This document shows, one piece after another, positions 1 to 64,000 of a stretch of 64,000 bases of DNA (its first letter is position 1; each line of letters begins with the position of its first letter). Below the pieces are notes generated by a model. It saw nothing but the letters and a program-made list of their open reading frames with translations, was not told the DNA's origin and ran no database searches. The translations under genes were made by a program, and so were the position numbers. This DNA comes from Marivirga aurantiaca (lineage in GTDB: Bacteria; Bacteroidota; Bacteroidia; Cytophagales; Cyclobacteriaceae): positions 1 to 64,000 of the forward strand of contig NZ_JAEQBW010000012.1 of the NCBI RefSeq assembly GCF_016679925.1, given 5' to 3'.

Positions 1-2
1 AG

Positions 3-122
3 ACCTTAGTTGGGTTTTGTGATAAATTTGTTGTTGAACCGAGTGAATATTATAATGCCTCAGAAGTATTCTTTGATATTTCGAGGAAACTAATTCGTCA
101 GGAAGAATTGCTTAATGAATAA
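3..122 (+). CDS. C-terminal end of a truncated unknown protein
   Basis: The reading frame is open from base 3 and gives 39 residues ending in EELLNE before a TAA stop. The start lies outside the window. Nothing in this short tail identifies a family. It stops 11 bases before the first attC-like repeat (134-295), on the same strand and with the same spacing logic as the two genes downstream. It is therefore probably the gene of the preceding cassette-like unit. The frame is the only one of the three forward frames without an early stop, which is modest evidence that it is real. Confidence 0.5.
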   Translation, partial: TLVGFCDKFVVEPSEYYNASEVFFDISRKLIRQEELLNE

Positions 123-133
123 AATACTAAAGT

Positions 134-295
134 TGCCAACATCACCTATGAATGAATGGGGGTTTATAGGTAAGGATAGTTTGGCGGCTCTTGGAAAGTC
201 CGCCACGAGTTGTATATTTATTAATCGTTGTGGCTCTGAGAAGATGGCAAGCTTAGTGTTTTCTAAGCCCCACTCATCATAGCCAGGCGTTGGCA
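134..295 (+). repeat. attC-like folded repeat, copy 1
   Basis: The ends are exact inverted repeats (TGCCAAC at 134-140, GTTGGCA at 289-295). Inside them, TATGAATGAATGGGG (147-161) pairs with CCCCACTCATCATA (268-281), leaving one unpaired A and one mismatch in the left arm. Inner hairpins include TGGCGG (182-187) with CCGCCA (200-205) and GCCAC (202-206) with GTGGC (230-234). A second copy at 937-1095 has the same 15-nt and 14-nt arms. Terminal AAC...GTT boxes, an asymmetric stem with an extra base, and position right after a gene are the hallmarks of integron attC sites. The outer boxes match the RYYYAAC/GTTRRRY consensus only partly. A MITE-like element is the alternative. Confidence 0.6.
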
Positions 296-301
296 TCCAT
301 T

Positions 302-700
302 ATGGAACTCAAAAAATTAATCAAAATCAGCAATTTCATTTATCTGCTTACCTTAGTTGTGATAATACCTTTGTATCTAGTGATTTATGCAGCTTCTGGC
401 CATAGGTTTAACTTCACAAACGAGGATATTTTTTGGATCTCTATCGTTTCAGGTGCTATCCTGACTTTCTTCATCAACAGAATTAGGAACAATTTCATCA
501 GTAGACTATTTGTAGGAATTTTAGCAACAATCATTCTATTTGGTGCTACTCAAATAGCGTGGAGTCAATTGAACTTTAAATTCGGAGATGATGGAGGATT
601 GGTTGTAGTAATTTTACTAACTGTTTGGCCCATTATCTTTCTCATTGCTAATGTTCTATTCATCTATTCACTCTTCTTACGACCTCCCTTGAATTCCTAA
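302..700 (+). CDS. small multi-pass membrane protein in a cassette-like unit
   Basis: A 132-residue protein with about four hydrophobic segments (roughly residues 10-32, 42-58, 66-88 and 98-124) and a short polar C-terminus. I do not recognise the family. I chose the ATG at 302. A TTG at 290 would add four residues but lies inside the GTT box of the repeat. The ATG is only about 7 bases after the repeat, with no room for a conventional ribosome binding site, as is common for genes at the 5' edge of integron cassettes. It is followed 12 bases later by a second small membrane-protein gene, so the two probably form one unit ending at the repeat at 937-1095. Confidence 0.6.
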   Translation: MELKKLIKISNFIYLLTLVVIIPLYLVIYAASGHRFNFTNEDIFWISIVSGAILTFFINRIRNNFISRLFVGILATIILFGATQIAWSQLNFKFGDDGGLVVVILLTVWPIIFLIANVLFIYSLFLRPPLNS

Positions 701-712
701 TCTTTGTAATAA

Positions 713-958
713 ATGAACACCAAGAGATACATATACATTGTTGGAACCTTAGGAAACTTAATCCTAGTAATTAAATATTACTGGGACATGAACACGATCA
801 ACTGTGAACCCTGCCTTCCCAATTCTCCGTGTCCGCCATGTAGAACAGAATATATGGACAATTTTTGGATATATTTTGTAATATGGAATCTGATAGGGTT
901 TGTATATTTCGAAATTAGAAAAAGGACTAGAAAGGATGCGAACACCAACTATGAATGA
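713..958 (+). CDS. small two-TM protein with a cysteine-rich loop, cassette-like
   Basis: An 81-residue protein with a hydrophobic segment near residues 7-24, a loop holding four cysteines in the pattern CEPC-x5-C-x2-C around residues 31-43, and a second hydrophobic segment near 51-66. The tail is basic. The family is not recognised; the paired cysteines could bind a metal or form disulfides if the loop is periplasmic. The stop codon (956-958) lies inside the left arm of the second attC-like repeat, so the repeat supplies the end of the gene. This is typical of cassette genes and argues that gene and repeat move as one unit. Confidence 0.6.
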   Translation: MNTKRYIYIVGTLGNLILVIKYYWDMNTINCEPCLPNSPCPPCRTEYMDNFWIYFVIWNLIGFVYFEIRKRTRKDANTNYE

Positions 959-1095
959 ATGGGGTTTCATCAGTCAGGAAAGTTTGGCGGTACTTGGAAA
1001 ATCAGCCACAATGTTTAAATTTATTAATTGCTGTGGCTGTGCAAGTTTAGTGCTTTCTAAGCTAAGCCCCACTCATCATAGCCTTAGCGTTGTAA
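937..1095 (+). repeat. attC-like folded repeat, copy 2
   Basis: Homologous to the repeat at 134-295 along its whole length. It has the same TATGAATGAATGGGG arm (950-964) and CCCCACTCATCATA arm (1067-1080), the same central GTTTGGCGG block, the same TTTATTAAT loop and the same TTAGTG...CTAAGC hairpin. The outer boxes are less symmetrical here (GAAC/CCAAC on the left, GTTGTAA on the right). The left arm overlaps the end of the 81-aa gene. The copies share orientation and are about 800 bases apart. No third copy was seen further right, so the array would end here. Confidence 0.6.
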
Positions 1096-1414
1096 AGCAT
1101 TTGGGTACGGTAAAGAGATTGACAAGGAGATACTCCATAGCTAAACTAATGTTTCTTTAAAGCGCTTTTTCTTTTGGGAAATCCCTAAAATAACGTATTA
1201 TTGAAACTGATTTTAATCTATACAAAATTGAAGTTCATATTTAAACCGATACTCAACCTGGAGGTAACCAGATTTGAATTATTGAATTTGCAGCCCATCT
1301 TTGACTGTTAGTGATACGCTGAAATTAACATGGTGATAAAGCTTTTATGCTTCACTATTTTTCAGATAGTTAGCTCATTAACTATTTTTCTTATCACAAT
1401 ACATTTTAAAATCA
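1096..1414. other. gene-free stretch between cassette region and isoaspartyl peptidase
   Basis: No convincing gene. The 5' part (to about 1200) holds remnants with no recognised similarity. The 3' part is the leader of the isoaspartyl peptidase gene and contains the shared regulatory motif at 1282-1316 plus an AT-rich segment with the short complementary pair GTGATAA/TTATCAC at about 1332 and 1390. Confidence 0.6.
1282..1316 (+). promoter_or_regulatory. shared cyanophycin-locus motif, copy 1 (isoaspartyl peptidase)
   Basis: Contains TTGCAGCC (1288-1295), then four bases, then TTTGACTGTTAGTGATA. The same string with the same spacing occurs upstream of susC (13963-13997) and of the secreted S51 peptidase gene (16163-16197), both on the other strand. 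The shared core is TTGCAGCCNATNTTTGAYTG. The motif ends 98 bases before the start codon. The NANNTTTG part resembles the Bacteroidota -7 promoter element (TANNTTTG), so it may be promoter plus activator site rather than an operator alone. Confidence 0.75.
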
Positions 1415-2338
1415 ATGCAAAAATATATTATAGCTATACATGGTGGTGCCGGCACTATCTTAAAAAAACATTTATCTCTGGAACAAGAAACAGCATATCA
1501 TGAGGCTTTAAGAGAAGCTTTGGAATTAGGACATGAGGTTTTGAATAAGAAAGGTACTGCTATTGAAGCCGTAACTCAAGCTGTAGAATCTATGGAAGAT
1601 AGCCCACTATTTAATGCAGGAAAAGGTGCTGTATATTCCAATGAAGGAAAGAATGAAATGGAAGCTTCCATTATGGAGGGGAAAAATTTAAATGCAGGAG
1701 CAGTTGCCGGCATAAGCAACATTAAAAATCCTATTCAGCTTGCTAAGACAATTTTACACGATCCCGAATTTGTTTACCTGATTGGTCATGGGGCTGAAGA
1801 ATATGCCGAAAAAAGAAAGCTCGACAAGGTGTCATCTGAATATTTTCGAACTAAGTTTAGAGAAGAGCAATGGTTAGCGGCAAAGAGTGAAGGTAAAGTA
1901 ATTTTAGATCATGATGCCGACAAAAAGTTTGGTACAGTAGGGGCAGTTGCTTTGGATAGTTTTGGCGATTTGGCAGCAGCTACCTCCACAGGTGGCTTAA
2001 CCAATAAAAAATATGGCCGGATTGGAGATAGCTCTGTAATAGGAAGTGGAACTTATGCCAATAATAATACCTGTGCTATTTCCTGCACAGGTTATGGAGA
2101 ATATTTTCTAAGAGCCGTTGTAGCTTATGATGTGGCCTGTCTGATGGATTATAAAGGATTAAGTTTAGCTGATGCCTGCCATGAAGTAGTGATGGGAAAA
2201 TTAGTGAAAATGAGGGGAGAAGGCGGTCTAATAGCTGTTGACGCCAAAGGGAACTATCAGTTTAGCTTTAATTCCGAAGGGATGTACCGTGGAGTTGTTG
2301 GCTCTGAAGTAAAATTGGGAACTTATATTTTTAAATAA
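1415..2338 (+). CDS. iaaA: isoaspartyl peptidase / plant-type L-asparaginase
   Basis: A 307-residue Ntn-hydrolase of the asparaginase-2 family. The N-terminus has the family signature HGGAGT (residues 9-14). The autocleavage site and nucleophile is Thr174 in FGTVGAVA, followed by the substrate-binding stretch STGGLTNKKYGRIGDS, with Arg202 and Asp205 as likely ligands of the substrate amino and carboxyl groups. It has no signal peptide, so it should act in the cytoplasm, cleaving beta-aspartyl dipeptides such as beta-Asp-Arg and possibly L-asparagine. Its leader carries the motif also found before susC and an S51 peptidase gene. This supports a role in the last step of cyanophycin breakdown. 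The substrate preference is inferred, not shown. Confidence 0.93.
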   Translation: MQKYIIAIHGGAGTILKKHLSLEQETAYHEALREALELGHEVLNKKGTAIEAVTQAVESMEDSPLFNAGKGAVYSNEGKNEMEASIMEGKNLNAGAVAGISNIKNPIQLAKTILHDPEFVYLIGHGAEEYAEKRKLDKVSSEYFRTKFREEQWLAAKSEGKVILDHDADKKFGTVGAVALDSFGDLAAATSTGGLTNKKYGRIGDSSVIGSGTYANNNTCAISCTGYGEYFLRAVVAYDVACLMDYKGLSLADACHEVVMGKLVKMRGEGGLIAVDAKGNYQFSFNSEGMYRGVVGSEVKLGTYIFK

Positions 2339-2753
2339 TGAGCGAGGGTTTATCAACAGCGTAAGCTTATCAAAGGATCATAATCGCATCGGATACTCTT
2401 GATAAATGCTCCAATGTTCGAAAACCAAATAAACTTTGCTCGAGAAAGTGGGTGGGAGGACAAAAAGGCGGGGAGTGCTTGGAATTGCAGCGTGGAAGCA
2501 TCTTTTTGTCTTGATTTTTTCAATCTTTTGTATCAAGACAAAAGATGAAGAATAAAATTTGGTTTAAAAATGTATAAAATTTAAGTTAAATATTAAATGA
2601 AATTCCTGTTTTCTGAGGTTTTGTACTTTGATTTAAATTTAAAGAAACACTAATAAAAGCAAGGATACCCAGTTTATAGGTGAAATTTATTTTTCATGAG
2701 AAGCCCACATCATCTGAAACCATTGTAATGATAATGTAATTATCTTTGTATGG
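2339..2753. other. intergenic stretch without a gene
   Basis: No coding region on either strand is supported. It lies between two converging genes and holds a long imperfect stem-loop at 2504-2543, listed separately. The segment 2345-2500 is richer in G+C than the AT-rich segment after 2545 but shows nothing I recognise. Confidence 0.5.
2504..2543. repeat. stem-loop, possible REP-like unit or terminator
   Basis: The arms TTTTGTCTTGAT (2504-2515) and ATCAAGACAAAA (2532-2543) are perfectly complementary around a 16-base loop. The loop itself contains TCTTTTGT, which can pair alternatively with ACAAAAGA at 2538-2545. It lies between the convergent isoaspartyl peptidase and pseudouridine synthase genes, so it may end transcription from either side, although neither side has a clean T-run. 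Confidence 0.4.
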
Positions 2754-4403
2754 TTACTTAGCTATTCCGAATTGAGGATCTAAATGAAATTTAAGCTTCT
2801 TTCCACTTTGGGGATGGAGGAAATGAATATATGCTGCATGAAGCTTTAACCTATCAGCTTTGGTACCGTAAAGTTTATCTCCTACAATTGGCCTGTTCAA
2901 ACCATCAGGATGAGCAGCGTGAACCCGAAGTTGGTGCGTTCTGCCACTAATAGGAGTAAACTGCACCATCGTATGATTTTCGCTACGCTCTAATACTTTC
3001 CATAGTGTTTTAGCCGGTCTCCCCGTATCAAAACACACTTTCTGCATGGGACGGTTATTTTCATCCACTGTAAGAGGTAAATGAATAGCACCTGAATCTC
3101 CTTCAACTATTCCTTCAAGCACGGCTAAATAAGTTTTTTTGATAGTTCGCTGAATAAACTGGCTTTGTATGACTTTGTAAATTTCTTTTGTTTTTGTAAT
3201 AATCATTAGTCCGGAAGTAAGCTTATCCAACCGATGCGCTACCAATGGACCGGTAGCTTCGGGGAACATTTGCTGCATGCGTGTAAATACAGAATCTTTG
3301 ATTTCTTTAGCTGGTGTGGTAAGCAGTCCGGACGGCTTATTAATGACCAATAAATAATCATCTTCATAAAGGATATTAATTTCCTTGTCATCTGCAGAAT
3401 AACTGAGCATAGGATCATCTTCTACAGAAAGTCCTTCCAGCATATGAGCCAATATAGGTTTACACTTACCGCTACAGGCAGGATAATACCTGCCTTCTTT
3501 TCGAAGTTCGGCTTTTGGAGCCTTCCCCCACCAAAATTCCCCCATTGCCAATGGCTTCATTTGGTTTTCAAACGCATATTGCAAAAGTTTTGGAGCAGCA
3601 CAATCTCCCGCACCTCCCGGAGGTGGGCCCGACTCTTCAAATATTTCACTTAAGCTTTTTACGTCTCCTTTTATATTTAAAAATTGATACTGATTAAATA
3701 GTTGTTGTTGCAAATCAGCTGAGGTATTTTTGCGCTCGGTTTTGAGAGCATTGATTTTATTTTCATAAACATCCACTTTTGATTGAATAGCGGAAATTCT
3801 ACTATTTAAGCTTTCCCTCAATTGTTTATAATTGTAATGGTTGGCAATGCTTTCATATTCCAGTTTTTTTTGAAGCTCCTCAAATTCTTCGGGAGTCATA
3901 TTTTGTCGAGCCACTTCACGTTGGCTCTTCCGATCCATCTTAGCCGAATGCTTCAGTTGCTGTTGCGCCTCCAGTTCGGTGGTAACAAGTGCTTTCTCCT
4001 GCTTTAATAAATCCAACAGTTCCAAATATTCAGGATCATTTTCCAGTGCAACCACTTGTTGGTTGATTTCAAACAACTGGTTCTCCCCTTTTTTAAAAAA
4101 ACCATTCTTATGAAGGCGATCGTGGATAGGAGGAACAAAATTAAGCGCATGTTCATAATGCTCCACCTGACCAGAAAAGGCCGTAAGATAACCCAGCTCG
4201 TTGTGCTTATTCCGAACTACCAGCACCCCATACATCTTTCCTCCAATTTCCTGCCCATTATAGTTGACTTTCAATTGTTCCTGCACTTCTTTAGCTGCCA
4301 GTTCAGTCAACGGATGAGGCTCATAAGAAAATGGGAAAGTAAACTTTTCAGGCAACTTATAAACTACTGATTGCTTGAAAGCTATAAAGTGATTATCGGA
4401 CAT
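2754..4403 (-). CDS. RluA-family RNA pseudouridine synthase with long N-terminal extension
   Basis: 549 residues. The C-terminal ~220 residues form a pseudouridine synthase domain with the catalytic motif HRLDKLTSG (Asp near residue 392) and the conserved GRTHQLRVHA block near 484. Before it, roughly residues 110-225 are rich in Glu, Lys and Gln and look like a coiled coil. A Cys- and Trp-containing block (GAGDCAAPKLLQYAF, near 265-280) precedes the catalytic domain. The family normally needs only about 220-320 residues, but ~550-residue versions with this architecture are known in Bacteroidota and gammaproteobacteria. It probably modifies a uridine in rRNA or tRNA; the target cannot be read from sequence. 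It is monocistronic and looks unrelated to the peptide-utilisation genes around it. Confidence 0.9.
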   Translation of the reverse strand: MSDNHFIAFKQSVVYKLPEKFTFPFSYEPHPLTELAAKEVQEQLKVNYNGQEIGGKMYGVLVVRNKHNELGYLTAFSGQVEHYEHALNFVPPIHDRLHKNGFFKKGENQLFEINQQVVALENDPEYLELLDLLKQEKALVTTELEAQQQLKHSAKMDRKSQREVARQNMTPEEFEELQKKLEYESIANHYNYKQLRESLNSRISAIQSKVDVYENKINALKTERKNTSADLQQQLFNQYQFLNIKGDVKSLSEIFEESGPPPGGAGDCAAPKLLQYAFENQMKPLAMGEFWWGKAPKAELRKEGRYYPACSGKCKPILAHMLEGLSVEDDPMLSYSADDKEINILYEDDYLLVINKPSGLLTTPAKEIKDSVFTRMQQMFPEATGPLVAHRLDKLTSGLMIITKTKEIYKVIQSQFIQRTIKKTYLAVLEGIVEGDSGAIHLPLTVDENNRPMQKVCFDTGRPAKTLWKVLERSENHTMVQFTPISGRTHQLRVHAAHPDGLNRPIVGDKLYGTKADRLKLHAAYIHFLHPQSGKKLKFHLDPQFGIAK

Positions 4404-4598
4404 TTTATTACGCTACTTGATTTTTATGTCTCTTAGTTTTTCCAGTTATGAGACTAGTGCTAACCAACTGCAAAAGTAAGGATATTTATGCAGGATTATG
4501 ATTGTAAGCTTAAGCTATTTGAAGTGATGATAGATACTAACTTTCGGTCATCAACTTTTGATTTCAATCTTCATTTGGTATAGGTAATAATAAATTGC
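4404..4598. other. upstream region of the pseudouridine synthase gene
   Basis: AT-rich, with no gene. It presumably contains the promoter of the minus-strand pseudouridine synthase gene. Together with the MITE-like element (4599-4896) it makes up the 497-base gap before the transporter gene. Confidence 0.4.
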
Positions 4599-4896
4599 TA
4601 TTTAGGGCTTGCTTAAAAACAGATTTTGATAGCAAAAATGGAGTTTATATTATTTTAATCAATGATTATTTAGCAATAGTTTTTCAGCAAGTGCAAGCTT
4701 TTATAAAGTTAATGTTCATATTATTTACACTAAAAAATCAAAATCTGATTTTTTAGTGCTCAAGCCTCAAGCACCTCATCTACTTCCTGGGCTTCAGCTC
4801 GAAGTATAAACATACATTTTCACTTTGCCCAGTTGTATAACTTGTCCCGGGAAAACGGGATAAGGCACTTGAGACTTTTTAAGCAGGCCCTATTTA
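4599..4896. mobile_element. MITE-like element with terminal inverted repeats and 6-bp target duplication
   Basis: The ends GGGCTTGCTTAAAAA (4605-4619) and TTTTTAAGCAGGCCC (4876-4890) are inverted repeats with a single mismatch. Both are bordered on the outside by the direct repeat TATTTA (4599-4604 and 4891-4896), which is what a 6-bp target-site duplication looks like. The 286-bp body has no open frame of note, so the element must be mobilised in trans by a transposase encoded elsewhere. It sits four bases beyond the stop codon of the YfcC-type transporter. The internal palindrome at 4729-4757 may now serve as that operon's terminator. Terminal GGGC-TGCT-AAAAA sequences occur in some IS4/IS1634-like groups, but I cannot assign a family. 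Confidence 0.7.
4729..4757 (-). terminator. strong palindrome inside the MITE, possible terminator
   Basis: ACTAAAAAATCA (4729-4740) and TGATTTTTTAGT (4746-4757) are perfectly complementary around a 5-base loop. It is the first strong hairpin downstream of the minus-strand transporter operon, about 145 bases after its stop codon. The U-rich arm would suit factor-independent termination in either direction, but the stem is AT-rich. Confidence 0.45.
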
Positions 4897-4900
4897 ATTG

Positions 4901-6271
4901 TTAAGCCCACTCAAAAAATAATACGGGGGGAATTAACAATAACATAGCCAGAATGGTAAAGGCTATAATAATAGGAAGTGACCATTTCAGCCATTTTTCA
5001 TAGGGAATTTTGGCAATGGACAATACACCCATTGTCACACCGCTAGTGGGGATTATAAGATTGGAAATACCATCTCCAAACTGAAAGGCCAATACTGCAG
5101 TTTGCCTGCCAATCCCCAATAAATCACTTAATGGCGCCATAATAGGCATAGTTAATGCGGCTTGTCCTGAACCCGAGGGTAAAAAGAAATTGAACAGACT
5201 TTGAACCAAAAACATGACCTGAATAGATAAATAACCCGGCATGCCATCAGCCAAGCCCGCAAGATTATATAAAATAGTATCAATAATTTTACCATCTGTA
5301 GCCAAAATCAACATTCCTTTTGATAAAGCTACTACTAAAGCAGCCGGCATTAAATCCTTTGCACCCTCTATAAATGCATCAATAGTTTTCTGCATTTTTA
5401 ATCTACCCAAAACAGCTGAAAATATTCCCAAGCCTACAAACAATGCGGCAATTTCATTAATATACCAATCCCATTCATTCACTCCATAAATAAGTAGGAC
5501 GATGGTCAAGGCGAATAATATGAGTATTATTTTTCTTAAAATAGTAAAGGAAACTTGCTCCGGGGCAGCATTTAAAGAAGCATTGGTATGGTAGGGTGTA
5601 ATTCGGTTTCTATCCAATAAAAAACAATAACGCAATATGAAAATATTAACAGCAACTGTGAAACAAAGCCACACAACCAATCGGTATTCCATTCCGCTAA
5701 AAGGGGTGAGTTCAGCTATTCCTTGTGCCACACCTATAGTAAATGGGTTAGCAAATGCCCCGGCAAAACCGGCTCCGGCTCCTAAAAAAGGAATGGCCAC
5801 ACCTACTAACACATCATAATTTAAAGCACGTGCCAATGGAATAGTGATTAAAATAAATACCAAAACCTCCTCACTCATTCCAAATGTGGCTCCGGCCAAT
5901 GAAAATAAGGTAATAATAATGGGCAGAATCCACTTTTTGGAAGCAGGATATCGATAACTATAGCTTACCACGTACTGCAAAGCTGCATCTATAGCTCCTG
6001 TTGCATTAATGATAGAAAAAGCTCCTCCTACCAACAATATAAAAGCAATGATTTGGGCTGCGGACTGGAAACCCGCTATGGGAGCTTGTAACAAATCAAA
6101 CAACCCTTGGGGCTCAGCCTCCACAAAAGAAAAAGAATCCGGATCAATTACTTCCCTGCCATTCACTACTTCCCTTTGATACTCCCCTGCCGGAATAAGC
6201 CATGTGAGCAATGTAAATATGACCAATATGGTAAATATAATAATGAGGGTATCCGGAAGCTTCTTTATCAT
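4901..6271 (-). CDS. YfcC/DcuC-family membrane transporter
   Basis: 456 residues with about 12 hydrophobic segments. The N-terminal motif LTWLIPAGEY (near residues 22-31) and the glycine-rich segments near GAGAGFAGAFANPFT and FFLPSGSGQAALTMP are typical of the C4-dicarboxylate anaerobic carrier-like (YfcC) group. Members of this family include arginine/ornithine exchangers in arc operons of some Firmicutes, while others are dicarboxylate carriers. Its ATG overlaps the stop of the upstream S51 lipoprotein peptidase gene (ATGA overlap), so the two are translationally coupled. In this locus the likely cargo is beta-Asp-Arg, arginine or aspartate crossing the inner membrane. That is inferred from neighbours. 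Confidence 0.85.
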   Translation of the reverse strand: MIKKLPDTLIIIFTILVIFTLLTWLIPAGEYQREVVNGREVIDPDSFSFVEAEPQGLFDLLQAPIAGFQSAAQIIAFILLVGGAFSIINATGAIDAALQYVVSYSYRYPASKKWILPIIITLFSLAGATFGMSEEVLVFILITIPLARALNYDVLVGVAIPFLGAGAGFAGAFANPFTIGVAQGIAELTPFSGMEYRLVVWLCFTVAVNIFILRYCFLLDRNRITPYHTNASLNAAPEQVSFTILRKIILILFALTIVLLIYGVNEWDWYINEIAALFVGLGIFSAVLGRLKMQKTIDAFIEGAKDLMPAALVVALSKGMLILATDGKIIDTILYNLAGLADGMPGYLSIQVMFLVQSLFNFFLPSGSGQAALTMPIMAPLSDLLGIGRQTAVLAFQFGDGISNLIIPTSGVTMGVLSIAKIPYEKWLKWSLPIIIAFTILAMLLLIPPVLFFEWA

Positions 6272-7116
6272 TGTGACAGTTTAAATTTTTCAGAAGGAAG
6301 ATAAATATTCAATTGGATATTTTCGGCACCCATTATTCCAGTTTTATGTTTTGTTGTTCCAGATTTATTTTCAAAAGTAATCACTTGCCACTCACCATAC
6401 ACTGTTGCGCTGTCATTTTTGACATAAATAGCAGTAGATTCATCAATTCCTATTCCTTTATGATCAGGCATTTCCATAATTGCTGTCAACAATCTATTGT
6501 ATCTACTTCTATAAACAAAGTGCTGATCTATGATGATACGCTGTGGCAACAAAGCTAAGCCCGAGTCAAATATGATATTATCCTTCTCTATTGTTCTAAA
6601 AGTGGGTTGGTAATCAGGGTGCTTTTTCTCATCTCCTGTAATCATCAGATGGCTCATAACTGCCGCCCCTGCACTAGTGCCGGCTATTACAGCTCCGTTT
6701 TCATAAGCAATTTTTATAGCTTTTCTTTCAGATTCAGATAGTGCCTCCATGAGTTTTCGCTGGTCACCACCAGCCAAATAGATTAAAGAAGCTTTAGAAA
6801 GACTGTTCTTTTCTGTATGGGAAAGAACAGTGTAATCTTTCATGTGGTGAATTCCTCTTTCCTGAAATTGTAAGTTGGCGTAGTAAAAAGCAGAATCATC
6901 GGCCGATGCCATAGGCAGAATAAATCCTTTCCCTTCTTTTATACTTGAAACTTTCACCAGGGCATCTATCATTTCTGCAGGCCTGGAGCCTCCACCTATG
7001 ATGAAAAGGCCTCCTTTAGAAGATTCACTAATGTCGTTTGTATCAATTTCTGTGTTTTTTTCCGGCTGGCAGGAAAAAGACAAAAGAATAATAAAGAGTA
7101 ATATATGTTTTATCAT
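6268..7116 (-). CDS. cyanophycinase-like S51 serine peptidase, lipoprotein
   Basis: 282 residues. Residues 1-16 are a lipoprotein signal ending in a SFSC lipobox (Cys16), so the enzyme is membrane-anchored outside the cytoplasm. Family S51 motifs follow in order: IIGGGSRP (39-46), LAGGDQ (114-119), the nucleophile elbow AGTSAGAA with Ser148, the DQHF motif with His199 and RYNRLL, and GIGIDESTA (221-229). The last two are more typical of cyanophycinase than of the shorter alpha-aspartyl dipeptidase PepE. It would release beta-Asp-Arg dipeptides from cyanophycin. It overlaps the transporter gene by four bases and begins just after a terminator-like hairpin (7121-7154). Confidence 0.88.
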   Translation of the reverse strand: MIKHILLFIILLSFSCQPEKNTEIDTNDISESSKGGLFIIGGGSRPAEMIDALVKVSSIKEGKGFILPMASADDSAFYYANLQFQERGIHHMKDYTVLSHTEKNSLSKASLIYLAGGDQRKLMEALSESERKAIKIAYENGAVIAGTSAGAAVMSHLMITGDEKKHPDYQPTFRTIEKDNIIFDSGLALLPQRIIIDQHFVYRSRYNRLLTAIMEMPDHKGIGIDESTAIYVKNDSATVYGEWQVITFENKSGTTKHKTGIMGAENIQLNIYLPSEKFKLSQ

Positions 7117-7120
7117 TATT

Positions 7121-7154
7121 CAAAAAAAATAAAGTCGGAAGAAAATCTTCCGGC
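7121..7154 (-). terminator. terminator-like hairpin inside the operon
   Basis: On the minus strand GCCGGAAGA, a short AT loop and TCTTCCGAC form a hairpin, followed at once by a T-rich run (TTTATTTTTTTT), the standard layout of an intrinsic terminator. It lies in the 57-base gap between the second PKD/propeller gene and the S51 lipoprotein gene. The next ATG starts five bases after the T-run. It may reduce read-through, so that the peptidase and transporter are made at lower levels than the upstream surface proteins. Confidence 0.7.
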
Positions 7155-7173
7155 TTCAAAACTAACCATTTAT

Positions 7174-8313
7174 TTAAAAATCCAAAGCAATACCTCTCGG
7201 AGATCCTTCTGCAACTAGCACTGTTTCAAGGTCTGAACCATCAAAATTAGCACTTCTGATGCGCTTAGCATCTCTATCGGACCAGTATACTTTGCCTTCA
7301 TCTGTATTCACAGCTATACCATAAGATCTACTTCCATTCGCTCCTATAGCTTCAAGAGAGGCTATCGTTTTTATATCAGAGTTATCATTTAAGCTTACAC
7401 TTTTAAGTCTATTATCATTTGGATCATCATAAATGGCCTGATCGCCAAAGTAGAGTCTTTCATTTACAGGATCAATACCCAAAGCATATCCCCAACTACC
7501 TGAAACAAACACTTCCAGACCTGAGCCGTTGGTATTTGCCCTGTAAATATTTTCCCCTACAGGAGGCACATCAACATCAGAAACATACATTTTCCCTGCA
7601 TGAACTACTATACCTTCTGGCAAGCTTAAACCTGTAAGAACAGTCTCAACGGCTCCTGAACCATCCATATTGGCACGCTGTACTGTTCCATCTGTTCTGT
7701 TGGTCCAATAAGCTTTACCGGCTTCCACATCCAAAGTCACACTACCTATTCCGCTCAGCCCTTCAAACAATATTTCAGTTTCAGTTCCATCAAGGTTCAT
7801 CCTTTTTAGCTGTAGATTATCATCATCGGCATAATAAATTTTAGCACCTGATCTATCAATTGCCAATCCGTTTCCAAAGCCATTAACTTCTTTGTTAACA
7901 TTTGTAAGGCCAACCCCTACTATTTGCAGTAGATCTGTATCCATATAATACAAATTGAAATCTATATTAATAGGCTGCAAAACAGCTACGTCTTTGGTGA
8001 GATTTTTAATTTCACCACTTGCAGATGTTATCAATACCAATTTCACATCATACTCGCCAAAGTTTTCATACTGATGCTCAGGCGATTCTTCTGTAGAAGT
8101 TGTTCCGTCTCCAAAAGACCAGGTGTAAGTCACAGAACCTGCATTCTCAGGCACTATGGACTCGTTATTGAATTTCAGAGTTTTTTGCTCCGCATCCAAT
8201 ACTTCAACAGAAAACTTTGGGACTGTGCTTGCCTGGGGCACAGGAAAATCATCATCAATAGATGTACAGGCCCCAAGCATTACAGTAAAGAAAAAATAAA
8301 TTAAATATCTCAT
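7174..8313 (-). CDS. PKD-domain beta-propeller lipoprotein, second paralogue
   Basis: 379 residues from the ATG at 8313. A TTG three codons earlier is possible but would abut the previous stop. A lipoprotein signal ends at Cys16 (MLGAC). Residues ~32-112 form a PKD domain with the typical YTWSFGDGTTSTEESPEH stretch. The rest is a propeller of YWTD/NHL type, with repeats such as KIYYADDDN, KAYWTNRTDGTVQRANMDG and KVYWSDRDAKRIRSANFDG. It is paralogous to the preceding gene. In SusCD loci, lipoproteins at this position are usually surface substrate-binding proteins. The ligand here is inferred to be cyanophycin or peptide fragments. No catalytic residues are evident. Confidence 0.85.
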   Translation of the reverse strand: MRYLIYFFFTVMLGACTSIDDDFPVPQASTVPKFSVEVLDAEQKTLKFNNESIVPENAGSVTYTWSFGDGTTSTEESPEHQYENFGEYDVKLVLITSASGEIKNLTKDVAVLQPINIDFNLYYMDTDLLQIVGVGLTNVNKEVNGFGNGLAIDRSGAKIYYADDDNLQLKRMNLDGTETEILFEGLSGIGSVTLDVEAGKAYWTNRTDGTVQRANMDGSGAVETVLTGLSLPEGIVVHAGKMYVSDVDVPPVGENIYRANTNGSGLEVFVSGSWGYALGIDPVNERLYFGDQAIYDDPNDNRLKSVSLNDNSDIKTIASLEAIGANGSRSYGIAVNTDEGKVYWSDRDAKRIRSANFDGSDLETVLVAEGSPRGIALDF

Positions 8314-8322
8314 GGAGAGCAA

Positions 8323-9510
8323 TTAATTTGTTTTCACAATAAACATTCCTCTATTTACCTTGGCTTCTTCAACAGAAAGCAACGTTTCTATCTCTGTTCC
8401 GTCTCTATTGGCTCTTTTAATAGTACCGTCTCTTGTAGACCAGTAAATTTTGTCTGCTTCATAATCTAATGCTATGCCATAGGTGTAATCATCAGTATCA
8501 ACAACCTGCTGCATATCAGTACCATCAAATTCAGTGCTTAATAAAGTATTGGAATCTGCATTATCAAAAATTAATCGATTATTTTCGGTATCAACTATTA
8601 CAGAATAACCAAATCCTCCTTCAGAATAATCTAATAACCTTTCTACAGTATTACCATCTGCACTAGCTTTCCAAAGTGCTTCAGCATCAAATTCTACACA
8701 AGTAAAATAAAGTTGGCCATTGTGGTAAGTCAAGCCTTCCGGTAAAAATGATTCCGGCATAAATTCCGCCCCTTCAATTGCTGTAGCCATAGCTGTAGAA
8801 TCATAAAGAACTGTTTTTTCACCTGTACTGATATTAACAGAAAGAATTTCATCAGCACCTCTATCTGCAACAAATAAAACAGAAGCATCTTCATTTATGG
8901 CTAAACCTCTTGGACCCATTAAACCTTCTGCAATAATTTCCTGTCCGCTTCCATCAATGTTTACCCTTACTACCTGACCATTATCATCATCACTATAATA
9001 TACTTTTTGGTTTGCTTCATCAAAAAACACCTGAATAGCATAACCTGTAGTTTCAAATGCTGTTTCAATAGTGGTTTCTAATCCTAAGCCTGATATCTTC
9101 TGCATGGTAAAAACATCTCCAGTATTATCTGCAAAATATACTTCGACTGGCTCAGCCTGTGGTTCAGGTGCCGTAACAGTAATAGGATTAGTTACAGTTA
9201 TACTTCCTCCTTCCCCTTTAGCTATTAAAGTAACAGAATAATCTCCTGCACTTTCATATGTATGAACTGCAGTAGCACCTGTACCTGTACCACCATCACC
9301 AAACGACCATTCAAATGTGTCTGCATTTTCAGATGTGGAAGTAAAGTTTACAACCTCTCCTACTTCAGGGGCCTCTGGGCTAAAGCTAAAGCTAGCAGTT
9401 GGTTCAGGTGTAGCTTCTTCATTATCATCATCATTACATGCTGGAAACAACACCACACTTAATCCCAAAAACAGGGACCATAACATCGGGAAATTTAATA
9501 TCCTTTTCAT
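8323..9510 (-). CDS. PKD-domain beta-propeller lipoprotein, first paralogue
   Basis: 395 residues. The signal peptide ends in a lipobox at Cys25 (LFPAC), followed by an acidic spacer (NDDDNEEATPE) of the kind linked to surface export of Bacteroidota lipoproteins. Residues ~37-112 are a PKD domain (FEWSFGDGGTGTGATAVHTY). From ~125 on it is a propeller with YWTD-like repeats (KVYYSDDDNGQVVRVNIDG, KIYWSTRDGTIKRANRDG). It sits 30 bases after susD and nine bases before its paralogue, in one operon. It is probably a surface-exposed binding protein working with the SusCD transporter. The duplication of the whole architecture in tandem is notable. Confidence 0.85.
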   Translation of the reverse strand: MKRILNFPMLWSLFLGLSVVLFPACNDDDNEEATPEPTASFSFSPEAPEVGEVVNFTSTSENADTFEWSFGDGGTGTGATAVHTYESAGDYSVTLIAKGEGGSITVTNPITVTAPEPQAEPVEVYFADNTGDVFTMQKISGLGLETTIETAFETTGYAIQVFFDEANQKVYYSDDDNGQVVRVNIDGSGQEIIAEGLMGPRGLAINEDASVLFVADRGADEILSVNISTGEKTVLYDSTAMATAIEGAEFMPESFLPEGLTYHNGQLYFTCVEFDAEALWKASADGNTVERLLDYSEGGFGYSVIVDTENNRLIFDNADSNTLLSTEFDGTDMQQVVDTDDYTYGIALDYEADKIYWSTRDGTIKRANRDGTEIETLLSVEEAKVNRGMFIVKTN

Positions 9511-9540
9511 ATTTTCTATTGTTTAGTTTAATTTTTTGTT

Positions 9541-10899
9541 TTAATAATCTGCATTTTGAACCATATCCGGATGGTTATTGGTATTCAATTCAGATTGTGG
9601 AATAGGGAATAGAAGTTTATTCGGATTGGTGATTTCCAAGACCTCCATAGCACGATCAGTTCTTACTAAATCATGCCATCTATGGCCTTCAAAAGCTAGT
9701 TCTTTTCTTCTTTCTAAAGCAATTGCCCTCCTTAAGATTTCCTGGTTTGTAGCATCAAGCGGGCCGACATCAGCTAATCCTGCCCTGTCACGGATGGCAT
9801 TCAGGAAATCGAATGCTTCCGAATTAGCATCATACGATTGTTCATTAATAGCCTCTGCAGCTACCATGTACATTTCCGCTAATCGAACAACTATCCAACT
9901 ATCATTTTCATTTTGAAGGTTATTGTATTTATTGGCATAATAGTCTCCATTAGATTCCCCAACAGAAACAGTAAAGCGATTATCACCTGTTTGATATAAT
10001 TCAAAAATCTCCTCAGTAGCAGCTGCTTCGTATCTTCCCGCTGCCAATAACCATTTGGCTATGGGATTTATATCATTATCGTTGACGAAATCTATTTGAA
10101 AGATTATTTCTTCGCTAGGGCTATTTTCATCAAAAATGGCTTCGTAATCCGGATCAAGCTCTAATCCAAACTCATTGATGACAGACTTAGCATAAGCTTC
10201 AGCTGCAGGCCAATCCTCCTGATAAAGTTTTACCCTGGCAAGTAAAGCTAAAATTGTAGGTTCATCAACTTTCAAACCACTTCCTTTACCACTACCTTCC
10301 ATTAGTTGTGCTGCTGTTTCTAAGTCATCAGAAATGAAAGTATAGGTTTCTGATTTAGATGCCCTGCCTATAAATAACTCCTCATTGGAGGCACCGGCAA
10401 CAGGCTCATCTCTTAAAGGAACTCCACCGTACATACGAACCAAATTAAAATAACAAAGTGCGCGTACCGTTCTCATTTCTGCCTCTGTACGATTAATTTC
10501 AGCATCAGACAAACCGCTCACACTGCTTAAATTAACCAATACATTATTTACCCGATTAATCACATCAAAATGGGCGTTCCAAACAGCTTCCACATATATA
10601 TTGTTGCTAAAGGAATCGTTATTATCAATGTTGATGTAATCTATTTTAGAACCTGCGGCCCTAAGATTATCTGCCGCTATATCAGCAATTACTACATAAT
10701 CCAAAACGATTGCCCCGCTTTGTAATCCGTCATAAACACCATTTACAGCTGCATCTAAGCCTCTTTTATCTGTAATGGCATTTTCTGAAAGAATGGTATC
10801 ATAGGGTGGATCCACATCTAACATTTCACATGAAGTAATCCAAAAGCAGATCAGCGTCAGAAAGTATATATTTTTATTTTTTTTCATTTTCTTGATCAT
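9541..10899 (-). CDS. SusD/RagB-family outer-membrane lipoprotein
   Basis: 452 residues with a lipobox at Cys24 (ITSC) and the typical start of the mature protein, EMLDVDPPYDT. The SusD-like N-terminal domain carries AEMRTVRALCYFNLVRMYGGVPL (about residues 139-161). The C-terminal domain ends in the family hallmark LAFEGHRWHDLVRT and LLFPIPQSELNTNN. It forms the lid over the SusC transporter and binds substrate outside the outer membrane. Its ATG directly follows the susC stop codon (adjacent bases), so translation is coupled. A second Met at residue 5 is an alternative start. Substrate is inferred from the peptidases in the locus, not from this protein. Confidence 0.95.
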   Translation of the reverse strand: MIKKMKKNKNIYFLTLICFWITSCEMLDVDPPYDTILSENAITDKRGLDAAVNGVYDGLQSGAIVLDYVVIADIAADNLRAAGSKIDYINIDNNDSFSNNIYVEAVWNAHFDVINRVNNVLVNLSSVSGLSDAEINRTEAEMRTVRALCYFNLVRMYGGVPLRDEPVAGASNEELFIGRASKSETYTFISDDLETAAQLMEGSGKGSGLKVDEPTILALLARVKLYQEDWPAAEAYAKSVINEFGLELDPDYEAIFDENSPSEEIIFQIDFVNDNDINPIAKWLLAAGRYEAAATEEIFELYQTGDNRFTVSVGESNGDYYANKYNNLQNENDSWIVVRLAEMYMVAAEAINEQSYDANSEAFDFLNAIRDRAGLADVGPLDATNQEILRRAIALERRKELAFEGHRWHDLVRTDRAMEVLEITNPNKLLFPIPQSELNTNNHPDMVQNADY

Positions 10900-13875
10900 T
10901 TAGAATGAAATATTTATACCTGCCGTATACATTTTTGGCACAGGAAAAGTGAAGAAATCAGTACCTTTACGAATTCCACTTGTACCTGAATAATTCACAT
11001 CAGGGTCCATGCCGGAATAAGGGGTAAGGGTTAAAATATTTTGTGCGCTTGCATAAATGCGTACATTGGTGAGTTTAATTTTGGAAATCCATTCAACAGG
11101 GAATCTATAACCCAATGTAATATTCCTTAACCGAAAGAAAGATCCATCCTCAATATAATGTGAGGTAATTTCATTATTAAACCTTCCATTAATTTTAGGC
11201 ACATTGGTTATATCTCCAGGCTCACGCCACCTCCTGTCAATCCTGGTAGCCTGATTATCGTTACTACCCAAATTCATGTTTTCTGTGTATTGGCGTGTTC
11301 CGTTAAAAATATCATTACCATAGCTAAACTGGCTTACAATAGATAAATCAATGTTTTTATAGTTCAGGTTTGTACTAATACCGCCTGTAAAATCAGGATT
11401 AGGGTCCCCAACTATTTGCTGATCCTGATCATTGGTCAATCCATCCCTATTGACATCCTCCATTACTAATTCGCCTGTTGAAGGATCAACTCCTAATGAT
11501 TTCAGCATATAAAAAACACCAATAGGCTGTCCTTCAATTAATGCGTTATTTCCTCTTCCTTGATTAATGATTGGCTGCCCTTCATATAGTGAAAGAATTT
11601 TATTTCTATTTATTGAGATATTTGCGTTGGTTGTCCATTGAAAGTCATCATTGGACAATAAAGTACCGTTTAAGGCAAATTCCAGTCCTCTGTTCTCCAG
11701 CTCCCCTATATTCTGATCGAAACCTGCATAGCCAGACGAGCCCGGAAGTGGTCTGAATTGTAGAAAATCGGTGGTTACATTGTAATAGGCATCTGCCGTC
11801 AATTGTAGCTTTCCTGATAGAAATGCCATATCCATTCCCACATTAGTATTGGTGGTAACTTCCCAACTTAAATCCGGGTTAGGAATTTGAACAGGTATAA
11901 TCCCTGGTTGTGAATTGTAATTAAAACCTGATCCGTAAAGAGATAAAAATCTGGCCCTACCTATTTGATCATTACCTAGCTTACCATAGCCCAAACGCAA
12001 TTTAAGATCATTAAATATACTTTGGTTTTGCATAAAGCTTTCCTCTATTAACCTCCATCCAACTGAAACTCCGGGAAGAACCTGGTATCGGTTATCTGGG
12101 GCAATATTGGAGCTTCCATCTGCCCTTACATTAAGAGTAAGTATATACTTATCTTTAAAAGCATACATCAAACGACCAAAAAATGAGTTGATGGCATATT
12201 CGCTTCCGCTTGCAGTTGCACTTTCGATATTACCTGCTCCTGAAATATACCTTAAATCATTAGTAGGAAAATTATTGGCTCTAATAAAGTCAAATCTGTC
12301 ATTTATAATTTCAAAACTTGACCCCACCAAGGCAGTAATATCATGCGCTTTATTAATGTACTTATTATATTCTAAAGTAGAATTTTGAACAAGTTTGGTT
12401 ACTCTTGTATTGGCACTGACACCAATTCCTCCACTTTGCGCACCTCTTCGAGTAGTTGTTGGCTCATACCTTCTTTCCATTAGGTGATAATAATCTAAGC
12501 CCACCTGATTTCTGAATTTTAAGTCGTCAGTAATACGATAGTCCCAACCTATGTTAAACAAGGTTCTGAATGACTCTGCTACATTATCTGCTTCCGAACC
12601 ATTAGCTACAGGATTATCCCAAAAACCCTGCTCCACATAATTGCCGTTTTCATCATAAATGGGATCAACAGGTGGTTTAGAGATAGCATTAGGTAACACA
12701 CCATTAATGGTTTGATCACCCGGCACCCTATTATTTTCAGAAAAGCTAATGTTTAATTTAGTGTCTATGCTTAGTTTATTATTTACTTTATGATCTAAAT
12801 TTAACCTTCCGCTATAACGTGTATAGTCTGTACCGATAATGATTCCTTCCTGATCAAAAATCGAGGTTGAAGCATAAAATTTTGTCTTTTCCCCACCACC
12901 TGATGCGGTTAACTGATGATTTTGGATAGGGGCGATACGAAGGACAGCATCCTGCCAATCTGTATCTACAGGATTATTATTGATTTGTTCCTCAGAATAA
13001 ACTTCAGGTCGTTCCTCATCTGCAGCAATATCATTTACATATTGCTTAAACTGGCCGGCATCCAATAAATCCAGTTTTTTATAGATTTGTTGAGTGCCAT
13101 AATAAGAGTTCAGGCTAAATTTTGTCGCGCCTTTTTCTCCTGATTTGGTTGTAATCAATACTACTCCATTAGCACCTCTTGCTCCATAAATAGCAGAAGC
13201 AGAGGCATCTTTAAGTATAGAGATAGATTCAATATCATTAGGATTCAGATCGGAAATGGCACTGATCCCTTGGCCTTCATAACTAATTTGACCGAGATTT
13301 TCCGAAGTAATTGGAACGCCATCGACCACATATAAAGGCTGGGTACCTCCTGAAATAGAATTTTGACCCCTCACCTGAATGGATAATGCTGCTCCGGGAG
13401 TGCCGGAATTCTGATTCACTTGTACACCTGCTACTTTTCCCTGTAAAGAAGAGCTTATATCAGGATTGATAGTATTTGAAAGTTCCTTGGAATCAGCTTG
13501 AGCAACTGAACCTGTCAATAATTTTCTATCCACAGAACCATACCCTACAACTACTACTTCAGAAAGCTGCGAAACATCAGATTTTAATTTCACATCAATT
13601 GTTGTCCTGCCATTTACTGGTATTTCCTCAGTTTTCATACCTATAAAGGAATAGAGCAGCACGTCATCTTTGCCGGCATTTAATTGATACTTGCCCTCAA
13701 GATCGGTCGTTGTTCCTGCTCCTGAACCCTTGACTATTACATTAACACCTGGCAATGGTATGTTATCTTCAGTGGAACTGACGGTTCCTTTTACAGTTAT
13801 GGACTGTGCATTTATCTCAACAGCAAATACACATATAGCCCAAAAAGCCATAAGCAACTTGATAAAAGTTCTCAT
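10900..13875 (-). CDS. SusC/RagA-family TonB-linked outer-membrane transporter
   Basis: 991 residues. A signal peptide (to about residue 23, EINAQ) is followed by a carboxypeptidase-regulatory-like domain (~27-100), the TonB-box region LSEVVVVGYG (~103-112), a plug with the SusC signature GGTQPLYVVDGVPI and SILKDASASAIYGARGANG, and a long beta-barrel ending in MYTAGINISF. It imports oligomers too large for porins in partnership with SusD. The leader of 238 bases contains the shared motif at 13963-13997. In this setting it most plausibly takes up cyanophycin fragments or aspartate/arginine-rich peptides, which would be an unusual cargo, since most SusC proteins import glycans. Confidence 0.95.
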   Translation of the reverse strand: MRTFIKLLMAFWAICVFAVEINAQSITVKGTVSSTEDNIPLPGVNVIVKGSGAGTTTDLEGKYQLNAGKDDVLLYSFIGMKTEEIPVNGRTTIDVKLKSDVSQLSEVVVVGYGSVDRKLLTGSVAQADSKELSNTINPDISSSLQGKVAGVQVNQNSGTPGAALSIQVRGQNSISGGTQPLYVVDGVPITSENLGQISYEGQGISAISDLNPNDIESISILKDASASAIYGARGANGVVLITTKSGEKGATKFSLNSYYGTQQIYKKLDLLDAGQFKQYVNDIAADEERPEVYSEEQINNNPVDTDWQDAVLRIAPIQNHQLTASGGGEKTKFYASTSIFDQEGIIIGTDYTRYSGRLNLDHKVNNKLSIDTKLNISFSENNRVPGDQTINGVLPNAISKPPVDPIYDENGNYVEQGFWDNPVANGSEADNVAESFRTLFNIGWDYRITDDLKFRNQVGLDYYHLMERRYEPTTTRRGAQSGGIGVSANTRVTKLVQNSTLEYNKYINKAHDITALVGSSFEIINDRFDFIRANNFPTNDLRYISGAGNIESATASGSEYAINSFFGRLMYAFKDKYILTLNVRADGSSNIAPDNRYQVLPGVSVGWRLIEESFMQNQSIFNDLKLRLGYGKLGNDQIGRARFLSLYGSGFNYNSQPGIIPVQIPNPDLSWEVTTNTNVGMDMAFLSGKLQLTADAYYNVTTDFLQFRPLPGSSGYAGFDQNIGELENRGLEFALNGTLLSNDDFQWTTNANISINRNKILSLYEGQPIINQGRGNNALIEGQPIGVFYMLKSLGVDPSTGELVMEDVNRDGLTNDQDQQIVGDPNPDFTGGISTNLNYKNIDLSIVSQFSYGNDIFNGTRQYTENMNLGSNDNQATRIDRRWREPGDITNVPKINGRFNNEITSHYIEDGSFFRLRNITLGYRFPVEWISKIKLTNVRIYASAQNILTLTPYSGMDPDVNYSGTSGIRKGTDFFTFPVPKMYTAGINISF

Positions 13876-13962
13876 AAAAAAATTGTTATTATTGAATTAT
13901 AAATTCCCTAAATAGTAATGGAGGTTACTTTTCATGATTTTGAAAAGTGTCAGAATGGAAAT

Positions 13963-13997
13963 GCTACTAACAATCAAATATTGGCTGCAAATTCATT
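13963..13997 (-). promoter_or_regulatory. shared cyanophycin-locus motif, copy 2 (susC)
   Basis: Read on the minus strand it gives TGAATTTGCAGCC, four bases, then TTTGATTGTTAGTAG. It shares 13 consecutive bases (TGAATTTGCAGCC) with the isoaspartyl peptidase copy and the same TTTGA-TGTTA core with all copies. It ends 87 bases before the susC start codon. Confidence 0.75.
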
Positions 13998-14113
13998 AAG
14001 GTTAATGATTTACGCGCTTGCACAGGAATGGCTTTAGAGCTTCTATATATATTATTTGGTCTCATCCGTATGTAATATTAAATATATCCTAAATAAAAAG
14101 CAAATTGAAATGA

Positions 14114-16117
14114 TTAGTTTTTTATCATTTTATTTACATAATATAAGTTATCATTTTTCTTTTTAATAATTATTAGATAGTGTCCATCAGAAAGATGATT
14201 TAAATTTATATGGTTATCCCTAATTGTATCTTTCTTTATAAATACTAGTTTCCCATTTGTATTAAAAATATTAATTTCCTCTATTTCAGATAGTGGTAAA
14301 TTTATTCTAATAATATCTTTTACCGGGTTATTCAATAAAATATTATCATACAGTACAGTATCCAAATTAGAAAGTACTGTTTCCTCCTCCAACTCATAAT
14401 CTTCCTGCTCTTTTTCTTCTACAGCACCTAATAAAATATCAGTATTTCGGGAAATTTTGAAAGTCAAGCTATCAAAGGCATATTGCATTCTGCTTATATT
14501 ACCATTTACAGTTTGGGAAGTTTGTTCATAAAGTGTACTTCCATTATGTATTATTACAGAAGGCAAATTGCCACCAGTTTTTAACACTGCTTCTGATGAC
14601 TCAGTCACTATATAAGAAAAATATGAATTGCCGGTTAAATATATTCCATATGATAATTCTTCAGTTAAAATACGATCAACTAATGAGGAGCTTATGTTTT
14701 CGTAAAAATCCTTTGCATCTATTTCAAATGATTTAGAAATTATATTGATATCAGAAAGTAAATTAAGACCTTCATCAAAAATTAAATCATTATAATAAGC
14801 GTTAAAAGGATCCGAATAAATATTAGTGCTATAACTTTTTCCTACCTGCTGAACTATATCACCTAGGAAAATGCTACTCACATTATTTCTTTTTAAATGA
14901 TTAAGCAATAGCTCTCCTGTAGGCCCACCTGAAAAGAAATTGTTTATTTGAATACCATCTAAAATAAGGATCAAGCCAGACTGCCGAATGAGATTTCGTA
15001 AGCCCGCTTTATCTTCACCATTATTTTCAGATGAAGTAGTGATTATAAAAACCTTCCGGTTTTGGTTTTCTTCAAAATAGTCTTTGTAGGATTCAGCTAA
15101 ATTATCATCCTCATCAGCTAAAATTATAATATTACCATCCATTAAATTACTTTGCAAAACTTCAGTCAGTAAAGATTCGTTGTCGGAAATGGATTTTACT
15201 CCTGAACCAAATACTTGATAATAAGCCCCATTCATAATTGGATCAGAGCTCTTTGCCAATGTTCTATCGCTTATTTTCCCCAGATTTAAATCATAGGTTT
15301 GACCATGAGTCAATTGTGCAGACTTAATTTCAGAATCAGTGATTTGATTATTCTCTATATCAAATTTTTCTGGAAAATAAATGGAAGCCGCTCCTGTGCC
15401 ATAAACAGTCCCTAATCCTTCAGAATCAATACATAAAGACGTTTTATCATCAACACCAATTCCTGTAATCATTTCTCCTTGTTGACCAAACCAATGGGCC
15501 AAAAATCCAATAAGGCGTGCAGTTCTACCTCTTTCAACAAAGTGTGTATCAAAAATATAGTGCGGATAAAAAGAAAGAAAATCATTATTTAAGGTAAAAT
15601 ACTGACTGTTGATATTCTCTAAGGCATCTATTGGATAGACTGACCCTGCTTCTGCGGTAAATATTACACCTGATAAAATAGCCATGCCGGCACTTGTTCC
15701 ACCAATTACACCGCCTCTATTGTAAATAGTTTCAATTGCCTGCTGGACAGAGGTGTTCTTATAGAATTCATAATATTTTGATTGATCACCTCCTTTAAAA
15801 AACAAGGCATCATATTCACTAAGTTGGTTAAACATAGCTGAAGTTGCTGCCTCGGCTCTTGAACTTATTTTTATATTGTCTGCCTCAGCCGCTCCTAAAC
15901 TCTTAAAATAATTAGGAAGCCATTCATCTGCTTCATTATAACTAATAATGCCAATTTTTTTATTTGAAGCATTCTCCACCATCCAGCTATAAGGTAGATC
16001 ACTCCAGCCTCCATTACTTTCGGATCCTCCACCTACTAACATGAGATTACCTTGCGAGAAATTTGAAAAAGGAACAAATAAAAAGCTTCCTATAAAGAAG
16101 ATGATTTTTTTAAACAT
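14114..16117 (-). CDS. secreted cyanophycinase-like S51 peptidase with T9SS tail
   Basis: 667 residues from the ATG at 16117, which begins a good signal peptide (MFKKIIFFIGSFLF...SNFSQ). The longer frame to 16174 would run through the shared promoter motif and is rejected. Residues ~24-270 are an S51 domain with LVGGGSE (27-33), FFKGGDQ (106-112), GGTSAGMA with nucleophile Ser142, the DTHFVERGR motif with His192, and GIGVDDKT. Residues ~270-590 have no family I recognise. The C-terminus (~595-667) looks like a type A T9SS sorting domain (GKLVF, LSDGHYLI). It should therefore be secreted or surface-attached and act first on polymer outside the cell. It is transcribed toward susC. Confidence 0.87.
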   Translation of the reverse strand: MFKKIIFFIGSFLFVPFSNFSQGNLMLVGGGSESNGGWSDLPYSWMVENASNKKIGIISYNEADEWLPNYFKSLGAAEADNIKISSRAEAATSAMFNQLSEYDALFFKGGDQSKYYEFYKNTSVQQAIETIYNRGGVIGGTSAGMAILSGVIFTAEAGSVYPIDALENINSQYFTLNNDFLSFYPHYIFDTHFVERGRTARLIGFLAHWFGQQGEMITGIGVDDKTSLCIDSEGLGTVYGTGAASIYFPEKFDIENNQITDSEIKSAQLTHGQTYDLNLGKISDRTLAKSSDPIMNGAYYQVFGSGVKSISDNESLLTEVLQSNLMDGNIIILADEDDNLAESYKDYFEENQNRKVFIITTSSENNGEDKAGLRNLIRQSGLILILDGIQINNFFSGGPTGELLLNHLKRNNVSSIFLGDIVQQVGKSYSTNIYSDPFNAYYNDLIFDEGLNLLSDINIISKSFEIDAKDFYENISSSLVDRILTEELSYGIYLTGNSYFSYIVTESSEAVLKTGGNLPSVIIHNGSTLYEQTSQTVNGNISRMQYAFDSLTFKISRNTDILLGAVEEKEQEDYELEEETVLSNLDTVLYDNILLNNPVKDIIRINLPLSEIEEINIFNTNGKLVFIKKDTIRDNHINLNHLSDGHYLIIIKKKNDNLYYVNKMIKN

Positions 16118-16162
16118 AGATAAATTATTAATAATACAAATAAATCTTCCGGGGAGGAAAAG

Positions 16163-16197
16163 TATTATTAACAATCAAAAATAGGCTGCAATCCACG
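16163..16197 (-). promoter_or_regulatory. shared cyanophycin-locus motif, copy 3 (secreted S51 peptidase)
   Basis: On the minus strand: GGATTGCAGCC, then TATT, then TTTGATTGTTAATAATA. Here the segment TATTTTTG matches the Bacteroidota -7 element TANNTTTG exactly. It ends 45 bases before the chosen start codon at 16117 and overlaps the longer alternative start at 16174, which is one reason for preferring the shorter protein. Confidence 0.75.
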
Positions 16198-16283
16198 TAA
16201 CTGTAGAGATTTCGATTGAAAAAAATCGAAATTATGAAGAACAATCCTGTAGTGCTTTATTAATTGCATAGTGCTAATTAAAC

Positions 16284-16316
16284 AAAAAAACCGAATCATC
16301 AAAATAATTCGGTTTT
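16284..16316 (-). terminator. terminator, duplicated copy 1
   Basis: AAACCGAAT and ATTCGGTTT form a stem with an A-run on one side and a T-run on the other, so it can act on both strands. The 26 bases from CCGAATC to CGGTTTT are identical to the hairpin at 16815-16851, which follows the HesB/IscA gene. It ends the minus-strand unit that includes the 114-aa gene. Confidence 0.8.
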
Positions 16317-16356
16317 AGAATCCAAAAAAAGGAAATCATATATGGGTATGCGATTG

Positions 16357-16380
16357 AATAGAAAAACTTTCACCACACCC
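16357..16380 (-). pseudogene. remnant of a HesB/IscA 3' end
   Basis: Read on the minus strand, these 24 bases encode GCGESFSI, identical to the last eight residues of the HesB/IscA protein at 16895-17221. A stop codon lies two codons upstream in the same frame, so no functional protein is possible. The remnant is followed at similar spacing by the same terminator as the intact gene. It therefore looks like the residue of a duplicated iscA 3' end. Confidence 0.65.
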
Positions 16381-16417
16381 TATTTATTTCACTAATCTGA
16401 TTTGACATAAATTCTCT

Positions 16418-16762
16418 TTATGGTATAATAGTATAAGATTGAGTAACTACCACTTCTTCTAGATTATCACGAGAGGTCCCACATAAACAAGTTGCTTCAA
16501 TTGTCTGTGTTGTTCCGATTGCTGATTGGTTCCAAGTAATTGACAATGTTTTATTAGTTACACTTCCCCATAAAGTAGCGCCTGAAGGGATTGAACTCCA
16601 GCGTAAAAATCTACAATCGCCAGGAATTGAACTCCCGGATACTACAAATGCTTGGTCTCTTCCAGCACTATTTGGAATTTGATGAGTTGTTATTGAGGTA
16701 ATTCCCAAATTGTAATTATTGATTACAATAAAGGTCATTAAAGATAAAATTAATAATTTCAT
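16418..16762 (-). CDS. small secreted Ig/PKD-like hypothetical protein
   Basis: 114 residues. The N-terminal ~15 residues are hydrophobic (LLILSLMTFIVI) and may be a signal peptide without a clear cleavage site. The rest is Ser/Thr/Gly-rich and beta-prone with four cysteines (including CLCG near residue 92), resembling a single Ig-like or PKD-like fold seen in Bacteroidota surface proteins. The family is not recognised. The gene lies between two identical terminators and a duplicated iscA end, which suggests an insertion or a duplication followed by replacement. Confidence 0.5.
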   Translation of the reverse strand: MKLLILSLMTFIVINNYNLGITSITTHQIPNSAGRDQAFVVSGSSIPGDCRFLRWSSIPSGATLWGSVTNKTLSITWNQSAIGTTQTIEATCLCGTSRDNLEEVVVTQSYTIIP

Positions 16763-16814
16763 GATTTATAAAGTTAAGATTAAACATTTTTGAATCTAGG
16801 AATTAATAGAAATA

Positions 16815-16851
16815 AAAAAAAACCGAATCATCAAAATAATTCGGTTTTTTT
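16815..16851 (-). terminator. terminator of the HesB/IscA gene, duplicated copy 2
   Basis: The stem AAACCGAAT / ATTCGGTTT around an AT loop is followed by a T-run on the minus strand, 44 bases after the HesB/IscA stop codon. It is identical in its core to the hairpin at 16284-16316. Confidence 0.85.
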
Positions 16852-16894
16852 CTAATAAAATAGAATCATATTTTGACTCAAGAGCCAAGTACAG

Positions 16895-17221
16895 CTATAT
16901 TGAGAAACTTTCACCACAACCGCAAGTACGCGTGGCATTTGGGTTCACAAACTGAAAGCCTTTTCCGTTTAATCCATCAGAAAAATCCAAAGTGGTTCCT
17001 AATAGGTAAAGCATACTTTTTTTATCCACCAAAAGCTTAATGCCTTTGTCTTCAAAAATCTCATCTCCATCCTTAAGGCTTTCGTCAAAACTTAAGTCGT
17101 ACATTAATCCTGAACAACCTCCGCCTTTAACTGAAACCCTAACATTGGATTCAGGTGTATGACCTTCTTCTATTTTCAACTTTGATAATCTGGTTTTTGC
17201 ACTATCTGTTACTGTAATCAT
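16895..17221 (-). CDS. HesB/IscA-type iron-sulfur cluster carrier
   Basis: 108 residues, the usual length for A-type carriers. The three ligand cysteines are present: Cys36 in GGGCSGLMY, and Cys100 and Cys102 in TCGCGESFSI at the C-terminus. It should accept an Fe-S cluster or iron from the assembly scaffold and pass it to client enzymes in the cytoplasm. Sequence alone does not separate IscA, SufA and ErpA subgroups. It follows a 136-aa gene by 13 bases, so the two are likely co-transcribed, and it ends at the terminator 16815-16851. Confidence 0.93.
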   Translation of the reverse strand: MITVTDSAKTRLSKLKIEEGHTPESNVRVSVKGGGCSGLMYDLSFDESLKDGDEIFEDKGIKLLVDKKSMLYLLGTTLDFSDGLNGKGFQFVNPNATRTCGCGESFSI

Positions 17222-17234
17222 GGTGTTATCTATT

Positions 17235-17645
17235 TTAAGATACCGGATTTAAAACTACGCTAAATACTGTGATGGTATTACGGTCCCTCCCATAATAAAG
17301 TTTATCCAGGCAATCCAGTATATTGCTTGCCCTGAAATAGGACGTATGCAACACACGTTCATCCTTTGTCATCCACTGAACTGTATAAGGACTTTCCTGT
17401 TCCCTGTAATTCCTGACATACTCCATCATTTTCTTTAAGGCATCTACTTTATCAAAGCCTAGCTCGGAATGAAAAAGGAACGATTGATTATGCCTTGGAT
17501 TAATAGTAATCAAATCAAGTTTGGTTTTACCCTCCTGATTACTAAACTCAAAAACAAGTTCACTACTATTCAGCCCCAAATAGCTTTTTATTTCCTTTTG
17601 GAGTCTGGCACTCTCAATATGTACATCTGTGGATGTTTCCATCAT
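17235..17645 (-). CDS. conserved hypothetical protein upstream of HesB/IscA
   Basis: 136 residues, soluble, with no signal peptide or transmembrane segment. Features are an alpha/beta-like pattern, a basic segment around FDKVDALKKMMEYVRNYREQ (about 65-85) and a YGRDRNTITVFSVVLNP end. I do not recognise a family. It starts with two Met codons (17645 and 17642); either may be used. It is arranged tightly with the Fe-S carrier gene, which hints at a shared operon but not at a specific role. A start region of about 100 bases separates it from the divergent epimerase gene. Confidence 0.7.
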   Translation of the reverse strand: MMETSTDVHIESARLQKEIKSYLGLNSSELVFEFSNQEGKTKLDLITINPRHNQSFLFHSELGFDKVDALKKMMEYVRNYREQESPYTVQWMTKDERVLHTSYFRASNILDCLDKLYYGRDRNTITVFSVVLNPVS

Positions 17646-17747
17646 CAGTTCTAATTTAAGTAAAAAACGATATTAATTCAATGATATGCATTCAACTTTT
17701 TTATCCATCAAAAAGTTTCTGCATTTTTGCAAAGTTAATGAATATAC

Positions 17748-18185
17748 ATGAAGAATAAAGATTACATGATGTTAAAGGTAGAACATATTGGTATAGCTGT
17801 GCGGGAAATGGAAAAATCAAAAGATTTGTTTTCTAAATTATTCAATAAAACTGCCTATAAAGAAGAGGCTGTGGAATCAGAGGGAGTTATTACGAGTTTT
17901 TTCCAAATGGGTGAAACTAAAATAGAACTTCTGGAAGCCAGCAATGACAACAGTCCTATTGCCAAATTTATTCAGAAAAAAGGTGAAGGCATCCATCATA
18001 TAGCTTATGAAGTAGAAGATATTGAGTTGGAAATGGAAAGACTCAAAAATGAAGGCTTTACCCTGATTAATGATAAACCAAAGAAAGGTGCCGATAACAA
18101 AATGGTATGTTTTCTACATCCAAAAGATACTAATGGCGTATTGATAGAACTATGCCAGGAAATCAGAACTATTGATGCTGAATAG
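17748..18185 (+). CDS. mce: methylmalonyl-CoA epimerase
   Basis: 145 residues of the vicinal-oxygen-chelate fold. VEHIGIAV (His13 by the first ATG), the central GIHHIAYEVED and the C-terminal GVLIELCQE supply the metal ligands His, His, Glu expected for this family. It interconverts the (R) and (S) forms of methylmalonyl-CoA in propionate metabolism. The first ATG (17748) gives a seven-residue extension before the usual start of the fold. The ATG pair at 17766/17769 is a good alternative. Its 3' end overlaps by 17 bases a small lipoprotein gene on the opposite strand. Confidence 0.92.
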   Translation: MKNKDYMMLKVEHIGIAVREMEKSKDLFSKLFNKTAYKEEAVESEGVITSFFQMGETKIELLEASNDNSPIAKFIQKKGEGIHHIAYEVEDIELEMERLKNEGFTLINDKPKKGADNKMVCFLHPKDTNGVLIELCQEIRTIDAE

Positions 18186-18306
18186 AATTGTAGTGTTTCA
18201 GTTTTTTCTTCCCTTTTCTAGTCTGGAAAGAGGATTTATTACAAGCTGAGAACAAAAAAAGTCCCAATAATAAAAAAAGGAAAAGTCTTAAAGCCTTGGT
18301 TTTCAT
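18169..18306 (-). CDS. very small basic lipoprotein
   Basis: 45 residues: a lipoprotein signal with a positive start (MKTKALR), a hydrophobic leucine/phenylalanine core and the lipobox LFSAC (Cys22). The mature peptide of about 24 residues is basic (TRKGKKKLKHYNSIQ). Tiny lipoproteins with a lysine-rich tail of this type occur in Bacteroidota, often unannotated. It lies opposite the gap between mce and thiL and converges on mce with a 17-base overlap. The intact signal and lipobox make chance unlikely. The function is unknown; membrane association through lipid and basic tail is inferred. Confidence 0.6.
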   Translation of the reverse strand: MKTKALRLFLFLLLGLFLFSACNKSSFQTRKGKKKLKHYNSIQHQ

Positions 18307-18350
18307 ACCACAAAAATAAGGATTCTAATTATAACGACAAAATATTTAAA

Positions 18351-19388
18351 ATGAGCGATTCATCAGATAGAACGGAAATAAAGAAGTTAGGGGAATTTGG
18401 TTTGATTGACAAAATCTCAGGAAATTTCATCAATAAAAACAGTAATACTGTTAAAGGAATTGGAGATGATGCCGCTGTTTTGGATATGGGCACTCATTAT
18501 CAGTTAATTTCTACCGATATGTTGGTGGAAGGTATCCATTTTGACCTTTCTTATTTTCCTTTACACCATTTAGGTTATAAATCTGTTGCGGTAAATGTAT
18601 CAGACATTGCTGCCATGAATGGTATAGCTGAGCAGATTACAGTAAGCCTGGCGCTAAGCAATCGCTTTTCACTCGAAGCTATTGATGCATTCTACGAAGG
18701 CGTGAAAGCTGCCTGTGAAGCTTACAATGTAGATTTGGTGGGTGGAGATACCACTGCTTCTAAAGCCGGACTGGTGATATCAGTAACTGCAATAGGCAAA
18801 GTAGAAAAAGGCAAAGTAGCCTATCGATCCGGAGCCAAATTAAATGACATTATTTGTGTAACAGGTGACCTGGGTGCTGCCTATATGGGCTTGCAGGTAT
18901 TGGAAAGAGAAAAACAAGTATTTCTGGAAAATCCGGATATGCAGCCCCAACTGGATAAATATACTTATATAGTTGGCAGGCAACTGAAGCCTGAAGCCCG
19001 TATGGACCTGGTGCACGAACTGTTGGATTTAAATATTGTTCCAAGTTCAATGATAGATATATCGGATGGATTGGCCTCCGAATTACACCATATCGCTACT
19101 CAATCAGGTGTAGGCTTAAACATCCATGAGGACAAACTTCCATTTGCCAGTGCTATGCAGGAAGCAGCTATTGAGTTTAAGCTAGACCCGAACACAGCCA
19201 TTTTAAATGGCGGGGAAGATTATGAATTACTCTTTACCATATCGCAAGGAGACTTTGAAAAAGTAAAGAATCATCCTGACATTCATTTCATAGGTTATAT
19301 CAATGAAAAATCCAATGGCTTGAATTTAGTCACCAATAATGGCAACCCGATTCCATTGAAGGCACAGGGCTGGGATCATTTTAGTTAA
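18351..19388 (+). CDS. thiL: thiamine-monophosphate kinase
   Basis: 345 residues, normal for ThiL. Metal- and ATP-binding motifs are present: VKGIGDDAAVLD (Asp39, Asp40), STDMLVEGIHFD (from residue 55), VGGDTTAS, the MIDISDGLASELHHI block and GGEDYELLF. It phosphorylates thiamine monophosphate to the diphosphate cofactor in the cytoplasm. It begins about 165 bases after mce and appears monocistronic, ending just before a long perfect palindrome (19395-19443). The ATG at 18351 gives the expected N-terminus. Confidence 0.96.
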   Translation: MSDSSDRTEIKKLGEFGLIDKISGNFINKNSNTVKGIGDDAAVLDMGTHYQLISTDMLVEGIHFDLSYFPLHHLGYKSVAVNVSDIAAMNGIAEQITVSLALSNRFSLEAIDAFYEGVKAACEAYNVDLVGGDTTASKAGLVISVTAIGKVEKGKVAYRSGAKLNDIICVTGDLGAAYMGLQVLEREKQVFLENPDMQPQLDKYTYIVGRQLKPEARMDLVHELLDLNIVPSSMIDISDGLASELHHIATQSGVGLNIHEDKLPFASAMQEAAIEFKLDPNTAILNGGEDYELLFTISQGDFEKVKNHPDIHFIGYINEKSNGLNLVTNNGNPIPLKAQGWDHFS

Positions 19389-19394
19389 AAAAAA

Positions 19395-19443
19395 GAGTTG
19401 GTAACTTTCCCAAAGTTTAAAACTTTGGGAAAGTTACCAACTC
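19395..19443. repeat. 49-bp perfect palindrome
   Basis: Two 24-base arms are exactly complementary around a single A. The left arm begins GAGTTGGTAACTTTCCC and the right arm ends GGGAAAGTTACCAACTC. It starts seven bases after the thiL stop codon. It could be a terminator, but no T-run follows. Its length and perfection suggest a dispersed palindromic repeat unit or a binding site. No second copy is seen in the window. Confidence 0.7.
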
Positions 19444-19661
19444 TATTGATTGCACTCTCTTTTCCTCACCAGAAAAATCCTGTTCCAAACCTGAGATAAA
19501 TTCAAACCCTCTAATGGAAGACCCTCTGTAATTTAGAGACTCCATATCACCCCTACTTTTTTACTTCTCGAATGATAAATAGATGGTAAAGGTATCCTCT
19601 AAGCGTATTGCTGCGTAAAATATATTAAATCAAACCCCATCTCAATCTATATCACTAGGAA

Positions 19662-22600
19662 ATGGCTTCAGCAAAGAAGAAAAGTACAGGAAGCAAAATA
19701 TTGAAAGTTACAGGCATTATCTCTGCCGTTATATTTGGCCTAATCCTTATAGTTACTATACTTTTCTTAACTGTACTGGAACCCTACACTGAACGCTTAT
19801 TAAAAAAACAAGTCACTCAAAACACAAAAGGATTATATGAATTAGATTTTGAGGATTTAGACATCAATCTCTTGTCAACTACTATCCGCTTAAATAATAT
19901 AAAGCTGACTTACGACTCCACAAAACATCAAAAACTGAAAGCAAAAAGTGAAGCTGGTTCTTTCCTATTGGATGTTAAAACTGATGAATTAGAAGTTTCA
20001 GGAATCAATGTACTAGATTACCTGATCAGGTCCCGTATCAACATCCACTCTATATTAATTGATCAACCAGAGGTGAAGATGATTCATGACACAGGTGTAA
20101 TTCAAAAGAAAAAGAAACAGGATATTAGCGAGACTATTAATTCCATTGGAATTGACAATTTCGATTTGCAAGATGCTCAAATTTCCTACCATAAATATGA
20201 AAAGAAGGAAGAGGCTGTTCACAAAATACCTCAGCTAAATGTAAAAGTAAGCGATTTTATAGCTGATTCGTTTGACAAGGAGGATATTCGGGAGATGATT
20301 GATATGGATGATTTATTTATCAGCTTAAAAAACCAATCCTTCACCACATCTAATAATGTGTACAATTTGAAATTTGACCTTTTCAGTTATTCAATAGCTG
20401 AACAACAATTAAAGCTTGAAGCTTTTTCAGCCATAGGAGATCATAAAGAAATGGCCGGGCCTATGATAGCTCCCGAAATTCAAGTCCCGCTTTTAAAAAT
20501 GGACGGTCTTGAATTAATGGAAGCTTTAAAAACTAAAAAACTACATCTTGACGAATTACTAATAGATAGTACCTTCGTTAAACTTTATGAAATCCCCGAT
20601 CTTGACATCACTGTAACAGATGTTTATCGTGCCCTGGCGCAATTGTTTGAAGTTACGGAAATAGATAATTTAAATATTAACCGAAGCAAGGTCAGTATGT
20701 ATTCCAGGGAAAACAAAGACGTACTAATACAAAAAATAGAGCATGTGGACCTCTTGTTGGAAGAGGTTTCTTTTGATTCCCTTAGTGTTTTTGACCCCAG
20801 AAATAATCTCGCTTTGCAGCAATTGACATTAAAAGTAGAAGATTACATTTTACAGCCGGAAGAAAGCCCTTACACTTTCACATTAGCCCAACTGGACATG
20901 AACACAAAGAAAGACCATCTTAAACTGAGAGATTTAAAGCTTTCATCGGATATCACGAAAAACAAACAACTAAGGTATAGTTCAGGAAAGGCAAGCGCAC
21001 AATTAGTCGATTTTACAATTCCAGAAATACAATTTGGTGGTATTGATATGATCCGCGCTTTTAAGCATTCGAATCTGGATATAAATAAAATAGCTATTCT
21101 AAATCCTACAGCCAGTATTGCCAAAGCTTTTGAACAAAAATCTTCGGGCAATGAATTTTCCCCAGAAGATATTTACAATAGCTTTTCATTTTTTGTGAAA
21201 GAAATTAATATTCAGGAGTTTTTGATATCAAATGCTGAGTTAAGTCAATACCCAACAGAATATAAGGTACATAAGCTTCATCATATAGAGCAAGCAAGGC
21301 TCAGTTTGAGCGGTATCCATTTTGACTCAGCTATAGCCTATCATAATAAAACTTATGCTCCTATAGAGGAAATATTTTTGGGGTTAAACCACTATTCATA
21401 TACTACTCCAGGCAATGCAAAATCTTTTCAAATGGGGCCTTTAAGCTACTCCAGCAATCAGGAAAATTTAGAAATAAATAATATTCAATACGAATCACGT
21501 CCTGAGCTACCAATAAATAAGGCTGATTCTTTGATAATTTCCGCAGGACATTTTTCTATTTCCAATTTTAATATTGTTGAGGCCTTCAATAAAGGGAGCT
21601 TGCAAATGGGAGAAATTCTGCTACAAAGTCCGGATATATATGTTAGTAGAGGTATAAAGCCAAAACAGACCAATTCTGAAGAAAGCCAAAGTTCTGAGAC
21701 GATCCCTGGAGAAGAAATATTCCAATGGATTAATCCTATAAGTGTGGAATCAATAAGGATAGTTGATGGAACCGCTGATTATATAGAAAGATTAGCTGAT
21801 GTGACAAATTTCCAGAATCTGCAGGGCTTTTTAGTAGAAGTAAACCAGCTGAAACTTACTCCCGAAAATATTAAAAACACTGAAAACATCATACCTGTAG
21901 ACAATATAATAGTAAAGGCTAAAAATTACACCTTCCACTCACCTGACAGCATTTATACCGTAACCTTGGATAGTTTATTTTATGCCTCTGATGAAGGTAA
22001 TTTAAAGGCCAATCATTTTCAGCTAAGGCCTGATTATAAATTACATGAGTATAGAGTAGAAAATGAAATTGATAATTCTCATCGCAACTTATTTGAGATA
22101 TCTTCAGATCAATTTAGCATTAAGAAATTTGACCTCATCAATGCTTACAATACAGGCTTGTATACTTTCGGAGAAGTCTTACTGACAGCTCCTGATGTTT
22201 CCATTCTCCAGAATAAGCAGGTGGTCAATTACCAGCAAAAAATGGATTCTATTGGTCAGCAATCAAATGAGAAACAACAAAGCAAAGATTCAGAAAACCT
22301 GAAACAAGATAATACTGAAGAAAAGATTGATGAGGATATACAAAAACAAATAGATGAATATGTAAGCATATTTAAAATAGACAGTTTACGTATTGAGGAA
22401 GGCAAATTCTTACTTGAAATACTTAAAAATGATAGTGTAAGGGAGAGTCAGGAACTGGAGCATCTTTCATTACTTGTAGAAAACCTTCAACTTTCAGATT
22501 TGGAAGCACATGATCTGACAGATATATTCTCAGTAGATGATATTGATTTATTATTAAAGGACTACAATTTCATCACCCCTGATAGCCTTTATGAACTACG

Positions 22601-23591
22601 TGTAGATCAATTGAAAGCCTCTGTAAAGGGGCAATTTATTCATATTGACAGTATTAATTATCAGCCACTCTTCCTCATTGATGAATATACCGATAAGCTT
22701 GATTATGCTGAAGACCGTTTTGATGTTAAGATTGGGAGTATTGAAGTTGAAGGCATCAATTTTGACGAACTATTCAACAGGCAACATTTCATCATGGAAA
22801 AAATCCTTGTGGATGGCTTGAATGGAAGTATATACAGAGATAGCCGTGTGGAGCAGGATCCTAATAGGTACCCACCTACGATACAGCAATTTATAAAAGA
22901 TTTCCCTGTGCCCCTTCAACTGGACACTCTTGCACTGGAAGATGGAGTAATAGTTTATTCAGAAATTTCTAAGGATGGCACCGGCCCGGGAGTTACTACC
23001 CTGGCAGATACCAGGTTTCAGATTTTCAATATTACTAATGACTCTCTGATTTACACAATGAAAGATACTCTGAAAGTAACTGCTTCCACTAGTTTTCTGG
23101 ATGAAAGCAGATTAGAAATAGCTTTTGATTTCCATATGAATCATCCGGAAGATCTTTATACCTATGAAGGCTATCTGGAGCAAATGAAATTTGAAGCTTT
23201 CAACCCCTTATTTACCCATCTTCTGTTTGTAAAGATGGAAAGCGGAGTTATTGAAAAAATAGATTTTTCTGTCACAGCTACAAAACATAAATCTAAGGGA
23301 ATGATGTCTTTTCCTTACAGAAACCTAAGGTTCAGGTTACTAAACAAAGAGGATCCGGGTCATCCGGGTTTTCTGTTAAAGGTTGCTAACTGGTCACTAA
23401 ACCACTTACTTGTAAAATCAAACAACCCCGGCAACTTATTTAATATCTACAGAGAGGGGAAAATTTCCGTTGAAAGAAACTACAGTAAATCAGTTTTTAA
23501 CCATATGGGCAACTCACTCCTTAGCGGACTGATCTCCAGCACAATTCCTGAACCAATAGAAACAATCTTTGGCGTAATCGGCCTTCCTTAG
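19662..23591 (+). CDS. large AsmA/DUF748-like membrane-anchored protein with internal repeats
   Basis: 1309 residues. A basic N-terminus and one transmembrane segment (~17-40) are followed by a long beta-rich region resembling AsmA/DUF748-type proteins, which span the envelope and are linked to lipid transport or outer-membrane biogenesis. A motif like Y-x-[FYI]-x-[TP]-P-x-S-x-Y followed by alternating hydrophobic strands recurs near residues 223, 393, 577, 753 and 966, giving five modules of about 170-210 residues. A Gln/Lys/Glu-rich linker lies near 860-900. The C-terminus (~1210-1309) has hydrophobic patches. It is monocistronic. The family assignment is by general pattern, so the function is inferred. 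Confidence 0.75.
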   Translation: MASAKKKSTGSKILKVTGIISAVIFGLILIVTILFLTVLEPYTERLLKKQVTQNTKGLYELDFEDLDINLLSTTIRLNNIKLTYDSTKHQKLKAKSEAGSFLLDVKTDELEVSGINVLDYLIRSRINIHSILIDQPEVKMIHDTGVIQKKKKQDISETINSIGIDNFDLQDAQISYHKYEKKEEAVHKIPQLNVKVSDFIADSFDKEDIREMIDMDDLFISLKNQSFTTSNNVYNLKFDLFSYSIAEQQLKLEAFSAIGDHKEMAGPMIAPEIQVPLLKMDGLELMEALKTKKLHLDELLIDSTFVKLYEIPDLDITVTDVYRALAQLFEVTEIDNLNINRSKVSMYSRENKDVLIQKIEHVDLLLEEVSFDSLSVFDPRNNLALQQLTLKVEDYILQPEESPYTFTLAQLDMNTKKDHLKLRDLKLSSDITKNKQLRYSSGKASAQLVDFTIPEIQFGGIDMIRAFKHSNLDINKIAILNPTASIAKAFEQKSSGNEFSPEDIYNSFSFFVKEINIQEFLISNAELSQYPTEYKVHKLHHIEQARLSLSGIHFDSAIAYHNKTYAPIEEIFLGLNHYSYTTPGNAKSFQMGPLSYSSNQENLEINNIQYESRPELPINKADSLIISAGHFSISNFNIVEAFNKGSLQMGEILLQSPDIYVSRGIKPKQTNSEESQSSETIPGEEIFQWINPISVESIRIVDGTADYIERLADVTNFQNLQGFLVEVNQLKLTPENIKNTENIIPVDNIIVKAKNYTFHSPDSIYTVTLDSLFYASDEGNLKANHFQLRPDYKLHEYRVENEIDNSHRNLFEISSDQFSIKKFDLINAYNTGLYTFGEVLLTAPDVSILQNKQVVNYQQKMDSIGQQSNEKQQSKDSENLKQDNTEEKIDEDIQKQIDEYVSIFKIDSLRIEEGKFLLEILKNDSVRESQELEHLSLLVENLQLSDLEAHDLTDIFSVDDIDLLLKDYNFITPDSLYELRVDQLKASVKGQFIHIDSINYQPLFLIDEYTDKLDYAEDRFDVKIGSIEVEGINFDELFNRQHFIMEKILVDGLNGSIYRDSRVEQDPNRYPPTIQQFIKDFPVPLQLDTLALEDGVIVYSEISKDGTGPGVTTLADTRFQIFNITNDSLIYTMKDTLKVTASTSFLDESRLEIAFDFHMNHPEDLYTYEGYLEQMKFEAFNPLFTHLLFVKMESGVIEKIDFSVTATKHKSKGMMSFPYRNLRFRLLNKEDPGHPGFLLKVANWSLNHLLVKSNNPGNLFNIYREGKISVERNYSKSVFNHMGNSLLSGLISSTIPEPIETIFGVIGLP

Positions 23592-23621
23592 AAATTACGA
23601 TAAATTAAGTTGACTAGATTC

Positions 23622-23990
23622 TTAATCCTCAGGATAAGGAATAAATACAAAATTAGTAAAGTTGTTATCGATGACAAATAAGCAACAAAACTCATCCGGG
23701 TCTTTGTAGGAGGCTTTAAAGTCTTCCATTTTTTCCTCTGCTATAATCTTACGTTGCACAAATTCGTCCAGATAGGTAATATGATAATTCCATTTCAGAT
23801 TGAGTTCCTGTGCACCTATCAATAATTTACCGATTGGTTGTTCTACTTTACAAATGGGAAAAATGGGATAATCAGAAAACCCTCTTTTACGAACAGCATA
23901 AGAAGCTTCCTTAAGTGTATCGGATACAAAAACAAAGTCTTCGGTAATGGTTCCTAAATATTTTCCACTTATTTCAGGATTATTGTCCAT
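23622..23990 (-). CDS. conserved hypothetical protein downstream of radC
   Basis: 122 residues, soluble, acidic, with no signal peptide. Recognisable blocks are ISGKYLGTITEDFVFVSDTL near the start and FPICKVEQPIGKLLI in the middle, with CCLFVIDNNFTNFVFIPYPE at the end. I do not know a family. It starts 24 bases after the radC stop codon on the same strand, so they are probably co-transcribed. The initiator is an ATG. It is likely real because the frame is intact and its composition matches its neighbours. Confidence 0.75.
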   Translation of the reverse strand: MDNNPEISGKYLGTITEDFVFVSDTLKEASYAVRKRGFSDYPIFPICKVEQPIGKLLIGAQELNLKWNYHITYLDEFVQRKIIAEEKMEDFKASYKDPDEFCCLFVIDNNFTNFVFIPYPED

Positions 23991-24014
23991 TGATATTCTC
24001 TTTACTTATTAAAA

Positions 24015-24716
24015 TTACATCATTGCGTTATCCGCAAAACTAAAAAACTGATCTTCAGCAAAAATGATATGATCCAAAACAGGGATTTCCAAAATAGCAC
24101 CTGCATCTTTCATTTTCTTTGTCAAACTGATATCCTGCTTACTAGGTTGCTTATTTCCGGAAGGGTGGTTATGAGCTAAAATAATCCCTGAAGCCAACTG
24201 CTCTATCGCTTCCTTGAATATCATCTTCACGTCTGCCACAGTTCCGGAAATCCCTCCACTACTTACTCTTTTAAGTTGGATCAGTTGATTGGCCCTGTTC
24301 AATAAAATAATCCAAAACTCTTCATGGGGCAAATCCAGCAAGTGGGGTTTCAATACATTAAATGCATCAGTTGAGCCGGTAATTTTAGGTTTTTTATTGA
24401 CCGCTGTTTCTTTCCTCCTTCTGCCAAGCTCCAGTGCCGCCATAATAGAAATAGCTTTTGCTTCACCAATCCCTCTGAATTTCATCAAATCCTTCACTGA
24501 ATATTTAGCTAAAACATTCAGGTTGTTGTTGGCCGCTCCTAAAATATTCTTCCCTACATCAATAGCCGAAAGTGACTTTGTACCAGAACCAATCAATATA
24601 GCTATCAGTTCTGCATCACTAAGTACTTCCCTGCCTTTTGCCAACAGTTTTTCCCGTGGACGATCTGCCTCAGCCCATGTTTTAATTGTGGTTATTGGAC
24701 TATATTCTTCTTCCAT
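24015..24716 (-). CDS. radC: RadC/MPN-family JAMM protein
   Basis: 233 residues. The N-terminal helix-hairpin-helix region (about 30-95, with KFRGIGEAKA near 79-88) precedes a C-terminal JAB/MPN domain holding the metal motif LAHNHPSGNKQPSKQD (His182, His184, Asp195) and an upstream Glu in EEFWIILLN. The old link with DNA repair is disputed, and the family is often found near mobile elements. Here it is in an ordinary chromosomal setting next to rpsT. It is followed on the same strand by a 122-aa hypothetical gene. Confidence 0.93.
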   Translation of the reverse strand: MEEEYSPITTIKTWAEADRPREKLLAKGREVLSDAELIAILIGSGTKSLSAIDVGKNILGAANNNLNVLAKYSVKDLMKFRGIGEAKAISIMAALELGRRRKETAVNKKPKITGSTDAFNVLKPHLLDLPHEEFWIILLNRANQLIQLKRVSSGGISGTVADVKMIFKEAIEQLASGIILAHNHPSGNKQPSKQDISLTKKMKDAGAILEIPVLDHIIFAEDQFFSFADNAMM

Positions 24717-24759
24717 TTTTCCTGTTTTTAAAAGGAAAAGTTAAAAAATTACCACAAAC

Positions 24760-24790
24760 TAAAAAAGCCTCAACCGATATAGTTGAGGCT
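24760..24790 (-). terminator. terminator of rpsT
   Basis: AGCCTCAAC (24767-24775) pairs with GTTGAGGCT (24782-24790). On the minus strand the stem is followed by TTTTTTAG. It lies 24 bases after the rpsT stop codon. Confidence 0.9.
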
Positions 24791-24813
24791 CTAAATATCT
24801 TAAAGCTTAAAAA

Positions 24814-25068
24814 TTAAGCTAAACTAGCTACGTGTTTTGCTAATTTAGATTTATTATTATCCGCTTTTTTCTTGTGGATAATGTTTTTCTTAGCCAGTTT
24901 ATCCAACATAGAAGTAACACTTTTCAACAATTCCTCTGCTTTTGTTTTGTCAGTAGTTGCTCTTAGCTGACGCACATAAGTACGAGTAGTTTTCGCTTGA
25001 TAACGATTACGCAAACGTTTTGAAGCGCTTGATCGAATTCTTTTTAATGCTGACTTGTGATTTGCCAT
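24814..25068 (-). CDS. rpsT: 30S ribosomal protein S20
   Basis: 84 residues, strongly basic, beginning MANHKSALKRIRSSASKRLR, the classic S20 start. The helical, lysine-rich C-terminus ends in KHVASLA. It binds 16S rRNA in the small ribosomal subunit. The length matches the family (about 84-90). It is monocistronic, with its own terminator at 24760-24790 and an AT-rich leader of about 280 bases shared with the divergent phospholipase-like gene. S20 genes are often autoregulated, but nothing in the leader proves that here. Confidence 0.98.
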   Translation of the reverse strand: MANHKSALKRIRSSASKRLRNRYQAKTTRTYVRQLRATTDKTKAEELLKSVTSMLDKLAKKNIIHKKKADNNKSKLAKHVASLA

Positions 25069-25350
25069 GTGATTATATATTCAAATGTATTTCTTGCTTA
25101 CTTTTTAGGATTGCAAATGTAATAGATTTCAGCCTATTTAACAAAAGCAATTTAGATAAAAATCAGATAAACTTCTTTTTGGTCAAAAAAAAGCCAAAGT
25201 CAATCGCTTTTATTAATCCCACTTAAAGTCAAATTTAGTAGAAAAACTTCAACCTAAGCTGGTTTTTATATTAAAATGACTTAAAAAGTGGACAACTTCA
25301 GTTGAATTATTATTTTTATAGTCATTTTCCAGTATTGAGCATTATTAAAA

Positions 25351-26337
25351 ATGAAAAGAACCGCACTTACTATAGCAATAGTGATGCTATCCGGTTTCAC
25401 TCAAATATCATTTCAAAATGAAAAGAAAGCGCTTTGGGGGTTTTATGGACATCAGCAGATAAACCGTATTGCTGTTTTCACCCTCCCTCCTGAAATGATT
25501 ACGTTTTACAAAATGCATATTCAGTATATTACTGAAAATGCTGTAAACCCCGACAGGAGGAGATATGCTGTAAAAGGTGAAGCACCACGACATTATATAG
25601 ATTTGGATGTTTATGGCGATAGCGCAGTTTATAAACTACCCCGCTTTTGGTTTGATGCAGTGGAAGAATATACTGAAGACACCTTAAAAGCTTACGGCAT
25701 AGTTCCCTGGCATGTCCAATTCGTAACATATCAGCTTACAGAGGCTTTTAAAAAGCAGGATGTTGAAAACATTCTAAGAATTTCAGCGGATTTGGGCCAT
25801 TACATTGCTGATGCCAATGTTCCTCTTCATACCACTGAAAATTATAATGGCCAGCTAAGCGGTCAGTATGGCATTCATGGATTTTGGGAGTCCCGGCTCC
25901 CTGAACTGTACGCTGATGATTATGATTTTTTTGTTGGTAAAGCAAATTATATTGAAAACACGCAGATAGAAATATGGGAAGCAGTGGAGCAGGCGCATTT
26001 ATGCCTTGATTCTGTTTTCCAAATAGAAAAAAACCTGACAAAACAATTTAAAGCAGATGAAAAGTATAGCTCTGAATTGAGAGGCAATGTAAACATGAGA
26101 GTTTATTCACGAGATTTTTCCAAAGCCTATCATTTGGCTTTGGCAGGGCAGGTGGAAAGACAAATGCGTAATTCAATAAAAATGGTGGGGGATTTCTGGT
26201 ACACAGCCTGGGTAAACGCAGGCCAACCTAACTTAAATGCTCTCCTGGATAATTATGTCCCGATTGAAAAAATAGAGGAATATGTAGAACCTGATAAGGA
26301 CAATCCACTAAGGAACCATGAAAGCGGGATAGAATAA
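25351..26337 (+). CDS. zinc-dependent phospholipase C / S1-P1 nuclease-like secreted protein
   Basis: 328 residues with a signal peptide (to about residue 27). The presumed mature N-terminus has Trp29 followed by His34 in WGFYGHQQINRIAV, as in the trinuclear-zinc phospholipase C/P1 nuclease fold, where the N-terminal Trp is a zinc ligand. Further histidines and aspartates appear in GEAPRHYIDLD, SADLGHYIADANVPLHTTEN and IHGFWESRLPE, in the expected order. It is therefore a periplasmic or secreted phosphodiesterase acting on phospholipids or nucleic acids; which one cannot be told. It is monocistronic with a terminator directly behind it. Confidence 0.85.
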   Translation: MKRTALTIAIVMLSGFTQISFQNEKKALWGFYGHQQINRIAVFTLPPEMITFYKMHIQYITENAVNPDRRRYAVKGEAPRHYIDLDVYGDSAVYKLPRFWFDAVEEYTEDTLKAYGIVPWHVQFVTYQLTEAFKKQDVENILRISADLGHYIADANVPLHTTENYNGQLSGQYGIHGFWESRLPELYADDYDFFVGKANYIENTQIEIWEAVEQAHLCLDSVFQIEKNLTKQFKADEKYSSELRGNVNMRVYSRDFSKAYHLALAGQVERQMRNSIKMVGDFWYTAWVNAGQPNLNALLDNYVPIEKIEEYVEPDKDNPLRNHESGIE

Positions 26338-26365
26338 CCATGCCCGGCAAAGGTACCAGGCATGG
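26338..26365 (+). terminator. terminator between convergent genes
   Basis: CCATGCC (26338-26344) pairs with GGCATGG (26359-26365), followed by ATTTTATT. It lies between the phospholipase-like gene and the HtrA gene and may serve both. Confidence 0.7.
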
Positions 26366-26375
26366 ATTTTATTCT

Positions 26376-27824
26376 CTAAAAATAATAGGAATAATAACCT
26401 TTCACTCCTTTTTTGTTCACTCCCTGAATAATCACTTTTCCTTTTATTTCTTCCAGAGTAGCTGCTAATTGCTTAGGGTCATTTACAGCGTTTCCATTAA
26501 TAGCCGTTATGATAAATCCTTCTTCAATATTCAGTTTCCTAAAGAATCCGTTTTTAATATCAACAACTCTCACTCCATTTTTAATGTCCAATAAATTTCG
26601 CTCTATCTTGGGAACCTCCTCAAATTCCACGCCCAGGGCATTAGAAAAATAAGTGACCCTGTTTAATACACTTGTGGTATTCTCACTATTGGTCAGCATC
26701 AATTCTTTTTCCAATTCTTTGCCGTTTCGTTCTATTGTCAGGTATAATTTATCTCCCGGGGAACGCAAGCTTAATTTTTCCTCAAACTCCGCGTGCGAGC
26801 GAATTTTCTCACCGTTTATTTTCCTGATGATATCTCCTTTTTGCAATTTTACTTTTTCGGCTGCTCCATCCTGTTGGATATAACTTACTACCACTCCATC
26901 CAGATTTTCCACATCCATTTTATCAGCAAGTTCCGGTGTTAGTGTATTGACTTCTGCCCCTATAAAAGCTTTCTGGACAATACCAAAATCAATGATATCC
27001 TTCGCGATTTTTTTGGCAATATCAATGGGAACAGCGAAACCATAGCCGGTATAGGAACCTGTTTGTGACAAAATGGCCGTATTAATACCTACCAACTCTC
27101 CTGCGGTATTCACCAATGCACCACCACTATTACCAGGGTTAATCGCTGCATCAGTTTGAATAAATGACTCTATCGGGAAATTACTTTTCAAAATGTTTAG
27201 CTCCCTACCCTTCGCGCTTACTATGCCAGCTGTTACTGTTGAGTTTAAATTGAAAGGGTTGCCTACAGCCAATACCCACTCTCCTACTTCCAGGTCTTTT
27301 GAAGAGCCTATCTCCATTACGGGAAGATTCTCCGCTTCAATTTTCAATACTGCCAGGTCTGTTGATGGATCCCTCCCTATCAATTTGGCCTCATACTGTC
27401 TTTTTTTATAAACCACCTCAATATTATCAGCATCTTCAATTACGTGGTTATTAGTAAGGATATAACCATTCGATCTGAAAATAACACCTGACCCGGATCC
27501 TACTTGTTGCATAGAGCCACTGCCCCCCAACCACATATCCAGCCATGAACTTCTTCCGTATCTTTCCGACACTGTTTTAATATAAACTACACCTTGAGTG
27601 CTTTTCCTGGAAGCTTCCACAAAATTTTCTGGCGGTAATCTTTCTTTTAGGTTGTCCGCAGCTTCATAATTAGCATATATTGCAGGTGACATCATGTAAT
27701 CTGCCTGATTATTCACTTCGATTGGTTCGGCAGGTATGATGATAAAAATAATACAAGCCCCAGCTATTCCTCCTAAAAATCCCAGCAATAAGGTTTTTAA
27801 ATTTGTATTCATATTTGTGTTCAT
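26376..27824 (-). CDS. HtrA/Deg-family periplasmic serine protease
   Basis: 482 residues from the ATG at 27824. An ATG at 27848 would add eight residues, but the shorter start gives a better signal anchor. An N-terminal hydrophobic segment (~10-31) is followed by a trypsin-like domain with His127 (TNNHVIEDA), Asp156 (DPSTDLAVL) and Ser233 (INPGNSGGAL). PDZ1 lies around residues 290-385 (IGAEVNTL, GDIIRKINGEKI). A degenerate PDZ2 ends in TAINGNAVNDPKQLAATLE. It degrades or refolds damaged envelope proteins. It is monocistronic. The catalytic triad is complete. Confidence 0.95.
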   Translation of the reverse strand: MNTNMNTNLKTLLLGFLGGIAGACIIFIIIPAEPIEVNNQADYMMSPAIYANYEAADNLKERLPPENFVEASRKSTQGVVYIKTVSERYGRSSWLDMWLGGSGSMQQVGSGSGVIFRSNGYILTNNHVIEDADNIEVVYKKRQYEAKLIGRDPSTDLAVLKIEAENLPVMEIGSSKDLEVGEWVLAVGNPFNLNSTVTAGIVSAKGRELNILKSNFPIESFIQTDAAINPGNSGGALVNTAGELVGINTAILSQTGSYTGYGFAVPIDIAKKIAKDIIDFGIVQKAFIGAEVNTLTPELADKMDVENLDGVVVSYIQQDGAAEKVKLQKGDIIRKINGEKIRSHAEFEEKLSLRSPGDKLYLTIERNGKELEKELMLTNSENTTSVLNRVTYFSNALGVEFEEVPKIERNLLDIKNGVRVVDIKNGFFRKLNIEEGFIITAINGNAVNDPKQLAATLEEIKGKVIIQGVNKKGVKGYYSYYF

Positions 27825-27918
27825 TATAATTCCAGATAGAAAAATCATTATACAAAAATCTTTCCAAAATACGTCTTAAAATTAATTTTGTTCATTATGG
27901 AATGAAAACCATTAGACA

Positions 27919-27947
27919 CAAAAAAGAGATGCTGAAAATTTTCAGCA
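27919..27947 (-). terminator. terminator of the TonB-linked receptor gene
   Basis: The 16-base palindrome GCTGAAAATTTTCAGC is followed on the minus strand by ATCTCTTTTTTGTG, about 45 bases after the receptor's stop codon. Confidence 0.75.
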
Positions 27948-27992
27948 CCCCTTCCCCTAAACTAAACCAAACTATTTATTTTTAAACACATT

Positions 27993-30416
27993 TTATCCCC
28001 CTGCTCTGTTCAATTCATCCAAATTGGTATTGCGCTGGCGTGCTTTGAATTCCTCACCTTTGCTAAATCTATATCTAAGCGAAAAACCAATGCTTTGCTG
28101 GCCGAAATACTGGCTGATTTCATTGATATTACCATTGAAGTTGGAATTACCTTCAAATCTTCTGCTTCTAAAAATATCCGTGATATTTAATGAGGCATCT
28201 AATTTTTTATCTAAGAAGCTTTTCTTTATTGCAAAATCAATTCCCCATTGTTCACCGATTGCATATAATCCCCAAACTGTATTTGATCTGTAATCGGCAT
28301 TCAGTTCTAATTTGAAATCGTTCGGTAATACGAATGTATTTCCTGCTCTCGTAAATACTGAAGTTGCGTTATTTTCTTCTTGATTTCCATTTAAAAAAGT
28401 AGTGAATTCTTGATGGAAAACCGATAAATTACCGTTGATAGACCACCATTTAAAAGGCTGTAAAGGAATTATGGCAGTTGCGCTGTAATTTATCTGGTCA
28501 TCAATATTATCCTGCATAAAAACCGTTGTCCCATCTTCAGGATTTTGCTGAGGTACTTCTGCGATAAAATCACTTGTTAAGCTGTAGTTCAATACTAAAT
28601 TATACTGACCCAAAATAGTCTGCGTAACTGACATTGAATGTGTAAATTGTGGTTTTAAGTAAGGGTTCCCTTGCGCCCAAGTATAAGGATCCAAATACAT
28701 CACAAAAGGATTCAAATTGCTGTAGTTCGGTCTGTCAATTCTTCTACTATAATTATAATTTACTTGATATTCCTTTGAAACATTGTGTTGCATAAAGAAA
28801 CTAGGGAAAAGATTAAAATAATTTCTTTCATTCACCGTATTGTAAGTCAAAGACTCCCCTTCAGAATAGGTTTGTTCAGCTCTTAAACCAACCTTATAAG
28901 TGAGCTTTTCACCTAATTGACCAGCAAAGCTAGAATACGCTGCAAAAATCTGTTCTGTGTAAATAAAGTGATTTGTTCTATCTGGGTCTAATGTTCTTTG
29001 ATTATCTTCTATTTCATAGAAATTAATTTCATTATCTGAAACCACATGACTGGCTTTTAAACCTGATTCTACTTTGATTTTCTTAAATAACTTCCCTTCA
29101 AAATCTACTTGAGCTGAATAAATATCATAAGCAAAAGGATTTTCGTTCTCCAAACTTTCTACACTATAAGGCTCTGAACTACCCTCTTGGAAATAGCTGT
29201 TAGTAAAAGAAGAGCCTCCATCACTAAACAATTTTACATAATTTAAATCGGTAGTTATTTTGGTACCATTAGTATCCAACTTATACACATAATGTAAATT
29301 ACCTTGAGTATTTAAAAATCTATAATCAATCTGATTGTCAGAATTAATCATAAATTCATCAGCGCCTTGTTCCAAATCAGTATCTATATTAAAATCATGG
29401 TAAACATCCTGACCATATATATTGAACATCACTCCTACTGATTGCATATCATTTATATCATAATCAGTTCCTACTCTTAATGATGGAATCACTCTGTTCA
29501 CATATTCTTTACCCGTCTGATCAAAATTTGTGGTAACACCATTGTTTTGAGTGATTTCTCTATAAAAACCAGCATCTCTGATTCTTCCTCTTTGAGATAA
29601 ATCAGCATTTATGAAAGAGTTCCAATTGCCCTTTTTATGATTCAATTGTAAGCCAGTATTGTAATTCTGCATTTCATTATATCGATAGCCTGCGTTCACA
29701 CTTCCATTTACGCCCTGAATATTATTTCTTTTCAAAGTGATGTTGATAATACCTGCATTACCTTCTGCATCATATTTAGCGGATGGATTATTGATGATTT
29801 CAATAGTTTTGATATTGTCAGCAGACATTCCCTGTAGCATATTTTGCAGATCTGCAGCAGATAAATAAGATCTTCTTCCATCTATCATGACTTGAACACC
29901 AGATTTCCCATTGAGCTGAATATTGCCATCCTGGTCAACAAAAACACCTGGTGATTTTTCCAATACCTCATAGGCAGTAGCACCTGCAGCCATAGCCGTT
30001 CCTTCAACTGAAACTACCATTTTATCCGCCTCAACTATCACTTGTGGTCGCATGGCTTTAACTTCAACTGCATCCATTACCTTAATATCCTCTGTAAGCT
30101 GAATAACAGGCAATTTCAAATTGGGTTGTGATGCATTTAAGTGATAAGGTTTTGAATTAAAAACATCAAACCCTACAGCCGATATTTTTACAAAGAATTG
30201 ATTATCCTGTTTCAGCTTGATTGAGAAATTACCTGAATCATCTGTCACAGTTCCTGTAATCATAACTGAATCCGGTAAAGAGTAAACTACTACGTTACTA
30301 TAAGGAATCGGCTTTTGCGCTTCATCCAGAATCGATCCGGATAGTGTACCGTTTTGAGCCTGAGCCAAAGCCTGGAAGCTAATGATCATTATAAGGCTTG
30401 CTAAAAATGTTTTCAT
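27993..30416 (-). CDS. TonB-linked outer-membrane beta-barrel protein
   Basis: 807 residues from the ATG at 30416, which opens a good signal peptide (MKTFLASLIMIISF...AQAQ). A start six codons earlier is possible. A carboxypeptidase-regulatory-like domain (~25-110) precedes a plug region (VEAKAMRPQVIVEADKM, AGATAYEVLEKSPGV, YLSAADLQNMLQGM) and a barrel of the OMP_b-brl_3 type ending in IGFSLRYRFSKGEE. The substrate is unknown. It has no SusD partner, so it is not a SusC. The leader carries a cluster of inverted and direct repeats (30557-30598) suggestive of a dedicated regulator. Confidence 0.92.
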   Translation of the reverse strand: MKTFLASLIMIISFQALAQAQNGTLSGSILDEAQKPIPYSNVVVYSLPDSVMITGTVTDDSGNFSIKLKQDNQFFVKISAVGFDVFNSKPYHLNASQPNLKLPVIQLTEDIKVMDAVEVKAMRPQVIVEADKMVVSVEGTAMAAGATAYEVLEKSPGVFVDQDGNIQLNGKSGVQVMIDGRRSYLSAADLQNMLQGMSADNIKTIEIINNPSAKYDAEGNAGIINITLKRNNIQGVNGSVNAGYRYNEMQNYNTGLQLNHKKGNWNSFINADLSQRGRIRDAGFYREITQNNGVTTNFDQTGKEYVNRVIPSLRVGTDYDINDMQSVGVMFNIYGQDVYHDFNIDTDLEQGADEFMINSDNQIDYRFLNTQGNLHYVYKLDTNGTKITTDLNYVKLFSDGGSSFTNSYFQEGSSEPYSVESLENENPFAYDIYSAQVDFEGKLFKKIKVESGLKASHVVSDNEINFYEIEDNQRTLDPDRTNHFIYTEQIFAAYSSFAGQLGEKLTYKVGLRAEQTYSEGESLTYNTVNERNYFNLFPSFFMQHNVSKEYQVNYNYSRRIDRPNYSNLNPFVMYLDPYTWAQGNPYLKPQFTHSMSVTQTILGQYNLVLNYSLTSDFIAEVPQQNPEDGTTVFMQDNIDDQINYSATAIIPLQPFKWWSINGNLSVFHQEFTTFLNGNQEENNATSVFTRAGNTFVLPNDFKLELNADYRSNTVWGLYAIGEQWGIDFAIKKSFLDKKLDASLNITDIFRSRRFEGNSNFNGNINEISQYFGQQSIGFSLRYRFSKGEEFKARQRNTNLDELNRAGG

Positions 30417-30556
30417 GATTGTGATGGTTTGCATTTAACTGTTATTTAAATATTAGATGTACTGATACCATCATTCGTTGCAGGATTAGTGCCATATTCT
30501 TTCAGTGGCTTTATTTGAGTTTAAATGGGACTTTTTGAAAGAATCAATAGAAGAGA

Positions 30557-30598
30557 TGTTCAATTATGAACACTAAACAGTGGCGTTTCCGAACACTG
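30557..30598 (-). promoter_or_regulatory. candidate operator cluster before the TonB-linked receptor
   Basis: TGTTCA-ATTA-TGAACA (30557-30572) is a perfect inverted repeat. GAACACT occurs at 30568-30574 and again at 30591-30597, 23 bases apart, about two helical turns. The second copy lies in CAGTG...CACTG (30578-30598), another short inverted repeat. It lies 140-180 bases before the receptor start. Confidence 0.4.
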
Positions 30599-30715
30599 AA
30601 CAACAAACCGGCTGGGTTTAACCTATAAACGGAGTAAAAAAGAGCTCCTTCAAAAGTAAAGTGATAATAATTTATGTGGGGAGAATATTCTTAAGAGTAA
30701 CTACTTAAAATCAAA

Positions 30716-30757
30716 ATCCCCTTCTGCCGGGAGCAAGCCCTGGCAACAGAAGGGGAT
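30716..30757 (-). terminator. terminator of the oxoamine synthase gene
   Basis: ATCCCCTTCTG (30716-30726) pairs perfectly with CAGAAGGGGAT (30747-30757), with a further inner stem in the loop. On the minus strand it is followed by TTTGATTTT, about 67 bases after the stop codon. Confidence 0.75.
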
Positions 30758-30823
30758 AAATCAATGAGTTGGATTGTGAGAGTAATTTGTTTTGTACCAA
30801 AAAGGGAAAAGCAACAATTATCA

Positions 30824-32200
30824 TTAGACAGCATTAGCTTTGACCGGGGAAATAATTTCCATTTCCACACCAATTCGTTCTATTTCATCAAGTGTGTACT
30901 TTAGCTGTTCCAGGTTAAAACCTGCCGTAACCGTCATACGGACACGGGTTAATTTTCTTGGCACCGCAGGATATGGCACAGGATTTACAAAAATATTTTT
31001 TTCATGTAGCCTGAATGTCATCTCCTTTACCTTATTATCATCCCCAATTATAATTGGGAAAATAGCCGTTTCTGCATTTCCTATATTAAACCCTGCTTTC
31101 GTTAATCTCTTCTTTACATAATTTATATTTTCCCAGAGTTTATCTTTATTGGCCTTTTGCTCCGTGATTAAATTCAAGGCCTCCAAAGAAGCTACTACAG
31201 AAGGAATATAAGGAGAGGTAGAAAACATATAGGACCTACTGGTGTATTTAAGGTAATTGATCAGCCTTTCTGACGCTGCTACATAGCCTCCAATAGAACC
31301 GACCGCCTTACTTAATGTACCGGTAATAATATCAACTTTACCTTCCAGACCAAAGTGCTCTAATGTGCCAAGACCAGTTTTACCAATTACCCCGGTAGCA
31401 TGTGCTTCATCTACTAATACCCATGCCCCATAATAATGGGCTATATCTAATATTTCATTAAGTTTAACGATGTCCCCATCCATTGAATAAACACCATCTA
31501 CAACCACCAGTTTATTGATATAGTTATTTTGATTGGCCTTCAATACCTTTTCCAGCGAAACCGGATCATTATGTTGAAAGAATTTTTTATTGGATCCACG
31601 ACTCCCATCAATCAAACTGGCATGTGCAAACATATCATAAATTGCTACATCTTTATGTCCTAACAAACCAGATATAGTACCATAATTGGCTCCGTATCCT
31701 GAACTGTATACAATCGCAGACTCCATGCCCTTCATATCAGCAATTTTACGAGCCAGTTGTTTGATTATGGTCATTGAGCCACTTAATAAAGGTACTCCAC
31801 CGGCACCTCCTCCATATTCAGGTGAAAGCTCTTTTACTTTCTCCCAAATGCGCGGGTCTTGTGTGAGGTTTAAATAATCATTGGAGGCAAAATTGAGCAT
31901 TTCACGAATTTCTCCGGTTTTAGGATCAACCACCTTAGATATAACTTTAGACCCATTGATGGACTCTCTTTCATAAAGAAACCTATTTTGGGATTTCATA
32001 TCTGTAAACCAGCTATTCATCATATCCATACGGCTCTCCCACTCTGCATACTCCAGTTTAGGATCCCCTGTAAAATTATATAAAGAATATTTATTAGCAT
32101 CTATTTCTCCGTCTTTAGAAATATCGAAATATAGATGATCCAGATTATCATCATCAAAAAGATGATAATGTTTTTTTGGATTTGGAACGTTGTCTGACAT
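30824..32200 (-). CDS. alpha-oxoamine synthase family PLP enzyme (serine/cysteate acyltransferase-like)
   Basis: 458 residues from the ATG at 32200; ten more are possible upstream. The PLP fold shows NFASNDYLNLT, SSGYGANYGTISGL, VDGVYSMDGD, DEAHATGVIG and the cofactor lysine near residue 298 in GTLSKAVGSIGGY. The family condenses an acyl thioester with an amino acid: serine palmitoyltransferase, KBL, BioF, HemA, or the cysteate acyltransferase of sulfonolipid (capnine) synthesis. The core is closest in feel to serine palmitoyltransferase-like enzymes. A ~75-residue N-terminal extension, rich in acidic and aromatic residues, is longer than usual. There is no biotin gene nearby. A membrane-lipid role is my inference. 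Confidence 0.82.
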   Translation of the reverse strand: MSDNVPNPKKHYHLFDDDNLDHLYFDISKDGEIDANKYSLYNFTGDPKLEYAEWESRMDMMNSWFTDMKSQNRFLYERESINGSKVISKVVDPKTGEIREMLNFASNDYLNLTQDPRIWEKVKELSPEYGGGAGGVPLLSGSMTIIKQLARKIADMKGMESAIVYSSGYGANYGTISGLLGHKDVAIYDMFAHASLIDGSRGSNKKFFQHNDPVSLEKVLKANQNNYINKLVVVDGVYSMDGDIVKLNEILDIAHYYGAWVLVDEAHATGVIGKTGLGTLEHFGLEGKVDIITGTLSKAVGSIGGYVAASERLINYLKYTSRSYMFSTSPYIPSVVASLEALNLITEQKANKDKLWENINYVKKRLTKAGFNIGNAETAIFPIIIGDDNKVKEMTFRLHEKNIFVNPVPYPAVPRKLTRVRMTVTAGFNLEQLKYTLDEIERIGVEMEIISPVKANAV

Positions 32201-32640
32201 AATGTAATAAGTTTGGTTGTTAAAATTCACTATATATAAATGTAGCGGTTTATTTCCTTTGATGTTAAAACATGTTTATGCCCATAATGTATTAAATTAA
32301 ACAAAATTAAGCAATAAATGAGTAGAAGGAAATTTATTAATCTAATTATCCTATTTTAATAATAGTGGTATAAGCTTGATTTTCAGATGAATAGAAAAAA
32401 TAATTAAGTAAGGATATTAGTTTTCAAGTTTCAATAAAGTTAAATGTGAAAGAGAATAGCGAAGAGTTGGGAGTGCTTTTTTAATCAAAAAAACATTTAA
32501 TACCAAAAATTCATGGAATTTTTCTTAAAAAAGTACTACTTTATTTTTAATGTAAAGAATCGGAAACCGGGAACAGCAGCAAAATCTTCAAAATTCTTTG
32601 TATTTTTAGAAATAGTGTAAAAAATCAAAAATAAAAAAAT
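32201..32640. other. 440-base AT-rich intergenic region
   Basis: Divergent spacer between the oxoamine synthase gene (minus) and the 139-aa gene (plus). I see no gene, hairpin of note or recognisable regulatory element beyond AT-rich promoter-like sequence. Confidence 0.5.
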
Positions 32641-33060
32641 ATGAAATTTGAGACCAAAAACAACCTTAACAGAGTCATTTGTACTACAGAGTATCAACCC
32701 GAAAATAATTGGATTTATTGTAATTGGGAGGGATATGCAAACGTAGATGCCATGAAAGAATGGGGACTGAAATTTGTTGATTTATTGAAAAAAACTAAAT
32801 GCAGCAACTTGTTAAATGATGATAGTAAATCTACCGGCCCCTGGACACAAGCTATGGAATGGATAGAAACCATTTTAATTCCAAAAGTGATTGATGCCGG
32901 TTTAAAACAATATGCTCATGTGGTTTCTGAAAACACTTTTTCAGAAATGTCCGCCAAGGAATTAAATATTAAAATTGGGTCAACCCTTGAAATGGCAACT
33001 TTCAGAAATGTTGATGATGCTAAGTCCTGGCTGATAGCCAAGCAGGAAAAGGTAAGCTAA
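32641..33060 (+). CDS. small conserved hypothetical, possibly STAS/SpoIIAA-like fold
   Basis: 139 residues, soluble, without signal peptide. Alternating strands and helices (WIYCNWEGYANVDAMKEWG, CSNLLNDDSKSTGPW, FRNVDDAKSWLIAK at the end) are similar in layout to the short SpoIIAA/STAS-like proteins common in Bacteroidota. I am not certain of the family and see no catalytic motif. It is monocistronic, with an AT-rich leader of about 400 bases upstream and a clear terminator 24 bases downstream, so it is an independently regulated gene. Confidence 0.75.
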   Translation: MKFETKNNLNRVICTTEYQPENNWIYCNWEGYANVDAMKEWGLKFVDLLKKTKCSNLLNDDSKSTGPWTQAMEWIETILIPKVIDAGLKQYAHVVSENTFSEMSAKELNIKIGSTLEMATFRNVDDAKSWLIAKQEKVS

Positions 33061-33083
33061 TTACTATGACGTTTAAATAACTA

Positions 33084-33118
33084 AAGTCGTGTTGCCTAAT
33101 AAAGCTCACGACTTTTTT
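33084..33118 (+). terminator. terminator of the 139-aa gene
   Basis: AGTCGTG and CACGACT pair around a 15-base loop and are followed by TTTTTT on the plus strand. Confidence 0.9.
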
Positions 33119-33148
33119 CTATTTTCTTTTATTAAAGAAAAGGCTCAG

Positions 33149-33700
33149 CTAATTTCTTAGGTTCACCTCACACCTTTGATCCCGTAGAAGATTAATTTCT
33201 TTCTGCAAAGCAAAATCAGTTTTTTCCTGGTTCATCTGTTGTTCAAAATCTGCTTTAAGCTTCCTCCTTTTAATTGCCTCGGCAAACCTTCTTATGTCAA
33301 TTTCAGTTTCTAATAAAAGTGGAGGCACTTTCACTAATTCCCCTTTATCATCCTTTGCCACCATGGTGAGATAACTGGTGTTAGTGTGCTTAACAATTGA
33401 TTCCCTCACATTTTCAGCTATCACTTTAATACCCACTACCATACTGGTATTTCCCACATAGTTTACTGATGCCAACATAGACACCAAATCTCCTACCTCC
33501 ACAGGTTGTAGAAAATTCACATTGTCCACAGAAACTGTTACGCAATACGCTCCGCAATGCTTGGTACCGCATACATATGCTACCTTATCCATTAATGACA
33601 ACAAAATTCCACCGTGAATCTTTCCTCCAAAGTTAGCGTAAGAAGGTATCATTAATTCAGTAATGGTTGTTCTGGAGAATTCAGGTGATTTAGCTTTCAT
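33149..33700 (-). CDS. hotdog-fold acyl-CoA thioesterase
   Basis: 183 residues from the ATG at 33700; a GTG nine codons earlier (33727) is less likely. The hotdog signature is present: FGGKIHGGILLSLMDKVAY (about residues 24-42) with the Asp of the family, followed by VDNVNFLQPVEVGD. It hydrolyses acyl-CoA to free CoA and acid in the cytoplasm. A charged, helical tail (IKRRKLKADFEQQMNQE, from ~145) extends beyond the single hotdog domain. It is monocistronic. Confidence 0.9.
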   Translation of the reverse strand: MKAKSPEFSRTTITELMIPSYANFGGKIHGGILLSLMDKVAYVCGTKHCGAYCVTVSVDNVNFLQPVEVGDLVSMLASVNYVGNTSMVVGIKVIAENVRESIVKHTNTSYLTMVAKDDKGELVKVPPLLLETEIDIRRFAEAIKRRKLKADFEQQMNQEKTDFALQKEINLLRDQRCEVNLRN

Positions 33701-34015
33701 ATGTATATATTTACTTTTTATGGTCACAATCTTTCCCGTGACGAAAGAAACGGGATGGAATAACCTAAATATAGTTCTCTTGTTAAAGGAACATTTTTTA
33801 CCACATATTCATGCTCTGTGGTTCAGGTAACTACTTCCTATCAAATATAAAAAATTACAAATAAAATGCTGTACTGGTTGAATGAAAGATAAAATAATCA
33901 AACTGGATAATTGAAACGGAAAAATTCAAGGTAGGGGTGCGACTGACTGAGGCTGGTAAAAAACCGAAGCATAGCCAGGGCATCTTATATACCTTCCATA
34001 GTTAGATATAAATGC
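33701..34015. other. intergenic region without a recognised gene
   Basis: AT-rich except for a GC-richer patch at about 33931-33990 (GTAGGGGTGCGACTGACTG and beyond) that could fold but matches no RNA family I know. It separates the thioesterase from the 48-aa gene. Confidence 0.4.
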
Positions 34016-34162
34016 TTAATCCAAAGCATTTTTAGTAATATAATAGCGATAAGCTACTATGGCCTTTTGCCATTTAGAGAGTTTTGTAAGGTCTTTCTTT
34101 CCAAAAGAAGGTAATATTACTTTATTTAGTTTGGCAAGACCTTTAAATATTAATTTTTTCAT
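34016..34162 (-). CDS. 48-residue conserved basic small protein
   Basis: The protein starts MKKLIFKGLAKLNKVILPSF and ends WQKAIVAYRYYITKNALD. Small proteins with this pattern (basic N-terminus, a K-x-N-K-x-[IV]-LPS-[FY] block and a W/Q-x-AI-x-x-[WY]-RYY block) are, to my memory, common in Bacteroidota and usually annotated as hypothetical. It is too short for ordinary gene finders. It lies just beyond the terminator of the TerB-like gene, so it needs its own promoter. The function is unknown. Amphipathic and basic character suggests membrane or nucleic-acid contact, but that is a guess. Confidence 0.65.
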   Translation of the reverse strand: MKKLIFKGLAKLNKVILPSFGKKDLTKLSKWQKAIVAYRYYITKNALD

Positions 34163-34165
34163 AAT

Positions 34166-34194
34166 GAAAAAAGCCCCTATGAATCACAGGGGCA
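34166..34194 (-). terminator. terminator of the TerB-like gene
   Basis: GCCCCT (34173-34178) pairs with AGGGGC (34188-34193). On the minus strand the stem is followed by TTTTTTC. It lies between the TerB-like gene and the 48-aa gene. Confidence 0.85.
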
Positions 34195-34218
34195 CGATTA
34201 TTATGGGTTAAACAAAAT

Positions 34219-34614
34219 TTATTTCAAAGAATATTTTCGTAACCTTGCTTTTAATTCCTCTCGATCAGAAGTGATACTAGGGTCACTATATATACCTTTG
34301 GAAAGTTCAGCTACAGCTTTTTTCTTGAAACCTAAGCGCTCAGCCACATCCTGACAAAAAACAATTTCGCTTTTATAAACTTTACCATCAATTTTCATGA
34401 GCTGAATAATGTTATAAAGGTATTCAAAGCGTTGATCTTCGGACAATGTGTCAAGGTTCTTGATCGGTTGAGGGTTTTTCATCATTCCGTAAATTTCTTC
34501 CTCAGTGATGCCATTTGCCTTACCAATTTTTTCGATAAGGTTCGCCTCCTTTTCAGCTAACTCGTTATCAATTGTGGCTAGTTTAATTAAGATTTTGAGT
34601 TGTTCTTTAAGCAT
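34219..34614 (-). CDS. TerB-like all-helical protein
   Basis: 131 residues, all helical. The pattern LIKLATIDNELAEKEANLIEKIGKANGI (starting near residue 10) followed by YNIIQLMKIDGKVYKSEIVFCQDVAERLGF (near 67) is the duplicated helical layout with conserved acidic positions of the TerB/DjlA-N-like fold. Proteins of this fold bind divalent metals or act as scaffolds in stress responses. No tellurite genes are nearby, so only a general role can be suggested. It is monocistronic, with a clear terminator. Confidence 0.75.
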   Translation of the reverse strand: MLKEQLKILIKLATIDNELAEKEANLIEKIGKANGITEEEIYGMMKNPQPIKNLDTLSEDQRFEYLYNIIQLMKIDGKVYKSEIVFCQDVAERLGFKKKAVAELSKGIYSDPSITSDREELKARLRKYSLK

Positions 34615-35035
34615 GATTTATGTTTTAGACTGTATTTAATAATTTTTTTTAACTTATATTCAATCAGCCTTTATCTTTAAATGGTAATGATTATCCTACT
34701 TTCTAATTAATATATCAGTCAGCTTTACTTACTTATAAAGGCATTTAAATATAGTTATACTTTTTTGAAATCTCATTCATTTATAAATCCAATGTAATGA
34801 ATTTTATTAATATTATTAATAAATATAGAGCGTCATTGAGGTATTTATTTTTTGATTTAGCTCTAGCTTCTCAAAAATCAATTATCACATAACTCTCAAT
34901 ATCTGAAACAATTATAAAATACACAATCATCGCTACTATGTAAGAGGAAAAAATAATCCCCCCTACCATTGTCGTAGGAGGATCACTAATAATAATTTGT
35001 AAAAACTTTCAATCAATTTAATAACATTAACTACT
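34615..35035. other. 421-base AT-rich divergent spacer
   Basis: No gene is supported. A short GC-rich hairpin (CCTAC...GTAGG at about 34962-34978) sits in the probable leader of the hydrolase-OsmC gene, about 55-80 bases before its start. It could stabilise the mRNA or be a regulator site. Confidence 0.45.
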
Positions 35036-36256
35036 ATGAAAAGAGAAAAAATCAGTTTCAAAGGAGCTCAAGGCCATAAATTAGCAGCATATATTGCTTT
35101 CCCCGCAGATAGAAAGCCAATAAATTATGTGATTTTCGCACATTGCTTCACATGTAATAAAAATCTTAATGCCGTACGAAATATTTCTTTTGCTTTGACA
35201 AAGTATGGATATGCGGTAATGAGTTTTGACTTCACAGGCCTCGGAGAAAGTGAAGGTGATTTTTCAAATACTGATTTTTCTTCTAATACAGAAGATTTGA
35301 TAGCAGCCTCTGCTTTCCTAAAAAGTGAATACAAACCTCCTAGTCTGTTAATTGGACACTCTTTAGGAGGTGCTGCTGTATTAATGGCTGCTTCCAAAAT
35401 AGGTTCTGTAAAGGCCATTGCCACCATAGGTGCTCCGGCACAACCGGACCATATCCTGCGTTTGATCAAAGATGGAATAGATGAAATAAAAGAAAAAGGG
35501 GAAGCTGAGGTATCCATTGGAGGAAGGCCATTCAAAATTAAAGAGCAATTTTTAAATGATCTGAAGGACAACAAGGCCTTGGAAAATTTAAAAGATTTAC
35601 GAAAACCTATTTTGATACTACACTCCCCCCAGGATAATATAGTAGGAATTGAGAATGCTGAGGAAATTTATAAAAATGCTTTCCATCCCAAAAGCTTTAT
35701 TTCATTGGATGGTGCAGATCATTTAATAAGCAATAAAGACGACTCCAATCACGCTGGTGAAATGATTGCCATTTGGGCAAAGAAATATGTGGAAAAATTA
35801 CCCGACTCCAACCTTTCTACCGATTCACAAACAGTTGCTTTAATAGGCCCCAAAGAAGATAACTATACCACACAACTCGTAGCTGAAGGTCATCACTTAT
35901 TAGCAGATGAACCTGAAGATGTAGGGGGTGATAATTTCGGCCCCACACCTTATGGTTTTCTTACTTCTGCCCTGGCAGCATGTACCGCTATTACTTTAAG
36001 AATGTATGCCAATAGAAAGAAATGGAATGTAGAAGAAGTATTAGTTCATGTAGACCAGGAGCACAGACATGAAAAAGACAGTGAGAATTGTGAATCGGAA
36101 GATGGTAAAATCACTTACTTTAGCAGAAAAATAGAAATAAAAGGCAATTTGGATGATAAACAAAGAAAAAAGCTTCTTGAAATAGCAGAAAAGTGCCCTG
36201 TTCACAAAACTTTAGAGAGTCCTATTAAGGTAGAATCAGAACTACTTACTTCATAA
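35036..36256 (+). CDS. alpha/beta hydrolase-OsmC fusion protein
   Basis: 406 residues in two domains. The N-terminal ~255 residues are an alpha/beta hydrolase with nucleophile elbow GHSLGG (about residues 106-111), Asp in ILHSPQDNIVG and His in DGADHLIS. The C-terminal ~145 residues are an OsmC-like domain with the peroxidatic cysteine in LAACTAITLRMY and the second cysteine in EKCPVHKTL. OsmC proteins reduce organic hydroperoxides. The fusion is known in many bacteria, but its combined role is unclear. It is probably cytoplasmic and stress-related. Confidence 0.92.
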   Translation: MKREKISFKGAQGHKLAAYIAFPADRKPINYVIFAHCFTCNKNLNAVRNISFALTKYGYAVMSFDFTGLGESEGDFSNTDFSSNTEDLIAASAFLKSEYKPPSLLIGHSLGGAAVLMAASKIGSVKAIATIGAPAQPDHILRLIKDGIDEIKEKGEAEVSIGGRPFKIKEQFLNDLKDNKALENLKDLRKPILILHSPQDNIVGIENAEEIYKNAFHPKSFISLDGADHLISNKDDSNHAGEMIAIWAKKYVEKLPDSNLSTDSQTVALIGPKEDNYTTQLVAEGHHLLADEPEDVGGDNFGPTPYGFLTSALAACTAITLRMYANRKKWNVEEVLVHVDQEHRHEKDSENCESEDGKITYFSRKIEIKGNLDDKQRKKLLEIAEKCPVHKTLESPIKVESELLTS

Positions 36257-36416
36257 GAAAATGTTCTGTCATTTAACTGAATAATATCAACTTAACTAAA
36301 ATGCCAAAGGTGTATTCATCATTTCCTGAAATTCTTTTCTATATTCACGCAGAAATTTTTAAATAAAATGCAGCTGCAATAGTTAATATGAATGCTGTCA
36401 ACCGGATTCAGGAAAA

Positions 36417-38192
36417 ATGAGATTAAGCACATTAGATTGGTCATTTGTCATAGGCTTTTTAATTATCTCCTTAGGGATTGGTCTTTGGACGGCCCGTAAA
36501 AACAAAAGTTCGGAAGAATATTTTGCAGCAGGCGGTAAAATGCCATGGTGGCTCCTTGGGGTTTCCATGGTGGCCACTACTTTTTCCACTGATACTCCCA
36601 ATTTGGTTACCGATATTGTAAGACAGCATGGTGTATCCGGTAATTGGGCCTGGTGGGCTTTCTTGCTAACAGGTATGCTCACAGTATTTGTTTACGCACG
36701 CTTATGGAAAAAATCAGGGGTAATTACCGATGTAGAATTCTACGAACTACGCTATAGCGGTAAAGCAGCTAAGTTTCTTCGTGGATTCAGGGCTGTGTAT
36801 TTAGGCTTACTCTTTAATGTGATGATTATGGCTTCTGTAACACTGGCGGCTATAAAAATAGGTGGGGTTTTGCTGGGGCTTTCTCCCGTTCAAACTGTTA
36901 TCATTGCGGGCACAATTACTGTACTATACAGCTCATTAGGTGGTTTAAGAGGAGTGCTGATTACAGATTTTTTACAATTCTTCCTTTCTATTGGAGGCGC
37001 TATAGTTGCCGCAGTTGTTGCTTTAAACCACCCAAAAGTAGGGGGCTTAAGCCAGCTTCTATCGCATGAGAATGTAGTAGATAAATTGTCATTCTTTCCT
37101 TCATTTTCTAATCCGGAGATGTTTTTAATGATCTTCCTGATCCCGTTGCTTGTACAGTGGTGGAGTGTTTGGTACCCGGGAGCCGAACCCGGTGGGGGTG
37201 GTTATATAGCACAAAGAATGTTTGCCGCAAAAGATGAAGATAATTCCCTGAAAGCCGTTCTGTTCTTCAATGTGGCGCACTATGCAATTCGCCCCTGGCC
37301 ATGGATAATTGTGGCATTATGTTCTCTGATAGTCTTTCCTGATCTGGCCAGTTTTAAAACAGCCTTTCCAAATACAGAAGGTATTATTAGTCATGATATG
37401 GGCTATCCGGCCATGCTTACTTTTATTCCGGCAGGATTACTTGGGTTAGTAGTCACTTCTCTGATCGCAGCCTATATGTCTACCATTTCTACACACTTAA
37501 ACTGGGGAGCTTCCTACCTGGTAAATGATTTCTACAATAGATTTCTTAAACCAAAAGCTTCTCAAAAAGAACTGGTAGGAGCTGGCAGGTTATTTACTAT
37601 TCTATTGATGGCATTGAGTATGATTTTCGCTTTACTGTTGGAAAATGCGCTCAGAACTTTTGAAATTTTATTACAAATAGGTGCAGGAACAGGTTTAATT
37701 TATATCCTAAGGTGGTTCTGGTGGAGGGTCAATGCCTATAGCGAAATAGTTGCCATGGTGGTGAGTTTTCTGGTAGCCATGTATTTCGGTTTTGTACATA
37801 AGCATTTTGGTTTTACAGCCTTGCTCGCATGGCAGGAATTGGTAATTGGTGTAGGGATTACAACTATAGCCTGGATATTGGCTAGTTATATTACACCCAA
37901 AACTAATGATGCTACTTTATTATCCTTTGTGAAGAAGGTGAATCCAGGTGGCCCAGGCTGGACGCATATTACTAAGAGAGTAGTAGCTGAAACTGGATTG
38001 CAGGTATATAATCGCCAGTGGAAAGTGCCAATCGGTATTTTGTGTATGATCGCTGCAAGTATAGGGGTTTATTCTTTCATGTTTGGAACGGGCTCTTTTT
38101 TGTATGGAGATTATTGGCAAGGAAGTGCATTAATGGCTCTTGTAGTAGTTTGTATTTATGGGGTGTTTAAATTGTATCCGAAGTTGAAGTAA
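36417..38192 (+). CDS. sodium:solute symporter family transporter
   Basis: 591 residues with about 13-14 hydrophobic segments. The beginning (DWSFVIGFLIISLGIGLWTA then SSEEYFAAGGKMPWW) and the segment YSSLGGLRGVLITDFLQ are typical of the SSS family. It couples uptake of a solute to sodium. The substrate cannot be told from sequence. In the same genome region a sodium-pumping NADH dehydrogenase (nqrABCDE) would supply the gradient. It starts 160 bases after the hydrolase-OsmC gene and ends before a strong terminator. Confidence 0.92.
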   Translation: MRLSTLDWSFVIGFLIISLGIGLWTARKNKSSEEYFAAGGKMPWWLLGVSMVATTFSTDTPNLVTDIVRQHGVSGNWAWWAFLLTGMLTVFVYARLWKKSGVITDVEFYELRYSGKAAKFLRGFRAVYLGLLFNVMIMASVTLAAIKIGGVLLGLSPVQTVIIAGTITVLYSSLGGLRGVLITDFLQFFLSIGGAIVAAVVALNHPKVGGLSQLLSHENVVDKLSFFPSFSNPEMFLMIFLIPLLVQWWSVWYPGAEPGGGGYIAQRMFAAKDEDNSLKAVLFFNVAHYAIRPWPWIIVALCSLIVFPDLASFKTAFPNTEGIISHDMGYPAMLTFIPAGLLGLVVTSLIAAYMSTISTHLNWGASYLVNDFYNRFLKPKASQKELVGAGRLFTILLMALSMIFALLLENALRTFEILLQIGAGTGLIYILRWFWWRVNAYSEIVAMVVSFLVAMYFGFVHKHFGFTALLAWQELVIGVGITTIAWILASYITPKTNDATLLSFVKKVNPGGPGWTHITKRVVAETGLQVYNRQWKVPIGILCMIAASIGVYSFMFGTGSFLYGDYWQGSALMALVVVCIYGVFKLYPKLK

Positions 38193-38218
38193 TTATAATT
38201 TTATGATACCGCTATAAT

Positions 38219-38251
38219 TAAAAAGCCATGAAACCCATCATGGCTTTTTGT
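38219..38251 (+). terminator. terminator of the symporter gene
   Basis: AAAAGCCATG pairs with CATGGCTTTT, followed by TTG. It lies 27 bases after the stop codon and could also serve the converging ABC1 kinase gene. Confidence 0.9.
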
Positions 38252-38280
38252 TAAAGCAGTGTCTAGTCCTATTTATCAAT

Positions 38281-39621
38281 TCAGGCAACTTTCTCAGCAT
38301 TCCCATTTAGCCACTCAGGCTTATTAACAGTAACGACTGCATCCAGTTGATTAAGCATATTATATAAACCAAAGTACGTTCTGTTTACATATAAGCCATG
38401 TTTAGAACCTCTGGCTCCGTTGCTGTTTCTGATTTCTTTCATTCCTGAAACTCTTTCGCCCATAGCATAAATCTCTTCAAAGAAAGCATTATTGCCAAAG
38501 TTGAAAGTTTCATACTGAAAAGGCTTGCTCAACATGCCTATCATTTCGGTAAATATACCGCTGAAAATTTCCCTTTCTGCCGGAGTATCCTTCTCATGGA
38601 AGAAATCAAGCGCCTTAAAGCGTATGTCTATTTCCTCTTTATCCTGTAAAAAGCCTGGCCTCAATAAGCTGAAATAGTTTTCGTAAAAATCTTCCGGAAT
38701 TTCTTTAATACAACCGAAATCAATGATTCCCAGCGTACCGTCAGCCTGCAACATAAAGTTTCCGGGGTGAGGATCTGCATGTACTTGCTTCAACTGATGA
38801 AACTGATAATCGTAGAAATCCCAAAGGGCCTGGCCAATTTTATTCTTTACTGATTGTGAAGGATTGGTAGCCAAAAATTCTTTCATATGCATCCCTTCCA
38901 GCCAGTCCATCGTAATAATTCGGTTGCCTGAAAACTCCTCATAATATTTTGGAAAATAAAGCCCTTCAATCTGGTTACCTAATGCCTCAGTAATTTCTTT
39001 CGACCTTCTTAATTCGAGATCATAGTCAGCCTCTTCCATTAATTTACCTTCTACTTCGCCCATATAGTGATCCAACTCTGCATTAGACATATTGAATAGA
39101 CGAGTCGCAAAAGGACGCACCAATTTCAAGTCTGAGCTGATGCTATCGGCTACTCCCGGGTACTGAATTTTCACTGCGTACGTTTTTCCATTTTTAGTGG
39201 CTTTGTGCACCTGGCCCATAGAGGCTGCATTCACAGCATTTTTGGTAAAAGTATCAAACATAGCATCGGGGCTTTTCCCAAATTGTTTCTGAAAAGTTTT
39301 TACTACCAGGGGATAAGAGAGTGGTGGCGCGCTGTATTGTGACATAGTAAACTTATCCTGATATGCTTGCGGAAGCAGATTTCTGTCCATGCTAAGCATT
39401 TGTGCTACTTTCAGAGCACTTCCTTTTAGTTCACTTAAAGATTCGTAAATATCCTCGGCATTATCCAGGTCTAATTGAGAACGATTCATTCCCGGATTAA
39501 AAGCCTTTTTTGTATAATGTTTTAAGTAATTGCCTCCTACACGGGCGCCAGTACTTACAAATTTACTTGCACGCTGAATTTTAGAAATAGGAATACTTGA
39601 TTGTTCTTTTCTGTCAGTCAT
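38281..39621 (-). CDS. ABC1/UbiB-family atypical protein kinase-like protein
   Basis: 446 residues. UbiB-family motifs appear in order: a KxGQ-like block reading LKVAQMLSMD (about residues 71-80), the alanine-rich loop NAASMGQVHKA, the catalytic VHADPHPGNFML and the metal motif IIDFGCIKE. Such proteins bind ATP and support synthesis or movement of isoprenoid lipids such as quinones. The KxGQ glycine is an alanine here, which occurs in some bacterial members. The gene follows a TetR gene by two bases, so the regulator probably controls it. Confidence 0.9.
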   Translation of the reverse strand: MTDRKEQSSIPISKIQRASKFVSTGARVGGNYLKHYTKKAFNPGMNRSQLDLDNAEDIYESLSELKGSALKVAQMLSMDRNLLPQAYQDKFTMSQYSAPPLSYPLVVKTFQKQFGKSPDAMFDTFTKNAVNAASMGQVHKATKNGKTYAVKIQYPGVADSISSDLKLVRPFATRLFNMSNAELDHYMGEVEGKLMEEADYDLELRRSKEITEALGNQIEGLYFPKYYEEFSGNRIITMDWLEGMHMKEFLATNPSQSVKNKIGQALWDFYDYQFHQLKQVHADPHPGNFMLQADGTLGIIDFGCIKEIPEDFYENYFSLLRPGFLQDKEEIDIRFKALDFFHEKDTPAEREIFSGIFTEMIGMLSKPFQYETFNFGNNAFFEEIYAMGERVSGMKEIRNSNGARGSKHGLYVNRTYFGLYNMLNQLDAVVTVNKPEWLNGNAEKVA

Positions 39622-39623
39622 TA

Positions 39624-40289
39624 TTATCTGTTTTGAAAAAGGAATTTGGCAAAATCCAACATGCTGTCGAGCGGACTTTTACCCATTAAGTCAAAAGCTA
39701 CATTTACAGCTTTTTCAATGGCAGCATCTGTCTTTTCAAAGCCAATACTGTCATCTTTCACCCAAAATTGCAATACAAACATCGTCTGTAACCAAAGACC
39801 ATCCTTGTACCTGTCGCCAATAATCGGCCTGTCCACTACTTCCTCCGTTTCCTTAGCCTGCAATAAAATTTCATCGGCAAATTGTAAGAAGCGATGTTTA
39901 AAAGCTTTGAGGAATTCAGGAGTAATCTCAGGCTTCTTCGCCCGCTTCATGTCTATGAGAACATAACTTCTGTTTTCTTTCAGTACCTCAATTAATGTGA
40001 AGTAAAGTGCCAGTAATTTTTCTCTGGCAGAATACTGCATGAAAGCCTCCTCAGCGTGCAGCTTAGCAATAGTCTGCTCCAGAAACTCGAGCCAAACATG
40101 TTGCCTCAAGGCCGAAAATGAGTTGTAATGGTTATAAAAAATAGCCTCACTCATTTTTAACTCCTTCATGAATTTATAAATAGAGGCAGGTTCTTTTCCG
40201 TGTTCCAGCACATAAGTTATAAATGCTGATCGGATTTTAGCTGCTTTATCTTCTGGTTTGGGTAACTTAGTTGCTGCTTGTTTTGCCAT
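39624..40289 (-). CDS. TetR-family transcriptional regulator
   Basis: 221 residues. The N-terminal helix-turn-helix runs from about residue 17 to 65 (IRSAFITYVLEHGKEPASIYKFMKELKMSEAIFYNHY), with the TetR-type ending of the recognition helix (FYNHYNSF). The rest is a helical ligand-binding region without recognisable ligand motifs. It is the first gene of a two-gene unit with the UbiB-like kinase. A perfect 8+1+8 inverted repeat at 40413-40429, in its leader, is a good candidate operator. A repressor of its own operon is the simplest reading. Confidence 0.88.
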   Translation of the reverse strand: MAKQAATKLPKPEDKAAKIRSAFITYVLEHGKEPASIYKFMKELKMSEAIFYNHYNSFSALRQHVWLEFLEQTIAKLHAEEAFMQYSAREKLLALYFTLIEVLKENRSYVLIDMKRAKKPEITPEFLKAFKHRFLQFADEILLQAKETEEVVDRPIIGDRYKDGLWLQTMFVLQFWVKDDSIGFEKTDAAIEKAVNVAFDLMGKSPLDSMLDFAKFLFQNR

Positions 40290-40412
40290 TATCTTAATCG
40301 GTTATATATCAGTGAGGATAACAGCAAGCGAGGCTTAAAGGTTTTGATATTCCTTATTTAAAAGAGGTTTTTAATAAAATGAGGAAAATGATAGAAACAA
40401 ATAGGAAATGGT

Positions 40413-40429
40413 AGGTATGTTACATACCT
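40413..40429. promoter_or_regulatory. candidate TetR operator
   Basis: AGGTATGT, one T, then ACATACCT: a perfect inverted repeat of the size bound by TetR-family dimers, 124 bases before the TetR start codon. Confidence 0.5.
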
Positions 40430-40583
40430 GTCAGCAGAAATATATTACAATTTTGGGTTAGGATAACTGACAAACCCATTGCTATTTCTTAATGAGTCAA
40501 GGACAGTAATTGCGACAAATGCAACTAAAAAGACCTGTGAGCCACAGAAATAGGGTATAAGACAAAATAAAGATAAAAGATAA

Positions 40584-40606
40584 GTGGTACGTGAGACACG
40601 TACCAC
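40584..40606 (-). terminator. hairpin after the SDR gene, probable terminator
   Basis: GTGGTACGTG and CACGTACCAC are perfectly complementary around AGA. It lies about 70 bases after the SDR stop codon. The following minus-strand sequence is only moderately T-rich. Confidence 0.5.
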
Positions 40607-40676
40607 GGCTAACAAAATAGGGAGAAAGCACTCCATAAATCCCGGCTCATTGAAACAGAGACAAAACAAACTATTA

Positions 40677-42224
40677 TTACCAATCGATAGGCCTGTAATC
40701 CTTCAAAAATTTACCGCACCAATGTTTGCCTGTATTAATCCCGTCAAACAGCGGGTCCATCACACGGGCTGCGCCATCAACAATATCCAATGGCGGCTGA
40801 AAATCGTGTATTTCTTGCTTTTTCCTGGCCAATTCAGCAGGATCTTCATCGGTTACCCAGCCGGTGTCTACTGCGTTCATGTAAATACCATGCTTTGCAA
40901 ATTCTGAAGCGGAAGTATGTGTCATCATATTCAATGCAGCCTTAGCCATATTGGTATGTGGATGGCGATCCTCTTTGTGCCAGCGATGGAATTTACCTTC
41001 CATGGCAGACACATTGATAATATGCTTTTTACCGGTATTATCTTTCTTCATTAAATTCACCAACCTGTTGCATAAAACAAAAGGAGCTACAGAATTTACC
41101 AGTTGTACCTCCAGCATTTCGTTGGTATGGATTTCTCCCAATTTCAATCTCCAGCTATTGGTTTTTCTCAGATCTACCTGTTGCAAATCTGCATCAAGCT
41201 TACCTTCCGGAAACACCTCTTCTGCACTGATGGAATTATCAATACTGTAAGGAATTTGCGACAATTTAGCTGAAGCACTTAAACCAATACCCAGTTGCTT
41301 ACCATGCCAGGTAACCGGAAGGTTTTTCTGCTGTCCTTTTAAAAAGCCCTCGCTCAAGGTATTTAATTCCTGTAAGCAGGCGTGATGATCGGCCAACAGC
41401 TCCTGCGCAAAGGGAGGTAATTTATTGTACTCCTTTTCTTCATTAGGCATTAAATGTTGGTAAAAACCTGCCGGCCTTCTTACTGTTTGGGCTGCATTGT
41501 TAATAAGAACATCCAGCCTATCGTATTGCTGTTCAATAAAGTTGCAGAATATTTCCACGCTGGGGATATGTCTCAGATCCAGTCCATGTATTTTTAAACG
41601 GTGCCCCCATTCTGAAAAATCAGGCTCTTTGGCAAATCTGAGAGCAGAATCTACAGGAAATCGTGTGGTGGCAATAACAGTTGCTCCGGCCTTGAGCATC
41701 ATTAAAGTAATATGGTAACCTATTTTCAAACGGGAACCTGTCACCAAAGCTACCTGACCTGTTAAGTCAGCTGTTTGATAACGCTTAGCATAGTTGAATT
41801 CTGCACAATCTGGACACATAGTATCATAAAAATGATGCAATTTGGTGTACATTTCTTTGCAGACATAACAGTTTCTAGGCGACTCCAATTCCTTATGCTC
41901 AAGCTCAGGACGGTCTGCCATGCTGGGGGCAATAAATATGGTAGCTTCACGCGCACTCCGAATTCCCGTGCCGTTGCGGGCATGTTTATCTTTCTCAGCT
42001 ATCTTTCGTTTTTCTGCCTTTTTAGCGTCTTTTTTTCTTCGTGCGAATTCTTCTCTGCTGGGACGGGAAAGTAAGCCTGCAGCCATTAAAAGGGCCAACC
42101 TTTTATCTTTAGGAATCTCAAATATCTGATTGGTATCAGCATTCAGTTTCTCCAAAATGGAAATACATTCATCAATCTGATTTTCAGTTAACTTATTAGT
42201 TTCTTCTTTCTTTCTCTCTGCCAT
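40677..42224 (-). CDS. zinc-ribbon short-chain dehydrogenase/reductase-like protein
   Basis: 515 residues from the ATG at 42224; four more are possible. The N-terminal ~170 residues are charged and contain a zinc-ribbon-like [14 protein letters not shown]...CPDC (about 120-140). A Rossmann SDR domain follows: [12 protein letters not shown] for nucleotide binding, [12 protein letters not shown], and the Ser-containing NVSAMEG. The usual catalytic Tyr-xxx-Lys is replaced by Thr-Asn-Met-Ala-Lys. The Lys is kept and the Tyr lost, so normal oxidoreductase chemistry is doubtful. Substrate and role are unknown. Confidence 0.85.
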
Positions 42225-42363
42225 ACAAAAATGCATTAAAGTGCAAAAGTAGTTATAAAATCAAAGAAATGTATGTTTTAAGAATTAACTCTGGAAAAGT
42301 TAGAATAATTTGCAGATTAAAAATCTAATACATAGATTTACTATGTATTTAGACTCTATGTAA

Positions 42364-42711
42364 ATGGCTATATCAACAGAATTATTAAAAGGAACCCTAT
42401 CCACCATCATTTTAAGGCTTTTGGAAAATAGTGAGAGAATGTATGGTTATGAATTAACACAATATGTAAAGGAATCGACAAAGGGAAAAATTCTTCTTAA
42501 AGAAGGCTCCCTCTATCCTGCCTTGCATAAATTAGAAGCGGATGGCCTAATTGTTTCGGAAGCGGTATATATTGGTAAGCGTATGCGTAAGTACTATAGT
42601 TTAACCCCAAAAGGGAAGGTTTCCACCAAAAAATCTGTCAACGAACTACTGGATTTTCTAAACATTATTGAACAGTTAATAACTACAAATCCTGAGTATG
42701 GTACTACTTGA
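42364..42711 (+). CDS. PadR-family transcriptional regulator
   Basis: 115 residues, a single winged-helix domain: LLKGTLSTIILRLLENSERMYGYEL at the start, then LKEGSLYPALHKLEADGLI as recognition helix and wing, and KYYSLTPKGK. These motifs define the short (PadR-s1) group, which usually regulates an adjacent membrane-protein or transporter gene. Its end overlaps the next gene by 14 bases, so the two are translationally coupled. An ATGTATTTAGACTCTATGTA region just upstream is likely promoter or operator. Confidence 0.92.
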   Translation: MAISTELLKGTLSTIILRLLENSERMYGYELTQYVKESTKGKILLKEGSLYPALHKLEADGLIVSEAVYIGKRMRKYYSLTPKGKVSTKKSVNELLDFLNIIEQLITTNPEYGTT

Positions 42712-43321
42712 TGAACAACAAGTGGAAAAGGTGCGGGCATTGATCAATCAACAATTACCTCTAGAAGAGGCTCTTGCAGAAGACATGCTTGATCACTTTT
42801 GCTGCTCGATTGAAACTAATATGGCCACTGGATTTGATTTTAATGAAAGCATTCAAAAAGCTTTTAAGGCAATCGCCCCAGCTGGGTTGAATGAAATTGA
42901 AGAAGAAAGAAACCTATTGTTTAAAATTAAACCGCAAATTCTTATGAAGCGAATATTCTATATCGGCACTTTTATTACCACTTTTAGTTTATCCTTTTCT
43001 CTCCTTGCCAGACATTGGCATTGGCAGGCTGGTGATACGGTAATGATGTTAATGGGCTTTCTTTCTTTATTAATCCTAATAATCCCAACTGTAGGCATTA
43101 TGTCCTACAGGAATAGAAAAATATTAAACAAAGCCGACTTTTTTAGGATCTTAACTGGGTTTATGGCTGGCATAGGTATTTCCACTGGGATGATATTCAA
43201 AGTGCTTCATTACCCCATGGCCAATATGTTATTTAGTTATGGAATGCTCATTTTAATATTCGTCTTTCTGCCTTTATTTTTTATCCAGATGTATAAACGC
43301 TCCTACATTTCTTCAATCTGA
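42698..43321 (+). CDS. PadR-coupled four-TM membrane protein
   Basis: 207 residues. The N-terminal ~85 residues are soluble and acidic, with LAEDMLDHFCCSIE. Four transmembrane segments follow (about 88-105, 114-135, 145-165 and 175-198). The third segment area carries IFKVLHYPMANML, reminiscent of the K-x-x-H-x-P segment of the gliding/T9SS motor protein GldL, though the rest differs. The overlap with the PadR gene indicates a regulator-membrane protein pair. The function is unknown; envelope stress or export is a guess. Confidence 0.75.
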   Translation: MVLLDEQQVEKVRALINQQLPLEEALAEDMLDHFCCSIETNMATGFDFNESIQKAFKAIAPAGLNEIEEERNLLFKIKPQILMKRIFYIGTFITTFSLSFSLLARHWHWQAGDTVMMLMGFLSLLILIIPTVGIMSYRNRKILNKADFFRILTGFMAGIGISTGMIFKVLHYPMANMLFSYGMLILIFVFLPLFFIQMYKRSYISSI

Positions 43322-43333
43322 TATAATATCATT

Positions 43334-44206
43334 ATGAAAAATATTAAAACCATCTTCCTATTTACAATTGTATTTATTTCATTATTTGTTTTAGCCCATC
43401 TTATCTTTTTGATAAGCTTTAGTCCAACTGAGACATTTAATGAAGATAACTATTTTCAAAATCACAAAAACAAAAAAGTATTAGCAATTGTATCCCATGA
43501 TGATGATTTGGTAGCATTTTCAGGCACTTTTGCTTATTTAAGAGAATTAGGATGGCAGGTGGAATATGTTAGTTTTTACCGCGGAAAAAATGATTCGCTT
43601 GAGCTTAATCGCAAAAACGAGCTACAAAAAGTAGCAGAAATACAGAAATTTTCTGATTTACAAATAATTGATTTTGAGTTTCTTAAAGAACCTGAAAAAG
43701 CTAAATCTCTGTCTGTACCATATGATGAATTGGAATCTGTATTTTATTTGGATTCATTGAGAGGGTACATAAAGAATGTTATACGAGCCTCAAATCCTGA
43801 TATTATTTTTAGTTTAGATGATGTAATTGGTGGTTATGGACATGCAGAGCATGTAATTGTGGCGCAATCCATTCGGAAAGTTAGCGAAGAATTAAAACTC
43901 AAAGGTTTAATTTCAACAGAAAGGATTTATCAGGGGGTATATCCTGACTCGCAGGAAAAAGCTATCAATGGGCATCTTTCAATTTATCAGGAAGCCATGA
44001 AGGATTATCAAGCTCCTGAAGGTATGCCCGCTCCAAATGTTCAAATCCCCATTAGGAAATATCACAGGGAAAAAATGGCTGCCATTAAATCTTATGCTTC
44101 ACAACATAATAATCTGAAAAAGTTTATTGTTTATTATCACTGGTATCCGTCATGGCTTTACTTCAATATTTTTAACAGAGAATTCTTTACTATTATTAAA
44201 ATTTGA
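43334..44206 (+). CDS. PIG-L family deacetylase, membrane-anchored
   Basis: 290 residues. An N-terminal transmembrane segment (~7-29) anchors a LmbE/PIG-L domain with the zinc motif SHDDDLVAFSGTFAYL (about residues 53-68; the family AHPDD is SHDDD here) and the third ligand region GGYGHAEHVIV. These enzymes remove acetyl groups from N-acetylglucosamine-containing molecules or related conjugates. It starts 12 bases after the membrane-protein gene, in the same operon as the PadR regulator. Its substrate is unknown. Confidence 0.87.
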   Translation: MKNIKTIFLFTIVFISLFVLAHLIFLISFSPTETFNEDNYFQNHKNKKVLAIVSHDDDLVAFSGTFAYLRELGWQVEYVSFYRGKNDSLELNRKNELQKVAEIQKFSDLQIIDFEFLKEPEKAKSLSVPYDELESVFYLDSLRGYIKNVIRASNPDIIFSLDDVIGGYGHAEHVIVAQSIRKVSEELKLKGLISTERIYQGVYPDSQEKAINGHLSIYQEAMKDYQAPEGMPAPNVQIPIRKYHREKMAAIKSYASQHNNLKKFIVYYHWYPSWLYFNIFNREFFTIIKI

Positions 44207-44277
44207 GGTACATGTTGAAAGAATCTTTCTGTTACTATAGTATTGATAAGAATAATTTCAGACCTAGCTAAAATAAT

Positions 44278-44302
44278 CACGTCCGGAGGCTATCCGAACG
44301 TG
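44278..44302 (-). terminator. terminator between convergent genes
   Basis: CACGTCCGGA and TCCGAACGTG pair with one wobble. On the minus strand the stem is followed by ATTATTTTAG. It is 20 bases past the vWA gene's stop codon and 72 past the PIG-L gene's. Confidence 0.75.
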
Positions 44303-44322
44303 GTTAAAGGAAGTTTTATTCA

Positions 44323-46191
44323 TTAATTTTTACTCATCAGTCTGCCCGATTCTACCATGTTAATAAACTCTATTCTGTAACCATTTTCATCTTTACCTCT
44401 TGCACTTTTGGCTAAATCCAATACCATAGGGTAATCACCCTTTTCAAGATAGTCAGATCCTTTCAATATCATTCCGTAAGTTGCTACGGCCGCTGACCAT
44501 CTGAAATTATCCGATGTCCTGGCAATGGAAACAGATTCATTGTCAACAGTTTTCACAATCAACTTACTGGTATCTCCATCAGGTGCTTTGTAACGAAATT
44601 TTACTGTCAGCAACTCATCCCCATACTGCTTTTCACTACTTTTAGGCTTCTCTTGTTGATATTTTAAGTCATCTATGGGCTTGAAATAACTATCCACTCC
44701 TTTGGGAATTATTTCATACAAAGCGGTCACTGAATGTCCAGAGCCTAATTCTCCCGCATCCTTTTTATCATTGTTGAAATCCTCTGCTTGCAACTTCCTG
44801 TTTTCATAACCAATTAAACGATAAGCTGTTACATTGGCAGGGTTAAATTCTACCTGGATTTTAACATCTTTTGCGATGGTAAAAAGTGTCCCTCCAAACT
44901 CATTCACTAATACTTTTTTTGCTTCCTGCATATTGTCGATATAGGCATAATTGCCATTACCCTTATCTGCAAGAATCTCCATTTTAGAATCTTTGTAATT
45001 GCCCATGCCAAATCCCAAAACAGTTAAAAACACACCTTCTTTTCTCTTGGCTTCAATTAAATTTTCCATGGCTTCATTGCTGCTGGCCCCCACGTTGAAA
45101 TCCCCATCCGTAGACAGAATGATGCGATTATTTCCGTCTTTCACAAAATTATCTTTAGCTATTTGGTAGGCCAGGTTAATTCCTGCTCCTCCGGCAGTAG
45201 AGCCCCCAGCCTGCAATTTCTGCAAAGCTCCCATTATTTTGTCTTTTTCATTTCCCGAAGTAGCCGGTAATACACATCCTGCCGCACCTGCATATACTAC
45301 TATTGACACTTTATCTTCCGCTCTCATTTGATCTACCAATAATTTTAATCCTGATTTCAGAAGCGGCAATTTGTTCTGGCCAGACATGGATCCTGAAACA
45401 TCAATCAGGAAAACCAGATTGGAAGCAGGCAATTTATCAGTGGGAATAATTTTACCTTGCAAGCCAATGTGTACTAATTGGTGTTTATCATTCCATGGTG
45501 CCTGCGAAACTTCCGTATTAATGGAAAAGGGATCATTTCCTTTAGGTTGATTATATTCATAATTGAAATAATTGATCATCTCTTCAATTCTTACTGCATC
45601 GGGCGGAGGCGTTTGTCCATAATTAATAAACCTGCGAATGTTGGCATAAGAAGCAGCATCCACATCAATAGAAAAAGTGGAAAGCGGATTCTTTGTTGCT
45701 TCCATGAAAGCGTTTTCAGGCAAACCCTCATAATCTTCTGTATTTTGATTAGTTATTGTCCCCTGTGGATAATGATGATTAAATGCCACTTCCATTTCTG
45801 CATCTTCATGAACAACATAAGATTTTTTAGTAAACATAGACTTTAGAGACTTACCACGGCTTGTAACAACCACTTCTGAAAGTTGGTTAACATCTGAATG
45901 CATTTGAACATCAATAACAGATTGGTTTTTAACCGCTATTTCCTGCTTTTCCATTCCAATAAATGAAAAAACCAAAATGGCATCAGCCTTATTAATATTT
46001 ATGGAATATTGACCATCCAAATTTGTATTCACCCCAATAGATGTTCCTTTCAACAGTACGTTTACTCCTGCCAACTCCTCCCCAGTTGAGGCATCTGTTA
46101 CTTTTCCTGTAATAGTTCTTACTTGTGCATTGAGCATTGCAACACTTGCAAGCATCAGACTACATATTAAAATTCCTGCTAATTTTTTCAT
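44323..46191 (-). CDS. von Willebrand A domain surface protein with carboxypeptidase-like N-terminus
   Basis: 622 residues. Signal peptide (~1-22), then a carboxypeptidase-regulatory-like domain (~26-100) ending in the TonB-box-like LSEVVVT, then the YfbK-type N-terminal region, a vWA domain with an intact MIDAS DVSGSMSG near residue 264, and a C-terminal DUF3520-like region. vWA proteins bind ligands through a metal. Predicted secreted or periplasmic. It is divergent from an ECF sigma gene, whose anti-sigma partner shares the same N-terminal domain type, suggesting a common system. Its role may be envelope sensing or adhesion. Confidence 0.9.
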   Translation of the reverse strand: MKKLAGILICSLMLASVAMLNAQVRTITGKVTDASTGEELAGVNVLLKGTSIGVNTNLDGQYSININKADAILVFSFIGMEKQEIAVKNQSVIDVQMHSDVNQLSEVVVTSRGKSLKSMFTKKSYVVHEDAEMEVAFNHHYPQGTITNQNTEDYEGLPENAFMEATKNPLSTFSIDVDAASYANIRRFINYGQTPPPDAVRIEEMINYFNYEYNQPKGNDPFSINTEVSQAPWNDKHQLVHIGLQGKIIPTDKLPASNLVFLIDVSGSMSGQNKLPLLKSGLKLLVDQMRAEDKVSIVVYAGAAGCVLPATSGNEKDKIMGALQKLQAGGSTAGGAGINLAYQIAKDNFVKDGNNRIILSTDGDFNVGASSNEAMENLIEAKRKEGVFLTVLGFGMGNYKDSKMEILADKGNGNYAYIDNMQEAKKVLVNEFGGTLFTIAKDVKIQVEFNPANVTAYRLIGYENRKLQAEDFNNDKKDAGELGSGHSVTALYEIIPKGVDSYFKPIDDLKYQQEKPKSSEKQYGDELLTVKFRYKAPDGDTSKLIVKTVDNESVSIARTSDNFRWSAAVATYGMILKGSDYLEKGDYPMVLDLAKSARGKDENGYRIEFINMVESGRLMSKN

Positions 46192-46344
46192 GGTAATTTA
46201 TATTTAAGTGAAACATTTTGTAGGTAGGATGCAGCCACTTAAGAAATTCCATAAAAGTTTTTTCTTAGCCCTCAAATTAACTGCTTTGCAGATAAAATAG
46301 ATTTTCGAAATAAAGCTATCTTAGAGCATAATTAAATATTCGTA

Positions 46345-46914
46345 TTGGCAGACACCATTCACATAGATAAGGAAAGAAAACTGATCAAACAATTCAGGGA
46401 AACCAATGATCTAGCGTTGCTGGGAGAAATATATGCTCCGTATATGCATTTGGTGTATGGTGTTTGTTTAAAATACTTTAAGGACCGTGAACAATCCCAG
46501 GATGCAGTAATGGCTATTTTTGAAGAGCTGATTATAAAATTACCCAAATTTGAAATAGAAAATTTCAAGAGCTGGTTGTACGTGCTTAGCAAAAACCATT
46601 GCCTGATGGAATTGAGAAAGCAAAAAAGAAGCCTGACAGATCATTTAGAAAGTTCTTCGTACAATCATATGGAAAATGTACAGTTTGTGCATCATGATGA
46701 TGAAGCTTTGACGGAAGAGAACCTGGACAGGTTGAATGATTGTATTGCACAACTTAAAATCGAACAAAAGCAATGCATTGAATTGTTTTACCTGGAAAAG
46801 AAAAGTTATCAGGAAATTGTAGAGACTACAGCCTTTGATCTTAAAAAAGTAAAGAGTTATATCCAGAACGGAAAACGCAATTTGAAACAATGTATGGAAC
46901 AACAAAGTGAATAA
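46345..46914 (+). CDS. ECF-type RNA polymerase sigma factor
   Basis: 189 residues. Region 2 has YGVCLKYFKDREQSQDAVMAIFEEL (about 34-60) and region 4 has CIELFYLEKKSYQEIVETT with the DNA-binding helices near the C-terminus. No ATG precedes the conserved part. The TTG at 46345 is the only plausible start before an in-frame stop, and it matches the length of the family. It overlaps the next gene by eight bases; that gene encodes a membrane protein likely to act as its anti-sigma factor. It probably responds to an envelope signal. Confidence 0.9.
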   Translation: MADTIHIDKERKLIKQFRETNDLALLGEIYAPYMHLVYGVCLKYFKDREQSQDAVMAIFEELIIKLPKFEIENFKSWLYVLSKNHCLMELRKQKRSLTDHLESSSYNHMENVQFVHHDDEALTEENLDRLNDCIAQLKIEQKQCIELFYLEKKSYQEIVETTAFDLKKVKSYIQNGKRNLKQCMEQQSE

Positions 46915-48205
46915 AAACAATCACCATATTGAACCTCTTAAAGAATTGAGTGAGGAACTCATGCAAGCCTATGCTTCGGGAAAACTCTCTTCATCCGAAC
47001 AGCATCGGGTAGAAAAATATCTTTTGGATCATCCGTTTGAGGCAGAAGCTATGGAAGGTTATTTGTACAACGCAAAGGCTTTTGAAGATCTATCATTGTT
47101 GAAAACCCGCCTGTCAGACAGAATTAGTGAACCAAAGAAAAATGCCATCATTCCTTTATGGCGTAGAGCATTGCCCTATGCCGCAGTATTTTTACTCCTG
47201 ATATTGTCCGCTGTTTTGGTAAATACATTTTTGGATAACCAAAAGGAGATGATGCCCATTTCACTGCAAAAAAATGATATGGTGGAGTTTGAAAAAGAGC
47301 AATTATCATTGGAAGTTCCTGCTCCGGCATCTGAACCCGAAGCAGGATCTGAAATAACCCAGTCTGGCACTTCTGCTAAAGAAATTAAAAGTGCTATAGA
47401 AAAACCAAAAGAAGTGGCACAACAAAAATCGGAGGAAACTGATTTTTTTTCAGCCCCGACAGGTATCGAAGAGGAAGTACCCTCTAAAATTGAAGAAATC
47501 GAAGAAATTGAAGTTGAATATGACATGGAGGATATGCAAGCTGGAAACGCTCTGGCTGACAGAGTAAAATCTTCAACACTTCAACCATCAAAGAAAATTA
47601 CTACAAAACCTTTTTCAGACGAAAAAACAATTACCGGAAGAGTAACTGATGCTGAAACCGGAGAGGGCTTACCCGGAGTAAATATATTAGTTAAAAATTC
47701 TTCAGTGGGAGTAAATACCGATCTGGATGGAAATTTCGAAATTTCAGCCAAGCCTGATGATATTATTATTGCCAGTTATATTGGAATGCAAAAAGAAGAA
47801 GTCTCCGTTGATAACTACAATATTGTAGATATTGAATTGCAACCAGATGTAAACCAGCTTAGCGAGGTAGTGGTTACCGCTTATGATAAAGAGGCTGAAA
47901 AAGATGACAGCTACAGTGCTGCACAACCGGAAGTGGGCTATAAAGATTTTAGGAAATACCTGGAGAACAATCTTCAGTATCCTGAAAAGGCTAAGGAAAG
48001 TAAAACCGAGGGGAATGTCAGGCTAAAAATAACAATCAGTCCCTCCGGAGCAATTAAGGATATTGAAGTGCTTAAAGGCTTAGGAGATGGCTGCGATGAG
48101 GAAGCCATTAGGCTTATTAAAGAAGGTCCATCCTGGGAACCGGCCAAACGAGGAAGCCAGCCAGTTGAATCTACTCAAAGAGTAAAAATTAAGTTTAAAT
48201 TATAA
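46907..48205 (+). CDS. anti-sigma-like membrane protein with carboxypeptidase-like and TonB C-terminal domains
   Basis: 432 residues from a GTG at 46907. The cytoplasmic N-terminus (~1-85) carries a helical region (LSEELMQAYASGKLSSSEQ) like FecR/anti-sigma factors. One transmembrane segment follows (~90-107), then a long acidic periplasmic linker, a carboxypeptidase-regulatory-like domain (~240-325, ending LSEVVVTAY) and a TonB C-terminal-like domain (~345-432; FRKYLENNLQYPEKAKES ... KIKFKL). The combination of anti-sigma and TonB-type domain is unusual and would directly link periplasmic contacts to sigma activity. Confidence 0.85.
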   Translation: MNKNNHHIEPLKELSEELMQAYASGKLSSSEQHRVEKYLLDHPFEAEAMEGYLYNAKAFEDLSLLKTRLSDRISEPKKNAIIPLWRRALPYAAVFLLLILSAVLVNTFLDNQKEMMPISLQKNDMVEFEKEQLSLEVPAPASEPEAGSEITQSGTSAKEIKSAIEKPKEVAQQKSEETDFFSAPTGIEEEVPSKIEEIEEIEVEYDMEDMQAGNALADRVKSSTLQPSKKITTKPFSDEKTITGRVTDAETGEGLPGVNILVKNSSVGVNTDLDGNFEISAKPDDIIIASYIGMQKEEVSVDNYNIVDIELQPDVNQLSEVVVTAYDKEAEKDDSYSAAQPEVGYKDFRKYLENNLQYPEKAKESKTEGNVRLKITISPSGAIKDIEVLKGLGDGCDEEAIRLIKEGPSWEPAKRGSQPVESTQRVKIKFKL

Positions 48206-48461
48206 ATCCTAAATAATGGCCAGATTTCTATTCCAACATAGCTGAATTGCTTATGCGAAATGGCTACCTTCATGGCACAAACTTCTTGTGTCAGAATTGG
48301 ATAAATGAAGACTATTATTAGTTGATAAGTTTCCTGATACCTACAGGTATTAATCAGTTTTTTCAACTCTACTTTAGCCAATCAAAGTATTACGAATACA
48401 TAATATTTTACTAATATTACTTCCGAAAAAAGATCATCAAAAGATCAAAAAACAATATTTC

Positions 48462-50129
48462 ATGTCAGATATAGAAATTGCCCAAAGAACCCAATCCCAA
48501 CATATACGTGAAATAGCTGAAAAAATTGGCATAGCTGAAGAGTTGCTTGAGTATTACGGCCCTAAAAAAGCAAAACTACCACTTTCGTTAATCGATGAAC
48601 AGAAAGTACAGGAAGGAAAACTTATTCTAGTCACAGCCATTACGCCTACACCTCCAGGAGAAGGAAAAACGACAGTTTCAATAGGGCTGGCAGATGGACT
48701 TAACCTGATAGGAAAAAAAGCTATTACTGTTTTGCGAGAACCTAGCCTGGGACCAGTTTTTGGAATAAAAGGAGGGGCTGCTGGTGGTGGTCGTAGCCAG
48801 GTTATCCCTATGGAAGATATTAATTTACACTTTACAGGAGATTTTAATGCCATTGAAAAAGCCAATAACCTCTTGGCCGCTCTAATTGACAATAATATCC
48901 AAAGCAAAACCAATAATTTGGACATTGACCCTCGTACTGTATTATGGAAGCGTGTAATGGACATGAATGACCGGAGTTTAAGAAATATAATTTCCGGACT
49001 TGGCGGAAAAACAGGTGGGATTCCACGCGAAACAGGATTTAATATTACTGCCGCCAGTGAAGTTATGGCTATTTTATGTATGAGTAGCAGTATGGAGAAC
49101 TTACTGAAACGCTTGGGCAATATCTATATCGGAGATACTTTTGAAGGGAAAGCAGTATTTGCAAGGGATTTAAATGCAGAAGGCGCAATGGCTGTGTTGT
49201 TAAAAGATGCTATTAAACCCAATCTGGTACAAACTTTAGAGGGTAATCCGGCTATTTTGCATGGCGGCCCTTTTGCCAATATAGCACAAGGAACCAATAG
49301 TATTCTTGCTACAAAAACAGGTTTAAGCCTCGGAGATTATGTTGTAACAGAAGCAGGGTTTGGTGCCGATTTAGGTGCTGAAAAATTTCTAAACATCAAA
49401 TGTCGAGAAGCAGGAATTTCACCTAAAGCTGTTGTGATAGTAGCTACCATTCGCGCTTTAAAATACCATGGTGGGCAAAATCTATCCGAATTGACCAGTG
49501 AGGATTTAGATGCACTTGAAAAAGGAATTCCTAATCTTGAAAAACATATTGAAAGTATTCAAAGCTTCGGTTTGCCTATGGTGGTGGCTGTTAATGCCTT
49601 TACCACAGATACAAAAGCAGAGACCGATTTTTTAATTAATTACTGTGATCGAAAAGGAGTAGCCGTGTCCTTTAGTGATGGATGGTCTAAAGGTGGAAAA
49701 GGTTGTACAGAATTAGCGGAAAAAGTAGTTATAGCCGCGGAAAATTGCTCCCAACAATTTAAACCTACTTATGATTTAGATGACGATATATTAAGCAAAA
49801 TGCACAAAGTAGCCACCACTATTTATGGTGCTGAAGGCGTATCATTAACTCCAAAAGCTAAAAACCAGTTAAAACGCTTCAATGATTTAGGTTTTAACAA
49901 TTTACCTATTTGTATGGCTAAAACACAAAAAAGTTTAAGCGACAATGAAAAGTTAACAGGCAGGCCAACAGGCTTTACTATTGATGTACGGGAGTTCGAA
50001 ATTGCTGCCGGAGCAGGTTTTATAGTTCCAATAGCTGGAAATATATTGCGCATGCCCGGTTTGCCGGAGAACCCTTCCTCCACAAAAATTAAAATGGATG
50101 CTAGTGGAAATGTAAGCGGTTTATTTTAA
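48462..50129 (+). CDS. fhs: formate-tetrahydrofolate ligase
   Basis: 555 residues, the standard length. The ATP-binding loop TPTPPGEGKTTVS is near residues 63-75, followed by REPSLGPVFGIKGGAAGGGRSQV. The C-terminal region keeps ARPTGFTIDVREFEIAAGAGF-like sequence (GRPTGFTIDVREFE). It makes 10-formyl-tetrahydrofolate from formate, ATP and THF in one-carbon metabolism. It is monocistronic, with a 256-base leader. Confidence 0.98.
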   Translation: MSDIEIAQRTQSQHIREIAEKIGIAEELLEYYGPKKAKLPLSLIDEQKVQEGKLILVTAITPTPPGEGKTTVSIGLADGLNLIGKKAITVLREPSLGPVFGIKGGAAGGGRSQVIPMEDINLHFTGDFNAIEKANNLLAALIDNNIQSKTNNLDIDPRTVLWKRVMDMNDRSLRNIISGLGGKTGGIPRETGFNITAASEVMAILCMSSSMENLLKRLGNIYIGDTFEGKAVFARDLNAEGAMAVLLKDAIKPNLVQTLEGNPAILHGGPFANIAQGTNSILATKTGLSLGDYVVTEAGFGADLGAEKFLNIKCREAGISPKAVVIVATIRALKYHGGQNLSELTSEDLDALEKGIPNLEKHIESIQSFGLPMVVAVNAFTTDTKAETDFLINYCDRKGVAVSFSDGWSKGGKGCTELAEKVVIAAENCSQQFKPTYDLDDDILSKMHKVATTIYGAEGVSLTPKAKNQLKRFNDLGFNNLPICMAKTQKSLSDNEKLTGRPTGFTIDVREFEIAAGAGFIVPIAGNILRMPGLPENPSSTKIKMDASGNVSGLF

Positions 50130-50219
50130 ATCGTTTTATTAATAACACATCGGTATTATTTTGTTTATAATTAGCATTCTTAAAAGTATTTTCGTTTACA
50201 ACAATAAAAGTTTATTAAT

Positions 50220-51113
50220 ATGAAATTTGGCAGCGTAGAAAATCCTGAAGACATAGATTTCAACTTACCTCAAAATCATCCGGATACTGAAAAAGTATTA
50301 AAGCAAAAGGGCGGAAGCCTGGATGAAATTTACGTGGGTTGTGCTAAATGGAACAAGCAGGATCTCAAAGCTTTCTATCCCAGAGGCACCAAAGATGAAC
50401 TGGCCTATTATAGCCAGCAGTTCAACTCCATCGAATTAAATGCCACATTTTATAATAATTATGGCCCTGAGCAAATTCAAAAATGGACAGAAAAAGTACC
50501 TGATGATTTTCGTTTTTTCCCGAAAGTAAATAACTACATCAGCCATATCAAAAGGCTTAATCAGGTTGAATTGCCCTTGGAAGAATTTTGCAATAATATC
50601 AGAAGCTTTGATAAGAAGCTGGGCATGGCATTTCTTCAGTTGCATGATAACTTCGGTCCTAAAAATAAAGACAGACTGGAGGACTTTCTCAAACTTTGGC
50701 ACGCTGACCTTCCATTGGCCGTAGAACTCAGGAATACTGCATGGTTTAATGAAGATGGTGAAGCAGAATGGATTTACGATCTTTTTGAACACTATAATGT
50801 GACAAATATCATTGCTGACACAGCTGGTAGACGAGATTTACTGCATATGAGATTGACTTCAACTGTTGCTTTTGTTCGCTACGTGGGTGCCAATCATGAA
50901 AGTGATTATCAAAGACTGGATGATTGGATTGAAAGAATTAAAGAATGGAAAACACAAGGGCTCCAGAAACTTTATTTTTTCGTGCATCAGAACTTGGAAA
51001 AAGCCTCCCCTTACCTTTCTGCTTATTTTATCGAAAAATTAAATAAGGCAATCGGCAGTGAGCTAAAGCCACCCTCCCTTCCCGAGGATTTGTTTGGAGA
51101 AAAGAAATACTAA
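50220..51113 (+). CDS. DUF72 family protein (YecE-like)
   Basis: 297 residues. The DUF72 pattern is clear: VGCAKWNKQDLKAFYP, YYSQQFNSIELNATFYN, then PDDFRFFPKVNNYISHIKRL and AFLQLHDNFGPKNKDRL. The fold is a TIM barrel of unknown biochemical role. It follows fhs by 90 bases on the same strand, but a functional link is not established. Cytoplasmic, with no signal peptide. Confidence 0.93.
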   Translation: MKFGSVENPEDIDFNLPQNHPDTEKVLKQKGGSLDEIYVGCAKWNKQDLKAFYPRGTKDELAYYSQQFNSIELNATFYNNYGPEQIQKWTEKVPDDFRFFPKVNNYISHIKRLNQVELPLEEFCNNIRSFDKKLGMAFLQLHDNFGPKNKDRLEDFLKLWHADLPLAVELRNTAWFNEDGEAEWIYDLFEHYNVTNIIADTAGRRDLLHMRLTSTVAFVRYVGANHESDYQRLDDWIERIKEWKTQGLQKLYFFVHQNLEKASPYLSAYFIEKLNKAIGSELKPPSLPEDLFGEKKY

Positions 51114-51269
51114 TTAATATGTTCTTCCAATATAATTATTGACATTATGCCTCCATAGATGAAGGGCAATTTGCGAGAAATCCATAGAGCAAAATGAAAA
51201 GAAACACTTAGTTTTTGATACCCAAAGCATCCGAATCAATAGCCAGTCTAATTTGAATAAGTTTCATTT

Positions 51270-54092
51270 TCACCTATTACAAATAGTCCTGAACTCACAA
51301 TATTGGCAATTTTCAATTTTGTCGGTTTGGTCAAAGGGCTGTGGACTGGCAAAAAGCTCGATTAATACAGCTTGTAATCCCTCTTCAAATTCATCCATTA
51401 AAGGTAAGGCATTGGTCAGTTCATCCTTTCCCATTTTGAGCTTCTCTGAAAAATCTGTGGTAAACAACCCTTTGCCATTGTACAAGCCGGGAACCAATGA
51501 TTTACCTTCCGGCATTCCTGATTTCTTCAGGTAAAGATAGGCGTACATCAATGTCTGCATGGCTGCTCCGTTGCGTTTAGGGTGATCACGATCAAACAAG
51601 CTGGGGACATCCGGGAATTTTACTTCATCTCCTCCGGATTTGTAATCAATCACCCGAATGCTTTCTCCTAATTGATCCAACCGGTCAATTGTACCATATA
51701 GAAAAACAGACAAGTTATCTGCCAATGGAAACTCTACTATATATTTCCCATCTTCTTCTACTTCCAGAACAGTAAAAGGGGCTATTCGGGCGTCATAATC
51801 CAAAATCCGATCTACCATGCGCTTTACAACATCCCGAATGATGATATTACGGCCTTCAAAATCAAACTTCTCACCTTCTTTGCCATACAATTCATGAAAC
51901 TCCTTTTCAATCAGGGCCAAAGAGTTTTTCTTAAGCCCGGTTATTTCATCAGTAGACAATTTCTTTCCAAGCAATGGTTTGTACAAATCCTCCATCACAT
52001 GATGCAGAATATTACCGAAATCAGCTGCATCAAGCTCCTCACTTACTTCCTCTTTTTCTTTCAAACCGGCAATATACCGGAAGTAAAACTGCAAACGACA
52101 ATTGAAATAAGTCTTTAAAGCCGAAGCAGACAATTTACGTTTACCAGGCTGGCAATATTCATTTAATATCTTCCAAATGCTATCGTCTTTTTCAATCAGA
52201 ATGGGTACCGCTGTAGCCGCTTGAGGATTCTGGTTAAGCATTTGTTGATGCACATTCCTGGTTTTCACCCCCAACTCATACTTTAGTTGTAATAGGTAAC
52301 GACTTGGCTCCCCTCCTTTTCCTCCACTGTTGTCGCTATTATACATTAAATGCAATTTTTTACTGCGCTGCAATAGTCGATAGAATAAATAAGCATAAAT
52401 GGCATCCCGCTGTTCCAGTGTAGGAAGCCCATAAGCTTTGCGAATGTTGTAAGGAATAAAAGATTGTGTATTGGCTCCTCCCGGAAAGTTGTCCTCACTC
52501 ATACTAAGGAAGTAAACATTTTCAAAATCCAGATTGCGAGATTCCAGCACACCCATAATTTGTAGCCCTTCTAATGGTTCCCCGGAGAATGGCACACGTA
52601 ATGATTGGATAATCCTGTTAAACAGCCGGATGAAAGCGTTGATATCCAATTCCAGTCGAAACTGCTCTACAATTTTCTCTAATTGTTGTATGTGTTTATA
52701 AATTTCGGAAATAAATTCCTGCTCTGTTGCTTCCAGTTTTTCCTCGTGCACATATTGTAGAACCTGCTTCAGATAACTAAAATAATTATCTGAAGCATCT
52801 TTAAAAATCAATTGGTTAAGTAGGTGCTCAGAAGCTTTCAAATCGCTCAGTCCAACTCTGATCATATTTTGTTTCTCTATATGATCAATGTTATACCTTA
52901 CGGCCTCTTTCAAAATATTCCCCACAAAAGGATGCTTCAAAATCTTTAGAACATCCCGATGATTAAAACTAAGTTGAAATTTCTCTCCCCTTTTATTTTT
53001 CTGCAACTGAAGACAGGCATGCATGAGTTGATAAATGGATGCAAAGCGCAAAGGATAACCCATCGTAACATTCACTTTCTGTACTTCTTTGGGGAGCGCA
53101 TAGAGCACCGGAAAAAGCAAACTTTCATCTCCTAATATGATGGCGGTTTTTTCAGGCAAATCAAGTGCTTCTCCCTGAAGCAATTGCCCCAGGAATTTGG
53201 CCTGAGCTATATTCCCCTTTACTTCGGTCACATAAATTTGAGGACTCTCTTTTATAATTCGATCAGGCATCTCCTTAGGAAATGTATTAGCTAAAACAGA
53301 TTGCTTTTTGTATTCCCTAAAGAAATTCCCGGCTTCCTGACTGGTTTGTTCCGGGGCTGCATAATAGGCATCTATATCCCAAAAAACTTTTGCACCTTGC
53401 TTCACCGCTTCTGAAATAATAACCTCCTCTGTTTTAGTAAGAGCATTAAAACCTGCAAAAACCAGTTTTCCGGTGATCATCACTTTTCCGGCTTTCAACC
53501 TCTCTGTATACTCCCGATAAAGCATCCCATTATAGGCTTTATTCTCCGATAAAAGCCTGGCTTTAAAATCTTTGTAAACAGGAAACAAGATATCCCAATT
53601 CCTACGAAACTTCTCCTGAGCAGCTTTAGGCTTAGCCTCAAAACTTTTCCAGAAACGCTCAATCAATGCAATCTGCTCAGGGAGTAAAAAGTCAGTATTA
53701 GCCATTTGCTTCCATTCTGACAGATTAGCAAAAAGGGGCCTGGCATCAGCCATGTAATGATCCACATCGTTAAAATCCTTTACCAGCAAATCTCCCCAAA
53801 AATAAAACTGCTCAAAATTCTCCTTGAAAGGAGCATGCTTTTGGAACACCTCATGAAGCGAAAATACAAGGCTCAACTGGTCAGGAACAGCAAAATCACT
53901 CTGTTGCTTCACAAAATCTTCTATGGACATCACTTCTGGAGCCCAGATGGGTTTGTTGATCAATTTCCTCAATGCCCTGTTAAAAAACAAGCCTGCACGC
54001 CTGTTCGGGAAAATGATCTGCCAATCAGCTATACTTTCACCTAAGTCAGCATATAATTTATGGGCTATTTCTTCTAGAAATGTATGGGTCAT
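51270..54092 (-). CDS. addB: AddB-like PD-(D/E)XK nuclease
   Basis: 940 residues. Large helicase-like N-terminal region (FPNRRAGLFFNRALRKL near residue 30), then a C-terminal RecB-type nuclease domain with IRVIDYKSGG. Four cysteines match the iron-sulfur staple of AddB: one in YFNCRLQFYFR and three in CQYCEFRTIC at the very end. With the adjacent helicase it should form an AddAB/RecBCD-like complex that processes double-strand breaks. It lies 79 bases downstream of the AddA-like gene on the same strand. Confidence 0.88.
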   Translation of the reverse strand: MTHTFLEEIAHKLYADLGESIADWQIIFPNRRAGLFFNRALRKLINKPIWAPEVMSIEDFVKQQSDFAVPDQLSLVFSLHEVFQKHAPFKENFEQFYFWGDLLVKDFNDVDHYMADARPLFANLSEWKQMANTDFLLPEQIALIERFWKSFEAKPKAAQEKFRRNWDILFPVYKDFKARLLSENKAYNGMLYREYTERLKAGKVMITGKLVFAGFNALTKTEEVIISEAVKQGAKVFWDIDAYYAAPEQTSQEAGNFFREYKKQSVLANTFPKEMPDRIIKESPQIYVTEVKGNIAQAKFLGQLLQGEALDLPEKTAIILGDESLLFPVLYALPKEVQKVNVTMGYPLRFASIYQLMHACLQLQKNKRGEKFQLSFNHRDVLKILKHPFVGNILKEAVRYNIDHIEKQNMIRVGLSDLKASEHLLNQLIFKDASDNYFSYLKQVLQYVHEEKLEATEQEFISEIYKHIQQLEKIVEQFRLELDINAFIRLFNRIIQSLRVPFSGEPLEGLQIMGVLESRNLDFENVYFLSMSEDNFPGGANTQSFIPYNIRKAYGLPTLEQRDAIYAYLFYRLLQRSKKLHLMYNSDNSGGKGGEPSRYLLQLKYELGVKTRNVHQQMLNQNPQAATAVPILIEKDDSIWKILNEYCQPGKRKLSASALKTYFNCRLQFYFRYIAGLKEKEEVSEELDAADFGNILHHVMEDLYKPLLGKKLSTDEITGLKKNSLALIEKEFHELYGKEGEKFDFEGRNIIIRDVVKRMVDRILDYDARIAPFTVLEVEEDGKYIVEFPLADNLSVFLYGTIDRLDQLGESIRVIDYKSGGDEVKFPDVPSLFDRDHPKRNGAAMQTLMYAYLYLKKSGMPEGKSLVPGLYNGKGLFTTDFSEKLKMGKDELTNALPLMDEFEEGLQAVLIELFASPQPFDQTDKIENCQYCEFRTICNR

Positions 54093-54171
54093 CTTATTGT
54101 AGATCTCTTTAATTGTGTTGGGGTTTTCTCTTATTTTGTAAAGTAGAATACGGCAGTTTCCTATAATTAAA

Positions 54172-57100
54172 CTAAACCGCTTCCACTATTTCCAAAGGGT
54201 CTAGATAAGCTATATGGGCTGTTACTTTCTCATATCCCATCTTTTTCAGGCTTTTTTGGTAAAAACGAACTTGTCGTGCATGTTTCTCATCTTTGAGTCC
54301 TGTTTTAAAATCCAGTATTTTGGCTTCACTTCCTTTTACCAACACCCTATCCAATCGAATGAGAGAACCATCTGTTAATAAAACCGGGACTTCTGTTTTC
54401 ACTTGCCAATCCGTTTTAAACCATTCCAATAAGGGGCTTTCTTTTTGTAAATTACCTTCTACCAATTGTACCACCCTTTGATAATCTTCACTGCTCATCA
54501 TTTCTTCTGCTTCCAGCTTTCGTAGCAAAACAGGCAATTCCTCCACCTGATTTAATTTAGAAAAAATATTATGGACTTGAATCCCTATGTCGGTTTTTGA
54601 AAGCCCTTCTTCCACTTTCAGTACATGGGATTGCTTTATCTGTAACTTCTCCTGCCATTGGTGGCTTTCATAATATCTCAAATCAACTGTTTTCAGCTGA
54701 TCAGCTTCGTCAACATCTTTACCTTCTTTGCCCATTTGAATAAAATCAGCCTTGTCTCCCATCACTAAGCTTTGGCTTTCTTCATTCCAAAAATCTGTTT
54801 GTTGCTCTGCATACTTTTTAAGCAAACATGAAATATATTGCGCACTTGATTTAGCAGTTGTATTTACTAACAAAGCATCTCCAGCCCTGGTAAGTGCTAC
54901 ATACAATAAGTTCATATTATCCAAAAAGCTTTTAACTTCTTCCTCCCAATAATCAAGAGCGAAAACAGAATTCTTTAATGAGGCATTATGCTTAATGGGT
55001 AAATAAGGAACTTCTGCGAATTGTGTATTTTCAGTGTTCACCCACAAGGTAGGTGCTATGGTAGCATGATGTGTAATTGACCAATCAAGTAGAGGAACCA
55101 TACAAACTTTAAACTCTAACCCTTTGGCTTTATGAATAGTCATCATACGGGCTGCATTTTCTCCGGCTTGTAATTTAATGGCATAAGACCCCTGATTCTG
55201 TTCCCACCATTCCATAAAATCCGGAATACCTCCCTTATTTCCGAAATCCAATAGCACATCCTGAAAAGCAGATAAATAGGCTTTTTCCTGATGAATATTC
55301 TTTAGCTGAAAAATCTGAATAAGGCGCTCGCTCATCTCCAAAAGGTTGAGACTCAACAATTGCTTTTTCGTTTCAATAAATTGCTCAGGCAGGTGCATTT
55401 CCCCGCTATCCACCTTTACAATTTCATGCACGGTCAAGTCCTCTCTGCCGATTATTTTTTGATAATAGAATTTAATCTGCGCCAGGGAGATGTTATCCTC
55501 TGTATATAAGTATCGAAAACAGTTTAATAGAAAATTGACAATATGTGCACTATTTAGCAAAAGTGTTTCATCAGAAATCACATTATATTGATACTTTCGC
55601 GCCTTTTCAGGCTGTTCCAGTTGATACATCTCCAGGAAATCCTGTATTTCTATTCCTTCCTTTTTTGATCTGATCAATATACCCACATCCTGCAACTTAA
55701 TACCTGCGTCTTGTAGTTGTTCTATATCCTGTACAAATTGATACAAAGCAGGCTCTCTCCAGGATATTTTCTCCCCCATCTCGTTTTCCTCCTCTTCAAA
55801 GAATCGTAGCGCTACATAACCACTGTAAGGATAGGAGTTTTGTTTTTTCTGTGCTACATCATCATAAGCCATGGCCAGGTCATCTAGCAGGTTTTCTACT
55901 TCCATTGTAAAGGAATTAGAACTTCTTGTCAGTGCATATTCCTTTACAAGGCCCGGCAATTGTTGAAAAAGCTGGTTATTAAAATCAATTACATTAGGCT
56001 TACTTCGGTAATTATGTACCAGCGATTGCTCCTCATAAAAATGTGATGGAATATCTTCCCTCAGCCCTTTGAGTAACAAACGCCAGTCACCCCCGCGCCA
56101 GCGGTAAATAGATTGCTTAATATCCCCTACCACCAGATTCTCATTGCCCTCTGCCAAAGAATTTTCTATTAATGGTTTAAAGTTCTGCCATTGCAAGGTG
56201 GAAGTGTCCTGAAATTCATCCATTAGGAAATGATCGTAGAAACTGCCCATTTTTTCATACACAAAAGGGCTTTCCGAAGGATCCGAACCTATAATTTCAT
56301 TTAAGAATTGAGTAGTATCTGATAAAAACTGAATCCCTTCCTCCTGTTTATAATCTTGCATGCGTTCATTAAAATGCCAGCTTATTCCAAGTAAATAAAT
56401 ATTCTTAAGGATGTTTTGGGCGGAAATATATGCTTTCTGATTAAATTCAATATAGTCGATAGCATTCTGGAAATAATCTAATAAACCATCCTGTGCCAAT
56501 TGAAAAATCTCATCTTTCCGTTTAGAGGATTTAGCGGCTAATTTTTCTCCACCGCTATCAATTGCAGCAATAACCCGTGCTTTGATTTCGAAATCCCTGC
56601 AGTCTTTCTGAATTTTATTAAAGAAATTAGGGGCAGAACTAGCACCATAGCTAAAGTCGAGAATGGTCAATCCTCTACTTTCAATTAATCGTATAGCCTC
56701 TTTTCCTATTTCATCCAGATCATCCTCAAATTGACTGGTAATGCTGTACAATCTGGATTTGAAGGACTTGAGTTTTTCAGTGTTATTAATGGATTCACCT
56801 AAAGCTTTTTCCTTTACCTTAAAGTCATCGGACATCAACTCTTTTGTAAAAGAAATCACATCCCTTCGCACGTCCCATTTACCTTTTTGCTCAAGCTTAT
56901 CAATAGAGAATTCTAGGAGCCAATCTCTCAGAGGTTGATTATGACTTAAATCTTCCATCAATAAATCAACAACTGCGTTACGTACCTCATCCGTATTGAG
57001 TAGCAATTCACCATCTCCTTGCAAACTTAACTCCCTGGCAAATGATCGCATGACATTTTGAAAAAACCTATCAATGGTTTGTACAGAAAAACGGCTATAA

Positions 57101-57399
57101 TTATGAAGAATAGCTACCAAAAGATTATTGGCAGCTGTTTGCAACTGCCGTGCCTCTAAATTTAAAAGAGCCATAAGTTGGTCACCCATGCCAGCAACAT
57201 TTCCACTACTGAATTGAAAAAGATTTTGAACAATCCTTTCCTTCATTTCCTGAGTAGCTTTATTGGTAAAGGTTACTGCGAGTATTTTTTTGAAATGTTC
57301 GGGAGATATAAGTGCCAGCTTAAGATATTCCCGGGTAAGGGTGAATGTTTTACCGGAACCGGCTGAAGATTTATATACAGTAAAAGACTTTTTTCCCAT
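54172..57399 (-). CDS. addA: AddA-like UvrD/RecB-family helicase-nuclease
   Basis: 1075 residues. Walker A SSAGSGKTFTLTREYL with Lys17. Motif II DEFQDTSTLQWQNF (about residue 395), motif III region VVGDIKQSIYRWRGGD, and late motifs MMTIHKAKGLEFKVC and LLYVALTRAGDALLV. The C-terminus contains a nuclease-like IRLDRVLV and KILDFKTG. It is the helicase partner of the downstream AddB-like protein and supports recombinational repair. Confidence 0.92.
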   Translation of the reverse strand: MGKKSFTVYKSSAGSGKTFTLTREYLKLALISPEHFKKILAVTFTNKATQEMKERIVQNLFQFSSGNVAGMGDQLMALLNLEARQLQTAANNLLVAILHNYSRFSVQTIDRFFQNVMRSFARELSLQGDGELLLNTDEVRNAVVDLLMEDLSHNQPLRDWLLEFSIDKLEQKGKWDVRRDVISFTKELMSDDFKVKEKALGESINNTEKLKSFKSRLYSITSQFEDDLDEIGKEAIRLIESRGLTILDFSYGASSAPNFFNKIQKDCRDFEIKARVIAAIDSGGEKLAAKSSKRKDEIFQLAQDGLLDYFQNAIDYIEFNQKAYISAQNILKNIYLLGISWHFNERMQDYKQEEGIQFLSDTTQFLNEIIGSDPSESPFVYEKMGSFYDHFLMDEFQDTSTLQWQNFKPLIENSLAEGNENLVVGDIKQSIYRWRGGDWRLLLKGLREDIPSHFYEEQSLVHNYRSKPNVIDFNNQLFQQLPGLVKEYALTRSSNSFTMEVENLLDDLAMAYDDVAQKKQNSYPYSGYVALRFFEEEENEMGEKISWREPALYQFVQDIEQLQDAGIKLQDVGILIRSKKEGIEIQDFLEMYQLEQPEKARKYQYNVISDETLLLNSAHIVNFLLNCFRYLYTEDNISLAQIKFYYQKIIGREDLTVHEIVKVDSGEMHLPEQFIETKKQLLSLNLLEMSERLIQIFQLKNIHQEKAYLSAFQDVLLDFGNKGGIPDFMEWWEQNQGSYAIKLQAGENAARMMTIHKAKGLEFKVCMVPLLDWSITHHATIAPTLWVNTENTQFAEVPYLPIKHNASLKNSVFALDYWEEEVKSFLDNMNLLYVALTRAGDALLVNTTAKSSAQYISCLLKKYAEQQTDFWNEESQSLVMGDKADFIQMGKEGKDVDEADQLKTVDLRYYESHQWQEKLQIKQSHVLKVEEGLSKTDIGIQVHNIFSKLNQVEELPVLLRKLEAEEMMSSEDYQRVVQLVEGNLQKESPLLEWFKTDWQVKTEVPVLLTDGSLIRLDRVLVKGSEAKILDFKTGLKDEKHARQVRFYQKSLKKMGYEKVTAHIAYLDPLEIVEAV

Positions 57400-57454
57400 G
57401 TAGGGAAATTAATTATTCCGGGGGTAAATAAAAAATTAGTAGGGGTATTAGGTA

Positions 57455-57601
57455 TTAAAAGATGTGATATAAAATAATTGTAAAGGCCACAATTGATTGC
57501 ACTCCGATAATTATAGCGGATATTTTATTCTCTCTTGATCTGTTAAAAGAAAAAGTAGAAAAGAAAGATTTATTCAGTTTCAACTTTGTAGAATTAGGCA
57601 T
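57455..57601 (-). CDS. possible 48-residue single-TM protein
   Basis: The frame begins MPNSTKLKLNKSFFSTF and ends with a hydrophobic stretch (ISAIIIGVQSIVAFTIILYH). One transmembrane segment and a basic, polar N-terminus are visible. The start is an ATG. Family unknown. It lies upstream of the AddA-like gene on the same strand, with 55 bases between them. The composition is plausible but the length makes chance possible. Confidence 0.4.
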   Translation of the reverse strand: MPNSTKLKLNKSFFSTFSFNRSRENKISAIIIGVQSIVAFTIILYHIF

Positions 57602-57761
57602 GTTTTATTTATTGAAAAACAAATATAATATCATACATCCGATAAATCCTCAACAAAATAAGAAATTATTTCATTTTCATAAATAAGAAATAATTATTAT
57701 CAAATTAATTCTATATGAGGGGCTAATTTAAATATTTAATGTAGTAATTCACCTCAAAATC

Positions 57762-58328
57762 TTACATATCTTCTATCCCGGTTACACCTCCTGAAACTAT
57801 AAATTTCATGGCTGTGGTACCATTTACATCCCACGGTTGAACCAGTTCATTGGCAACAATTAAAATGTTTCCTGAGAAATTATAGGAATGTGGTAAGTAT
57901 ACTGAACAATAGCCTGGTAAATTGATACCAGCTAAATCGTCTTGAGTAATAAAGCCAGGTTTCATGATTTTGCCAAGACCATCAAACTGTACCATTACCG
58001 GCTTATTGAATTTTCGTTTATCCCCTACAAAGGCACCAATAAGATCTTTAATAGAATTATAAATAAGACTTAATAGAGGGACTTTATTGATGAATTGGTC
58101 AAAAAGCTCAATAAAAGGCTTCATAAAATAAGTGGAGGCAAGGTATCCAACTCCAATAATACCTGATATAAGGATAATCACTCCCAGCCCGGGTATGTTA
58201 AATGGCAATAAACCATCTACCCATATAAAAACCACCTGGATTACCATTATAGTAAAAGCAATAGGAGCTACAAATAATACTCCTCTAAAAAAATAGGACA
58301 ATGCTTTATTAAAGAAAGAATTTTTCAT
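57762..58328 (-). CDS. DUF502-family membrane protein
   Basis: 188 residues from the ATG at 58328; a TTG seven codons earlier is possible. Two transmembrane segments near the N-terminus (~10-35 and ~45-65) are followed by a conserved region with PLLSLIYNSIKDLIGAFVGDK and a C-terminal soluble part ending GGVTGIED. DUF502 proteins are found in many bacteria and plants with an unclear role in membranes. It is separated by a strong terminator from the nqr operon upstream, so it is expressed independently. Confidence 0.9.
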   Translation of the reverse strand: MKNSFFNKALSYFFRGVLFVAPIAFTIMVIQVVFIWVDGLLPFNIPGLGVIILISGIIGVGYLASTYFMKPFIELFDQFINKVPLLSLIYNSIKDLIGAFVGDKRKFNKPVMVQFDGLGKIMKPGFITQDDLAGINLPGYCSVYLPHSYNFSGNILIVANELVQPWDVNGTTAMKFIVSGGVTGIEDM

Positions 58329-58365
58329 ACAAGTAAAATGAAGTGACAAAAAGAGAATTAAAAAC

Positions 58366-58396
58366 GAAAAAAGCCCTGATGCACTACATCAGGGCT
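58366..58396 (-). terminator. terminator of the nqr operon
   Basis: AGCCCTGATG (58372-58381) pairs with CATCAGGGCT (58387-58396). On the minus strand it is followed by TTTTTTCG, 29 bases after the nqrE stop codon. Confidence 0.92.
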
Positions 58397-58424
58397 CTAA
58401 ATATATTTTAAAATCATTAGTCAA

Positions 58425-59036
58425 TTAAATGGAAATCCCCATAAAAGACATGAAAGCTATTCCCATTAAACCAGTAATTAACATAGTAATACCCAGCCCT
58501 TTTAATCCATCAGGGACATTTGAATATTTTAATCTCTCACGTATTGCAGCTAATGCAATGATAGCAAGAAACCAACCAATACCAGAAGCAAAACCGTACA
58601 CAGCAGATTCTGCTAAATTATATTCTCTTTGAGCCATAAAAAGGGAAGATCCTAATATGGCGCAGTTCACAGCAATCAATGGCAAGAAAATACCCAATGA
58701 CCCATACAGTGCCGGAGAGAATTTCTCAATAACCATTTCCACTAATTGCACCATAGAAGCAATAACTGCAATAAACATGATAAAGCTCAAAAAGCTTAAA
58801 TCAACCTCTGCTAATGAGGGATTAATCCAGGCTAAAGCCCCTTCGTTTAATACATATTCTTGCAATAACCAGTTTACAGGAACTGTAATGGTTAAAACGA
58901 AAATTACTGCCAATCCTAATCCGAAAGCTGTGCTTACTTTTTTGGATACCGCTAAAAAAGAACACATGCCCAAAAAGTAGGCGAAAACCATGTTCTCAAT
59001 AAAAATTGCTTTGATTCCTAAATTTACTAAATCCAT
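58425..59036 (-). CDS. nqrE: Na+-translocating NADH-quinone reductase subunit E
   Basis: 203 residues with six transmembrane segments. Beginning [21 protein letters not shown] is the NqrE signature, with the conserved cysteine of the intramembrane iron centre in GMCS, and a second in VNCAILG. It pairs with NqrD to carry electrons and sodium across the inner membrane. It is the last gene of the operon here, followed by a terminator. The nqrF gene expected next in many genomes is absent. Confidence 0.97.
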
Positions 59037-59055
59037 TTTTAAAATATTTTAGCGA

Positions 59056-59742
59056 TTAATTTTCTACGTAACCAGTCTTGTTCCTCTGAACCCATATAAT
59101 CAGTCCTAAGACGAAAAAGGCTCCAACAGGAGTAACCATGATACCATTAGCCTGGTAGTCAAAACCTACCCATCCTTCAGATGAAAAACCAATAGCTTCG
59201 AATACTTTATACCCAAAGATGGCACCTGAACCAAACAATTCCCTAAAGAAGGCAACAGCTAATATAACCCAGGCATAGCCAAGTCCACTACCAAGTCCGT
59301 CAAGGATTGAATCGTAAGGTTTATTTCCCGAAGCAAAGGCCTCAAGTCGGCCCATAATAATACAGTTGGTAATGATCAAACCCACAAACACACTGAGTTC
59401 TTTATACATATCAAAAGCATAAGCCTTCAATACTTCATTTACTAATGTTACCAAGGTAGCAATTACTGCTAGTTGAACTATTATCCTTACCCTTCCCGGT
59501 ATTAATTTTCGCATAGCCGAAATGGAAAGGTTGGAAAACACTATTACAAAAATCACAGCAATGGACATTACCATTGTTGGTTTCATTTGTGTAGTAACAG
59601 CTAATGCCGAACATATACCCAACACTTGTATAGTGATAGGGTTATCATCATTTAAAGGGTCTGAAACAAGGCTCTTTCTTCTTTTTGATAATAAAGCCTC
59701 AGACTCTTTTTTAATCGGTTTTTCTACAGTTTCTGTACTCAT
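59056..59742 (-). CDS. nqrD: Na+-translocating NADH-quinone reductase subunit D
   Basis: 228 residues with six transmembrane segments. LGICSALAVTT near the start and VGLIITNCIIMGRLEAFA carry the two conserved cysteines that, with those of NqrE, hold the iron cluster. It forms the antiporter-like pair with NqrE. It is 20 bases from nqrE and 18 from nqrC in the operon. The N-terminal ~35 residues are charged and longer than in some homologues. Confidence 0.97.
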   Translation of the reverse strand: MSTETVEKPIKKESEALLSKRRKSLVSDPLNDDNPITIQVLGICSALAVTTQMKPTMVMSIAVIFVIVFSNLSISAMRKLIPGRVRIIVQLAVIATLVTLVNEVLKAYAFDMYKELSVFVGLIITNCIIMGRLEAFASGNKPYDSILDGLGSGLGYAWVILAVAFFRELFGSGAIFGYKVFEAIGFSSEGWVGFDYQANGIMVTPVGAFFVLGLIIWVQRNKTGYVEN

Positions 59743-59760
59743 AATTAAAATATCAAAATA

Positions 59761-60510
59761 TTAAAGAGTGGCTGTTGCACCCTGCTTGTTAAAGTACGGC
59801 TGATAGTATTTGAAATATTTCTTCAACATTTCATTCACTCCAGTTCCGGTAATAGTAGCTCCCGACATTCCATCTATATGGTGCTCATCAAGCTTGCTTT
59901 CCGGATTATTTTCTCCTTTCAACATTTGAACTGAAACAAGTTCGCCTTGTTCGTTATACAATTCTTTTCCTTTATAACGTTCCTGAACTTCGCTCTCAGT
60001 GATTCTGGCCCCTAGACCGGGAGTTTCCCCAGCGTGACCAAATTTAGCTCCTTTTATTTCCTTTCCCTGAGTATCCAAAGCTATAAAACCCCAGATATTA
60101 TCCCAAAGTCCGTTGCCATACACAGGTAAAATATAAGACTCCACTTCATCCCCTGCATTTTCTCCAAAATATTTAAAAACAGGATAAAGCCTTTCTTCAG
60201 GGGATTTTTTAAATTGCTTTTCAACGTTCACATCTTCTGCAACAATGGCATTTCCTTCACTGTCTTCAGTTACAACATTACCTTCAAAATCAACAACTTC
60301 AGATTTGATTACCCTATCATAAACTTCAAGAACATCAAAGTCTTTATCATCTATATCCATTACTGCACCTAAAATTTGCTTTTTAGTATCCAGCTCTACT
60401 GATTTCTTTTGTTGTGGGGCTAATCCCTCGGATGTAGCCGCTAAAAGTCCGCCAAGAACAACTGTTAAGATGACGGAAAATAATATCACATAATAATTAG
60501 ACTGTCGCAC
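59761..60510 (-). CDS. nqrC: Na+-translocating NADH-quinone reductase subunit C
   Basis: 249 residues. One N-terminal transmembrane segment (~7-25), then a periplasmic domain with the covalent FMN-binding motif DGMSGATITGTG near residues 210-221 (Thr as attachment residue). Its start overlaps the nqrB end by 14 bases. A 30-residue insertion around FEGNVVTEDSEGNAIVAED lengthens the periplasmic part. It carries electrons between NqrD/E and NqrB. Confidence 0.97.
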   Translation of the reverse strand: MRQSNYYVILFSVILTVVLGGLLAATSEGLAPQQKKSVELDTKKQILGAVMDIDDKDFDVLEVYDRVIKSEVVDFEGNVVTEDSEGNAIVAEDVNVEKQFKKSPEERLYPVFKYFGENAGDEVESYILPVYGNGLWDNIWGFIALDTQGKEIKGAKFGHAGETPGLGARITESEVQERYKGKELYNEQGELVSVQMLKGENNPESKLDEHHIDGMSGATITGTGVNEMLKKYFKYYQPYFNKQGATATL

Positions 60511-61690
60511 GTTTTAACCTCCTGTTTTTATTTGATTGAACAACATAATGATCTATTAATGGTGCAAATACATTCATTAATAGGATAGCCAACATAATCC
60601 CTTCAGGATATGCAGGGTTTACTACCCTGATAATTACAGTTAATACACCAATTAGAATCCCATAAATCCACTTACCTGTTTCGGTATGCGCTGCTGATAC
60701 TGGGTCTGTTGCCATGAATACTGCACCAAAAGCAAGTCCTCCCATTACCAGGTGATAATGAGCAGGCAAGTCCATGAATGCATTATAACCAATTGCGTTA
60801 AATCCTAACCCCATTAACCATGCACCTAGAAACACACTCAATACAATTTTCCAGCTTCCAACACCTGTAATAATTAATATCAACGCCCCTATTAATACAC
60901 AAAGAGTAGAGGTTTCGCCAATTGAACCCGGTATGGCTCCCAGGAACATGTTTTGGAAAGAAAACATTCCTTCTGCCCAAAAATTTGAAAATGCTTCTAA
61001 TACAGTTCCTGTACCCGCTAAAGCGGTGTCATAAGCAATAGCCAAAGCTGTTGCGCCAGTATATCCATCAACAGGAGTAGCATCACCAATATAAGTCCAA
61101 ACACTACCTGATATATCAGTAGGATAAGCAAAATATAAAAATGCTCTGGCTGTTAATGCTATATTCAATATATTCATTCCTGTACCACCAAAAACTTCTT
61201 TAGCAATAATTACAGCAAAAACTGTAGCCAAAGCCACTTGCCATAATGGAATAAAAGGAGGCATAATTAAAGCAATTAACATACCCGTCACCAAATAACC
61301 CTCATTTACAGGGTGATTACGAATAACACATATAGCAAATTCAGTTCCCAAGCCTACTGCATAGGAAACTATTACAATAGGTAAAGCTTGAATAGCTCCT
61401 ATGCCCACTTTTTGCATAAAAGTAGCTGTTTCACCTATAGCCAGAAAATGTTGGTGCCCTATATTCCATATACCAAAAAGCAAACAAGGGATCATTGCGA
61501 TCACTACCGTGATCATTGTTCTTTTCAGGTCATTTGCATCACGAATTTGCACTCCCTTTGAAGGGGTAACTAATTTTGGTCTGAACAAAATGGTTCTATG
61601 ACCTTCGTATAAGGTATAATATTTCTCGTATTTCCCCCCTTTTTCAAAAAGAGGTTCAATTTTATCGAAGAATTTCTGTATTGGATTCAT
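60497..61690 (-). CDS. nqrB: Na+-translocating NADH-quinone reductase subunit B
   Basis: 397 residues with about 9-10 transmembrane segments. The covalent FMN site is in VDGYTGATALAIA, with Thr as attachment residue. The charged N-terminus (IEPLFEKGGKYEKYYTLYEG) is typical. It is the main sodium-translocating and quinone-facing subunit. It lies 59 bases downstream of nqrA. Confidence 0.97.
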   Translation of the reverse strand: MNPIQKFFDKIEPLFEKGGKYEKYYTLYEGHRTILFRPKLVTPSKGVQIRDANDLKRTMITVVIAMIPCLLFGIWNIGHQHFLAIGETATFMQKVGIGAIQALPIVIVSYAVGLGTEFAICVIRNHPVNEGYLVTGMLIALIMPPFIPLWQVALATVFAVIIAKEVFGGTGMNILNIALTARAFLYFAYPTDISGSVWTYIGDATPVDGYTGATALAIAYDTALAGTGTVLEAFSNFWAEGMFSFQNMFLGAIPGSIGETSTLCVLIGALILIITGVGSWKIVLSVFLGAWLMGLGFNAIGYNAFMDLPAHYHLVMGGLAFGAVFMATDPVSAAHTETGKWIYGILIGVLTVIIRVVNPAYPEGIMLAILLMNVFAPLIDHYVVQSNKNRRLKRATV

Positions 61691-61749
61691 ATTATATTAT
61701 ATAATTTTAAAGGACGTTAAACATGCAATGAGCAGTTTAATCATCGGTA

Positions 61750-63114
61750 TTATCCATTAATCATTAAATTGATTCCTTTTCTTAAAATCATCTGGAGTTC
61801 ATGTTTGGAAGTATCTATAAACTCACAAAGCGCGACATCCTCTTCAACTAATTCGAAAATACCTAAGGCCTCCATTTCATCAAAGTCTTCAGCCATAATA
61901 GCTTTAAAAAGATACATTGGAAGAATATCCATTGGAAGCACTTCTTCAAACCTACCAGTTAAAACAAAGGCTCTTTCTTCTCCGTTTGTGTTGGTATTTA
62001 AAACGTATTCTTTTTTCTTATTTAGAAATGAAAGAAGTCCAATTGCACGGTAGAAACTTAGCTTGGAAGTAGTTGGCTTGATCCAACCTAACAATTCTTC
62101 GAAATCACCTTCCGGTACAACGGTAATTTGTTCATCGTAAAAGCCTAAATAGCCAGTATCACTAATCTTTTCCCCTGTTAAAGGATTTCCCGTGATATAT
62201 CTCACATGACCTTCCTTAATGTTATCCTTAATGATATTTTTTATAGAAGCGCCTGTAAAAGTTTTATAGTATTTTGGTTCTTTCACTTCCGAACCAGTAA
62301 GTGCCACAATTTTTGAAGCATCATATTTACCCTCCAAAAACAACTTACCAATTTGGATAACCCCGTATGGCTTTACTGTCCAGGCAACATCAGATTTATT
62401 AATAGGATCCAAATGATGAATTTGCACTCCAACATTTCCTGCCGGATGTTTCCCTGAAAACTGGTTAATTTGAACTCCTTCTGCCTGAGAGAACATTCTG
62501 GCTACCTCATTATCTGCAGAAATATTTAAATGTACTTTTCCAGTTGTTAATTTTTTCAGAATATTCAGACCTGTCTGAAAAGCTTCATCCTGATCTTTAT
62601 ATATAAAATTATAATCAGGCGACAAAGGGTGGGTATCAAAAGCAGAAATAAAAATGGCTTTTGGCTTATCTTCAGGATTGGCTACTATTCCATAAGGTCT
62701 TTGGATAATATTTGCCCAAACCCCACTTTTCAGCATTTGATTTATAGCATCTTCTTTAGATAACCCTTTTAAATCAGATGAACTGAATTTTTCAAAAGTT
62801 TCATACTGATTTTCCGTATCAGCGAGAATCCTTATTTCAAGTAATTTTCTTTTATCACCTCTGTTGATCTCAGCAATTTCACCACTCACCGGGGAACAAT
62901 ATAAAATATTGTCTGCCATTTTATCGTAAAGAAGTGGTGTACCCGCTTTTACCTTATCACCTTGCTCAACCAGCAGTTTAGGACGGGTTATACTTGGAAA
63001 ATCAGTTGGCTTAATGGCAAAGGTTTCAGGCTTAGGAGCATCTGAAACAACCTTAGCAGCTTTACCTGCTAAATTAATATCGAAGCCTTTTTTTAATTTA
63101 ATGGTTTGAGACAT
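61750..63114 (-). CDS. nqrA: Na+-translocating NADH-quinone reductase subunit A
   Basis: 454 residues, soluble. The start IKLKKGFDINLAGKA is the family signature, and the C-terminus ends with the cysteine-containing EEDVALCEFIDTSKHELQ. It sits on the cytoplasmic side and helps bind quinone. It is the first gene of the operon; the promoter must lie in the 118-base gap after ispH, which includes the 14-bp palindrome TAAAAACGTTTTTA at 63177-63190. Confidence 0.97.
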   Translation of the reverse strand: MSQTIKLKKGFDINLAGKAAKVVSDAPKPETFAIKPTDFPSITRPKLLVEQGDKVKAGTPLLYDKMADNILYCSPVSGEIAEINRGDKRKLLEIRILADTENQYETFEKFSSSDLKGLSKEDAINQMLKSGVWANIIQRPYGIVANPEDKPKAIFISAFDTHPLSPDYNFIYKDQDEAFQTGLNILKKLTTGKVHLNISADNEVARMFSQAEGVQINQFSGKHPAGNVGVQIHHLDPINKSDVAWTVKPYGVIQIGKLFLEGKYDASKIVALTGSEVKEPKYYKTFTGASIKNIIKDNIKEGHVRYITGNPLTGEKISDTGYLGFYDEQITVVPEGDFEELLGWIKPTTSKLSFYRAIGLLSFLNKKKEYVLNTNTNGEERAFVLTGRFEEVLPMDILPMYLFKAIMAEDFDEMEALGIFELVEEDVALCEFIDTSKHELQMILRKGINLMING

Positions 63115-63232
63115 GTCTTTGTTTACGAATGAACTCTTATTTGAAATCGTGGCAAAATTAATAATTTTTTCACTAATAAAAACGTTTTTACGGATTATTA
63201 CTCAAGGATAAATTAAACCTAAAACTATACTT

Positions 63233-64000
63233 TTAACTCTCCTCTGCCAATTGAAGATCAGCATTTTCAACAGCCTTTTTCACATCCTCCATCAGCCACA
63301 TAGGAGTGGAAGTTGCGCCACAAATACCAACTGTTTTTTTGTTTAAAAGCCAGCTTCTGTCAATTTCGCTTTCATTCTCTATGAAATAACTTTCAGGGTT
63401 ATTTTGTTTGCAAACCTGATACAATGCTTTTCCATTGGAGCTTTTCTTTCCACTTACAAACAATACTACATCATGTTCCCGGGAAAATTTGGTAAGTCTG
63501 GGTTCTCTATTGGAAACCTGTCTGCAAATGCTGTCATTGGCATAAAACTCCGTAGCAGAAGCAACAGATTCATCTTGCGCTTTTTTGATATTATCCTCAA
63601 TAATACCCTTTAATCTATAAAAACCAACAGTACTTTTGGTGGTTTGGCTGAACAATGTAATCGGTCTTTTAAAGTCTATTTTATCCAGGTCTGTATCTTC
63701 CATTACAATGATTGCATCACCATTTGTCTGACCGGTAAGCCCTTTTACTTCTGCATGGCCTTTCTTTCCATATATTACTACCTGCCCCTTGCCAGACTGC
63801 ATTTTATCGTAAGAATTCTTCACCCTGTTTTGCAGTTTCAACACTACGGGACAACTCGCATCTATTAATTCAATATTATTTTTAGCGGCTATTTTATATG
63901 TTTCAGGAGGCTCTCCATGTGCTCTAATTAATACTTTGCAGTTGGAAAGTTTCTCCAATTCATCATGATCAATTACACGCAGCCCTTTTTTGTTCAAACG
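63233..64000 (-). CDS. ispH: 4-hydroxy-3-methylbut-2-enyl diphosphate reductase, C-terminal part
   Basis: 255 residues in the window; the N-terminus continues past the right edge, so the first iron ligand cysteine is outside. Seen here are RAHGEPPETY, the second cysteine in DASCPVV, the glutamate- and histidine-containing middle and the third cysteine in NDSICRQVSNRE, then FVSGKKSSNGKALYQVC. It is an iron-sulfur enzyme making isoprenoid precursors in the MEP pathway. It precedes nqrA on the same strand by 118 bases. Confidence 0.96.
   Translation of the reverse strand, partial: RLNKKGLRVIDHDELEKLSNCKVLIRAHGEPPETYKIAAKNNIELIDASCPVVLKLQNRVKNSYDKMQSGKGQVVIYGKKGHAEVKGLTGQTNGDAIIVMEDTDLDKIDFKRPITLFSQTTKSTVGFYRLKGIIEDNIKKAQDESVASATEFYANDSICRQVSNREPRLTKFSREHDVVLFVSGKKSSNGKALYQVCKQNNPESYFIENESEIDRSWLLNKKTVGICGATSTPMWLMEDVKKAVENADLQLAEES

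Follow-up and report, generated by a model that had tools for sequence, protein, structure and literature searches.

In attenuators of the TrpL/HisL type, a small ORF in the 5′ leader governs amino-acid genes through runs of codons. Metabolite-sensing arrest peptides have, to our knowledge, hardly been described outside Proteobacteria. The closest described systems are TnaC and SpeFL. In the relevant part of PMC8429421, TnaC arrests the ribosome at its stop codon with RF2 blocked, and the stalled ribosome shields a Rho site; SpeFL, a gamma-proteobacterial sensor of L-ornithine, arrests at its stop codon with RF1 blocked (PMC8429421). For Flavobacterium psychrophilum, a section of one report gives hints that attenuating leader peptides precede operons for amino-acid biosynthesis (PMC9723704). 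As to the pathway treated below, parts of PMC10206079 describe that cyanophycinase yields beta-Asp-Arg, which isoaspartyl dipeptidase then splits, and that clusters of cyanophycinase and isoaspartyl dipeptidase with amino-acid transporters occur in genomes lacking cphA1.

The window is the whole stretch of 64,000 nucleotides (64 kb) of Marivirga aurantiaca DNA analysed here. An earlier note on this DNA described one motif in front of three of its genes, on both strands. Pattern searches of the window and of the whole genome bear out three real copies, at 1288-1311 (+), 13967-13990 (−), and 16168-16191 (−). They are the only matches in the window at up to three mismatches (0.01 expected), and the genome (5.01 Mb, 36 contigs) holds exactly three exact matches to CARCCNATHTTYGAYTGYTA, all in the window, against none for the reversed pattern used as a control across the same 5.01 Mb. 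All three copies read in frame as TTG CAG CCn ATn TTT GAY TGT TAR, which is LQPIFDC followed by a stop codon. The base differences among them within these eight codons are all synonymous, and the variable bases of the motif are third codon positions. The run of 13 bases said to be common to two copies, TGAATTTGCAGCC, is indeed present in the isoaspartyl peptidase and susC copies, and the distances from the motif to the start codons are roughly as described. The “four variable bases” between CC and TTTGA shrink to two, at the third positions of the codons for Pro and Ile, with the middle AT invariant, and the similarity after the stop codon (TRATA) is not retained across relatives. The single 1-mismatch match in the genome (C33:202612; QPVFDC-stop, in full LQPVFDC-stop) again lies before a cyanophycinase-like gene, 211 nt 5′ of the likely ATG (172 nt 5′ of a TTG) of another S51 protein. 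Three 2-mismatch matches in the same genome look like chance and were set aside.

The motif copies are the 3′ ends of short ORFs of about 27-33 codons, which precede the isoaspartyl peptidase gene, the susC operon, and a secreted cyanophycinase-like gene. The leader ORF of the isoaspartyl peptidase gene (1228..1311, +) has 27 codons from TTG 1228, ends in LQPIFDC-TAG, and shows codon-level conservation with three relatives. Its start is uncertain; the alternative TTG at 1201 would give 36 codons and overlap a −7-like element. The leader ORF before susC (13967..14065, −) reads MRPNNIYRSSKAIPVQARKSLTLMNLQPIFDC-TAG, with 32 codons from ATG 14065, and that before the secreted S51 gene (16168..16269, −) reads MQLIKHYRIVLHNFDFFQSKSLQLRGLQPIFDC-TAA, with 33 codons from ATG 16269. 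In several leaders of the wider collection, GTG or TTG is the sole start codon available. In positions 1000-17000 of the window, no Rfam family reached its gathering threshold, and two sub-threshold Rfam matches within 1-17000 were implausible.

The genes behind these leaders point to one pathway. The gene at 1415..2338 (+) encodes an IaaA-like isoaspartyl peptidase / type 2 asparaginase (Pfam PF01112, E 3e-106; best PDB hit 2zak). On the minus strand, the susC leader is followed by a SusC/RagA-type TonB-linked outer-membrane transporter (10900..13875; TIGR04056, 885 bits), a SusD-family lipoprotein (9541..10899; Pfam scan), a PKD-domain / propeller-like protein of the susC operon (8323..9510; Pfam scan) and a second one (7174..8322; Pfam scan), an S51 cyanophycinase-like protein (6268..7116), and a DcuC/YfcC-family inner-membrane transporter (4901..6271; profile matches). 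The third leader precedes a secreted S51 cyanophycinase-like protein with a T9SS sorting domain (14114..16117, −; profile matches and PDB comparison). Against the cyanophycinase profile TIGR02069, the operon S51 protein scores 121 bits, the other S51 protein of the window 102 bits and the C33 one 61 bits, all below the curated cut-off of 126.6 and the first of them slightly so; the operon S51 proteins of two relatives are above it (G002, 135; G003, 132). For all three S51 proteins the top three PDB hits are the cyanophycinases 7uqv, 3en0, and 7uqw, and GTSAG and GGDQ are retained in the S51 stretches aligned to cyanophycinases. Judged from these homologies, the SusCD-type system probably imports and degrades cyanophycin (multi-Arg-poly-Asp). 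The gene set would seem to be one that some aquatic bacteria use to eat this nitrogen polymer. The cyanophycin catabolic clusters of PMC10206079 have the same enzyme pair, whereas neither SusCD systems nor any leader peptide figure in the sections concerned, and “TonB” has 0 occurrences in its main text.

The leader is tied to this gene set well beyond the window. A sample of 390 genomes of the same family gave a pattern match in 18 and none for the control pattern. Among 84,980 species genomes, at least 60 stretches have a pattern match; among the matches listed (60 stretches), 55 carry Bacteroidota names, 2 are from unnamed bacteria, and the other 3, in Legionella, Firmicutes, and Pelagibacteraceae, were judged to be chance. 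Carriers include Marivirga (Cytophagia), Phaeodactylibacter (Saprospiria), and Christiangramia (Flavobacteriia). Pooling the own-genus, same-family, and species-wide loci gave at least 96 distinct matches, nearly all in Bacteroidota. A pathway-type gene follows on the same strand within 1.8 kb in 85/96: SusC in 40, a protein of about 300 residues in 16, isoaspartyl peptidase in 12, a secreted S51 protein in 10, and an S51 lipoprotein in 7. Two examples of the protein of about 300 residues were scanned; in one, a Cleaved_Adhesin domain is accompanied by a T9SS sorting domain that scores below the cut-off, and the other has a T9SS domain. Another 4 of the 96 matches lie at a sequence end, with 36-462 nt remaining downstream, and 7 were set aside as chance by context (L040, L063, L077, L082, L104, L115, and L122), L115 by its peptide context alone because just 116 nt lie downstream. 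Matches L143 and L190 were also set aside as chance, and one in G078 was rejected because no in-frame stop codon stands at that place.

SusC is a huge superfamily and the downstream SusC homologs (40/85) are often at 27-38% identity, so that SusC alone is not diagnostic, and the count was therefore also made by stretch. Of 64 stretches with a non-chance match, some of them overlapping, 54 have a homolog of an S51 protein or of isoaspartyl peptidase; another 8 have SusC alone or SusC plus SusD, and 2 have none of these. Two of the 10 stretches that have neither S51 nor isoaspartyl peptidase homolog in the available DNA come from G005 and G009 (M. arenosa) and are 14 kb long; in these genomes the sole leaders precede a SusCD pair and the S51 gene is 22-23 kb away; no leader was recognised in the 1.7 kb surrounding the S51 gene of G009. 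Across 10 genomes of the genus, a secreted-S51 homolog occurs in 6, exactly the 6 with a leader. Copies number 1-5 per genome (at least three in 11 of the family's 18 match genomes), and nearly all stand before a unit of the gene set; at some loci two leaders are in tandem or on divergent genes. All 18 match genomes of the family have a TIGR02069 hit, compared with 19 of 62 others (P 5e-8), and the figures become 17/17 and 20/63 (P 1.6e-7) when G098, whose only match is the dismissed L040, is left out. S51 loci were inspected from 9 of these 19 TIGR02069-positive genomes (some of the S51 genes per genome; one locus of 3 kb), and in 8 of the 9 neither homologs of SusCD, isoaspartyl peptidase, or the transporter nor leader-like sequences were found. 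The true exception is G012, in which no leader was found although it has such isoaspartyl peptidase, transporter, and S51 genes. The counts by match, by stretch, and by genome support the claim of the earlier note that the genes form one regulon.

A variant with Asn in place of Asp follows the same rule of position. Six LQPIFNC-stop leaders came out of a relaxed search of the collected loci, and their positions likewise place them before genes of the set. In a sample of 395 genomes of the phylum, LQPIFNC leaders are present in G452 (2) and G595 (4), from another family of the same class; a match in G682 is chance-like. Those of G452 precede susC-susD-isoaspartyl peptidase-S51-transporter-S51, and the locus continues with arginine-deiminase and dimethylargininase-family genes. 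The Asn variant also uses a TGA stop, and LQP(I/V)FDC-TGA was absent from the loci collected.

The consensus of the leader peptide is K-x-L-x-L-x-(G/N)-L-Q-P-(I/V)-F-(D/N)-C-stop. The alignment statistics used 90 sites, among them L040, which was removed for a set of 89 matches kept as real. These 89 have 82 distinct DNA 24-mers encoding 2 peptides. Synonymy inside the 8-codon core is partly built in because the search pattern was codon-degenerate, and the unbiased conservation tests are those outside it. With Cys as −1, Lys is found at −14 in 73/89, Leu at −10 in 81/89, and Gly or Asn at −8 in 84/89. Leu-10 is encoded by all six Leu codons, and the entropies at codon positions one to three are 0.72/0.15/1.28 bits at residue −14 and 1.27/0.52/1.91 bits at −10. 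In the 18 codons 5′ of LQP, the single-base codon changes are synonymous in 178 cases and non-synonymous in 66, where chance would give 183 non-synonymous among the 244; the test takes in 17 hand-picked ortholog groups with 42 pairs that are not independent, and its residues −25 to −8 reach above the start of the shortest leaders. Conservation irrespective of codon position, which is expected of a DNA operator, was not seen outside the pattern. The N-termini of the leaders are unrelated and the last residues through the stop are the same, with the peak of conservation at the last 7 codons plus the stop. That stop is TAG in 76/89 matches (TAA in 13; the search pattern required TAR), compared with 68 of 314 ORFs of at least 200 codons. 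The sharp conservation at this end together with the TAG bias indicates events at termination. From the codon pattern we conclude that selection acts on the peptide, most strongly at its C-terminus, and that the constraint reaches the stop codon.

Bacteroidota promoters have the consensus TTG-N18-22-TAnnTTTG. Scored against this consensus, 58% of 88 regions 5′ of leader starts reach at least 8/9 (10% when shuffled), compared with 6% of 81 spacers between leader and gene (12% when shuffled). Among the three window leaders, one reaches 8/9 and the other two 7/9. By match to the same consensus, a promoter-like TTTG-N19-TATTATTG stands 5′ of the isoaspartyl peptidase leader ORF (1173..1203, +), and TTTC-N20-TATATTTA, a 7/9 match, ends 13 nt 5′ of the susC leader ATG (14079..14110, −). 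With such elements 5′ of the leader and not in the spacer, the leader is most likely part of the mRNA. Transcription starts upstream of the motif, the outcome that the earlier note had named as speaking against its promoter, are thus what the sequence predicts.

The spacers have a median length of 93.5 nt (range 18-353, n=84). Their C>G skew is 0.29 (n=77), compared with 0.05 for control 5′ regions (n=169), a compositional feature that is weak evidence for Rho, and likewise in composition the last 45 nt have a skew of 0.37 against 0.13 in controls. They also fold more tightly, with a mean z of −1.43 against −0.60 for 150 controls. These counts take in related sequences and are not independent. 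In the window, the spacer before the isoaspartyl peptidase gene (1312..1414, +, 103 nt) is structured (z −3.06). A possible opening of the downstream start codon by a stalled ribosome had no general effect (P = 0.48, n=74). Singly, the isoaspartyl peptidase leaders of Christiangramia and Marivirga show such opening.

We propose that the motif is the 3′ end of a regulatory leader-peptide ORF that would sense a metabolite, arrest the ribosome at its stop codon in the manner of TnaC and SpeFL, and be copied before each unit of the pathway; we put the probability of this reading at about two in three. A peptide of this kind is consistent with residues fixed up to the stop while codons are free, with the biased stop, with the copies before units, and with the C-rich spacers. 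Each leader would most likely be transcribed from its own promoter and then translated. The candidate signal is a metabolite of the pathway, either beta-Asp-Arg or the Arg/Asp that it yields; in its presence, the nascent peptide would block termination at UAG/UAA. Because the stalled ribosome would then cover the C-rich, G-poor RNA 3′ of the stop, termination by Rho, or at a few leaders intrinsic termination, would be prevented, and the downstream gene would be made. As several units per genome each have their own leader copy, the nascent peptide, and not a DNA operator, would define the regulon. More tentatively, and at somewhat less than even odds, we suggest that the peptide senses the isopeptide metabolite beta-Asp-Arg itself in the ribosomal tunnel, that it was copied before pathway units in three Bacteroidota classes and controls a SusCD uptake system, and that an arrest peptide defines this regulon instead of a transcription factor.

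We know of no sequence resemblance of the leader peptide to either TnaC or SpeFL. As with TnaC, a short leader peptide stands before catabolic and uptake genes, and the Rho site behind the TnaC leader described in part of PMC8429421 has a possible counterpart in the C-rich, G-poor spacers. Unlike tnaC, which has a UGA stop according to the same part (PMC8429421), the leader here mostly has TAG, and RF1 would be the release factor for this reason. It also differs in its several copies per genome, in pathway and phylum, and in that its arrest is a prediction. With SpeFL, again as covered in part by PMC8429421, the leader would share the sensing of a metabolite of arginine metabolism and a termination arrest that blocks RF1, whereas the signal there is free ornithine and here likely beta-Asp-Arg or Arg/Asp.

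The strongest competitor is an arrest or programmed pause that needs no ligand, in which stalling at the leader is constitutive or serves to monitor the rate of translation, nitrogen status, or export, while specificity comes from a separate factor. It would produce the same constraint on peptide and stop codon, and the ligand of our reading is itself putative; the link to one catabolic gene set in three classes favours a pathway-specific signal, and we consider this alternative possible with a low probability. Classical attenuation, where the ribosome stalls at codons of a scarce amino acid, an RNA switch follows, and the peptide sequence is irrelevant, is less probable still. It fits a short ORF in the 5′ leader of genes that yield amino acids, the terminator-like hairpin (1365-1386) plus T run in the isoaspartyl peptidase spacer, and the susC leaders of G005 and G009, which have a stretch rich in Arg (RHRRCNR). 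However, the leaders have no codon run in common, be it for Arg, Asp, or another amino acid; unlike in the TrpL/HisL type, the residues are fixed up to the stop and the codons free, the genes are catabolic, and starvation control suits biosynthesis, not uptake. Terminator-like hairpins occur in just 8/77 spacers where 3.9 are expected, and in one of the three window spacers, the search having found none in those before susC (13876..13966, −, 91 nt) and before the secreted S51 gene (16118..16167, −, 50 nt). Intrinsic-terminator attenuation was rejected on these counts as a general mechanism.

A conserved micro-ORF that is real could also encode a free peptide acting in trans, as a signal, a pheromone, or an antimicrobial precursor, and not on its own mRNA. 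This is improbable, a little more so than attenuation: the leaders, 1-5 per genome, nearly all precede a unit of the set, their N-termini are unrelated whereas their last residues through the stop are identical, and the 7/96 matches elsewhere are all chance-like in context. The leader peptides also matched no family in Pfam (3 peptides) or NCBIfam (4 peptides). The “promoter with an activator site” of the earlier note, a DNA operator suggested by fixed spacing and three copies on both strands before co-functional genes, is rejected as highly improbable on account of synonymous variation (codon positions 1-2 constrained and 3 free also outside the pattern, at K-14 and L-10; 82 distinct 24-mers) and of promoter-like elements that lie 5′ and not 3′ of the ORF. 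A Pfam scan of the 15 ORFs between 1.4 and 23.6 kb of the window found no DNA-binding family; for 3 of these ORFs it gave no match of any kind.

The regulators usually considered for SusCD systems are of the sigma/anti-sigma, AraC, or hybrid two-component type. In the open-licence PubMed Central papers searched, QPIFDC and QPIFNC are absent, and no leader peptide for cyanophycin genes is apparent among the papers listed. The leader thus appears to be a distinct family of regulatory leader peptides, undescribed before, that marks a whole regulon. If the termination-arrest reading is true, a regulon would here be built in a different way, by a pathway-specific leader peptide that recurs before as many as five units of a genome. 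The heptapeptide tag is specific enough to find such loci across genomes by itself, and it suggests candidates for new pathway components, among them the T9SS-type protein of about 300 residues.

Two differing leaders, the short open reading frames of the proposed regulatory peptides, are arranged in tandem with a spacing of about 163-193 bp in seven of the locus stretches compared (L085, L095, L111, L113, L119, L141, and L142), and both members of each pair end in LQPIF(D/N)C. The gene downstream of the tandem leaders is susC in L085, L095, L111, L113, L141, and L142, and the sequence of L119 stops there. L141 carries a second tandem pair, located 5' of an S51 gene.

Another gene with its own leader upstream encodes a secreted-type protein of about 300 residues, in records from Saprospiria and Flavobacteriales. 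It is found in 12 stretches (L064, L068, L075, L084, L086, L092, L094, L105, L106, L108, L116, and L121), in several of which it is divergent from susC, and isoaspartyl peptidase or S51 genes often come next after it. This protein may be a component of cyanophycin scavenging that has so far gone unrecognised.

In the window, a perfect inverted repeat (ATTTCGATT/AATCGAAAT, 16209-16232, minus strand) falls within the coding sequence of the leader that precedes the secreted S51 gene; this repeat may cause transcription pausing. Two near-identical terminator-like inverted repeats (ccgaatcatcaaaataattcgg) lie nearby at 16283-16316 and 16817-16851, spaced by about 530 bp.

At the left end of the window, small ORFs are flanked by a repeat of about 150-190 bp (138-284 and 940-1125) with long inverted ends, ATGAATGAATGGGG ... 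CCCCACTCATCAT. The repeat has 14 matches across the Marivirga aurantiaca genome, part of them short, and could represent an attC-type site of an integron or some similar cassette element. The ORF at 19662-23591 (plus strand) encodes a 1309-residue protein, for which the Pfam search gave no match at E 0.01.

No leader was found in one genome, G012 (loci L188 and L189), despite the presence of genes of the same kind. This natural exception is of use in comparing regulation.
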